From contig NZ_CP113097.1 of the NCBI RefSeq assembly GCF_026625125.1, forward strand, positions 4,016,001 through 4,080,000: a stretch of 64,000 nucleotides of DNA, read 5' to 3'. Numbering within the stretch: position 1 is the first letter of the stretch; the number at the start of each line of letters is the position of its first letter. Source of the DNA: Pseudomonas putida (GTDB lineage: Bacteria > Pseudomonadota > Gammaproteobacteria > Pseudomonadales > Pseudomonadaceae). Positions 1 through 64,000 of this stretch are shown here, one piece after another. The notes below the pieces were generated by a model that was given only the letters and a program-made list of their open reading frames with translations, was not told where the DNA came from and did no database searches. Made by a program: the position numbers and the translations under genes.

Positions 1-1
1 G

Positions 2-1527
2 GTGCTGCTCGACCAACCTGGCCTGCTCGCCGAACTGCCCGCGCACGATGGGCTGCTGCGCCTGGACCTGGAGGCCGGCTACGACGACCAGCCGGTGCAC
101 AACCCCGCACCGCGCAGCAGCGTCGACAACCTCGCCTACATCATCTACACCTCCGGCTCCACCGGCCTGCCCAAAGGCACGCTGCTCAGCCAGCGCAATG
201 TCCTGAGGCTGTTCAGCGCCTGCGATCGCTGGTTCCGCTTCGACCACAATGACGTCTGGACCTTGTTCCACTCCTTTGCCTTCGACTTTTCGGTGTGGGA
301 GATCTTTGGTGCGCTGCTGCATGGAGGCCGCCTGGTGATCGTGCCGCACGCCTTGAGCCGCGACCCGCAGGGCTTCCTGCAACTGCTGGTGGACGAGCGT
401 GTGAGCGTACTCAACCAGACGCCATCGGCATTCAAACCCCTGACCCAGGCCGCGTGCAGCGCCGCCTCGGCAGACCTTGCCCTGCGTCATGTGATCTTCG
501 GCGGCGAAGCGCTCGACGTGGCGGCACTGCGCCCCTGGTTCGAGCGCTTCGGCGCACAGCGGCCACAACTGGTGAACATGTACGGCATCACCGAAACCAC
601 GGTGCACGTCACCTATCGACCGATTGGCCTGGATGATGTGAACCGCACGCTGAGCCCGATCGGCGAACTGATCGACGACCTCAGCGGCTACCTGCTCGAC
701 GGCGAGCTCGAACCGGTTCCGGCGGGCTGCATCGGCGAGCTGTACATTGGCCAGGCGGGCCTTGCCCGAGGCTACCTCAACCGCGCCGGGCTGAGCGCTA
801 CGCGCTTCATCGCCAACCCGTTCTGCTCCCAGCCCGGCAGCCGCCTATACCGCACCGGCGACCTGGCGCGCCGCCGCAGCGACGGCACCCTCGAATACAT
901 CGGGCGCATCGACCAACAGGTGAAGGTGCGCGGCTTCCGTATCGAACTGGGCGAAGTCGAGGCCAGCCTGCTGGCGCAGCCGGCGGTGGCCCAGGCGGTG
1001 GTGATCGCCGACCAGGGGCCCGCCGGCACCCGCCTGCTCGCCTACCTGGTGGCGCACCACGGCCAGGGCGGCGACACCGCCACCCTGCGCGCCGCGCTCA
1101 AGGCGCAGCTACCCGACTACATGGTCCCGGCCCATTGCATGTGGCTCGAACAGCTGCCCCTGACCGTCAACGGCAAGCTCGACCGCAGCGCCCTGCCGGC
1201 ACCGGCCGACAGCCCTACCCAACGCCCCTTCCGCGCGCCCCACACAGCGTTGCAAGTGCAACTGGCAGGCATCTGGCAACAGGTGCTCGGTGTGCAAGCG
1301 GTGGGCCTGGACGACGACTTCTTCGAGCTGGGCGGCCATTCGCTGCTGGTGATCAACGTCGTCTCGCGCATCCAGCTGGAGCTGGGCCGCGAGCTGACCC
1401 CACAGGCCCTGTTCCAGCACCCGACCCTTCAAGCCCTGGCGCTGCACCTGGACACCACTACAACCGCGGTCGATGAAAACAAGCTCGACACCCTCGAAGC
1501 CTGGCTCGACGAAATGGAGGAACACTG

Positions 1528-1528
<1 letters not shown>
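2..1528 (+). CDS. Pyoverdine NRPS, 3' end (partial adenylation domain, Thr-type, plus carrier domain)
   Basis: This is the C-terminal 508 residues of a non-ribosomal peptide synthetase whose start lies before the window. It opens inside an adenylation domain ([14 protein letters not shown] near residue 45, YRTGD near 283) and ends with a carrier domain ([11 protein letters not shown] near residue 440, Ser as phosphopantetheine site). Reading the pocket by eye against GrsA gives D-F-W-N-I-G-M-V, the classical threonine code. The last residues form a short acidic helix (LDTLEAWLDEMEEH) of the kind used as a docking peptide. The stop overlaps the next start as TGATG, so the two synthetases are translationally coupled and probably act in sequence. 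No epimerisation domain follows, so the Thr is expected to stay L. The module family is certain; the Thr assignment is inference from the code. Confidence 0.93.
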
Positions 1529-10065
<8,537 letters not shown>

Positions 10066-10125
10066 ACCTGCGCCCGGCCGCCCTGTGCGGCCGGGCCTTT
10101 ATCCAACACTGTGAAGGAAACCCGA

Positions 10126-11073
10126 ATGTCCCTGGATTGCGATCTGGAAGCGTTCCTGGAACTGGCCGAACTCGGCCGCCTGACGGGCAAGAGCCAGCCC
10201 ATGCATCAGTTGAGCATCGCCCAGGCACGGGCGGAGTTCGAAAACGCCTCGCGTCTGCTCGACCCCGACCCTCCCGCCCATGTCGACGTGCGCGCCCTGC
10301 AGTACAGTTGCCGCGAGGGTGCGCAGTTGCCCGCCCGTCTCTATGTGCGCCCGGGCGTCACGCCCAAGGCCACCCTGTTCTACCTGCATGGCGGTGGTTA
10401 TGTGGTCGGCAGCCTGGACTCGCATGACTGCGTGTGCCGGCGCCTGGCCTGCCTGGGTGACTATGCGGTGTTCGCTCCGCACTACCGGCTGGCGCCCGAG
10501 CAGCCGTTTCCAACGGCACTGCACGATTGCCAGGACGCCGCCCTCTGGCTGCAGCACAACGCTACCGAGCTGGGCCTGCCGAGCGCGCTGGTGCTGGCCG
10601 GTGACAGCGCGGGTGCTACGCTGGCCACGGTTCTGGCGATCGAAGCCGCGCAACACCCGCAGGCCATGGCAGTCAAAGCGCAGCTGCTGTTCTACCCGGT
10701 AGCCGAAAGCAATACTCGACGCGCTTCGCACCGGCAGTATGGCGAGGGTTACCTGCTGGAGAGCGGTACGCTGGACTGGTTCTACGAGCATTACCTGGGC
10801 GCCACCCAAGCGCACACTGACTGGCGCGCCTCGCCCCTGCTGCACCCGGCGTTGCCAGCCATGGCGCCGGCCTATGTGAACCTGGCCCAGTACGACCCGT
10901 TGTTCGATGAAGGCCTGGACTATGCGCGCAAGCTCGAGGCGAGCGCCACACCGACCACGCTGCGTATCGAGGCGGGGTTGACCCACGATTTTCTGCGCAT
11001 GTCGGGTATCACTGGGGCGACTGGCGAGGTGTATGCGGCGGCAGGATGCTGGTTGGAGCAGGTGCTGGCCTGA
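10126..11073 (+). CDS. Alpha/beta hydrolase, HSL-type esterase/lipase, in the pyoverdine operon
   Basis: A 315-residue cytoplasmic serine hydrolase of the hormone-sensitive-lipase (family IV) type. The oxyanion motif HGGG is at residues 88-91, the nucleophile Ser161 sits in GDSAG, an acid is expected in QYDPLFDEG (near 253) and the His in GLTHDF (near 285). The ATG at 10126 was chosen over an in-frame GTG at 10111 because AAGGA lies 7 bases before it. The gene follows the thioesterase NRPS by 60 bases with no obvious terminator, so it is probably co-transcribed. No signal peptide is visible, so it is not the periplasmic PvdQ acylase, and the family cleaves esters rather than amides. A stand-alone proofreading or precursor hydrolase is possible. 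I recall a similar gene at this place in P. putida KT2440. The substrate is unknown. Confidence 0.88.
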   Translation: MSLDCDLEAFLELAELGRLTGKSQPMHQLSIAQARAEFENASRLLDPDPPAHVDVRALQYSCREGAQLPARLYVRPGVTPKATLFYLHGGGYVVGSLDSHDCVCRRLACLGDYAVFAPHYRLAPEQPFPTALHDCQDAALWLQHNATELGLPSALVLAGDSAGATLATVLAIEAAQHPQAMAVKAQLLFYPVAESNTRRASHRQYGEGYLLESGTLDWFYEHYLGATQAHTDWRASPLLHPALPAMAPAYVNLAQYDPLFDEGLDYARKLEASATPTTLRIEAGLTHDFLRMSGITGATGEVYAAAGCWLEQVLA

Positions 11074-11121
11074 CCAGCAAGCCTGATGCCCGTAGGGCAA
11101 GCGATCTGGGGCCGCCATGCG

Positions 11122-11327
11122 GCCCATCGCCGGCAAGCCGGCTCCCACAGAAATGCGCAGTTCTCGAGGCCTACGCAGTACCTGTAGGAGCCGGCTTGCC
11201 GGCGATGGGTACAGCGCAATCCTCGAGGGCTACGCAGTACCTGTGGGAGCCGGCTTGCCGGCGATGGGTACAGCGCAATCTTCGAGGCCTACGCAGTACC
11301 TGTGGGAGCCAGCTTGCCGGCGATGGG
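11122..11327. repeat. REP cluster: one inverted REP plus three tandem 59-bp REP-bearing units
   Basis: A REP palindrome core (CGCCGGCAAGCCGGCTCCCA) at 11128-11147 is followed by three head-to-tail copies, in the opposite orientation, of a 59-bp unit starting at 11161, 11220 and 11279. Each unit holds CTACGCAGTACCTG followed by a REP core. The copies differ by a few substitutions (GTAGGAG/GTGGGAG, CCGGC/CCAGC). The block lies between the 3' ends of the convergent esterase and fpvA genes, where it could act as a bidirectional transcription barrier. Confidence 0.9.
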
Positions 11328-11359
11328 CTGCATGGCAGCCCTGATTACGCTGGCTGAAA

Positions 11360-13891
11360 TCAGTACGTCGCGCGTACCGTCAGCATGAAGTTGCGCGGAT
11401 CGCCGTAGTAGTTGCCATAGGTCGAGGTACCGACGGTCTGGTAGTACTTCTTGTCGAACAGGTTGTTGCCGTTGAGGGTCACATTCCAGTGCTCGTCGAT
11501 GCGGTAGTCGACCATCGCATTCCAGATCGCATACCCGCTCTGCTGGTATTCGAAAGGCACATTGGACTGCACCACGTTGCCCAGGCCGTCATAGGTCGCA
11601 GCAGTACCGCTGACCTTGGTCGCGCTCTGGATGTCCACACCACCCCCGACGCGGAAGTCGTTCAACACACCGGGCAGGCGGTAGGTGGTGAACAGCTTGG
11701 CCATGTGCTTGGGCGTGACCGTGCTCAACGCAGAGCCAGTGTCGCGGTTCTTGTTGATGTTCAGGGTGTAGCTGGCCATCATCATCCATTCCGGCAGGAT
11801 TTCGCCGGAGATTTCCATGTCGATGCCCTTGCTGATGGTTTCCCCACCATTGACGTAACAGCAGTTACCGCCGAATGCCACCTGGCTCAACGGGTAGTTC
11901 GGGTCCTGCACCGCCTGGTCTTCACGCTTGGTGTAGTACAACGCGATACTGGTGTTGACCGCGCCGCCAAACAGCTCGCCCTTCAGACCGGTCTCATAGG
12001 TTTTGCCGGTCATCGGGTCCAGCGTGCTGCCGGAGGTCGCAGGCCCGGCCAGCAGGTTCTGCTGTGGCTTGAAGATCTCGGCGTAGCTGGCATAAGCGGC
12101 CCACTCGTCCGTCAGGTCATAGACGATGCCACCAAACGGGGTGACTTTGGTCGGCTCGCGCATGTCCACCCGCGACTGCTGGGTCCAGGTCCCGGCGGCG
12201 TCTGCCGTCTGGTAGGTCTGGTCGAACTTGTAGCGCTGTGCCCGGGCACCGACGATCAGGTGCAACGGCTCGGCCAGTTGCAGGCGCAGGCTCGAGTACA
12301 AGCCATATTGAGTCTGGCTGTTGGGTTTGTAGTCGCGGCTGATGGCCGGGCGGGCGCCAGGATCATCCCATGGGGTGGAGTCCGGGTCGAACACATTGAC
12401 CGGGCCGCCGGCAGTGGTGAAGCGGCCAGTGCCGCGCCAGCGGCTGTCGATCTCTTGATAGTCACCCCCCACCACCAGGCGGTGGTCGAGGCCGAACATG
12501 CTGAAGTCGCCGGAGACGTTGACGTCCCAGAGGTTCTGCTCGCTCCACTGGGTGTTGTAGGTGCCGTAGCGGGTCACGCCGACGCCGGTGACCGGGTTCA
12601 CCGAGCCCAGCGTCGTGGCGTTGTTGGTGGTGATGGTGTCGTAGATGTTGGTGTAGCTCAGGTTGAGCTTCCAGTCATCGTTCAGGCGATGGTCGACCTT
12701 GGCGAAGTACTCGCGGGAAAAGCCGTCCGCGTACGCCCAGGTGGTAGACAGCCCGGTATGGCGCGGCAGGCCAAGGTCGGCACCGTCGCTGTAGCGTGGC
12801 ACGGCCGAGGCGGTGCCGGTCTCGTGGACCTTGTTGAAACGCAAGCCGGCGGTGAGCATGGTGTCGTCGGTGACATCGGCTTCAAGCACGCCATAGAAGA
12901 ACGGCTTGTCGGTGGCACGGTTGTCGACGAAGTACTGGCGGTCCTGATAGGCCACCACCATGCGGCCGCGCAGCTTGCCATCGAAGCCCAGCGGCCCGGT
13001 CACGTCCAGCTCGCTGCGGTAGTTGTCCCAGCTGCCCGCCGAGGCGGTGAACTTGAGCTGGTAGAAGTCCAGCGGGCGCTTGCGCACCAGGTTGATGATA
13101 CCGCCCGGGTCACCGGTGCCGCCAAACAGCGCGCTGGCGCCACGCAGTACTTCCACGTGGTCGAATTCGGCGATGTCGTAAATGTTCGACGCGTAGAAGC
13201 TGCCGGCGGTGGTACCCAACGCCATGGGGGCGGCACCGTCAAGCTGGATGTTCTGGATCGGGAAGCCGCGCGAGTAGAAGTCCTGGATACGGAAGGTGTT
13301 GCTCTGCACCGTCACACCCGGCACGGCCTTCATCGCATCGTTGATGTCGGTGAACTGGCGGTCTTCGATGACCTGGCGGGTGATCACCGACACCGATTGT
13401 GGGGTTTCTTTCAACGAGGTCGGGCTTTTCGAGCCGACGCTGGTCAGGCCCGGCGTGTAGGAGCCAGTGTTCTCGGTCGCCTGGCCCATGCCCTGGCCCA
13501 TGATGGTGGTTTCGCCAATGACCAGCGCACCGGCGCCGACGTCACTGGTGTCGGTGCTGATCAGCAGGACCGAATTGTTCTCGATACGGTACGTAAGGCC
13601 TGCGCCTTCCAGCAGTTGCGACAGGGCCTGGTCCGGCTCCATGGTGCCGCTGACCTTCGGTGCACGCTTGCCGCTGACCAGGTCGGGCGAGTAGACCATC
13701 TGCAGGCCGGTCTGCTGGCCAAGGGCGATCAGTGCCTGGTCCAGTGGTTGGGCTGCGATGTCCACCGCCACCGGCTGGGCATGGGCGTGGGCCATGGCCA
13801 GGCTCAGCACCAGTGCCGAGGCACGCAGGCTCCACTTCGATGGCCCGGCGGCCAAGGCTGCCCCCTTGTTTCGCATACGTTTGGACTTCAT
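11360..13891 (-). CDS. fpvA: TonB-dependent ferri-pyoverdine receptor with N-terminal signalling domain (FpvA-like)
   Basis: An 843-residue outer-membrane receptor that imports the ferric siderophore with TonB energy. A signal peptide with a basic start and hydrophobic core (cleavage probably after AHAHA, near residue 38) is followed by a secretin/TonB short N-terminal (STN) domain (about 45-105). That domain marks transducing receptors that signal to an anti-sigma factor. The plug domain is at about 150-265 (LKETPQSVSVITRQ, and a GGTGDPGGIINLVRKRP stretch). The 22-strand barrel runs to the C-terminal aromatic residue (RATY). Length and layout match FpvA. The gene is convergent with the NRPS-esterase operon and lies downstream of the minus-strand NRPS operon. 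I found no anti-sigma gene (fpvR) or fpvI next to it. The assignment to pyoverdine is from context; the receptor family is certain. Confidence 0.87.
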   Translation of the reverse strand: MKSKRMRNKGAALAAGPSKWSLRASALVLSLAMAHAHAQPVAVDIAAQPLDQALIALGQQTGLQMVYSPDLVSGKRAPKVSGTMEPDQALSQLLEGAGLTYRIENNSVLLISTDTSDVGAGALVIGETTIMGQGMGQATENTGSYTPGLTSVGSKSPTSLKETPQSVSVITRQVIEDRQFTDINDAMKAVPGVTVQSNTFRIQDFYSRGFPIQNIQLDGAAPMALGTTAGSFYASNIYDIAEFDHVEVLRGASALFGGTGDPGGIINLVRKRPLDFYQLKFTASAGSWDNYRSELDVTGPLGFDGKLRGRMVVAYQDRQYFVDNRATDKPFFYGVLEADVTDDTMLTAGLRFNKVHETGTASAVPRYSDGADLGLPRHTGLSTTWAYADGFSREYFAKVDHRLNDDWKLNLSYTNIYDTITTNNATTLGSVNPVTGVGVTRYGTYNTQWSEQNLWDVNVSGDFSMFGLDHRLVVGGDYQEIDSRWRGTGRFTTAGGPVNVFDPDSTPWDDPGARPAISRDYKPNSQTQYGLYSSLRLQLAEPLHLIVGARAQRYKFDQTYQTADAAGTWTQQSRVDMREPTKVTPFGGIVYDLTDEWAAYASYAEIFKPQQNLLAGPATSGSTLDPMTGKTYETGLKGELFGGAVNTSIALYYTKREDQAVQDPNYPLSQVAFGGNCCYVNGGETISKGIDMEISGEILPEWMMMASYTLNINKNRDTGSALSTVTPKHMAKLFTTYRLPGVLNDFRVGGGVDIQSATKVSGTAATYDGLGNVVQSNVPFEYQQSGYAIWNAMVDYRIDEHWNVTLNGNNLFDKKYYQTVGTSTYGNYYGDPRNFMLTVRATY

Positions 13892-13939
13892 GTGCGCGAC
13901 TGACTCCGAATGTTCTATGAGTGTGTAGGTGACGGTCTC

Positions 13940-13965
13940 GACGTACCGTTTCTATAAGAGCCTTA
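13940..13965 (-). promoter_or_regulatory. Possible ECF-sigma promoter upstream of fpvA (weak)
   Basis: On the minus strand TAAGG is followed 17 bases later by CGTC, about 50 bases before the fpvA start. This resembles an ECF-type promoter but differs from the TAAAT-N16-CGT boxes used elsewhere in the locus, so another sigma factor such as an FpvI type could be responsible. Weak evidence. Confidence 0.25.
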
Positions 13966-14130
13966 CGCGTTCGAGCGACACGTTTTCAGCGGCCTACAGG
14001 TAAGACGCACGAACGTTAAAAAAACTGATAACTTTTTTCATTTACGTTCAATGTTTCGCAGGCACGGGGGGCTGGAGCTAGCGCTCATGAGAGGCAACCT
14101 GGAGGCTGGTGGCGGTGAGGTGAGCGATTG

Positions 14131-14306
14131 GGGCCGCTTTGCGGCCCATCGCCGGCAAGCCGGCTCCCACTGGGATCGCGCCAGCTTTTAGACATTGAGC
14201 AAGACATTCCCACCCATGATGGCCAGCCCTGGTACACCGCCGTTCTTGAGCGCTGCGCGGTAGGGGGTGGGAGCCGGCTTGCCGGCGATGGGCCGCAAAG
14301 CGGCCC
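14131..14306. repeat. Mirror pair of 40-bp REP elements (perfect inverted repeat)
   Basis: Positions 14131-14170 and 14267-14306 are exact reverse complements over all 40 bases, separated by 96 bases. Each arm combines a REP core with a flanking GGCCGC-TTT-GCGGCC palindrome. The pair lies between the end of the minus-strand NRPS operon (stop at 14324) and the fpvA promoter region, so it may insulate the two units. The rest of the 432-base gap (13892-14323) holds the weak fpvA promoter candidate and an A/T-rich stretch near 14013-14045; I see no gene in it. Confidence 0.9.
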
Positions 14307-14323
14307 TATGAACGCTGATCGAG

Positions 14324-17300
14324 CTATGCGGTGACGTTCTTCGCCTTGGCCAGCATCTGCTCTTTTTCCTCAGGGCTCATGCGCTCCAGTTGCAGGCGCG
14401 CCTGGGCAATCTTGAGCAACTGCCCGCGGTTTGCCTCGTTGGCCTGCAACGCCTCGGCCAGCCCCGCCACGGTGGGGTGCTCGAAGACCAGCGCCGGCGC
14501 CACTTCACAGTTCAGCAACTTACGAATCCCAGCCACCAGCTTGATGATCAGCAGCGAATGGCCGCCGGCCGCGAAGAAGTCGGTGTGGATACCGATGCTT
14601 TCGCGCCCGAGCAACTGCGCCATGCGCTGGGCCAGCAATGTCTGCAATGCGTCCTGGGGTACATCCTGCTGGCCGCCCTCCTGCGGCATTTCCAGCAGCG
14701 CGCGACGGTCGAGCTTGCCGTTGGCCAGGCGCGGCAGGCTCGGCAGGCGACGCAGCTGGGTTGGCACCATGGCCGCTGGCAGGCACTCGGCCAGCCGCGC
14801 ACGCAGCGAGGCTTCATCGAGCCCATGGCCTTCGCCGTGCACGACGTAGCAAGCCAGCAGCTCCAACTGCCCCGGCTGGTTTTCAACCGCCAGCACCGCA
14901 CCTTGAGCAACCCCATCGACCTCCAGCAGGCGCGCTTCCACTTCGGCCAACTCGACACGGAACCCGCGGATCTTCACCTGATGATCCTGCCGGCCCTGCA
15001 GCAGGATGCCGCCATCGGCCTGGTAACGGGCCAGATCACCGCTGCGGTACAGACGCTCGCCGGCTTGCAGGGGGTTGTCGATAAAGCGCGACGCCCCCTG
15101 CTCGCCCCCCAGATAACCCCGGCACAGCTGGCGCCCGGCCACATGCAGTTCACCCAGCTCACCCACGCCCGCCAGTTGCCCAGCAGGCGTCAGCACGTAA
15201 ACGCGGTTGCCGGCCAGCACCTGGCCCAGGCTCGCCATCGGCGCGTCGGCCCGCAGTGGCTGGACCAGCACGCCGACCGTGGCTTCGGTCGGGCCATAGT
15301 GGTTGAACACCCGAGCCTGAGGCGCCAGCCGTGCGATGCGCGCCAGCAACTGCACACTCGGCGCTTCGCCGCCCAGCACCAGGGTCGCTGGCAGGCAAGG
15401 CTGCGCGCTGTCGAGCAGCGCCGCCAGGTGCGACGGCACGATCTTCAGGCAATCGATACCTTCGTCGCGCACGAACGCGGCAAACGCTGCCGGGTCCTGC
15501 ATCACGGCGTCGCTGGCAACGTGCAACGTGGCGCCAACCTGCAAGGCGCCGAACAGGCTGGTGTGGCCGAGGTCAGCCGCCACCGTGGCGCTGAACGCAA
15601 AGTGCCTGCAGGCCGAAAGGTCCAAAGCTTGCTCAGCGGCCTGCAGGTACCCGGCCAGTTGCCCATGCTCGATGACCACCCCCTTGGGCTCACCGGTCGA
15701 ACCTGAGGTAAACAGTACATAGGCTGCCGTATCGGCCGTGAGCACTTGCGCCTCGAACGGCGCTGAAGTTTCCGCGAGCTGCTCGAACAGCGTGGCATCG
15801 ACCTGCAACTGCGCGCCGGCCAGGCGGCTGACCTGCTCGCGTCGCGCAGCGGGCCAGAGTGGGTCCAGCGGCAGGTACGCAGCGCCGCACTTCCAGCAGG
15901 CCAGCACCGCCGCCAGCCAGTGCACCGAGCGCGGCAGGGCCAGGCCGACCACGCTGGCATTGCCAATGCCCTGGGCCTGCAGGTGGGCGGCCAACGCCGT
16001 GGCCAGCTGGTCGAGCTGCTGCCAGCTCCACCCCTGCCCTTGTTCGATGATCGCCAGCGCCCGGGGCTGTTCGCGCACCCAGCGGGCGACCCGCTCGGGC
16101 AGCAGTTCGGTGACCGCTGGCAGTGCGGCCTGGGCGTTACGCTCAAGCACCAGACGACGCTGTCGTTCACCGGCAATGCCCAGGCTGACCAAGCTCGCGT
16201 CGGGCGTCTGGGCAATGCTTGCCAGCAGCGTGGCGTACTGTTCGAGCAGGAGCTGCGCCAGTGCCGGGCTGTGCCACGCGGCCCAGTACTGCACCAGCGC
16301 CTGTGGCGCTGCGCAGTCGCTGTCGACCTGCAGCAGCAGGTCGGGGCCCGCCATCGGCGCGTCAATGCCCACCACCTGCCAACCACCGGCCAGCGGCGGG
16401 CAGGCGGGGGTCAGGCAAAAACCGATGGCGGCAGGCGCCAGCGCGGGCGTTTGCTCGGGGCTGAAGTATTCCTGCCAAGCCGCATGCTGCTCCAGCTGCG
16501 CAGCCAGGCCGTGCAGCCAGGTACGCAGTGGCTGCTCGGCCTGATAATCGAGCAGCACCGGCAACTGCTTGTGGTACACCCCGGCGCTGCCGGCGAAATA
16601 GGCGTAGTCGCCACGGCTGTCGTGGCACCAGTTCACCACCTGCACAGGCTGGCCATCGAGCCGCGCCAGCAGCAGCCACCAGGCTGCCTGCAGCACCCTG
16701 TCCAAGGGCAGGCCAAGCCCGGCCAGGCGTGTCAAAACGTCCGGGTCGAGGTCTGTGCGGGCCTGCGCGCGCTCACCGCGTGGGCTGCCTGGGGCTGGGC
16801 GCCAGGGCAGTTGCTGGGCGCTCGCGGGCTTGCCGTTCAGCGCGTTCCAGTAGCTGCGCGCAGTGCTGGCGTCTTCATCCACCACCACCTCGCTGCGCCA
16901 CTGCAGGTATTGTTCGAAATCGCCATCGTCGGTTGTTTCCAATGCGCCTTGGCAGATCGCCGCAAGGCTTGCAGCCAGCGCCGGCAGGCTGGCAGTGTCG
17001 ACCAGCGCTGCCAGTACACCCAGCACCAACTGGCAACGCCCCTCGGCCTGCTCGCACACCAGCACGGCAACGCCCGCACCGGCCTGCACATCCACCTCAC
17101 GCTCGAACCAGGCCTGGCGGCCGGCGCTATCGCCCGCCGCCAGCCACGTCAGCTCCACCCCCGCGGCCTCGCGCTCAAAAAACTGACGCAAGCCGCGATA
17201 ACCTGCGGCTTGGCCGATGCGCAGGCGCAGCGCGTCATGGCGGCCCTGCCACTGCTGCAGGGCGGCCCGCAGTGCGGCGGGCGCCGGCACGTTGTCGAGC

Positions 17301-17406
17301 TGCAAGGTGATGCAGCGCGCCGCGTCCTGCCAGCGGGCAGGCAGTGCAGTCAGCTCGAGCGACTGCATGGGCAACAACGGCAGGCCACTCGTTTCGGCGG
17401 TGATGT

Positions 17407-17410
<4 letters not shown>
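14324..17410 (-). CDS. Pyoverdine NRPS, degenerate condensation/interface domain - A(Asp) - T
   Basis: A 1028-residue single-module synthetase. Residues 1 to about 420 have the length and position of a condensation domain but lack its signature: HHxxxDG is replaced by a segment reading LAALVDT, and the usual SxAQxRxW and HQDxPFE motifs are absent. The adenylation domain (about 445-930; YVLFTSGSTGEPKG near 566) gives the by-eye code D-L-T-K-V-G-H-V, essentially the aspartate code. A carrier domain follows (TDFFAAGGHS near 943). The start overlaps the upstream NRPS stop by 4 bases (ATGA), and that NRPS ends in a fused hydroxylase, so the Asp held here is the likely beta-hydroxylation substrate. 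The degenerate N-terminal domain fits the published 'interface domain', a non-canonical condensation-family member thought to present carrier-bound Asp to the hydroxylase. That identification is inference. Confidence 0.9.
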
Positions 17411-27621
<10,211 letters not shown>

Positions 27622-27678
27622 CAGCTTGCTTTCCGTACGAGTGGGGTACCACGGGCAGTGCCCGGCTATCCCTACGAA

Positions 27679-27702
27679 ACGGATACAACCTGCAAAAAAT
27701 TA
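27679..27702 (-). promoter_or_regulatory. Iron-starvation (PvdS) box, NRPS operon 27.6-14.3 kb
   Basis: Read on the minus strand, TAATT-N16-CGT, 58 bases before the NRPS start. It deviates from the PvdS consensus TAAAT-N16/17-CGT at one -35 base, the same deviation as in the pvdL box. It is paired back to back with the box for the divergent SCP2-cupin gene. Confidence 0.65.
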
Positions 27703-27739
27703 CCACCGCCAACCCCCTGGCCAGCGCTGGGCGGCGCGC

Positions 27740-27763
27740 TAAATTTCGCAACCCGCCCTTCGT
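27740..27763 (+). promoter_or_regulatory. Iron-starvation (PvdS) box, SCP2-cupin gene
   Basis: TAAAT-N16-CGT on the plus strand, 38 bases before the GTG start at 27802. It is an exact match to the PvdS consensus and the strongest reason to place the SCP2-cupin gene in the pyoverdine regulon. Confidence 0.75.
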
Positions 27764-27801
27764 TCCGTTCTCACACCCCTCCCCCACGAAGAGGCTGCGC
27801 C

Positions 27802-28932
27802 GTGGAACTGCAACCTTTGCTGAGCAAGCTGTTCGCCAATGCCGGTGCCGTAGGCGTCGAAGGCATCTTCCAATTCATCTTCGGCCCGCAGCAGGCCTAC
27901 TGGTGTGAAGCCGGTACCCGGCCGCGCACCGAAGCCGGCCGGCATGCAACGCCGGATGTCACCATCGAAGTCACCCAGCAGGACCTGCTGGGCATCATGG
28001 CCGGCAGCGCCAACGTCGAGGAGCTGTTTGCCGGCGGCCGGCTGAAAATCGGCGGCAACCTGGGCCTGGCCACGCTGCTGCCGCAAATCATCGACCTGGC
28101 GCGCAAGGGCGTGACGGCGCAGAAGACTGACATGAACCAGCGCCATGTCACGCCACCGCGCTACAGCGAACGTGTGTCGGCCAGCCTGCCGCAGTTGACC
28201 GAAGTAGAACGAATCCCCGCCGCGCAATTGAATGTAGAGCGTTTCCAGCGCCAGTATCTGCCGTACGGCACACCGGTGGTGATCAGTGACGCCCTGCGTG
28301 AGTGGAAGCTGTTCAACCTCGACCGCCAGGCTTCGCTGGAGCACTTCGCCGAACTGCAGGGCATCACCCGTCATGGCGACTACGTGAAGAAGACCTTCTC
28401 CACCGAGCGCGACTTTCGCTCCACGTCCATGGCAGATTTCATCAACGCCCTGGACAACCCGCAGCCGCGTGACAGCAACGGCGAGCCACCGGCTTACATG
28501 GGCAACAACATCGTGCCTGCGCAGTTGCTCGAGCTGATCCAGTACCCGCCCTACTTCGAGCGCTCGCTATACATCGCACCGCGCATCTGGATCGGCCCCA
28601 AAGGTACCCTCACGCCGTTGCACCGCGACGATGCCGACAACCTGTTCGCCCAGGTGTGGGGGGACAAGTCGTTCATCCTGGCGGCGCCACACCATCGCCC
28701 GGCCCTGGGCACCTGGTCGACCTCGCCCAAGGGTGGCCTGGACGGCTGCGACTTCAACCCTGATGCACCGGATTATCAGCGTTTCCCCGAAGCGCGCGGG
28801 GTTACCTTCCTGCGGGTGCTGCTGCAAGCCGGGGATCTGTTGTTTCTGCCAGAAGGCTGGTTCCACCAGGTGGAGTCGGTATCGACATCGCTGTCTGTGA
28901 ACTTCTGGGTCAACTCCGGGCGCGGCTGGTAA
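27802..28932 (+). CDS. SCP2-domain / cupin-8 (JmjC-like) fusion protein, putative Fe(II)/2-oxoglutarate oxygenase
   Basis: A 376-residue soluble protein in two parts. Residues about 5-110 look like an SCP2 sterol-carrier domain (a GIFQFIFGP strand, ITQQD-like and GRLKIGGN motifs), a fold that binds lipids. Residues about 140-376 form a cupin-8/JmjC barrel with iron ligands H274-R-D276 (LHRDDADN) and H355 (WFHQVES) and a C-terminal SVNFW strand. JmjC-type cupins hydroxylate amino-acid side chains. The GTG start was chosen because GAAGAGG lies 7 bases upstream; the open frame runs further 5' but overlaps the divergent NRPS. A perfect PvdS box precedes it. Pyoverdine precursors are fatty-acylated and peptidyl, so a lipid-binding oxygenase could act on the acylated precursor or a carrier-bound residue. 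The function is unproven. It is not the TauD-type SyrP fold. Confidence 0.85.
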   Translation: MELQPLLSKLFANAGAVGVEGIFQFIFGPQQAYWCEAGTRPRTEAGRHATPDVTIEVTQQDLLGIMAGSANVEELFAGGRLKIGGNLGLATLLPQIIDLARKGVTAQKTDMNQRHVTPPRYSERVSASLPQLTEVERIPAAQLNVERFQRQYLPYGTPVVISDALREWKLFNLDRQASLEHFAELQGITRHGDYVKKTFSTERDFRSTSMADFINALDNPQPRDSNGEPPAYMGNNIVPAQLLELIQYPPYFERSLYIAPRIWIGPKGTLTPLHRDDADNLFAQVWGDKSFILAAPHHRPALGTWSTSPKGGLDGCDFNPDAPDYQRFPEARGVTFLRVLLQAGDLLFLPEGWFHQVESVSTSLSVNFWVNSGRGW

Positions 28933-28946
28933 GCGGTAGCGAACGC

Positions 28947-29011
28947 GGCGGGCATGCCCCGCCAGTTCTAGGGAAAGCGGGCTTGCCGAGAAATGGGGCG
29001 CAGCGCGCCCC
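28947..29011. terminator. Two hairpins between convergent genes, possible bidirectional terminator
   Basis: GGCGGG-CATGC-CCCGCC (28947-28963) and GGGGCGC-AGC-GCGCCCC (28995-29011) are perfect stems between the SCP2-cupin gene and pvdH. On the minus strand the second is followed by ATTTCT, a poor T-run. Termination is likely but not of strong intrinsic type. Confidence 0.4.
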
Positions 29012-29018
29012 TCAGGGG

Positions 29019-30410
29019 TCAGACCGCCGCAGCCAGGGCCTGCGCAAAGCGCTGCGCCACCTCATCGACCTGCTGCGCAGTGATGATCAGCGGCGGCAGG
29101 AAGCGCACCACCGCACCGTGGCGCCCACCCAGCTCCAGAATGAGCCCGCGTTTGAGGCATTCGCGCTGCACCTTGGGTGCCAGTTCGCGATTGGCCGGCG
29201 GGTGGCCCAGCACGTCGCGCTGGCCCTGCACATCGACCAGCTCGACCCCGAGCATCAGGCCACGCCCACGGATATCGCCCAACTGCGGATAGTCGCGTTG
29301 CAGCCGCTGCAGGTGATCACGCAGGCGCCGGCCCATGGCCTCGGCATGCTCGGCCAGGCGATGCTCGACCAGGTAGTTGATCACCGCCGAACCCGCGGCC
29401 ATGGCCATCTGGTTACCACGGAACGTGCCGGCATGGGCGCCCGGCTTCCAGGTGTCGAGCCAGTCGCGGTACACCACCACCGCCAGCGGCAGGCTGCCAC
29501 CAATGGCCTTGGACAGGGTGACCACATCGGGCACGATGCCGGCGTGTTCGAAGGCGAACATCCGCCCGGTACGGGCAAAACCGCTTTGAATCTCATCGAC
29601 GATCAGTGCCACGCCGGCCTGCTCGGTGATGCGCCGCACCCCCTTGAGCCATTCGACATCGGCAGGTATCACCCCGCCTTCGCCCTGCACCACCTCCAGG
29701 ATCACGGCAGCGGGCAGCGGCACGCCACTTTCAGGGTCCAGCAGCAGGTTTTCCAGGTAATGCAGGTTGGCCTTGACCCCGGCTTCGCCACCCAGGCCGA
29801 ACGGGCAGCGGTAATCGTAGGGGTACGGCATGAACTGCACCCCGTTGGCCAACAAGGCACCCAGCGGTTGCTTGGGGCCATGGCTGCCCATCAGGCTCAG
29901 CGCGCCCTGACTCATGCCATGGTAGGCGCCCTGGAAGGCCAGCACGGTGCTGCGCCCGGTGGCGCTGCGCACCAGCTTGAGCGCCGCCTCCACGGCGTCG
30001 GTCCCGGTCGGGCCACAGAACTGCACCTTGGCCTCACGGCGCAGCGCCTCGGGCAGGATGCCGAACAGGTCCTGAACGAAGCGATCCTTGACCGGCGTGG
30101 TCAGGTCGAGTGTGTGCAAGGGGATTTCATCGGCCAGGACACGCTGGATGGCCTCGATCACCACCGGGTGGTTATGGCCCAGGGCCAAGGTACCGGCGCC
30201 AGCCAGGCAGTCGATGAACTGCCTGCCCTCGACATCTTCGACATGGATGCCACGGGCGCGCTTGAGCGCCAACGGGATACGCCGCGGATAGCTGCGGGCG
30301 TTGGATTCCTGTTGCTGCTGGCGTTGCAGCAGGGGCGACTCGGTGAACTCGTACAGCGGTTGCGGCGCGCTGGCCGGCAGGACCTGGGCAAGGCTGGAAG
30401 CGGTCGACAT
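29019..30410 (-). CDS. pvdH: Diaminobutyrate-2-oxoglutarate aminotransferase (PvdH)
   Basis: A 463-residue class III PLP aminotransferase that makes L-2,4-diaminobutyrate from aspartate semialdehyde with glutamate as amino donor. The product is the third substrate of PvdL for the chromophore and may also enter the peptide. Visible marks: PLP-phosphate-binding GPTGTDAVEAALK, the DEIQSGFARTGR motif, catalytic Lys301 in TLSKAIGG, and GRGLMLGVEL near the C-terminus. The start at 30410 was chosen over an upstream in-frame ATG because GAGG lies 7-8 bases before it. The gene has its own PvdS-type box upstream on the minus strand and is convergent with the SCP2-cupin gene. Confidence 0.93.
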   Translation of the reverse strand: MSTASSLAQVLPASAPQPLYEFTESPLLQRQQQQESNARSYPRRIPLALKRARGIHVEDVEGRQFIDCLAGAGTLALGHNHPVVIEAIQRVLADEIPLHTLDLTTPVKDRFVQDLFGILPEALRREAKVQFCGPTGTDAVEAALKLVRSATGRSTVLAFQGAYHGMSQGALSLMGSHGPKQPLGALLANGVQFMPYPYDYRCPFGLGGEAGVKANLHYLENLLLDPESGVPLPAAVILEVVQGEGGVIPADVEWLKGVRRITEQAGVALIVDEIQSGFARTGRMFAFEHAGIVPDVVTLSKAIGGSLPLAVVVYRDWLDTWKPGAHAGTFRGNQMAMAAGSAVINYLVEHRLAEHAEAMGRRLRDHLQRLQRDYPQLGDIRGRGLMLGVELVDVQGQRDVLGHPPANRELAPKVQRECLKRGLILELGGRHGAVVRFLPPLIITAQQVDEVAQRFAQALAAAV

Positions 30411-30460
30411 GGGTAAATCCTCGCAAGCAAGCGAATGTGCGGGTAGTTGTCGCTTGGAAA

Positions 30461-30484
30461 ACGCTTGGCTGGGGGGAGGATTTA
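30461..30484 (-). promoter_or_regulatory. Iron-starvation (PvdS) box of pvdH
   Basis: On the minus strand TAAAT-N16-CGT, an exact consensus match, 51 bases before the pvdH start. Confidence 0.75.
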
Positions 30485-30522
30485 GCGCTTGTTGTGGGAT
30501 TTTTTGTGGCCTGTGCTGCCCA

Positions 30523-30752
30523 GTCGCCGGCAAGCCGGCGCCCACGGCGACCGTAGCGCTGCTCTGGACTGCGCGCCCAATGTCAGACCGTTAGCGTGAT
30601 CAGGGCTGCTGCGCAGCCCATCGCCGGCAAGCCGGCTCCCACAAGGTACTGCGCTGGCCCCAAAAACTGCAGCAAGTGCTGCAACTGCTGCAACTGCTGC
30701 AACTGCTGCAACTGCCGCAGCCCAGTGGGAGCCGGCTTGCCGGCGATAGGGC
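30523..30752. repeat. Three REP elements with a 9-bp tandem repeat between the inner inverted pair
   Basis: A variant REP lies near 30523-30550. A facing pair lies at 30616-30642 and 30725-30752. Between the arms of the pair are four exact copies of the 9-mer TGCTGCAAC (30677-30712) and a decayed fifth. The block separates the pvdH promoter from the 3' end of the sensor kinase gene. Within the 360-base gap 30411-30770 I see nothing else besides the pvdH box. Confidence 0.9.
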
Positions 30753-30770
30753 CGGTACAGCCGGCGCAGA

Positions 30771-32093
30771 TCAAGCGCCCGAGCGCGCCGGCACTTGCAG
30801 CACCACCCGCAAGCCATCGCTCTGGCTGTCGAAGCGCAAGCTGCCGGCACAGCGCTGCACGATCGCCTGGACGATCGCCAACCCCAGCCCGCAGCCACCG
30901 CTCTGGCCGTTGCGCCAGAAACGCTCGGTCAAGTGCTGCAGGTCATCAGCGGCAATACCAGGCCCATGGTCGCGCACCATGAAGCCAATCTGCCCATCGG
31001 CCATCTGCACCTCCAGTTCCACTTCCGAGTCACCGCCATGGCGCAAGGCGTTGTCCAGCAAGTTGCGCAGCGCCGCCACCGCCAGCGGTGCCGGCATACC
31101 GAGGTAGATGCGCGTGGCCTCCTCCGGCAGGCGCACGACGATGCGCCGGTTATCACCCCCACCGGCATCCTGCACCGCCTGCCGGGCGACCTGTTCGGCG
31201 CTGCACTGCACGCCATCTTCGAACGACAGGCTGCCTTCGACCCGCGCCAGCAGCAGCAGTTGTTCCAGGGTCCGGTGCATGCGGTCGGTGCCCTGTTCTG
31301 CATGCGCCAGCGCCTGCTCGCGCACTGCGCCATCGGTCATGCGGGCCACCTGCAGGTGGGTCTTGATCGCCGTCAGCGGGCTGCGCAGTTCATGCGCGGC
31401 GTCGTCGGTCAGCCGGCGTTCGCGCTCCAGGGTCTGGGCGATGCGCAGAAACAGCTGGTTCTGGGTGTCGAGCAAGGGTTGCAACTCACTGGGCAAGCCC
31501 GCCACCTGCAACGGCTCCACGCTGTCGGCTCGCCGCCTGCGCAAGGCGTCACGCATACGATTGAGCGGCTCCAGGCCTTTGCCCAGGCCGATCCACACAA
31601 GCCCCAGGCTGCCGAGCAAAGCCATCAGCACCGGCGCCGAGGCGGCCAGCAGGATGGACTGGTTGAGCGCCTCGCGCTCCATGTGGCGGTCGGCAGTGGT
31701 GATGCGCACATCGCCATGGTTGTAGGTGAAGGTACGCCACAGCGCGCCGTCGATGGTCTGGTCGCGGAAGCCGCTCTGTTCATCGTCCATGCCCCCATCA
31801 TGCTTGTGGTTGCTGGCAAGGATCTCGCCGCGCAGCGAGCTGACCTGGCAGGCCATGCCGTCGGGCACAGTGAACTGGTCGGCGGAAAAATGCGCCTCTT
31901 CGCCCTTGGCGCTCAGAGGCTTGGGCAACTGATCGATCAGCCCCGCGACCATGCGCGCTGACGCCACCAGGCGCTGGTCGAGGGAGAACATCATCTGCTG
32001 GCGCAGGTCGCGCAGCATCCAGGCAGCCGCGAGCACCCAGATGATGATGAACGCACTGCCCAGAATCAGGCTCAGGCGCACCCGCAGGCTCAT
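30771..32093 (-). CDS. Sensor histidine kinase, QseC/PmrB-like
   Basis: A 440-residue inner-membrane kinase that senses a periplasmic signal and phosphorylates the adjacent regulator. TM1 lies at about residues 7-30, a periplasmic region of about 115 residues follows, then TM2 (about 148-172) and a HAMP-like linker. The H-box DDAAHELRSPLTAIKTHL contains phospho-acceptor His234. Then come an N-box (LRNLLDNALRHGG), a G1 box (DHGPGIA) and a G2 box (GCGLGLAIV). Its ATG overlaps the regulator stop by 4 bases, so the pair is one operon. No PvdS box is seen and nothing ties it to pyoverdine. The family match is clear; the signal is unknown. Confidence 0.9.
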   Translation of the reverse strand: MSLRVRLSLILGSAFIIIWVLAAAWMLRDLRQQMMFSLDQRLVASARMVAGLIDQLPKPLSAKGEEAHFSADQFTVPDGMACQVSSLRGEILASNHKHDGGMDDEQSGFRDQTIDGALWRTFTYNHGDVRITTADRHMEREALNQSILLAASAPVLMALLGSLGLVWIGLGKGLEPLNRMRDALRRRRADSVEPLQVAGLPSELQPLLDTQNQLFLRIAQTLERERRLTDDAAHELRSPLTAIKTHLQVARMTDGAVREQALAHAEQGTDRMHRTLEQLLLLARVEGSLSFEDGVQCSAEQVARQAVQDAGGGDNRRIVVRLPEEATRIYLGMPAPLAVAALRNLLDNALRHGGDSEVELEVQMADGQIGFMVRDHGPGIAADDLQHLTERFWRNGQSGGCGLGLAIVQAIVQRCAGSLRFDSQSDGLRVVLQVPARSGA

Positions 32094-32773
32094 GATGCAG
32101 CTTCCTCTGGCGCCTGCGCCGGGCCAAGGCGGTAACCCAGGCCGCGCACGGTCTCGACGATGCTGTTGCCAAGCTTGCGGCGCAGATGATGGATATGCAC
32201 GTTGAGGGCGTTGCTTTCGACCTCGTCACTGAAGCCGTACACGCAGTCCTTGAGCTGCTCGCTGGACAGCACCCGACCAGGGTTCTGCAGCAGGGCCTGG
32301 AGCAAGGCCTGCTCACGCCGCGACAGGTCGACCGGCTGACCGGCCAGGGTCGCTTCGCAGCTGCTGGGGTCGTAGCGCAGCGGGCCATGCTCGATCACGT
32401 TCACCGCCCGCCCCGCGACCCGCCGCAGCAAGGTGTGCAGGCGCGCGGCCAGCTCGCGCAGGTCGAAGGGCTTGAGCAGGTAGTCGTCGGCACCGGCCTG
32501 CAGGCCGTCGACTCGATCAGTGACCGCATCGCGGGCGGTGAGCACCAGCACCGGCAGGTCGATGCCCTGCTGACGCAGGCGGCGCAACAGTTTGAGGCCG
32601 TCTTCGTCGGGCAGGCCGAGGTCAAGGATCATCACATCGAACTGCGCCGCCTGGAGCATGGCCCGGGCGGCAGCGGCGTTGGCTACGCGGTCGACGGTCA
32701 AGCCTTGGGCAGTGAGGCCGGCGCAGATGCCGCTGGCGATCAGGTCGTCGTCCTCGCAGAGCAAAACGTGCAT
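32090..32773 (-). CDS. OmpR-family response regulator, QseB/PmrA-like
   Basis: A 227-residue two-component regulator. The receiver domain (1-115) has the acidic triad E7/D8/D9, phospho-acceptor D51 (MILDLGLPDEDG), T81 in VLTARD and the switch Lys in LLKPFDLREL. The winged-helix DNA-binding domain (about 125-220) shows LSRREQALLQALLQNPGR and the recognition stretch SNALNVHIHHLRRKLG ending in TVRGLGYRL. It is the first gene of the operon with the sensor kinase. The 250 bases upstream, up to the toxin gene, should hold its promoter; I could not pick a convincing one. Confidence 0.92.
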   Translation of the reverse strand: MHVLLCEDDDLIASGICAGLTAQGLTVDRVANAAAARAMLQAAQFDVMILDLGLPDEDGLKLLRRLRQQGIDLPVLVLTARDAVTDRVDGLQAGADDYLLKPFDLRELAARLHTLLRRVAGRAVNVIEHGPLRYDPSSCEATLAGQPVDLSRREQALLQALLQNPGRVLSSEQLKDCVYGFSDEVESNALNVHIHHLRRKLGNSIVETVRGLGYRLGPAQAPEEAAS

Positions 32774-33023
32774 GGTGGGGGCTCCCGCAGTGGTGTGGCT
32801 GGCATTGCACTATGAAGGGATTAACGGGGGATTATGGGCCTTTTTCGGGCCATGGTGGGCATGCCGTTCAAGGCCGGTGAGCTCAGGCAGGGGCATCGGT
32901 CTTTTTGCACCATGATCATCTCCATTCGAAGACGATAAAGACTTTTCCTACAAGAACCACGGAAATGATTACTTCCAAACCATGATGTGATTTCCCCTGC
33001 ACAGCGCTGTCAGGGAGACACAC

Positions 33024-34367
33024 ATGTTTCTGAGCCACCTGGTGCCGTCATGGCACGAGATCGAGTCACGGGTCATCGATAAAGTGGGCTATCAGGGAGG
33101 CGCCCATTTCCGCACCCACCATAACCAGCCAGTGGCTTCACTGTCACTCAACCTACGCCGACTCAGGGCGGTGCAGTCTGCCTTCAACCAGGCCGAATGG
33201 CAGGCCGCGCACATGCTGCGCCAGCGCTTCGCCGACCTGAACATCGCCGTCATCATTGACGAACTGCTGATCGTCGTCAGGCAGATGGCGATGATCGTTG
33301 TCGGCAGCACGTTAACCGGCGGCGCCATTGGCGCCGGGATCGGGGCATTCGGCGCCGGTGCAGGGGCCATCCCCTTGGCCGGCACTGGCGCGACAGTGGG
33401 CCTCAAGGTCAGTGGCTGGATCCTGGGTGCACTGGGACTTGCCTCCATTGCCGAGTTCTTTATCGATGGTTTGCCCCGGATCGGCGAGTACTACATCGAT
33501 GGCATCCGCATCGCCTGGGAGGGCACACGGGACGAAAGCCTTAACCCTTTCGGGCGGGATGATCCGCATGCAATTTCCAGGGCGGCCCATCACATTGCCT
33601 TGGGCCATGTGGAAGTGGTGGTTCTGCTATTGGGGGCAATGGTTTCGTACCTCACACGCGGTCGGGGCGATGCCCGGGTGCTGGCGCAGGAGATGGCGGC
33701 CAGCAGCAAGGGGGCGCGGCTTGGGCAATGGATGCTAAAGCATGAAGAAGGGCTGAAGAACCGGCCGGATTTGCAGGTGCCGGAGCGGCGTAAGGGGGCG
33801 CTGGATCATCCGCAGCCTGCGCAGGCGAATCGCCCTGCGGGGAAGGACAAGGAGTCTTCCCAGGGCAAGCCCAAAAGCATGCCGTTGCATACTGTGGCTT
33901 GCTTCAAGGCGGATAAATTGCCAGCCTCTAAGCACATTGAGTTTGAACGGCAACTGAAGGGACAGCAGGATGGGCTAAATCGCCTCACAGTTGAGGAATT
34001 CTTGGAAAATATTGCTAACCCTGCAAAGCGGGACCCAAACATAGCCAGAAAAGCAAGAAAGAAATTGTATGATGATCTAAGAAAGAGGGCTTATCGAGAT
34101 TTGGCTGAGCAGATGAATCCTATCGAAGCAAAAAAACTGTCAACAAAACAGGCCAAAGAAACAATGTCTTCACTTGCAGCATTGCATAATCCAGACTTGA
34201 TCGCCGGCGGCAAAGACCTCATTAGTGATTTTGGCGACAGGCAAGTCAATTCGAGCATAGGCCCTCAGTGGAAAAGCAAAATTGGAGTACTCGTGCAATC
34301 TGTCAAGCAACAGTCCAAGGCGGGAGGCGCCTCTAGCTTCCTAAACATCAAACTGCATAAGTGCTAA
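33024..34367 (+). CDS. Polymorphic toxin with glycine-zipper N-terminus and Ntox15 (Tde-type DNase) C-terminus
   Basis: A 447-residue antibacterial toxin candidate. Residues 94-126 form a glycine-zipper hydrophobic segment (TGGAIGAGIGAFGAGAGA) in a broader membrane-associated region (75-150). A charged linker (about 255-285) leads to an Ntox15 domain (about 285-447): TVACFKADKLP, EFERQLKGQQDGLNRLTVEEFL, and the motif H388-N-P-D391 followed by LIAGGKD. HxxD is the catalytic motif of Agrobacterium Tde1/Tde2, type VI effectors with DNase activity, and Tde1 also carries an N-terminal glycine zipper. Start: AGGGAGA a few bases before the ATG. Two Tdi1-like immunity genes follow. From about 33930 onward the DNA is visibly AT-richer than the 5' part, suggesting a swapped-in toxin tip. 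No VgrG, PAAR or Hcp gene is nearby. Confidence 0.85.
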   Translation: MFLSHLVPSWHEIESRVIDKVGYQGGAHFRTHHNQPVASLSLNLRRLRAVQSAFNQAEWQAAHMLRQRFADLNIAVIIDELLIVVRQMAMIVVGSTLTGGAIGAGIGAFGAGAGAIPLAGTGATVGLKVSGWILGALGLASIAEFFIDGLPRIGEYYIDGIRIAWEGTRDESLNPFGRDDPHAISRAAHHIALGHVEVVVLLLGAMVSYLTRGRGDARVLAQEMAASSKGARLGQWMLKHEEGLKNRPDLQVPERRKGALDHPQPAQANRPAGKDKESSQGKPKSMPLHTVACFKADKLPASKHIEFERQLKGQQDGLNRLTVEEFLENIANPAKRDPNIARKARKKLYDDLRKRAYRDLAEQMNPIEAKKLSTKQAKETMSSLAALHNPDLIAGGKDLISDFGDRQVNSSIGPQWKSKIGVLVQSVKQQSKAGGASSFLNIKLHKC

Positions 34368-34385
34368 CAAACAAGGATCATGAAT

Positions 34386-35003
34386 ATGGACGAAATCTTC
34401 TCGCTCTTCATAGAGGAAATGGGCGAACCTATATTCAGACAGGAAGTTCCTCCATCAACCATAGCACGCTACCGAAGTGTATTCCCAGAAAAATTATTGG
34501 ACTACTGGATCGAGCACGGCTGGTGCGGGTATGGCGACGGGATATTTTGGACAGTTAATCCTCAGGACTACGAAGGTGTAGTTGCCTCACTCATAGAAGG
34601 TACACCACTCCAAGGCCGAGATAACTATCACATCATCGCGCGAGGCGCTTTTGGCGACCTCTACCTATATGGCGAAAGATCCGGTTTTTCGTTAGATATC
34701 GTACCGTACACATCAAATTACTGCGGCCGAATTCAAGCATCCGCAACAAATGACTCGGACAAACAGGTACAGGGATTTTTTCTATTAATGGATCGTGAAT
34801 CCAACGATTTCGGGAATTTTTTCGAGCCAGCAAAAAACAAATTAGGCAGACTTGAACCTGACGAAATTTATGGTTTTATCCCCGCACTTGCGTTCGGCGG
34901 AACACTCCGGCTTGAAAATATTCAAAAAGTCAAGACAGTGGAGCACTTGACACTACTCTCTCAGCTTTCACCCCTTGAACCCTATCCATTCTCCGATTTC
35001 TGA
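34386..35003 (+). CDS. Tdi1-like immunity protein (GAD-like / DUF1851), cognate candidate
   Basis: A 205-residue acidic cytoplasmic protein. The N-terminal half matches the GAD-like domain (LLDYWIEHGWCGYGDGIFW, about 35-55) and the C-terminal half the DUF1851/Tdi1 type (DEIYGFIPALAFGG near 160-175), the family of the immunity protein for Tde1 DNase effectors. The ATG at 34386 is preferred to the ATG two codons earlier because AAGGA then lies 8 rather than 2 bases away. It begins 18 bases after the toxin stop and shares the toxin tip's AT-rich composition, so it is the best candidate for the true partner. It is clearly homologous to the next gene but well diverged. Confidence 0.86.
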   Translation: MDEIFSLFIEEMGEPIFRQEVPPSTIARYRSVFPEKLLDYWIEHGWCGYGDGIFWTVNPQDYEGVVASLIEGTPLQGRDNYHIIARGAFGDLYLYGERSGFSLDIVPYTSNYCGRIQASATNDSDKQVQGFFLLMDRESNDFGNFFEPAKNKLGRLEPDEIYGFIPALAFGGTLRLENIQKVKTVEHLTLLSQLSPLEPYPFSDF

Positions 35004-35096
35004 TGGCACACAAAAGAGCCTCCGCCAAACGCTTGACAATTATCACATAACAAACAGTAGAACTTCACACACAAAACCCTAAAAAGGAATTTACCA

Positions 35097-35717
35097 ATGA
35101 ACGTAGTTTTCTCCATCTTCCTTGAAGCCTTCGGAGACCGTATAGGCCAACAACCCGTACCGCCTTCAGCCCTCGATCATTACAAAGACAAACTCCCCAA
35201 CCAACTCCTCGACTACTGGAAAGAACACGGTTGGTGCGGCTACGGCAGTGGCCTTTTCTGGCTGGTAAACCCACGTGAATACGAATCCGTAGTCGATGCC
35301 TGGCTGGGTGGCACCACCCACGACACATACCACCTCATTGCCCACAGCGCTTTCGGCGAGTTGTACCTATGGGGTGAAAACACCGGCTCGCTGCTGACCA
35401 TTGCGGCCTACCATTCCCGGTACTTCCTGAGTGTGCCAAGCGCCAACAGCGAAGAACGGGACAACAAAATCCAAAGCTTGCTCATGCGGGCCATGACCGA
35501 AAACATCGGCCTTGGGCTTTTCGACGAGGCCAGAAAAGCATTGGGCGATCTGGAGGCCGGCGAGATGTACGGTTTCGTACCTGCCCTGATGCTGGGAGGC
35601 TCTGCCGAGCCGGAGCGCCTTCAGCGACTGGATGCCGAAGTGCATTTGAGTCTGCTCGCGCAACTGGCTGACCTTCAGCCGTATGACCTCGACGAAGAGG
35701 AAGAAGAAAATGAATAG
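35097..35717 (+). CDS. Second Tdi1-like immunity protein (GAD-like / DUF1851)
   Basis: A 206-residue paralogue of the preceding protein with the same GAD-like motif (LLDYWKEHGWCGYGSGLFW) and DUF1851 block (GEMYGFVPALMLGG), ending in an acidic tail (DLDEEEEENE). AAGGA lies 8 bases before the ATG. It is separated from the first immunity gene by 93 bases. Its GC content is closer to the host than that of the first copy, so it may be an older immunity gene kept after the toxin tip was replaced, or protection against a related toxin from neighbours. Family assignment is firm; partner assignment is inference. Confidence 0.84.
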   Translation: MNVVFSIFLEAFGDRIGQQPVPPSALDHYKDKLPNQLLDYWKEHGWCGYGSGLFWLVNPREYESVVDAWLGGTTHDTYHLIAHSAFGELYLWGENTGSLLTIAAYHSRYFLSVPSANSEERDNKIQSLLMRAMTENIGLGLFDEARKALGDLEAGEMYGFVPALMLGGSAEPERLQRLDAEVHLSLLAQLADLQPYDLDEEEEENE

Positions 35718-35731
35718 GCAGAACGACGTGC

Positions 35732-36298
35732 TCAGCGATTGATGGCTTCGGGCCGGTCCACGTCCTGCAACACTCCGGCGTCCTGCACTGCAAGCCTGAT
35801 GCAACTCGCCGGGTGCGCCTTCAGCACCGAGCGCGCGCCCTCATCACCCGTCAGGCGTGAAAGCGCCGGCCAGAAATCGCGCCCGAACAACACCGGGTGC
35901 CCCTGTTGTCCGTCATGTTCTGGCAAGACGATCCTGGACAAATCGGCAACCGCGGCAAGCTGGCCCAACGTTGCCTGAGCGATCCAGGGCATATCGCCCA
36001 ACAGCACCGCCACCGCCTGTGCCTCACTGTCGATCAATGAGGCAGCCCCGGCCGCCAGGCTATGCCCCATCCCCAACCCGGCATCCGGGCTGGCAATGAC
36101 CCGGCATTGGCCCGGTAAACCCAGATCCTCGCCGCGCTCCCCCTCACGCAATACCACGCGAACATCGCTGAATACCGAACAGGCACGCTCGACGCTATGC
36201 ACCAGCAAGCTGCGCCCATCGGCCAACGTGGCCCGGCGCTTGTCGCCACCGAAACGCACGCTGCTGCCCGCCGCCAGCACCAGCGCGACGATGCTCAC
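35732..36298 (-). CDS. MocA/MobA-like molybdenum cofactor nucleotidyltransferase
   Basis: A 188-residue NTP transferase that probably adds CMP to molybdopterin (MocA type), making the cofactor form used by xanthine-dehydrogenase-family enzymes. The N-terminal signature ALVLAAGSSVRFGGDKR is the nucleotide-binding loop with its Lys; LLGDMPWI near residue 95 is the metal-binding segment, and QGHPVLFGRDF is typical of the family. The start overlaps the XdhC-like gene stop by 4 bases, and the whole set runs as one operon with the molybdenum hydroxylase. MobA (GMP transfer) is the alternative, but XdhC context favours MocA. Confidence 0.86.
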   Translation of the reverse strand: MSIVALVLAAGSSVRFGGDKRRATLADGRSLLVHSVERACSVFSDVRVVLREGERGEDLGLPGQCRVIASPDAGLGMGHSLAAGAASLIDSEAQAVAVLLGDMPWIAQATLGQLAAVADLSRIVLPEHDGQQGHPVLFGRDFWPALSRLTGDEGARSVLKAHPASCIRLAVQDAGVLQDVDRPEAINR

Positions 36299-37266
36299 AG
36301 CGCCGCCCGCTGGATGCCGTTACGCATGCGCAGGATATCGGCCAGCACTGCCAGGGCGATCTCTGCGGGGGTCTTGCTGCCCAGGTTGAGGCCGATCGGT
36401 GCGTGGATGCGCGCCAACTCGCCACTGCCCAGGCCACCGATGCGCTGCAGGCGTTCGCGACGCTTGTCGGAGGTGGCCTTGGAACCCATGACGCCAATGT
36501 AAAACGCCTCGGTACGTACTGCTTCAAGCATGGCCAAGTCATCGATTTTGGGATCATGGGTCAATGCAACCACTGCCGTGTCGGCATGGCAACCACCGTT
36601 GGCGATGAATTCCGACGGCAACTCGCGGCGCACTTCGATGCCGTGCAGCACCACGCCTTCAAGCACCTCGCTGCGCGGCTCGCAGAGGATGACTTCAAAC
36701 CCCAGCCCCTTGCCGAACTCGGCGCAATACTGCGCAACGCTGGAATACCCCGCCAACAGCAGCCGCTGAGCGGCGCCCACACGCAGGCGCACACGGTTGG
36801 CAGCACGTTCGACCCTTGGGCCCTGGCACGTGTCGTCGCTGAGCCGGCGGGAGCCGTCGGGCAGGCTCACCTCGCGCAGAAGCCGCCGCTGGCCCTGCAG
36901 CGCACTTGCCAAGGCGCGCAGATGCGCCTGCACGTCGCAATCGGCCGGCAGGTTTTCCACCAGCACCTCCAGCACCCCGCCACACGGCAGGCGAATGCTA
37001 GAACGCCGGTCGCTGCCATCGCCATAGCGCACGATCGCGACCGGCTCGGGGAACTCGCCCAGGGCCACGCGCTCGAGGAAGTCGTCCTCGACGCAGCCGC
37101 CCGACAGCGAGCCCACCCACTGCCCTGCTTCGTTCACCGCCAGCAGCGAGCCCGGCGCGCGCGGCGCCGAACCGTAAGTGGCCAGCACCGTGCACAACCA
37201 GACCCGCTGGCCGTTACCCGACCACTGCATCGCCTGGTGTACAACCTGCAGATCAAGATGTTGCAC
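36295..37266 (-). CDS. XdhC/CoxI-family molybdenum cofactor maturation protein
   Basis: A 323-residue chaperone expected to bind, sulfurate and insert molybdenum cofactor into the large subunit encoded upstream in the same operon. The XdhC N-terminal domain shows GSLSGGCVEDDFLERV. A Rossmann-like C-terminal domain follows (LLLAGYSSVAQYCAEFGKGLGF near 165-187; VALTHDPKIDDLAML; IGVMGSKATSDKRRERL; HAPIGLNLGSKTPAEIALAVLADI). It starts 3 bases after the cytochrome stop and overlaps mocA by 4 bases. In E. coli the analogous chaperone is PaoD. Confidence 0.9.
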   Translation of the reverse strand: MQHLDLQVVHQAMQWSGNGQRVWLCTVLATYGSAPRAPGSLLAVNEAGQWVGSLSGGCVEDDFLERVALGEFPEPVAIVRYGDGSDRRSSIRLPCGGVLEVLVENLPADCDVQAHLRALASALQGQRRLLREVSLPDGSRRLSDDTCQGPRVERAANRVRLRVGAAQRLLLAGYSSVAQYCAEFGKGLGFEVILCEPRSEVLEGVVLHGIEVRRELPSEFIANGGCHADTAVVALTHDPKIDDLAMLEAVRTEAFYIGVMGSKATSDKRRERLQRIGGLGSGELARIHAPIGLNLGSKTPAEIALAVLADILRMRNGIQRAAL

Positions 37267-37269
37267 GTA

Positions 37270-38481
37270 TTACTCCGCCTTCAGCTCAGCAAGCTGTTGT
37301 ACGCTCAAATCACCTGGCAATCCGCCCCAGGCCTGACGCAGGTAATTGACCATATCCGTGACCTGCTCATCACTGAGCGTGTCGGCAAAGCCCGGCATCG
37401 GCTGCATGCGCTCGAAACCTGTGAATTGCTGCTCACGGATACCGTCGAGGATGGCCTTGACCAGGTTGCGTGAATCCCCCTGACGTAGCACCGTGTTGCC
37501 CTGCATTGCCACCGCGATATGCGGCTTGCCTTCGCCGTCGACACCGTGGCAACCGGCGCAGACATTGAGGTATTGCTGGCGGCCGCGCTTGGCGCTGTCG
37601 CTGAGCTGGTCCAGGGGGACTTCCTGTATGACCTTGGCAGGCGGCGGCTGTTCACCCAACAAATAGGTGACCATGGCAGCCAGGTCGGCGTCCTTGAGGT
37701 GCTGGGTGCTGTGGTGCACCACCGGGTACATCTCGTTGAACATGCTGCCCTGGGCGCTGATACCGTGCTTGAGGAAGGTGGTGAGGTCGGGCTGGGTCCA
37801 GCCACGGTCGGCAAGGTCCTTGGCCAGCAGGCTCGGTGCCAGGTAGCCATTGAGCAGCCCGCCGGTCAGGCGCTGGTCCTGCTGCAGCGCACCAATCGGG
37901 TTACGCGGGGTATGGCACTCGCCGCAGTGGCCCATGACTTCGACCATGTACTGCCCGCGCTGCCATGCCGGGCTTTTACCTTCGGTGGGCTGTAGCTGCA
38001 CGCTCTTGCCGTACAGCATGTTCCAACCCGACAGGCCCATGCGCACGTTGAACGGGAAGCTGAGCTTGGTCTGCGGTGCCGGGCGGTTGATCGGCGGCAC
38101 GGTCATCAGGTACGCCAGGATCGCATCGGAGTCTTCCCGGGAGATCAGGTGGTACGAGGTGTAGGGCATGGCCGGGTACAGGTTGGCGCCGTCCTTGCGC
38201 TTGCCCTCGGTGACGGCCGCAAAGAATTCGTCGGCGGTGTAATTGCCGATACCGTACTCTTTGTCCGGGGTGATGTTGGTGCCATAGATGGTGCCGAACG
38301 GTGAGTGAATCGGCAGGCCGCCAGCATAGGGCGCGCCGCCTTCGGCGGTGTGGCAGGCCATGCAGTCGGCGGCACGGGCGAGGTATTCGCCGCGCTTGAT
38401 CTGTGCCGGGTCATCGGCCTGGGCCGCCATCGATACGGCGAGGCCAAGCGCCAGCGCCAGGCTGGAACGTACGAACGCCAT
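37270..38481 (-). CDS. Triheme cytochrome c, electron acceptor subunit of the molybdenum hydroxylase
   Basis: A 403-residue periplasmic cytochrome with a signal peptide (cleaved after AAQA near residue 22) and three CxxCH haem sites: CMACH, CGECH and CAGCH. This layout is the alcohol/aldehyde dehydrogenase cytochrome-subunit type that passes electrons to ubiquinone or the respiratory chain. The start at 38481 has a strong AAGGAGG; the open frame extends further upstream but runs through the [2Fe-2S] gene. It lies 2 bases after that gene, so the three subunits are co-translated. It replaces the FAD subunit that xanthine dehydrogenases use. Confidence 0.91.
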   Translation of the reverse strand: MAFVRSSLALALGLAVSMAAQADDPAQIKRGEYLARAADCMACHTAEGGAPYAGGLPIHSPFGTIYGTNITPDKEYGIGNYTADEFFAAVTEGKRKDGANLYPAMPYTSYHLISREDSDAILAYLMTVPPINRPAPQTKLSFPFNVRMGLSGWNMLYGKSVQLQPTEGKSPAWQRGQYMVEVMGHCGECHTPRNPIGALQQDQRLTGGLLNGYLAPSLLAKDLADRGWTQPDLTTFLKHGISAQGSMFNEMYPVVHHSTQHLKDADLAAMVTYLLGEQPPPAKVIQEVPLDQLSDSAKRGRQQYLNVCAGCHGVDGEGKPHIAVAMQGNTVLRQGDSRNLVKAILDGIREQQFTGFERMQPMPGFADTLSDEQVTDMVNYLRQAWGGLPGDLSVQQLAELKAE

Positions 38482-38483
38482 GC

Positions 38484-39020
38484 TCAACCCTCCTTGACCA
38501 GGCCGAGGTCGTTGAGGACCGTACGGGTGGCGTCGTAGTAACGCACGTAGCCAGTGCAACGGCAGATGTGGTGCCCCAGGCTCTCTTCGATACGGTCCTC
38601 CAGCTCGCTCTTCTTCACCGGCTGACGCTGGGCATTTTCCACCAGCACGGTGGCCGCGTTGACGAAGCCCGGTGCGCAGTAGCTGCACTGGAACGCGAAC
38701 AGGTCGACGAACTTCTGCTGGATGGGGTTGAGCGTGAAGTTGCCGGCCTCGTCCTGCTTAGCATGGCTTTCGATGGTACGGACCTTCTTGCCGGTGAAGT
38801 AATGGGCACCGGTGATGCAGGTACGCACTTCTTCACTGGTGCCATCCGGGTTGTCGACGATCACGACGCAGGCATGGCAGATACCCTGGCCGCAGCCCAG
38901 GCGCGAGCCGGTGAGGTTCTGGTGTTCGTGCAGGTAGTCGATCATCGCCAGGTCGTCGGGGACCTCGACCGGACCGACAGGTTGACCGTTGAGGGTCAGT
39001 TGAAGCGGACGGTTAGCCAT
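38484..39020 (-). CDS. [2Fe-2S] small subunit of the molybdenum hydroxylase
   Basis: A 178-residue iron-sulfur protein carrying two [2Fe-2S] clusters. The plant-ferredoxin-type N-terminal domain has its Cys set in GCGQGICHAC and a later Cys (EVRTC). The helical C-terminal domain has CSYCAPG and CRCTGY. It transfers electrons from the molybdenum centre to the cytochrome subunit. It has no signal peptide, so if the enzyme is periplasmic it must travel with the Tat-targeted large subunit. GGAGG precedes the start by 6 bases; the start overlaps the large-subunit stop by 8 bases. Confidence 0.92.
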   Translation of the reverse strand: MANRPLQLTLNGQPVGPVEVPDDLAMIDYLHEHQNLTGSRLGCGQGICHACVVIVDNPDGTSEEVRTCITGAHYFTGKKVRTIESHAKQDEAGNFTLNPIQQKFVDLFAFQCSYCAPGFVNAATVLVENAQRQPVKKSELEDRIEESLGHHICRCTGYVRYYDATRTVLNDLGLVKEG

Positions 39021-41844
39021 TGAGGGCCTCCTTGATGCGGGCTGGAGTAATCGGAAGGTCACGCACACGCTTGCCGATGGCATGGGCCACGGCGTTGCCG
39101 ATGGCGCCGACCACCGGGATCATCACCACCTCGGCAATGCCCTTGGACGGGTCGGTGGGCGACAAGGGCGGGAGAATCTCGGACGTCTGCTTCCAGACCG
39201 CCACGTCCTTGGCATGCGGCAGGCGATAGCGGTTGAAGTTCCAGTCGCCCTCCCCCGGGCCACCCTCATGCAACGGCATCTCTTCGGTCAGCGCATGGCC
39301 AATGCCCATGGCGATGCCGCCTTCGAGCTGGCCCTTGACCAGCTCCGGCACCAGCACACGGCCGCACTCGACCCAGCTGTGATGGTTGAGGACCTGCACC
39401 TCATGGGTGCCCTTGTTCACTTTGATTTCGACGATGGTGGCCACCGGGCTGTAGTAGGTGACCATGGCGTTGTTCAACTGGGTGGCCGGGTAGGCGGCGT
39501 TCTGCCGGTCGAGCAAGTGGTAGCCGTTGCTGCTCATCTGCGCTTTCTTGGCGTTCGGCGCACCGTCGCCGTATTTCACGGCCACCGCATCGAGCGGGAA
39601 ACGCTCGCGCACGCCGTCGATGACGAAGTCGGCCTCTGCCCAGCTCCAACGGTTGAAACCGTGCACGCTGACGCCGGTGACCAGGCCCATTTCGTGGGCT
39701 TTCTTCGCAAGCTCGGCGAACGGGATCGGCGCCAGGCCATTGCCGGTCAGTTCACCGTTGACCCACACCGCGTTCTCGCGGCGCACCACCAAGGGGTTGG
39801 CCTGCCCACCGAACGGGCCTTGACGCCACAGGGCCACGGCCGCCGGCCAAAGGCCATGGTTGAATAGCACGCGCGCCGCTTCGCGGGTGGCGTGGCTGAA
39901 ATAGAACGCCGAGTTGGTCGCCGACGACGGCGATGCCAGCTTGCCGACCCAGCGCGGGTTGCGCAGCGCCGCGTCCTGCTCGGCCTGGCTGATCAGGTAC
40001 GGGTTGCCGCTGGTGGCCAGTTGCAGTTCAGGCCACTCGGTCACTGCGGTCTTCACCTCGTCGGCCGAACGGCCGAGGAAGTCGCTGACCACCAGGGCCT
40101 GGGAAGTGGACATGCCGGTGCCCAGCTCGGTACCGATGTGGCGCAGGCTGATGCGGCCATCGGCGGTGAACTCGACGCTGGCCATCGGTGCTTCGGAACC
40201 GGTGCCGAAGTCCTTCTGGCAGATGGCGAAACCGACGCCGTACCAGTGGTCCTTGTCTTTGGCGTCCATCTCGCGCTTGCGTGCGTCACGGTTGCGCCAC
40301 CAGTCGTGGGCGGCGGCCTTGTCGAGGATCTCGTGCAGGCGCAGGGCACCTGCCGGGACCGCGCCCTGGGTGTTCTTCATACCCGATTTGAGCGCGTTGG
40401 CGCGGCGCAGGTCGATGGCATCGACGCCCAGGCGCCCCGCCACTTCGTCGACCATCATTTCGGTAGCGGCCATGGTCTGCAAGGTGCCGTAGCCGCGCAT
40501 GGAGCCGGCCTCGACGCCACGCGAGTGGTAGGCCGTGACGGACAGGTCGTTCTGCGGCATGTAGTAGATCGACTGCGCCGCCGTGGCGCCAACCGCAGCC
40601 ACCGACGGGCTGTAGTTGATGCGGCCACCGCCATCACAGCTCATGTCGGCGCGGAAGATCTTGAAGCTGTTGTCCTTCTTGTCCACGGCCAGTTGATAGC
40701 GGATGTCGAAGGCATGGCGCTTGATGCCGCTCTGGAACTGCTCATAGCGGTCGTTGGCCAGGCGGATCGGCACACCGGCACCATACAGCGCGGCAACTGC
40801 GGCGTAGAAAACGAAGATGTTGTTGTCTTTGGAGCCATAGCCCACGGTGTAACCCGGGTGCATGTTGAGGTGGTTGAGGGCGAAGCGCGAAGGCTTGATC
40901 ATGTGCACGCAGTCCTGCGCCACTTCGAACGGGCACTGGGTGGCGACCACGAAGTGCAGCGTACCGGTGCCGGCGTCGTACCAGCCATTGCCGTTGTCGG
41001 GCTCGAGCGCCGCCGGCTCGATGGAAGGCGTCTTGTAGCGCTCATCGAACACCAGCCAGTCTGCCGGCGGGTTGTCCAGTTGCTCACCGATGCGCTGGGC
41101 GTAGAACAGGCCCTGCTCGGTGAGGTCGCCGTGCTGGTTGGGCTGCTTGGACCACACCGGTTTGCGGTTGAGGATGGTCGGGAACAGCATGCTGTTCTTC
41201 AGGCTGGAGAACTCGTCCTCGTCGAACGGCGTGGCGCCGCCGACGCGCACGAAACGGAAGCTGCCGTAAGGGTCACGCTGGTACAACGGGGCCTGGGCGC
41301 CGTAGCGGATCGCCTTGTCGTTGAACTGCAGCTTGCGCTTGGCCTGGCGGAAGCGCTCGAAGTCGTTCCAGATCAGGATCGCCACCGGGTGGCCAATGAA
41401 CATCGGCACCTTGCCAGGTGGCAGCAGCGGGTCAGGCGAATGGGCTTCGGGCCAGGCGATACCGTCCTTTTCCAGGTCGGCGGCGGTGACGATGCGGTCC
41501 GGCTGCAGCTCGGCGCCGAGCAGGCCGAGGTCGAAACCGGCGTAGATGCGGTCGGCCTTGGTGGTCTTGAGCAACATGGCATGCCCTTGCTGCTCGGGCC
41601 AGCCGGGCATGTCCTTGGCGCGGATGTCGCGGGCAAAGACTTTGTTGCCACAGACCTTGGACAACGCGTCGTTACGGAAACGCGCCTTGCCGTCGTGGTT
41701 CATCCACTTCTGCGGCGACGTGGTGACACGGTCCTCCATCAGCGCGGCGAAGGCCTGGCTGCCGAGCGGCGCCATGCTCACGCCGACACCGGCGATCAGG
41801 CCACCTTGCAGGAAGGAGCGCCGGGAAATATCACGGTTGGACAT
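39013..41844 (-). CDS. Molybdopterin-binding large subunit, isoquinoline 1-oxidoreductase/aldehyde oxidase family, Tat-exported
   Basis: A 943-residue catalytic subunit that hydroxylates or oxidises an aldehyde or N-heterocycle at a molybdenum centre. The N-terminus carries a twin-arginine signal (SRRSFLQGG at about 8-16, then a hydrophobic run), so the folded enzyme goes to the periplasm. The C-terminal region has the family's molybdenum-site loop (LEGGIAMGIGHALTEEM) with the catalytic Glu. GSMRGYGTLQ near residue 450 and the GTELGTGMSTSQ block are further cofactor motifs. It heads the operon large - [2Fe-2S] - cytochrome c - XdhC - MocA. The substrate cannot be read from the sequence, and no link to pyoverdine is evident. 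Confidence 0.9.
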   Translation of the reverse strand: MSNRDISRRSFLQGGLIAGVGVSMAPLGSQAFAALMEDRVTTSPQKWMNHDGKARFRNDALSKVCGNKVFARDIRAKDMPGWPEQQGHAMLLKTTKADRIYAGFDLGLLGAELQPDRIVTAADLEKDGIAWPEAHSPDPLLPPGKVPMFIGHPVAILIWNDFERFRQAKRKLQFNDKAIRYGAQAPLYQRDPYGSFRFVRVGGATPFDEDEFSSLKNSMLFPTILNRKPVWSKQPNQHGDLTEQGLFYAQRIGEQLDNPPADWLVFDERYKTPSIEPAALEPDNGNGWYDAGTGTLHFVVATQCPFEVAQDCVHMIKPSRFALNHLNMHPGYTVGYGSKDNNIFVFYAAVAALYGAGVPIRLANDRYEQFQSGIKRHAFDIRYQLAVDKKDNSFKIFRADMSCDGGGRINYSPSVAAVGATAAQSIYYMPQNDLSVTAYHSRGVEAGSMRGYGTLQTMAATEMMVDEVAGRLGVDAIDLRRANALKSGMKNTQGAVPAGALRLHEILDKAAAHDWWRNRDARKREMDAKDKDHWYGVGFAICQKDFGTGSEAPMASVEFTADGRISLRHIGTELGTGMSTSQALVVSDFLGRSADEVKTAVTEWPELQLATSGNPYLISQAEQDAALRNPRWVGKLASPSSATNSAFYFSHATREAARVLFNHGLWPAAVALWRQGPFGGQANPLVVRRENAVWVNGELTGNGLAPIPFAELAKKAHEMGLVTGVSVHGFNRWSWAEADFVIDGVRERFPLDAVAVKYGDGAPNAKKAQMSSNGYHLLDRQNAAYPATQLNNAMVTYYSPVATIVEIKVNKGTHEVQVLNHHSWVECGRVLVPELVKGQLEGGIAMGIGHALTEEMPLHEGGPGEGDWNFNRYRLPHAKDVAVWKQTSEILPPLSPTDPSKGIAEVVMIPVVGAIGNAVAHAIGKRVRDLPITPARIKEALNG

Positions 41845-42109
41845 GCTTGATCCTCTGGGCAGGCCGCTGCCTGCCCATCTTTTGATTCTTGTGCTGGAAA
41901 CGCGGAAGGATGTGACCGCCTACGCAGGACGCCCACAAAAACTGACTTTCACGTCAACTTTACAGCACTCCAATAGGTTTTGGCAAAGTCAAGCAGACAG
42001 TATGTCGCGGTATGTCCGCGCTGCTCGCGCCCGGACACGGCCACAGGTTAACTTTGGGTTAATCGGCTCAGGCCAGCATGGCCCCGTTCAACTCTGCCAA
42101 GGCGAAGAC

Positions 42110-43822
42110 ATGCGCGTCCTCCTGCTCTTCCTCACATTCCTTGTGGCCGGCCCGCTGCAGGCCAACCCGTTCGCGGTAAAACCCGACTTCCTGCCGGTGA
42201 ACCAGGCGTTCGTCCTGACCCACGACCGCCAGGCCGACGGCCAGATGCGCCTTCATTTCCAGATCAAACAGGGCTACTACCTCTACCAGAAGCGCCTGAA
42301 ATTCGATGGCCTGCCCGTCGAGCAGCACCCGCAACTGCCGCCAGCCCTCAACCATCACGATGAATTCTTCGGCGACAGCGCGGTGTACCGCGAGCAACTC
42401 GAACTGCTGCTCCCCGCCAACGCCGAAGGCCAGTTGCGCCTGGGCTGGCAAGGCTGCGCCGACGCCGGCCTGTGCTACCCACCGCAAACCACTGTCATCG
42501 ACCTGGGCGGCAGCGCCGCGCCTGCCACCGACCAGGCCAGCGACCAAGCCCTGGCCAGCGGCCTGCAGAGCGCCAGCCTTCTCTGGAGCCTGCTGGCGTT
42601 CTTCGGCCTTGGCCTGCTGCTGGCTTTCACCCCTTGCTCGCTGCCGATGCTGCCGATCCTGGCCGGCCTGGTCATGGGCAACGGCGCCAGCGCACGCCGT
42701 GGCTGGGTGCTGGCCGGGGTCTACGTGCTGAGCATGGCGCTGGTCTATGCAGGGCTCGGCGTGGTTGCAGCGCTGCTTGGCGCCAGCCTGCAAGCCTGGT
42801 TGCAGCAGCCTTGGCTGTTGGGCAGCCTGGCGGCGCTGTTCGTGATACTTGCCCTGCCGATGTTCGGCGCTTTCGAATTGCAATTGCCAGCCGCCCTGCG
42901 TGATCGCCTGGACCGTGCCGGGCAAAGCACCCGTGGCGGCAACCTCTACGGTGCGGCGCTTCTGGGGGCCCTGTCGGGACTGCTGCTCGGGCCGTGCATG
43001 ACCGCGCCGCTGGCCGGCGCCCTGCTTTACATCGCGCAGAGTGGCGATGTGCTGCAAGGCGCGCTGGTGCTGTTCAGCCTTGGCCTGGGCATGGGTGTGC
43101 CCTTGCTGTTGCTGGTCACCTTGGGCAACCGTTATCTGCCCCGCCCAGGCGCCTGGATGGAGCGGGTCAAGGGGGTGTTCGGCTTCGTGTTCCTGGCCAT
43201 GGCCCTGTACACCGTCCGCAGCCTGCTCGCCGCACCGCTGCTGCTGGCCTTGAGCGGCGCCTGGCTGATTGCGCTGGGCTGGGCGGCCTGGCCGGCCCTG
43301 CAGCGTCTGCCGGCCTTGCGCGCCGTACCGTTGCTGGGCGCCTTGTGGGGCGGCCTGCTGCTGATAGGCGCTGCCGCCGGCGGCGATGACCTCTGGCAGC
43401 CGTTGCGCCCATTTGCCGGCGGGCCCGCACCTTCGGCCACTGAGCACGGCGAAGATGCGTTCGTCACCGTCAGCCGCCCGGAGGACCTGCAACGCGAGCT
43501 CGATGCGGCCAAAGCCCGTGGCCAATGGGTGATGGTCGATTACTACGCCGACTGGTGCGTATCGTGCAAAGTGATGGAAAAAAAGGTGTTTGCCCGTGAC
43601 GATGTGCAAGCCAGCCTGGCCGGCGTGCGCCTGCTGCGCCTGGACGTGACCGCCGATGCCCCCGCCAGCCGTGCCCTGTTGCAGCGCTACCAGGTACCCG
43701 GCCCGCCCAGCATCCTCTGGCTCGGCCCGGAAGGCGAAGAACGCCGCGCGCGGCGCATCACCGGCGAGGTGGATGCGGCCGCCTTCCTGCAACATTGGGC
43801 CCAGACCAGGAGCCAAGGCTGA
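42110..43822 (+). CDS. dsbD: Thiol:disulfide interchange protein DsbD (DipZ)
   Basis: A 570-residue inner-membrane protein that carries reducing power from cytoplasmic thioredoxin to the periplasm. After a signal peptide (to about residue 18) comes a DsbD-alpha domain with its Cys pair in GCADAGLCYPP. Eight predicted TM helices follow with the redox Cys residues in FTPCSLPMLPI and LLGPCMTAPL, then a C-terminal thioredoxin domain with YYADWCVSCKVME near residue 483. The ATG at 42110 gives a proper signal peptide; the open frame continues upstream without one. It overlaps the next gene as TGATG. The 265 bases before it, back to the molybdenum hydroxylase start, show no gene. Confidence 0.92.
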   Translation: MRVLLLFLTFLVAGPLQANPFAVKPDFLPVNQAFVLTHDRQADGQMRLHFQIKQGYYLYQKRLKFDGLPVEQHPQLPPALNHHDEFFGDSAVYREQLELLLPANAEGQLRLGWQGCADAGLCYPPQTTVIDLGGSAAPATDQASDQALASGLQSASLLWSLLAFFGLGLLLAFTPCSLPMLPILAGLVMGNGASARRGWVLAGVYVLSMALVYAGLGVVAALLGASLQAWLQQPWLLGSLAALFVILALPMFGAFELQLPAALRDRLDRAGQSTRGGNLYGAALLGALSGLLLGPCMTAPLAGALLYIAQSGDVLQGALVLFSLGLGMGVPLLLLVTLGNRYLPRPGAWMERVKGVFGFVFLAMALYTVRSLLAAPLLLALSGAWLIALGWAAWPALQRLPALRAVPLLGALWGGLLLIGAAAGGDDLWQPLRPFAGGPAPSATEHGEDAFVTVSRPEDLQRELDAAKARGQWVMVDYYADWCVSCKVMEKKVFARDDVQASLAGVRLLRLDVTADAPASRALLQRYQVPGPPSILWLGPEGEERRARRITGEVDAAAFLQHWAQTRSQG

Positions 43823-44658
43823 TGCTGACGGTAACCCTGGGGCCCCTGACCATGGCCCTCAATCATCTGTTGATGCTCGCCGCCCTGGGCATCGCCAGCG
43901 TGGTCGGCTGGTGGGTGGCCCGGCGTGGCGGCGAAAGCCCGGAGTCGGCGCTGTTCAACCTGTTCTTGATCGGCCTGCTGTGCGCTCGCCTGGGCTTCGT
44001 GCTGGCCTACTGGCCGATGTACCGCGATGACCTGGTGCAGGTGATCGACATCCGCGACGGCGGATTCCTGCTCTGGTCGGGGCTGACCGGCGTCGTGCTC
44101 GCCAGCCTCTGGCAAGGTTGGCGCCACCCCGGGCTGCGTCGCCCACTGGGCTGGGCGCTGTTCAGTGGCGCGCTGTTCTGGGGCCTGGCCAGCCTTGGCA
44201 GCCATCTGTACAGCAAGGGCACCGAGCTGCCAGAGCTGAGCCTGCGCAATGCCAGCGGGCAATCGGTCGCGCTGCACAGCTATCGCGGCAAGCCGCTGGT
44301 GATCAACATCTGGGCGACCTGGTGCCCACCGTGCCGCCGGGAAATGCCGGTGCTGCAACACGCCCAGGGCGAGTACCCTCATGTGACGTTCCTGTTCGTC
44401 AACCAAGGCGAGACGCCGGAAAACGTCAGCACCTTCCTCGCCACCACGGGACTGAGCCTGACCCATGTGCTGTTCGACGGCACCGGTATTCTGGCCCAGC
44501 GAGTCGGTTCGATGGCCCTGCCCACCACCCTGTTCTACGACGCCAACGGGCGGCTGATCGGCAGCCACCTGGGCGAGCTGTCCCGGGCCAGCCTGCACCG
44601 TGCCCTGGAACCTTTCGAACGGGCCGCCGCGCCCGCCCCTGCCGCACAAGGAAAATGA
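43822..44658 (+). CDS. TlpA/DsbE-like thioredoxin with an Lgt-like membrane domain
   Basis: A 278-residue membrane-anchored periplasmic thiol reductase. The N-terminal 135 residues hold several TM segments resembling the prolipoprotein diacylglyceryl transferase core (CARLGFVLAYWP, DGGFLLWSGLTG). The rest is a TlpA/thioredoxin domain with active site WATWC168-PPC171 and the cis-Pro loop MALPTTLFYD. It probably receives electrons from DsbD and reduces a partner such as DsbG or cytochrome c apoprotein. The start at 43822 overlaps the dsbD stop. I see no sign that the Lgt-like part keeps lipoprotein transferase activity. Confidence 0.87.
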   Translation: MLTVTLGPLTMALNHLLMLAALGIASVVGWWVARRGGESPESALFNLFLIGLLCARLGFVLAYWPMYRDDLVQVIDIRDGGFLLWSGLTGVVLASLWQGWRHPGLRRPLGWALFSGALFWGLASLGSHLYSKGTELPELSLRNASGQSVALHSYRGKPLVINIWATWCPPCRREMPVLQHAQGEYPHVTFLFVNQGETPENVSTFLATTGLSLTHVLFDGTGILAQRVGSMALPTTLFYDANGRLIGSHLGELSRASLHRALEPFERAAAPAPAAQGK

Positions 44659-44659
44659 C

Positions 44660-45418
44660 ATGCGAATGACTGCACTGCTGCCCCTGTCTCTGGCCCTGCT
44701 GGCCGCCCCGCTGGCGCAGGCCGAAACGCTGCCCAAGGCAATCGAGCAACTGCAAGCCAAGGGTGCCGTGATCAAAGGCAGCTTCGATGCACCCAATGGC
44801 CTGCGCGGTTACGCCGCCGAGTACCAGAACAACGGCATCGCCCTGTACCTCACGCCCGATGGCAAGCATGTGCTGGTCGGCAGCCTGTTTGACGAACAGG
44901 GCCAGGACCTCAGTGCCGAACCCCTGGAAAAGCTGGTGTACGGGCCTATGTCCAAGGCCATCTGGGCGAAACTGGAAAAAACCAGCTGGATCGCTGACGG
45001 TAAGGCCGATGCACCGCGCAAGGTCTACCTGTTCAGCGACCCGAACTGCCCGTACTGCAACATGTTCTGGCAGCAGGCGCGGCCATGGGTGGAATCAGGC
45101 AAGGTGCAACTGCGCCATATCATGGTCGGCATCATCCGCGAGGACAGCCCGGGCAAGTCGGCGGCACTGCTGGCCGCCAAAGACCCGGCCAAAGCGCTGG
45201 AGCAGCATGAGAAAGCAGGCAAGGCCAGTACCCTGAAAGCGCTGGACAAGGTGCCAGAGGCGGTGCAGCAGAAACTGGCGGCGAACCTGGCCTTGATGGA
45301 AGAAATGGGCTTGCAGGCCACGCCGGCGATCTTCTATCAGGATGAGCAGGGCAACCTGCAGAGCCAGCAAGGGGCACCACGGCCGGAGGCATTGGGGAAA
45401 ATTCTCGGCAAGCGCTAA
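44660..45418 (+). CDS. dsbG: Thiol:disulfide isomerase DsbG
   Basis: A 252-residue periplasmic thiol-disulfide isomerase/reductase. The signal peptide is cleaved after AQA (residue 21). The N-terminal dimerisation domain (about 25-90) is followed by a linker and a thioredoxin fold with the DsbG active site C130-P-Y-C133 in DPNCPYCNMFW and a Thr-cis-Pro loop (ATPAIFY). AAGGA lies 7 bases before the ATG, right at the end of the TlpA gene. With dsbD and the TlpA gene it forms a complete reducing relay. DsbG-type proteins protect single Cys residues from oxidation. Confidence 0.9.
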   Translation: MRMTALLPLSLALLAAPLAQAETLPKAIEQLQAKGAVIKGSFDAPNGLRGYAAEYQNNGIALYLTPDGKHVLVGSLFDEQGQDLSAEPLEKLVYGPMSKAIWAKLEKTSWIADGKADAPRKVYLFSDPNCPYCNMFWQQARPWVESGKVQLRHIMVGIIREDSPGKSAALLAAKDPAKALEQHEKAGKASTLKALDKVPEAVQQKLAANLALMEEMGLQATPAIFYQDEQGNLQSQQGAPRPEALGKILGKR

Positions 45419-45437
45419 CCTCGCCCATCCAGTGTTT

Positions 45438-45463
45438 TCGAGCGCCGCACACGCGGCGCTCGA
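45438..45463. terminator. Strong hairpin between dsbG and pvdL (no T-run)
   Basis: An 11-bp perfect stem (TCGAGCGCCGC / GCGGCGCTCGA) with the 4-base loop ACAC, 20 bases after the dsbG stop and about 70 bases past the convergent pvdL stop. No T-tract follows on either strand, so it is not a classical intrinsic terminator. Confidence 0.4.
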
Positions 45464-45531
45464 GTTCAGAGGTGGGGCACAAAGCAGGGGATCTACCCGC
45501 AAAGAGGCCGCTACGGGTCAATCCGTACCGG

Positions 45532-48500
45532 TCACAACCCCTCCAGCTCCGCCATCAAATCACTCAACCTATCCACCTTGCCTTCATCCAGCGCACTGCC
45601 CTGCAGCCCACGCACATATTCAGCCAGCTCCTCGACCGTACTGCACTCGAACATCGCCCGCAGCGGCACGTTCAACCGCAGCTGCTTCTGCACCCGCGAG
45701 GCAATCTGCGTAGCCAGAAGCGAATGCCCGCCCAGTTCGAAGAAGTTGTCGTGCATCCCTACCCGCTCGGCCTTGAGCACGTCGGCCCAGATACCGGCGA
45801 GCACCTCTTCCAGTTCGTCGCGGGGCGCCACGTAGGCCCGGCCATGCTGGCCGCCGATGTCGATGGCCGGCAATGCCTTGCGGTCGAGCTTGCCGTTGGC
45901 GTTGTGCGGCAGGCTATCGAACCAGCCCCAGTGCAGCGGCACCATGTATTCCGGCAAGTCGGCGCGTAGGCGTTGCTTGACCTGCTCCAGCAGCGTGGCA
46001 TCGGCGCTGACGCCCTGATGCGCCACCAGGTATCCGACCAGGTGCTTGCCGTTGACACCGTCCTGCACACCCACGGCGGCGTCGCGGATTTCGGCCTGCT
46101 CGTGCAGGCGGGCTTCGATTTCACCCAGTTCGATCCGGTAACCGCGGATCTTCACCTGGTGGTCGATGCGTCCGACGTATTCGAGCACGCCATCGGGGCG
46201 CTGCCGCGCCAGGTCACCCGTGCGGTACAGGCGCTCGCCCGGCGCACCGTGCGGGTGCGGGATGAAGGCCAGGGCGGTGCGCACCGGGTCGCCGACATAG
46301 CCACGGCCCACGCCGGTACCGGCAACGCACAGCTCGCCCACCGCGCCCAACGGCACCAGCGTTTGATCCTCGCCGTACAGGTACAGGCGGTTGTTGTCGG
46401 TTGGCGTACCGATCGGCAGGTAGCTGCCGCGCGTCGAGGCCAGGTCGACGCGGAAGAACGCTACGTCATCGGAGCACTCGGCCGGGCCGTAGGCATTGAC
46501 CAGGCCGATGCGCGGATAGCGCTGCAGCCATTGCGCGGCCAGCTCAGGCGGCATGGCTTCGCCGGTCGGCAACATCCAGCGCAGGCCGTCCAGCGCCTGG
46601 TGATCGTTGGCCAGCATGCCCTGGATCAGCGAGGGTACGCTTTCCAGCACGGTAATGCCGGTGGCCTGCACATGGGCCAGCAGGCCTTGCGGGTCGTGGG
46701 CGATGGCGTTTGGCACGATCTCGACCCTGGCACCGAACAATGGCGCGGCAAGGAATTGCCAGACCGAGATATCGAAGCTTTGCGAGGCGGTCTGGGCAAT
46801 CACGTCATGCTCGTTCAGCGCCAGGTAAGGGACCTTGCTCAGCTGGTTGTTGAGCATGCCGCGCTGCTCGACCATCACGCCTTTGGGCAGGCCTGTGGAG
46901 CCTGAGGTGTAGATCACATAAGCCAGGTTGTCCGGCCCGCTGTGAATCCCTGGGTCATGGCTGGCGACGCTGCTCGCCTGTACCTCTTCCCACACCAGCA
47001 GGCGTGGCCGTGCCCCACCCGCCAGTTCGTCCAGCAACAGGCGCGCCTGCTCGGCACAGGCCGCGCTGCACACCAGCACCGGCGTGCGGCTAAGCTCGAC
47101 GATGCGCTGCAGGCGCGCCGACGGCAGGCCGGGGTCCAGCGGCAGGTAACCGGCACCGGCCTTGAAGCTGCCGATGATCATGCCCAGCAGTGGCAGGCCC
47201 CGCTCGGCAAGCAGTGCGATCGGCTGATCGATGCCTGCGCCCGCAGCGACCAGCGCATGGCCCAGGCGGTTGGCTGCCAGGTTCAGGCCGGCGTAGTCGT
47301 AGCTCGCCTCGAGGCAGCGGGCCACCGTGCGCTCGGGGTGCGCGGCGACCTGTGCCTCGAACTGCGCGACGTAGCTCTGCTCCAGGGCGTAGGCATGTTC
47401 GGTACGGTTGCAGTCATCGAGCAGGAAGCGCTGTTCTTCTTCACCCAGCAGCGGCAGTTCGCTGACCTCGCCCTCGAAACCCTGCACCAACGCCAGCAAC
47501 AGGCGCTTGAACTCGGCCAGCAGACGTTCGACGGTCGAATGCTCGAAGTAGCGCTGGTCGAACGACAGGTGCAGGCCAAGGTCATCGCCCGGGTAGCACA
47601 CCGCCGTCAACGGGAAGTTGGTGTGAGTACGGCCCGAGTCGGAGCTGGCGTTGAGGTGCTGGGCGTGGTCGAGCACCGCGGTTTCCACCGGGGCGTTCTC
47701 GAACACGAACAGGCTGTTGAACAGGGGCTGACCTTTGGGCAGTTCGCTGCATTCCTGAATCGTCACCAAAGGCAGGTATTCGTATTCGCGCAGCTCCATG
47801 TTGCGCTCCAGCAGGCCTTTCAGCCACTGGCGCACGCTGCAACGCTGGCCCGGTTCGGGCAATTGCACACGCAGGGCGATACTGTTGATGAACAGGCCAA
47901 CGGTGCGCTGCATCTGCGGCATGCTCACCGGCCGCCCGGCCACGGTCACGCCAAAGGCGACGTCGCGCTCGCCGCTGTAGCGGGCAAGCACCAGGGCCCA
48001 GGCCGCCTGGGCGAAGGTGTTGATGGTCAGTTGGTGAGCCTGGGCCAGTTCGCGCAGGCGCACGCCGTCACTCACCGCCAGGCGGGTGTAGCAGTCACCG
48101 ACCACCATGCCGTCACCGGCATGGTCATTACGCAGCGGGCGGTCGCTTGGGATCGCCGTGGCGCGCTCGAAGCCGGCCAGGTTGGCCTGCCACCAGCCTC
48201 GTGCTTCGTCCAGGTCCTGGCGTTGCAGCCAGCCGATGTAGTCGCGGTAGCGTGGCGGCACCGGCAGCTGGGCCTGGCGGCCTTCGCCAAGGGCCTGGTA
48301 AAGCTCGAAGAAATCGTTCATCAACAGCGAGCGGCACCAGGCATCGATGAGGATGTGGTGGTTGCTCATCATGAACCAGTAACGCTCATCGTCCACCCGC
48401 ACCAGGCGCAAGTGGAACGGCGCCTGGCGCAGCAGCTCGAAGCCAGCCTCGCGTTCCTGCTTGTGCAGTGCTTGCAGCCGCTGTTCCTGGGCCGCCTCGT

Positions 48501-51500
48501 CGAGGCCGCGCCAGTCCTGATAGTCGACAGGCGTGTTACCCGGTTTGTGAATGATCTGCAGCATCGCTTCGCCGGCATTCCAGCTGAACGATGCTCGCAG
48601 TGCCTCGTGGCGCGCCACCACCGCCTGCCAGGCCTGGGCGAAACGCTGCGGGTCGAGGGCGCTATTGATGCGATAACGGTCCTGCATGTAGTAGATGCCG
48701 GTACCCGGCTCCAGCAGGGTATGCAGCAGCAGGCCCTCCTGCATTGGGGTCAGCGGGTAGACGTCTTCAATTTCGCCAGCCGGAACCGGCAGCGCGTCGA
48801 TCTGTTCCTGGGTCAGGTGCGCCAGCGGGAAGTCCGAGGGCGTGAAGCTGCCCGTACCCTCGGCCAGGCAGTGGCCAACCAGTGCCAGCAGTTCGTGGCG
48901 ATAGGCATCGGCCAGACGCGCAATGGTCTGCTGGTCGAAACGCTCGCGACTATAAGTCCAGCGCAACTGCAAGGCACCGCCATAGACCTGGCCGTCGACG
49001 CTCAGCCAGTTCGGCAGCGGCGCGTCGAGGTCGTGGGCCAGGCCGGCAGGGGCATCCAGCGGCTGGAACAGCGCCGCACTGTCGAACTGCTGGTCGAACT
49101 GGCCGAGGTAATTGAAGGTGATGCGAGCTTGCGGCAGCGCGGCCATGCGTTCGCGCCCGGCGTCATCAGCCAGGTAACGCAGCACGCCGAAGCCCTGGCC
49201 TTTGTGCGGCACCTCGCGCAGCTGTTCCTTGATGCGTTTGATCGAGGTGGCGCGTGCGCGGTCGTCGTCACCCGCCTGAGGGTTCAGGCGCAGCGGGTAG
49301 GCACTGGTGAACCAGCCCACGCTGCGGGTCAGGTCCATGTCTTCGAACAGCCCGTCACGGCCATGGCCTTCGAGCTGCACCAGCACCTCGTCGTCACCGG
49401 TCCAGTGGCACAGGGTGCGCGCCAGGGCAGTCAGCAGCAGGTCGTTGACCTGGGTGTGGTACGCCGCGGGGGCCTGCTGCAACAACTGACGGGTCTGCTC
49501 CACATCCAGGGCGATGGCCAGGGTATCGGCATGCCGGTGCAGGTTGCCGCCCTGCGGGTGATCACATGGCAGCTCATGGCGCACATGCCCCAGTTGGTCC
49601 TGCCACCAGCCGAGCTCGTCGCGCAGCGAATCGCTGCCGGCGTAGCTTGCCAGGCGCGCGGCCCAGTCGGCCATGGCGTGGGTCTTGGCCGCCAGCGGCT
49701 GACCACGGTACAGCGCCTGCAGGTCTTCGAGCAGCACGCGCCACGACACCCCATCGACCACCAGGTGATGGACCGCCAGCAACAGTCGCTGGGCGCCCTG
49801 CCCGTCACTGACCAGCAAGGCCCGCAGCAATGGCCCGTGTTCCAGGTCCAGGCTGCGTTGTACGTCGGTGTAAAGCGCCTGGCAGTCGTTGAAATCGGCC
49901 ACCGTGGCAGTCCATAGCAACTGCTCGCCAGGCGATACGGCGTATTCGCCCTGCCAGCGGCCATCGGCCTGGGTGAAGCGCAGGCGCAAGCTGTCGTGGT
50001 GCGCCAGCAATGCAGCCAGGGCCCGCTCCAGCAGGGCACTGTCCAACGGCACCCGCGCCTGGAGCAACACCGCCTGGTTCCAGTGGTGCGGTTGGGCCAC
50101 CTCACTGTCGAAGAACCACTGCTGGATCGGCGTCAGGCCGCTGTGACCCTGGCGTTGGCCCTGTTCGATGATGTTCGCTATCTCGCTGCGGCCAACCACG
50201 GCGGCCAGGGTCTGGATGGTCTGGTGCTGGAACAGGTCGCGGGGGGTGAACTCCAGGCCCAGCTGACGCGCCCGGCTGACCACTTGAATGGACAGAATCG
50301 AGTCGCCGCCGAGCTCGAAGAAGTTGTCCTGCACACCCACGCGGGAGACGTTGAGCACTTCGCGCCAGATCTGCGCCAGTTGTTCCTCCAGCTCGTTGGC
50401 CGGCGCCTGATAGTGCTGGCGCGCCTGCTCCAGGTCGGGCATCGGCAGGGCGCGGCGGTCGAGCTTGCCGTTGCCCATCAACGGCAGGCTGGCGAGCAGC
50501 ACCAGGTGCGCCGGTACCATGTAATCCGGCAGATGCTGGCGGGCGTCGGCCTTGACCGCTTCGCGCAGCTGGGCCTGGGCCTCGCTGTCGGCACTGGCCT
50601 GCTTGCACACCAGGTAGCCCACCAGTTGCTTGCCACCGGGCAGGTCGAGCGCGAGGACCACAGCCTCGTCGACATCGGCATGCGCCTGCAAGCGGCTTTC
50701 GATTTCGCCGAGCTCGATGCGGAAGCCGCGAATTTTCACCTGCTGGTCGGCACGGCCGATGTACTCCACCAGACCGTCGGCGCGCAGGCGAACCAGGTCA
50801 CCCGTGCGGTACAGGCGCCCACCGTCAGGGCTGAACGGGTCGGCGACGAAGCGCTCGGCACTGAGGCCCGGACGATCGTGGTAACCCTGGGCCAGGCCGG
50901 CACCACCGACGTACAGCTCACCGATGCCGCCCTGTGGCAGCAGTGCCAGTTCCTCGTCGAGGATGTAGGCGCTGCGGGCGCCGATCACCCGGCCGATGGG
51001 CACGCTGCCAGCGTCGGCGGGCAGTGTGTCGGGGGCCACGCAGGCCAGCGGCATGACCACGGTTTCGGTCGGGCCATAGGCGTTGATGAACTGCTGCGGG
51101 GCGAAGGCCTGGCGGATGCGCGCCAGGTGCTCGCCGGTCAGCGCTTCGCCGCCGGTGATCACCAGGCGCACCGGCAGTGGCTCGCCCTGCGAGGCGAGGT
51201 ATTGGGCCAGCTGGCTGCCGTAGCTTGGGGTGAAGCCAAGGACACTGACCTGCTGCTCACGCACCAGCTGGCAGATCTCTTCGGCGCCCCATTGGCCCTG
51301 GGCACGCAGCACCACGCGCGCGCCGCACAGCAATGGCACCAAGAGGCGTTCGCTGGCCGCGTCGAAGTTGATCGAGTAGAAGTGCAGCTCGCAGTCGTCG
51401 CTGCGCATGCCGAACGCGCTGATCACCGCCTGGCAATGCATGGCGATTTCACCGTGGCTGACCACCACGCCCTTGGGCTTGCCGGTGGAGCCGGAGGTGT

Positions 51501-54500
51501 AGATCAGGTAGGCCGGGTGTTGCGGCAGGTTGAGGTTGTCCAGCGGCGCATCGCTGTGGGCGCACAGGCTTGCGGCATCGTCCTCCAGGCTCCAGCTGGC
51601 CACCCCGCCTGGCAACTCGCCCAGGCTTTGGAGCAACGCGCGCTGGCTCAGCAGCAGGCCGATGCGGCTGTCCTCGATCATGTAGCGCAGGCGGTCGAGC
51701 GGGTATTCCGGATCGAGCGGCACATAGGCGCCGCCGGCCTTGAGGATGGCCAACAGGCCGACGACCATTTCCAGCGAACGCTCCAGGGCCAGGCCCACGC
51801 GCACCTGCGGGCCGACGCCACGCTCGCGCAGGGCACGGGCCAGGCGGTTGGCCTGCTGGTCGAGTTCGGCATAGCTCAGGTGCTGGCCGGCAAAGGTCAG
51901 CGCGCCGGCCTGCGGGGTGCGTGCGGCCTGGGCGGCGAACAGGCCGTGCAGGGTCTGGTCGAGGGCATAGTGATGTTCGCCTTGCAGCTGCCCGATCATC
52001 ACCTGCTGCTCGGCGTCGGCCAGCATTGGCAGTTCGCAAAGGCGCTGCTCGGGGTCGTCGAGCAGGCCAGTCAGCAGTTGCTGCCAGTGCTCGGCCATGC
52101 GCGCGATGCGCGGCTCGTCGAACAGGTCGCGGCTGTAGGTCAGGCAGCAACCCAGGCGGCCGTCGAGGTCGGTGACTTCCAGATACAGGTCGAACTTGGT
52201 GGCGCTGGCGTCGTTGACCAGATAATCCACCTGCATGCCGGCCAGCTCGCGGCTTTGCTGGAAGGCCCAGCGCTGCACGTTGCACATCACCTGGAACAGC
52301 GGGTTGTAGGCACTGCTGCGCGGTGGCTGCAGGGCTTCGACCAACTGGTCGAATGGCAGGTCCTGGTGCGACTGGCCTTCGATGGCGGCCTGGCGCACCT
52401 GGTCGAGCAAGGCGGCTACGGTCATCTGCCCGTCCACCTCGCAGCGCAGCACTTGGGTGTTGAGGAAGGCGCCGATCAGCCCTTCGCTTTCGGGGCGGAT
52501 GCGGTTGGCCACGGGCGCGCCGATGCGCAGGTCACGCTGGCCGCTGTAGCGGTGGAGCAAGGCGGCCAGGGTGGCGGTCATGGTCATGAACAGGGTCAAG
52601 CCGCGCTGGCTGTTGAAGGCATGCACGCGGGCCACCAGGGCCGGGTCCAGATCGAAGCGGTACAGCTCGCCACGGTGGCTTTGCACAGCCGGGCGTGGCC
52701 GGTCTGCCGGCAGGGCCAGCACCGGGTGCTCATCGCCCAGGCGCGCTTTCCAGTAGGCCAGTTGACGCGCCCCTTCGCCGCTTTCCAGCCACTGCCGCTG
52801 CCACACGCTGTAGTCCAGGTACTGCACTGGCAACGGCGTCAGCGGCGACTCGCGCTCATCGACGAACGCTTCGTACAGCTCGCCCAGTTCGCGGGCGAAG
52901 ATGTCCATGGCCCAACCTTCGGTGACGATGTGGTGCAGCGTGAGCACGAAATAGTGCTCGCGCTCCGCGGCCTTGACCAGGCAGGTGCGCAGCAGTGGGC
53001 CACGCTCCAGGTCGAACGGCTGGTGCGCCTGGGCCTCGGCCAATTGCTGCAGGCGCTGCTCGCTCAGGGCTGCTGGCAAATTGCTGAAATCCTGCCAGTC
53101 CAGGTGCACGGCGCTGTCAGCGGCCACGCACTGGTACGGCACACCGTCGATGGCGGGGAACGTGGTGCGTAGGGTTTCGTGGCGCACGATCAACGCCTGC
53201 AGCGCACGCTCGAAGGCATCCACATGCAACGTGCCGCGCAGGCGCGCCATGCCGCCGACGTTGTAGGCCGGGCTGTCCGGCTCCATTTGCCAGAGGAACC
53301 ACATGCGCTGTTGCGAGTACGACAGCGGCACGGCCTGGCGGCGGTCGACGCGGGGGATCTCGCCTTGCAGGTTGCGTTCACCGGCATCGCGGATACGGGC
53401 GATCTCGGCGCAGAAGGTGCCCAGTTCGCTGGCCTCGAACAACACTTTCAGCGGCAGCTCGACGTCGCACGCCTGGCGGGTGCGCGAGACGATCTGGGTG
53501 GCCAGCAACGAGTGGCCACCGAGGGCGAAGAAGTCGTCATGCAGGCCGATGCGCGGCAGGTTGAGCACTTCACGCCAGATCGCCGCGACCTTCTGTTCGA
53601 GCGCCGTTTGCGGTTCGACATGTTCACGCTGCTGCCAGGCCGGTGCCGGCAGGGCCTTGCGGTCGACTTTGCCGCTGGGGCCCAGCGGCATGTGTTCAAG
53701 CGCGATCAACTGCGCCGGCACCATGTAGGCCGGCAGGCGCTCGGCCAGGTTGGCCAGCAGCGTTTCAGCCTGAGCCGAGCCGCTGTAGTAGCCGACCAGT
53801 TGCGCCCCGACAGCGTCCTGGTGAATCAGCACCAGCGCCTGTTCGACACCCGGCTGGCTGAGCAGGCAGGCCTGAACTTCTTCCGGTTCGACGCGAAAGC
53901 CCCGCACCTTCACTTGCTGATCCAGACGGCCGAGGTACTCCAGGGCTTGTGCCTGCCAGCGGGCACGGTCGCCACTGCGGTACAGGCGCTCGCCGTTGCC
54001 ATCGGCCTGGGGCACGAAGCGCTCGGCGGTCAGGCCTGGGCGGCCCAGGTAGCCGCGGGCCAGGCCCGCGCCACCGAGGTACAACTCACCCGGTACGCCT
54101 GGCGCAGCCAACTGCAGGTCGGCATCCAGCACGCGGCAGATCACGTTGCCCAGCGGGCGACCGATGGGCGAACGCTGGCCGTCCTCGGCCTGGCAGTGCC
54201 AGTGGGTGACGTTGATGGCGGTTTCGGTCGGGCCGTAGCGGTTGTGCAGCTGCACCTGCGGCAGCAGTTGCAGCACGCGGTCACGCAGGTTGGCCGGCAG
54301 CGCTTCGCCACCAGAGTACAACCGGCGCAGGCTGGTGCAGCCTGCGGCCAGCGGCTCTTGCACGAACACCTGCAACAGCGGCGGCACAAAGTGCAGCGTG
54401 GTGACCTGATGCGCCTGCACCAGTGCGGCGATACGTTGCGGGTCGCGGTGTTCACCGGGGCCTGCGAGCACCAGTTTGCAGCCGGTGATCAGCGGCCAGA

Positions 54501-57500
54501 AGCATTCCCACACCGACACATCGAAGCTGATCGGCGCCTTCTGCATCAGCACGTCGCTGTCATCCAGCGCGTAGGTGGCCTGCATCCACTGCAGGCGCTC
54601 GGCCAGGGCCGCGTGGGTATTGCCCACGCCTTTGGGCTGGCCAGTGGAGCCGGAGGTGTAAATCACGTAGGCGAGGTTGTCGCCGTGCAGGTGCAGGCCC
54701 GGCGCTTGGCTGGGCCAGCTGTCCAGGTGCAGCTGGTCGAGGGCGATGGCGCTGACGCCGTCGACCTGCGGCAAGCTGGCGAGCATGGCGCTGTTGCTCA
54801 ACAACAGGCTGGCCTGGCAATCGCGCAGCATGTAAGCCAGGCGCTCGGCGGGGTAGTCGACGTCCAGCGGCACATAGGCGCCACCCGCCTTGAGGATGGC
54901 CAGCAGGCCAACCAGCAGTTGCGGCGAGCGCTCGACGGCGATGGCCACGCAGGTGTCGGGGCCAACGCCCTTGTCGCGCAGGTAATGGGCCAGGCGGTTG
55001 GCCTGCTGATGCAGTTCGGCATAGTCAAGGCTGCCGCCTTGCCAGGCCAGCGCAGTGCGCTCGGGGGTCAGGCGCGCTTGTTCGTTGAGCTGCTCGACCA
55101 CCAGACGCTGCGGTACCGGCGCCGGAGCCTGGCCCCAGGCCAACAGTTGCTGACGGCCTTGCTCGTCCAGCAAGTCGACGTCGCCCACGGCCAGCTGCGG
55201 CTGTGCGCACACCTGTTCGAGCAGCGCCAGCAGGTGCTGGGACAGGCGCTTCACAGTGCCCTCGGCAAACAGTTCGGCGGCATAGTCGAAGGCCAGGCTC
55301 AGGCGGCCCTGGTGGTCTTCCTCGCTGTGCAGCTGCAGGTCGAACTTGGCTTCGCGGCTGTGCCATGGCAACTCTTCTGCCAGCAGGCCCGGCAGGCGGC
55401 GCAAGGCCGAGAGGTCGCGCTGCTGGTGGTTGAACATCACCTGGAACAGGCCTTGTTCACGGGCCTCGGGCAGCGCTTCGAGCAGTTGCTCGAACGGCAG
55501 GTCCTGGTGGGCCTGGGCATCGAGGGTGGCTTGGCGCACCTGGGCCAGCAGTGCGCTGAATGGCAGGCGGCCATCGAGTTGCGCACGCAGTACCTGGGTG
55601 TTGATGAAGAAGCCGACCATGCCCTGGGTTTCCTGGCGAGGGCGGTTGGCGTTCGGCACGCCGACGCGGATTTCCGCCTGGCCGGTGTAGCGGTGCAGCA
55701 GGCCTTGCCAGGCGGCCAGCAAGACCATGAACAGGCTGGCTTGCTGTTCGCGGGCCAGGCCTTTGAGGGCGTCGCTGAGCGCAGCCGGGACCTTGAGGCT
55801 CAGGCGTGCGGCGCGGCGAGTCTGCTGGGTGGAACGCGGCTGGTCGGGGTGCAGGTCGAGTACCGGCAGCCTACCGCCCAGGTGTGCCTTCCAGTAGTCC
55901 AGTTGACGGGCGCTTTCGCCGTCGGCCAGCCATTGGCGCTGCCAGCTGCCGTAGTCGGCGTACCCCAGCGGCAGCGGCGCCAGCGCGGCTTCCAGGCCCT
56001 GGCAGCGGGCCGCATACAGTTTGGCGAACTCGTCGAGCAGGATATTCAGCGACCAGCCATCGGCGACGATGTGGTGCAAGGTCACCCACAGTTGATGATC
56101 TTCATCGCCCAGCTGCGCCAGGGTCACACGCAGCAGTGGCCCTTGGGTCAGATCGAACGGTTGCTGGGCTTCGGCTTCGCGGCGCTCGGCCACTTCGCTG
56201 GCCGTCAGCCCTTGCAGGTCCAGGCGCTGCAGATTGAAAGGCTGCTCGGGCAGGATGTGCTGCAGGGCCTGGCCATCTGCTTCGCTGAACACGGTGCGCA
56301 GTGCTTCGTGGCGCTGCACCAGCGCCTGGAACGCGCCTTCCAGCGCGGCCTGGTGCAGCTCGCCGCGCAGGTGCAGGCCGGCGGGAATGTTGTAGGCCGC
56401 CGAGTGCGGCTCCAGTTGCCACAGCAACCACAGGCGGTTTTGCGCCAGCGACTGCGCCAGCGCCTGGCCACGGTCGAGGGCCGCGACAGCTGCCGCGCCA
56501 CCACCGCCCTGGGCGATGATCGCCGCCACAGCGGCGCTGTAGTCGGCCAGGGTCGGCGCTTCGAACAAGGTGCGCAGGTTCAGCGAGATACCCAGCTCAT
56601 CGGCCAGGCGCGCGGTGACCTGGGTGGCGGCAATGGAGTTACCGCCCAGCAGCAGGAAATGGTCGTCGGCGGCGACCGCTTCGGCGTCGAGAATCTCGCG
56701 CCAGACGCCGGCGATGCGGGCCTGCAGGCCATCACCGGCTGCAGCGGTCTCGGCCGCTTCGGTAGCGCTCGGGAAACGCGCGTAGCAATCGAGGCTGCCG
56801 TCATTCATGCGCAGGCGGCACGCCGAACGTTGCAGCTTGCCGCTGGAGGTCTTCGGCAGCGCGCCCGGGTTGAGCAACAGAACCACCGCCGGCGCCTGGC
56901 GGCAGGCATCGGCGATGACCTGGCGCAAGGTCTTGATCAACGCCTCGGGCTTGACCGCCTTCTGCACGTTGCGGCTGACTTCCACCGCCACGCCGATGCC
57001 CTCCTCGCCCTGATCGTCGACGGCGAACACCGCGACGCGGCCCTTGCGCAGCAGCTCGACTTCGCGCTCCAGGGTTTTTTCCAGATCCTGCGGGTACAGG
57101 TTCTGGCCGCGCACGATGAGCATGTCCTTCAGGCGCCCAGTGACGAACACTTCGCCGTCGCGCATGAAGCCCAGGTCGCCAGTACGCAACCAGGTCTGGC
57201 CGTCCATGGCGACGAAGGTGCGGGCGCTGGCCTCGGGATTGCGCCAGTAGCCCAGGGCGATGCTTGGGCCACCGGCCCAGATCTCGCCCACCCGGTTGTC
57301 CTCCAGCACTTGCAGGCGCTGCGGCTCGACGATACGCACCGCATGGCCGGGTTGCGGGTAGCCGCAGCTCATCAGCACGCTGCCCTTGCCGGGTTCGGCG
57401 CGGTTGGCGGCGAACGCTTCAGCGTCGAGTTCCAGCGCACCGATGCCCTGGCCACGGCGGCTGCCGCTGACGAACAGGGTGGCTTCGGCCAGGCCATAGC

Positions 57501-58479
57501 TGGCGAAGAAGTTGCTGGGCGTGAAACCACAGGGGGCGAATTTTTCGGCGAAGGTCTCCAGGCTGTCCTGGCGGATGGGCTCGGAGCCGGAATAGGCCAC
57601 ACGCCAGCGGCTCAGGTCCAGGCCGGCCAGGGCCGCCTCACTGACCCGTTCGCTGCACAGGCGGTAGGCAAAGTCCGGGCCGCCGCTGATGGTCCCGCCG
57701 TATTCGCTGATCGCCTGCAACCAACGTTGCGGCCGTGCGAGGAAATAACCTGGCGACATCAGCACGCAGGGCACGCCGCTGAAAATCGGCTGCAGCAGCC
57801 CGCCGATCAGGCCCATGTCGTGGTACAGCGGCAGCCAGCTGACGATCACATCGTCGGGGTTGAGGTCGATGCCGAAGCCGTGGCGGATCAATTGCTCGTT
57901 GGCCACCAGGTTGCCGTGGCTGACCTGCACGCCCTTGGGCAGCGCGGTGGAACCGGAGGTGTACTGGAGAAAGGCGATGTCGTCGCCAGCCAGCGCAGGT
58001 TCGCGCCAGGCACTCGCCAACGTCGGGTCCAGGCCATCCACCGCCAGCAGTTCGGGGGCGTTGTCGGCGGCCAGGGCTGGCAGGCCCTGCAAACCGTCAT
58101 GCAGCGCTGCCACAGTCAGCAGCAGGCGCGGCTCGGCATCGTCGATGATCGACAGCAGGCGCTCCTGGTGATGCTGGCGCGAAGACTCCGGCGGATAGGC
58201 CGGCACGGCAATCACGCCGGCATACAGGCAGCCAAAGAACGCCGCCACGTAATCGGGGCCGCTGGGGAACAGCAACACGGCACGGTCACCGAACGCGGCG
58301 CGGCTCTGCAAGGCGGCGGCGATGGTGCGCGCGCGCAGGTCCAGGTCGCGATAGCTGAGCACGGCCTGCTCGCCTGGAGCATCGGCCAAGAAGCGCAAGG
58401 CGATGCGGTCCGGGGTCTGTGCGGCGCGTTGCGCCAGGGCCTGGACCAGCGAGAGCGGGAGTTCGAAGGCGTCCGTCAT
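45532..58479 (-). CDS. pvdL: PvdL, pyoverdine chromophore NRPS (FAAL-T-C-A-T-C-A-T-E-C-A-T)
   Basis: A 4315-residue synthetase that builds the acyl-Glu-D-Tyr-Dab start of pyoverdine (P. aeruginosa PvdL is about the same size). Order: acyl-activating FAAL domain (1-590, [12 protein letters not shown] near 174) and carrier (GGNS near 607) load a fatty acid; C (680-, HHIVADG near 802); A (near 1273; Glu in the family); T (near 1650); C (1719-, HHIVTEG near 1850); A (near 2325; Tyr in the family); T (near 2717); E (2784-, HHLVVDG near 2904); C (3239-, HHILIDA near 3374); A (near 3854, by-eye code D-I-W-E-L-T-A-D, the Dab code); T (near 4240). It ends in an acidic helix ([15 protein letters not shown]) suited to dock the basic N-terminus of the 27.6-kb NRPS. 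A PvdS-type box lies 91 bases upstream. Confidence 0.97.
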
Positions 58480-58569
58480 GGGGTGTTCCTGCCAGTGTCT
58501 GGGTAAGTCGGGCCGGTTGCCCGCGCAAGGTCGGCGGGCAGCGTTCGGCGGCCGGATGTACAGAGGGGA

Positions 58570-58593
58570 ACGGACGGGCGAGGGAAGAAATTA
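58570..58593 (-). promoter_or_regulatory. Iron-starvation (PvdS) box of pvdL
   Basis: On the minus strand TAATT-N16-CGT, 91 bases before the pvdL start. It carries the same one-base departure from TAAAT as the box of the other long NRPS operon. The 305-base gap 58480-58784 otherwise contains the Fur box and promoter region of pvdS and no gene. Confidence 0.65.
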
Positions 58594-58688
58594 CCGGGAT
58601 GAGGCGGCTTTGTACGCAGCGAAAGGTGAACCGCGTCACGCTCGCCGGCTTAGAACTGAAACTAATAGATACTCATTAACTTTCGTAT

Positions 58689-58717
58689 TTGACAATCATT
58701 ATCATTCTGCATAGTTT
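58689..58717 (+). promoter_or_regulatory. Fur box overlapping a sigma-70 promoter of pvdS
   Basis: TTGACA (58689-58694) is a consensus -35. The overlapping stretch GACAATCATTATCATTC (58691-58707) closely matches the Fur box, built of repeated NATWAT hexamers. The -10 is weaker (TAGTTT at 58712-58717 with a 17-base spacer, or CATAGT at 58710). Iron-loaded Fur bound here would block transcription of pvdS, about 70 bases downstream. Confidence 0.8.
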
Positions 58718-58784
58718 GTCGCACGTCGTAGGAAGCTTCCCTGTGCGGGGTGCTCCTATTCCTTTCTGTGACAAGGTGATTTCC

Positions 58785-59315
58785 ATGGCGGAACAACTAT
58801 CCACAAGTAAGTGCGATTCACCATTACTCCAGGCATTCGTCGCCAATCGCAGCATCCTGGTCAAGATCGCAGCGCGCATCACCGGCTGCCGCTCACGCGC
58901 CGAAGACGTGGTGCAGGACGCGTTCTTCCGGCTCGGCGCCGCCCCGCAGATCACCTCGTCGTTTAAGGCGCAGCTGAGCTACCTGTTCCAGATCGTGCGC
59001 AACCTGGCCATCGATCATTACCGCAAACAGGCGATGGAGCTGAAGTATTCGGGCAGCGAGGAGGAAGGCTTGAACGTGGTCATCCAGAACGCGTCGCCCG
59101 AAGCGACGCACATCAACCTGGCGGCCCTCGAGCACATTGCCGAGGCGCTGAACGAGCTGCCCCAGCGCACCCGTTACGCTTTCGAGATGTACCGTTTGCA
59201 CGGTGTGCCGCAAAAAGACATCGCCAAGGAGCTGGGCGTGTCGCCGACGCTGGTCAACTTCATGATCCGTGATGCGCTGGTGCACTGCCGCAAGACCGCC
59301 AGCCGCCAGGCCTGA
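58785..59315 (+). CDS. pvdS: ECF sigma factor PvdS (PfrI), iron-starvation sigma factor
   Basis: A 176-residue ECF sigma factor that directs RNA polymerase to pyoverdine promoters. Region 2 includes ITGCRSRAEDVVQDAFFRL and SYLFQIVRNLAIDHYRKQ; region 4 includes LPQRTRYAFEMYRLHGVPQKDIAKELGVSPTLVNFMIRDAL, nearly the text of P. aeruginosa PvdS as I recall it. The P. putida counterpart is called PfrI. The ATG at 58785 was chosen because AAGGTGA lies upstream and the protein then begins MAEQLSTSKC like its relatives; the frame is open further 5'. It is divergent from pvdL and preceded by a Fur box. Five matching target boxes lie within this window. Confidence 0.95.
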   Translation: MAEQLSTSKCDSPLLQAFVANRSILVKIAARITGCRSRAEDVVQDAFFRLGAAPQITSSFKAQLSYLFQIVRNLAIDHYRKQAMELKYSGSEEEGLNVVIQNASPEATHINLAALEHIAEALNELPQRTRYAFEMYRLHGVPQKDIAKELGVSPTLVNFMIRDALVHCRKTASRQA

Positions 59316-59318
59316 CCC

Positions 59319-59404
59319 AGCGGCAAGCTGCAAGCTGCAAGCTGCAAGACGGATCAGCGCCGACCCGCTTTTCTCTTGCAGCTTGAAGCTTGCAGCTTGC
59401 CGCT
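59319..59404. terminator. 31-bp inverted repeat between convergent pvdS and acetyltransferase genes
   Basis: Arms 59319-59349 and 59374-59404 are reverse complements with one mismatch. Each is built from the repeated hexamer CAAGCT/GCAAGCTG. The right part follows a TTTTCT run. It lies exactly between two convergent stops and probably ends transcription from both sides. Confidence 0.6.
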
Positions 59405-59410
59405 CCAGGC

Positions 59411-60424
59411 CTAGGCCAGGCTGCAGCGGTCGAAGAACCGCTCCCGACCCAGGATCATCAACGCTGCACGTTTGTGCGGGAAGTCGAACTCCTTGTCGCA
59501 GTGGAAGCACTGGTCCTGCATGTAGCCGATCATCTTGCCGTTGTCGGCACGGGGCTCGGCCACCACCCGCTGAGTGCGGGGGTCATCCAGAAATAGGTAG
59601 TGCACCAGCGCCGACAGCCAACTGGCGACCTTGTGCCGCCCCCGATGCGCCTGCTCACCCACCAGCATATGGATGCCACGGTCGTAGTCGTCGGCCTGGT
59701 AGAACGGCGCGATGCGGTCTTCCTTGGCCCAATAAGCCTCGAAGTAGGCAAATGGCTGATCGTCGAAGCAGCCGATCAAGGTCACGGTGCGCGGGTCGGC
59801 TTGCAGCTTGGCCAGGTACTCCCGATGCTGCTCCAGCGACCCGCCCTCCTGCCAGAACTGCTCCACACGCGGATCGTTCTGCCAACGATTGAAGCGCTCC
59901 AGGTCCTGGTCGATCTCCAGGGTACGCAGCGACACCCAGCTGCCCAGGCGCGCATCGAAGCGCCGATACACCTCGCCACGGGGCTTGGGTGCCCGGCGCG
60001 GGTGGCGCTTGCCATCGCTGAGCTGCATCTGTTGCGGGTATGCGCCCTTGACCGGCTGCGCCAGCCAGGGCTGTGGCAACTGCCAGAACATGGAGCGCTC
60101 GCACAGGTACACGCCTGGCTGTTGCGTGCTGAGCAACAGGCCACTGGCGAGGGCCTCAGGGACAGCCTGCGGCAGGTGCCAGGCAAGGCGCTGGCAGGCT
60201 GGGTCACGCGACAACAACCAATAACAGGCGGCCCACAGGGCCTGCTCCGGGCGCTCGGGGCACAGGCGTTCAACATGCACCGCCAGGGTAGCGGCTGGCG
60301 CCAGGCGCACCTGGATCAGCGGGCGGCCCTCCAGGGTCAGGCTCAGGCACAGATCGCCCTCTTCAGCGCTGAGGCTACGCCAGCGGGGCTGTGACAAGGG
60401 CTGCGAAGCGGCATCGAAAGGCAT
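59411..60424 (-). CDS. Siderophore GNAT acetyltransferase (IucB/RhbD/PvdYII-like)
   Basis: A 337-residue acyltransferase of the siderophore Acetyltransf_8 (IucB/RhbD) family, which acylates N-hydroxylated amine side chains to make hydroxamates. The N-terminal half is variable. The C-terminal GNAT domain (about 150-330) holds RFNRWQNDPRVEQFW, the catalytic-region FAYFEAYWAKEDRIAPFY, a GIHMLVGEQAHRGRHK acyl-CoA-binding loop and RVVAEPRADNGKMIGYMQDQCF. A perfect PvdS-type box lies 43 bases upstream. In this locus it would acetylate N5-hydroxyornithine, but that needs pvdA, which is not in the window, and cyclo-hydroxyornithine would not need acetylation. It may therefore serve an acetyl-hydroxyornithine residue elsewhere in the peptide. 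Confidence 0.88.
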   Translation of the reverse strand: MPFDAASQPLSQPRWRSLSAEEGDLCLSLTLEGRPLIQVRLAPAATLAVHVERLCPERPEQALWAACYWLLSRDPACQRLAWHLPQAVPEALASGLLLSTQQPGVYLCERSMFWQLPQPWLAQPVKGAYPQQMQLSDGKRHPRRAPKPRGEVYRRFDARLGSWVSLRTLEIDQDLERFNRWQNDPRVEQFWQEGGSLEQHREYLAKLQADPRTVTLIGCFDDQPFAYFEAYWAKEDRIAPFYQADDYDRGIHMLVGEQAHRGRHKVASWLSALVHYLFLDDPRTQRVVAEPRADNGKMIGYMQDQCFHCDKEFDFPHKRAALMILGRERFFDRCSLA

Positions 60425-60466
60425 GGTCAGGGCTCACAGAAATGAATTGAAGGCTCGCTTCTGAAA

Positions 60467-60490
60467 ACGTCATTGCAATCGGGGAATTTA
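60467..60490 (-). promoter_or_regulatory. Iron-starvation (PvdS) box of the acetyltransferase
   Basis: On the minus strand TAAAT-N16-CGT, an exact consensus match, 43 bases before the acetyltransferase start. It overlaps the last bases of the upstream solute-binding-protein gene. Confidence 0.78.
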
Positions 60491-61297
60491 GTCGTGGGGG
60501 GCTTGGACGGTGATCTGGTAAGGCTGGAAGATGCGGGTCAGTTCGCCGGTATCACGCAGGCGGCGCAGCAAAGCGGCCAACTGCGCGTCGCTGATCGGCG
60601 CGCCAGGGCGCAGCAGCGCATAGTGATGGTAGACCTGATCGATGCGCGTGGAGGCGATCAGCTGGCCCTGGCTGGCCGGGTTGCGCGCCAAGAAATCACT
60701 GAGGTACGAGCGCGTCACCAGCGCGATGTCGGCGCGGCCAGCCTGCACCATCAGCAGGTTGCTGTCGTGCGAATAGGTCAGCGTGGCGTTGTAGGCCTTG
60801 CGCAGGTAGTTGGGGTCCGGGTTGAAACGGGCGAATGCATAGTGGTAACCGTTGAACAGCGCCAGGCGCTTGCCGGCAAGGTCATCGAAATAGCGTTGGT
60901 CACGGCCATCGACCTGCTTGGCCACGAACACCTCGGCATCTTCCAGGCCCATGTCCACCGCCTGATGGGGTATTCGTTGCCAGCCCCACTGCGGGTTCTC
61001 GAAGATGGCCATGTCGGTGCGGCCTTGCTGGAAATCGCCAAAGCGCCGCTGGATCGATGTGGGCACCAGCACGAAGCGATAGTCTTGCTGCAGGCGGTTC
61101 AACGCTTCGACCAGTTGCGGCAGCAACCCGGTGTCCGCGCCTTGCTCGGGGCGCACCGTATAAGGCGGAAAATGCGCGGCACCGATCTTCACCTTGATGG
61201 CGTCAGCTGCCCAGACCGGTGCCGCCAGCCATACAGCGGCCAGCATCAACAGGGTGGTCAAAGCCTTCAGGCCGGGCGCTGGAGTCAAGACGGACAC
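60488..61297 (-). CDS. Periplasmic solute-binding protein (SBP family 3)
   Basis: A 269-residue periplasmic binding protein of the amino-acid (SBP_bac_3) type. It has a signal peptide (cleaved after VWA near residue 30), then a mature start IKVKIGAAHFPPYT, LPQLVEALN, and the family's second-lobe stretch YFDDLAGKRLALFNGY. The start is a GTG at 61297; an ATG nearby at 61301 is in another frame. The ribosome site is weak. No permease or ATPase gene is adjacent, so it is an orphan component or a ligand sensor. It precedes the siderophore acetyltransferase, but that gene has its own PvdS box, so the two need not be co-regulated. Confidence 0.82.
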   Translation of the reverse strand: MSVLTPAPGLKALTTLLMLAAVWLAAPVWAADAIKVKIGAAHFPPYTVRPEQGADTGLLPQLVEALNRLQQDYRFVLVPTSIQRRFGDFQQGRTDMAIFENPQWGWQRIPHQAVDMGLEDAEVFVAKQVDGRDQRYFDDLAGKRLALFNGYHYAFARFNPDPNYLRKAYNATLTYSHDSNLLMVQAGRADIALVTRSYLSDFLARNPASQGQLIASTRIDQVYHHYALLRPGAPISDAQLAALLRRLRDTGELTRIFQPYQITVQAPHD

Positions 61298-61451
61298 TCA
61301 TAACGGTTCATACCTGGATGCGCCTAAGCTAGGCGTTTTCCTGGCAAGGCACAACTGCTGGTTATGCCAAAGTGAGGGCATTTTGCCAGGGGATGCCGTG
61401 ACGCCGGACATTGGCTACGCTGCTCTGGCATGTATGGCGAGGGAGCCTGGT

Positions 61452-61997
61452 ATGGGCCACTGGTTGGTAATCGACCTGGAAGCCACCACCGACGACGGTG
61501 GCTGGCCGGTGACGGAGATGGAAATCATTGAAATCGGCGCCAGCCTGGTGACCCGTGAAGGCCGCGAAGTGGACCACTTCCAGCGCTTCGTGCGGCCCAG
61601 GCGGCGGCCGCAACTGACGCCGTTCTGCCGAGAACTGACTCATATCAGCCAGGCCAGCGTGGACAGCGCGGCGCCATTTCCCGAGGTATGGGCGCGTTTC
61701 GAACGCTGGCTGGGGCACCACCGTGGGCAATTGCAGGCCTGGGTCAGCTGGGGTGATTACGATCGCCAGCAATTGCTTCAGGAATGGCAGCAACATGAGC
61801 TCGATAGCCTGTTGCACAACCTGCCGCATATCAACCTCAAGCAGCGCTTCGCCAAGGCTCGTCACCTGCAGCGCCCGATGGGCCTGAACGGTGCCCTGCA
61901 ACTGGCCGGCATGCACTTTTGCGGGCAGCAGCACCGGGCGCTGGAGGATGCCCGCAATACCGCGCGGCTATTGCCCTTGAGCCTGCCGGGCATTTGA
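61452..61997 (+). CDS. DEDDh 3'-5' exonuclease family protein
   Basis: A 181-residue exonuclease of the DnaQ-like/ERI-1 type. Exo I carries D8 and E10 (VIDLEATTDDGG), exo II lies around VSWGDYDRQQL, and exo III is the H-x4-D of HRALEDARNTARLL. These acidic residues bind two metal ions and cut DNA or RNA from the 3' end. The ATG at 61452, with GAGGGAG about 6-8 bases before it, gives the usual start MGHWLVIDLE; longer starts in the open frame lack support. It is divergent from the solute-binding protein and followed by ppnP. Confidence 0.87.
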   Translation: MGHWLVIDLEATTDDGGWPVTEMEIIEIGASLVTREGREVDHFQRFVRPRRRPQLTPFCRELTHISQASVDSAAPFPEVWARFERWLGHHRGQLQAWVSWGDYDRQQLLQEWQQHELDSLLHNLPHINLKQRFAKARHLQRPMGLNGALQLAGMHFCGQQHRALEDARNTARLLPLSLPGI

Positions 61998-62087
61998 GCG
62001 CAGGCCACCTGAAAGCAGATGACGAGGCGGATGGGCTTGGGCATACTGGCCAGCCCTTTTTCATCCCTCTTTTTCAGGAGTCGCCCC

Positions 62088-62372
62088 ATGTTCAAGGTCA
62101 ACGAGTACTTCGATGGTACCGTCAAGTCGATCGCCTTCGAAGGCACTGAAGGCCCGGCCACCGTCGGTGTCATGGCACCGGGCGAATACGAGTTCGGCAC
62201 CGCCAAGCGCGAAATCATGCACGTGGTTTCCGGTGCGCTGACCGTCAAGCTGCCAGGCAGCGACAACTGGGAAACCTTCAACGCGGGCGACAAGTTCAAT
62301 GTGGCTGCCGACAGCAAGTTCCAGCTCAAGGTAGCGGTAGACACTGCCTACCTGTGCGAGTACCGCGACTAA
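62088..62372 (+). CDS. ppnP: Pyrimidine/purine nucleoside phosphorylase PpnP
   Basis: A 94-residue single-domain cupin of the former DUF1255 family, shown in E. coli to cleave several nucleosides with phosphate into base and ribose-1-phosphate. The whole family sequence is recognisable: [48 protein letters not shown] and DTAYLCEY at the end. The ATG at 62088 has CAGGAG about 6 bases upstream and gives the family's normal length. It may share a transcript with the exonuclease 90 bases upstream. Confidence 0.93.
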
Positions 62373-62391
62373 GCGCTGCCTGCACCGGCCT

Positions 62392-62703
62392 CATCGCCGG
62401 CAAGCCGGCTCCCACAGGTACCGCGCTGCTCTCAAGGCCAGCGCTAACCCAGTGGGCCGGCTTGCCGGCGATGGTGGCAACGCTATCGCAACAGAAACCC
62501 CGCAACCTGCTCAGCCGCCGCCTGCAAATGCTGCTCATGGCTGAACCCCGAGGCCTCCCACAGCTACCGCGCTGCTCTCAAGGCCAGCGCTAACCCTGGA
62601 GGGAGCCGGCTTGCCGGCGATGGTGGCAACGCTATCGCAACAGAAACTCCGCAACCTGCTCAGCCGCCGCCTGCAAATGCTGCTCATGGCTGAACCCCGA
62701 GGC
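62392..62703. repeat. REP elements and tandem 146/149-bp duplication reaching into the hydrolase 3' end
   Basis: After a REP core (near 62392-62417) there are two adjacent direct copies, 62409-62554 and 62555-62703, nearly identical apart from small indels. Each contains TACCGCGCTGCTCTCAAGGC, a REP core and the stretch GCAACCTGCTCAGCCGCCGC. The second copy includes the last 72 bases of the hydrolase gene (62632-62703), so the first copy carries a dead duplicate of that 3' end. The repeat fills the gap between ppnP and the hydrolase. Confidence 0.85.
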
Positions 62704-63324
62704 TTTCAGCGGCTTCAGGTCATGGTCGCCTGCCACCAGCCAGCTGACCTCGATCGACGGTGACAGCGCATACCCCTGCACCGCCTCACGATTGCCCAGC
62801 GCATCCCGCTCGCCCTGCACGATCAACGTCGGCGTCTGCAAGCCTGCCAAATGTTCGACCCTCGGTTTTTCCGGTTTGCCCACGGCATAGAACGGATAAC
62901 CCAGGCACACCAGCGCGTCAGCACCCAACTCGTCAGCCAGCAGGCTGGCCATGCGCCCGCCCATTGACTTGCCGCCAATCGCCAGCTTGCCCGTGACCAA
63001 AGGTCGCACCTGCCGGTACACCTCGCGCCAGCATTCGAGCAGCACCTTCTGTGGATTAGGTGGCCGCTTGCCACCCCCTGCCCTGCGCTCGGCCATGTAG
63101 GGGAACTCGAAGCGAACCACCCCGACGCCAAGCGCCGCCAGCCTTTGCGCCATTTCGTCCATGAACCCGCTGTCCATTGGCGCGCCAGCGCCATGGGCCA
63201 GGATCAGGCACGCCGCCGCTCTGCCATCTTGCGGCGTGTGCGGCGGATTGCAGTGCAAGCCTGGGACATTTCCGATCTTCGCCCATTGATCCCCGTCAAT
63301 ACCGGCACGTTGCCCATTAATCAT
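62632..63324 (-). CDS. Alpha/beta hydrolase (KANL3/Tex30, dienelactone-hydrolase-like)
   Basis: A 230-residue hydrolase. The oxyanion/HG region is LILAHGAGAPMDS, the nucleophile Ser lies in IGGKSMGGRMAS, the acid in QGERDALGN and the His in AGDHDLKPL, the order seen in the Tex30/KANL3-like family of unknown substrate. The ATG at 63324 (MINGQRAG) was preferred over an in-frame upstream ATG at 63381, which would run into the ccoN start, because GAGG lies 8 bases before it. It is divergent from ccoN. Its last 72 bases are duplicated just downstream. Confidence 0.86.
   Translation of the reverse strand: MINGQRAGIDGDQWAKIGNVPGLHCNPPHTPQDGRAAACLILAHGAGAPMDSGFMDEMAQRLAALGVGVVRFEFPYMAERRAGGGKRPPNPQKVLLECWREVYRQVRPLVTGKLAIGGKSMGGRMASLLADELGADALVCLGYPFYAVGKPEKPRVEHLAGLQTPTLIVQGERDALGNREAVQGYALSPSIEVSWLVAGDHDLKPLKASGFSHEQHLQAAAEQVAEFLLR
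63286..63299. promoter_or_regulatory. ANR/FNR-type box upstream of ccoN
   Basis: TTGAT-CCCC-GTCAA matches the ANR consensus TTGAT-N4-ATCAA at 9 of 10 positions. It is centred about 81 bases before the ccoN ATG, inside the 5' coding part of the divergent hydrolase. Oxygen-limited activation of cbb3 oxidase genes by ANR is well known in Pseudomonas. The -10 is not convincing. Confidence 0.5.
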
Positions 63325-63373
63325 GCTTGCCTCGCTGTAAAGCCTGCCAATAACCGTGGATGGGAACCCATAC

Positions 63374-64000
63374 ATGAACACAACCAGCAGTACCGCCTAT
63401 AACTATAAGGTGGTCCGCCAATTCGCCATCATGACGGTGGTGTGGGGAATCGTCGGGATGGGGCTCGGCGTCTTCATCGCCGCCCAGCTCGCCTGGCCTT
63501 CCCTGAATTTCGACCTCCCCTGGACCAGCTTCGGCCGCCTGCGCCCACTGCATACCAATGCGGTGATCTTCGCGTTCGGCGGCTGCGCACTGTTCGCCAC
63601 CTCCTATTATTCGGTGCAACGCACCTGCCAGACCACCCTGTTCGCACCCGGCCTGGCCGCGTTCACCTTCTGGGGCTGGCAACTGGTCATCCTGCTGGCG
63701 GCCATCACCCTGCCGCTGGGTTACACCAGCTCCAAGGAATATGCCGAGCTGGAATGGCCGATCGACATCCTGATCACGATTGTCTGGGTCTGCTACGCCA
63801 TCGTGTTCTTCGGGACCCTGATCAAGCGCACCACCAAGCATATCTACGTCGGCAACTGGTTCTTCGGCGCCTTCATCCTGACCGTGGCCATGCTGCACAT
63901 CATCAACAACCTGGAGCTGCCGGTCAGCCTGACCAAGTCGTACTCAGTCTACGCGGGGGCCACCGACGCCATGGTGCAGTGGTGGTACGGCCACAACGCC
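63374..64000 (+). CDS. ccoN: cbb3-type cytochrome c oxidase subunit I (CcoN), 5' part
   Basis: The first 209 codons of the catalytic subunit of the high-affinity cbb3 oxidase; the gene runs off the window end. TM1 (about 18-40, [20 protein letters not shown]) is followed by the conserved [16 protein letters not shown], whose His ligates the low-spin haem b. Further membrane segments follow ([38 protein letters not shown]), then [21 protein letters not shown] and the start of the WWYGHNA block next to the CuB/haem b3 ligands. ATG at 63374. No stop is present up to the last base. Confidence 0.95.

Follow-up and report, generated by a model that had tools for sequence, protein, structure and literature searches.

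In the biosynthesis of pyoverdine the starter glutamate is linked through its γ-carboxyl, and in the periplasm PvdN turns it into succinamide and PtaA into ketoglutarate; the malamide of some species is made by an unknown enzyme (PMC6206403, represented here, like the other papers cited, by part of its text). The same portion of that paper considers succinamide the likelier precursor of malamide, states that hydroxy-glutamate has never been seen, and describes strains PAO1 and A506 as without malamide (PMC6206403). The malamide route is likewise stated as unknown in the available part of PMC9569983.

The gene described here, from the pyoverdine region of a Pseudomonas putida genome, encodes a protein with an SCP2-like N-terminal half and a JmjC/Cupin_8 C-terminal half that is predicted to be an active, JMJD5/FIH-like Fe(II)/2OG oxygenase. 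It shares its enzyme class and its setting in NRP siderophore loci with the TauD-type siderophore β-hydroxylases (TBH_Asp, IBH_Asp and IBH_His) but belongs to another Pfam family and occurs with or without them. In contrast to JMJD5/KDM8 (a JmjC arginyl hydroxylase), JMJD7, TYW5 and FIH, it is bacterial, fused to SCP2 and found in siderophore loci. Its first 100 residues resemble SCP2/nonspecific lipid-transfer proteins, from which it differs in the fusion of SCP2 to an oxygenase; its ligand binding is putative. PvdN and PtaA act on the starter Glu, and the gene stands beside pvdN in some species, but both are periplasmic PLP enzymes whereas the SCP2-JmjC protein is a predicted cytosolic 2OG oxygenase. 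The Fe/2OG halogenase OocPQ, which is comparable in substrate logic, is 13% identical. In search listings of the open-licence PMC literature we found no JmjC, cupin, SCP2 or malamide-forming gene tied to pyoverdine. The enzyme class is an established one, and on the evidence of these searches the proposed pyoverdine role and the SCP2 fusion are new.

The window, meaning the whole stretch of 64,000 nucleotides that was analysed, holds a pyoverdine locus with the following features.

1528..10065, plus strand: terminal peptide NRPS with thioesterase
11360..13891, minus strand: TonB-dependent receptor, FpvA by position
14324..17410, minus strand: next NRPS module, with an A-domain code that we take to mean Asp
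17407..27621, minus strand: peptide NRPS of 3404 aa, built of four condensation-type, two adenylation and two carrier stretches and, at its C-terminal end, a TauD domain
about 17476-18354, minus strand: the TauD domain at the C-terminus of this divergent NRPS
27679..27702, minus strand: near-consensus TAATT-N16-CGT box of the divergent NRPS, one mismatch
27740..27763, plus strand: exact PvdS-type (IS) box TAAAT-N16-CGT of the SCP2-JmjC gene, ending 38 bases before its start
27802..28932, plus strand: gene for the SCP2-JmjC/Cupin_8 oxygenase, running from a GTG start at 27802 to a stop at 28932 and encoding 376 aa
27802..28101, plus strand: SCP2 half, about aa 1-100, by Pfam SCP2 and by profile match to nsLTP/SCP2 structures
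28237..28929, plus strand: JmjC/Cupin_8 half, about aa 146-376, with codons for H274 at 28621, D276 at 28627, K289 at 28666 and H355 at 28864
29019..30410, minus strand: pvdH for a diaminobutyrate-2-oxoglutarate transaminase (start set by eye), with its exact box at 30461-30484
45532..58479, minus strand: pvdL-type chromophore NRPS, TAATT box at 58570-58593
58689..59315, plus strand: ECF-type sigma factor, PvdS by position
59411..60424, minus strand: GNAT acyltransferase, PvdY-like, exact box at 60467-60490

Other genes of the region were noted in passing. An Abhydrolase_3 esterase gene (10111-11073, plus strand) is flanked by the genes for the terminal NRPS and the receptor, and its relatives in other species (L039, L041, L042, L044, L137, L185 and L190) stand either between pvdN and the SCP2-JmjC gene or near receptor and NRPS genes, which makes it a recurrent hydrolase gene of pyoverdine loci. 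A HisKA kinase and an OmpR-type regulator, together a two-component system (30771-32773, minus strand), keep their place beside pvdH in P. putida-like loci, and a gene for an Ntox15-type putative effector lies inside the pyoverdine region with two adjoining GAD-like/Tdi1-type immunity genes (33024-35717, plus strand).

Pfam placed Cupin_8 at residues 147-369 (1e-35) and SCP2 at residues 45-97 (6.9e-8), and the SCP2 half scored 33.2 bits against the Pfam SCP2 profile, over the cut-off of 21.3. Profile comparison, which the first-pass annotation had proposed for both halves, matched the N-terminal 100 residues to nsLTP/SCP2 structures (3.5e-9) and the protein also to JMJD5 (9e-23); together with the aligned metal ligands these results uphold its description of an SCP2-like domain fused to a JmjC/cupin-8 domain with an intact H-x-D...H motif. 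The SCP2 half also matched a fatty acid-binding protein (1.2e-4), and 36 of its 100 columns are invariant in 81 sequences. The start codon is the same in 10 of 12 other aligned relatives, the remaining two being longer.

In a structural comparison of residues 126-376 the protein showed the double-stranded β-helix of the JmjC fold, and the structures nearest to the cupin half were JMJD5, JMJD7 and FIH. H274, D276 and H355 align with JMJD5 positions, as do T271, N280 and K289, which by equivalence with JMJD5 (Lys, Asn, Ser/Thr) we take to be residues of the 2OG site. Among the 81 aligned sequences H274 and D276 are present in all and H355 in 80, the remaining one being truncated, while K289, N280 and T271 are invariant. 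The TauD profile was absent from the five Pfam matches of the protein, and the annotated distinction between this oxygenase and the TauD hydroxylase of the locus holds good: the Pfam families differ, and the gene is often present where TauD has no match. An invariant tyrosine, Y194, takes the aligned position of the JMJD5 glutamate that binds the substrate arginine. Nearby R190, K197, R203 and R206 are likewise invariant in the 81 sequences; they would suit an acidic substrate, in a stretch (Y194 and R190-R206) that is modelled with low confidence.

The exact TAAAT-N16-CGT box reported in the first-pass annotation 38 bases before the start is present at 27740-27763. The back-to-back box that it gave to the NRPS does lie on the divergent strand (27679-27702), but is not exact, carrying TAATT and thus one mismatch; pvdL has the same TAATT variant, and the PvdH and PvdY genes have exact boxes. 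Three exact boxes occur in the window against 0.18 expected, whereas boxes with one mismatch are at chance level (10 against 8.3 expected). Relatives of the gene were searched for in GTDB species genomes; 92 were found and the best 80 of these 92 were examined. Within 300 bases upstream, 73 of the 80 have an exact box, mostly 36-38 bases from the start, against a background of about 0.018 per 300 bases over the same 80 loci, a value that includes the boxes of the SCP2-JmjC genes and comes from relatives that are not independent. The base preceding CGT is T in 70 of the 73 exact boxes. As to the other seven loci, three (L103, L114 and L144) carry TAATT-N16-CGT in the corresponding position, in L145 pvdN precedes the gene on the same strand at a distance of 74 bases, and L143, L147 and L150 have no good box upstream of it. 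Exact boxes stand at -34/-35 in L151, L152 and L154 even though no pvd homologue is in reach. From this conserved box we infer that PvdS would control the gene.

Of the 199 Pseudomonas genomes sampled, 46 gave a match to the gene, and in 40 of these it is complete or almost complete (among them G080, whose match begins at residue 39). The six outside the 40 are two distant matches (G103 and G174), two fragments (G143 and G153) and two frame-broken copies (G034 and G105). A family-wide sample gave matches in 8 of 248 genomes, in three genera, and a class-wide sample of 321 genomes gave only the genome under study and one distant cupin; in the genomes sampled, close relatives are thus confined to the Pseudomonadaceae. 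Records labelled Pantoea sp. Ap-967 and Serratia proteamaculans also hold the gene, and the former is taken as a mislabelled Pseudomonas.

An NRPS or other pvd homologue lies near the gene in 74 of the 80 loci examined (best 80 of 92): NRPS at 64, PvdH at 13, PvdN at 8, FpvA at 4, PvdO at 3 and PvdY at 1, the NRPS matches being by similarity and not proof that each makes pyoverdine. Two of the six remaining loci lie on contigs 5.8 and 6.6 kb long. A predominance of sites away from siderophore loci, which the first-pass annotation had named as evidence against a pyoverdine tailoring role, was therefore not what we saw, and in many species the gene of this predicted oxygenase stands behind a PvdS-type box in a locus of pyoverdine type. 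The eight pvdN genes lie within about 10 kb of the SCP2-JmjC gene (best 80 of 92), and in the six of these loci that were viewed (L128, L132, L137, L141, L142 and L145) pvdN adjoins it or is separated from it by one reversed esterase gene. The place beside pvdN is typical of one P. putida subgroup; in WCS358 and its relatives the order is pvdN, reversed esterase, SCP2-JmjC gene and reversed pvdH. The A. vinelandii gene has PvdO-like genes in its vicinity and, on the opposite strand, a gene for a PvdM-like M19 dipeptidase. Overall, we put the probability that the protein is a pyoverdine tailoring oxygenase of the PvdS regulon at roughly 0.85.

Some genomes depart from this pattern. The frame-broken copies or short remnants in G034, G105, G143 and G153, all but the last with NRPS or further genes of pvd type visible within 20 kb, suggest repeated loss of the gene. 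In G103 a distant SCP2-Cupin_8 fusion (L053:9432-11045) lies beside radical SAM, RimK-like ATP-grasp and, by eye, P450-like genes in what looks like a peptide-modification cluster; with these neighbours, SCP2 need not signify an acyl tail, nor is the fusion restricted to acylated siderophores. In G174 a stand-alone Cupin_8 gene without an SCP2 match (L052:9361-10299) lies beside the thioesterase end of an NRPS on a contig that also carries pvdN.

Our proposal for the substrate, the best supported of those considered, is tentative, and we give it somewhat less than an even chance: the enzyme would act on the starter Glu, a target that the first-pass annotation did not name, at the malamide step. 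Before export, a cytosolic SCP2-JmjC enzyme would add a hydroxyl to the side chain of this conserved residue, N-acylated and either bound to PvdL or within acyl-ferribactin, and the fused SCP2 domain would hold the fatty-acyl tail meanwhile. Export, deacylation and chromophore maturation would follow, and PvdN would then turn hydroxy-Glu into malamide (malate arising by hydrolysis) as it turns Glu into succinamide. What the analysis shows is the domain make-up, the conservation of ligands and box, the match in fold, the locus and the co-occurrence; activity, cytosolic location, substrate, hydroxyl position and the role of SCP2 are all points that we infer. Hydroxylation before export would fit because 2OG and Fe(II) are taken as cytosolic, PvdN is periplasmic and the SCP2-JmjC protein has no apparent signal peptide. 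PvdN had a match in 36 of the 40 genomes with the gene compared with 87 of the 159 others, uncorrected for relatedness and with two genomes whose only match is a 41% paralogue scored as lacking it. There was no PvdN match in 4 of the 40, nor, at 1e-40 among 14 named genomes, in A. vinelandii, P. carbonaria and P. lopnurensis, all of which have the gene; malamide formation by PvdN therefore cannot be its sole outcome.

P. fulva NBRC 16637 has the SCP2-JmjC gene (L131) and PvdN and no TauD match, the cupin being the sole 2OG oxygenase found in a search for the TauD domain and the cupin. The P. fulva pyoverdine is Asp-Ser-Ser-AcOHOrn-Lys-Lys-cOHOrn by MS/MS on NBRC 16639; NBRC 16637 gives the same main masses, 1204.56 and 1220.55, from which the authors inferred the same sequence (PMC12195549, available portion). 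Isoform A of NBRC 16639 has a B1 ion reported as C17H17N4O6, 373.11 (PMC12195549), which by mass arithmetic is the malamide acylium. NBRC 16637 shows the malamide mass too. From this peptide and this B1 mass, the malamide hydroxyl of P. fulva sits on carbon, and no enzyme is assigned to it. Going by the exact masses, the available portion of that paper seems to have swapped its labels 'succinamide' (1205.54) and 'succinylated' (1204.57), and its 'malic acid' isoform A is the amide (PMC12195549).

Other strains can be set beside P. fulva. P. putida NBRC 14671, which carries the gene (L140), has masses 16 apart, 1342.58, 1358.58 and 1374.59 (PMC12195549, in part), left without a peptide assignment because the NRPS is split over contig ends. 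P. putida NBRC 14164 counts against the proposal, as it gives a +16 pair, 1336.52/1352.52 (PMC12195549, in part), and has no record among the best 80 of 92 relatives; so does the statement that hydroxy-glutamate has never been seen (PMC6206403). P. putida GB-1 makes 30.7% malamide and 53.9% azotobactin (PMC4019867, in part). WCS374 and P. fluorescens ATCC 13525 are reported, in the available part of PMC3496975, without malic forms. These two strains and P. aeruginosa, for which no malic forms are reported either, are not among the best 80 of 92 loci. The P. brassicacearum type strain (L097; CCUG 51508, which we take to be DSM 13227) carries the gene. By mass arithmetic, and on the sequence that we assume for A214, m/z 1134.41 is succinamide A214, which counts against a malamide reading there. 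It is the value given for P. brassicacearum pyoverdine in the available part of PMC12971057. P. taiwanensis m/z 1044 was considered as support and dropped: the codes of the type strain (Gly, Asp, OHOrn, Ser, OHOrn type) misfit the published Ser-Lys...Thr-Ser-OHOrn, and Mala plus His is isobaric with Suca plus OHHis.

If the starter Glu is not the substrate, one of the peptide residues might be, such as Asp, His, Lys or Orn, with the enzyme acting alone or as a back-up to TauD. The gene is divergent from the TauD-bearing NRPS in the window, in G174 an NRPS end has a stand-alone Cupin_8 next to it, and JMJD5 relatives act on peptide side chains. At 1e-20 the TauD domain matched 101 of 199 Pseudomonas genomes, namely 28 of the 40 with the gene compared with 73 of the 159 others. 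This is a weak excess that favours a peptide residue slightly, but 12 of the 40 have no match, and we rejected TauD co-occurrence as an explanation; at 1e-15, 7 of 14 named genomes with the gene, including P. fulva NBRC 16637 and P. putida NBRC 14671, have none. When the A-domain codes of 20 loci were read by motif and taken at their assumed meanings, they differed between loci. The OHOrn type alone was present in every one of the 20, and none of the codes shared by all stands for a C-hydroxylatable residue. This reading covered 40-kb stretches (84 kb in the genome under study), missed some A domains and included one locus with a broken copy of the gene. The suggestion that the gene might track one particular pyoverdine residue was thus not supported, the encoded peptides beside it being different. 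The available text on P. fulva, moreover, reports its pyoverdine without a C-hydroxylated peptide residue, yet NBRC 16637 carries the gene (PMC12195549). Because the neighbouring NRPSs differ, 12 of 40 genomes have no TauD match and P. fulva shows this combination, we consider a peptide-residue substrate unlikely. The main task might instead be the azotobactin chromophore, with malamide a by-product or the work of its own enzyme: if the enzyme oxidised the position adjoining the amide carbonyl in the starter Glu, the rest of the side chain would be lost and the carbonyl would close the extra ring. A. vinelandii, an azotobactin producer, has the gene and no PvdN match, and the m/z 302 ion has the mass of chromophore-NH-COOH (302.077), which minus water is azotobactin B1 (284.067). 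According to the available portions of the sources, P. fulva NBRC 16639, GB-1, MnB1 and CFML 90-51 make both malic forms and azotobactin; NBRC 16639 has azotobactin at m/z 1131.50 and NBRC 16637 a species at 1115.47 termed azotobactin type -16 (PMC12195549). The authors of that paper assign the m/z 302 ion to the Mala side chain, and the P. fulva isoform purified for amino acid analysis was the malamide one, which speaks against azotobactin as the main product (PMC12195549, in part); we find this alternative distinctly unlikely.

Two further readings are improbable. The protein might hydroxylate proteins or the ribosome and have been recruited as a regulator in iron starvation, not as a biosynthetic enzyme, as its nearest structures JMJD5, JMJD7 and FIH are protein hydroxylases; against this, its close relatives occur in the sampled genomes only in Pseudomonadaceae, in association with pvd-type loci and a PvdS-type box, and the broken copies and remnants in four genomes suggest an accessory function. 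Less probable still is that the enzyme oxidises the fatty-acyl chain, or senses the acylated precursor, instead of acting on Glu. SCP2 domains bind acyl chains and this one is well conserved, but we know of no lipid oxygenase among the matched JmjC structures, and oxidation of the chain would gain little because PvdQ removes it. Returning to hydroxylation of the starter Glu, a more specific version of it is doubtful but worth stating: one hydroxylation next to the linking carbonyl, with SCP2 gripping the tail, would open two branches, one to malamide through PvdN and one to azotobactin through C-C cleavage and ring closure. A hydroxyl next to the linking carbonyl would be expected to ease C-C cleavage toward azotobactin.

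Pyoverdine is a model siderophore, and the enzyme for its malamide or malate side chain is listed as unknown in the available parts of two papers (PMC6206403, PMC9569983). If true, the dual-branch hydroxylation would explain two orphan steps and the co-production of malic forms and azotobactin in some strains. The SCP2-JmjC gene offers a conserved, box-controlled candidate for the malamide step in about one-fifth of the sampled Pseudomonas genomes, and it would bring JmjC oxygenases and a lipid-binding fusion domain into the siderophore toolbox.
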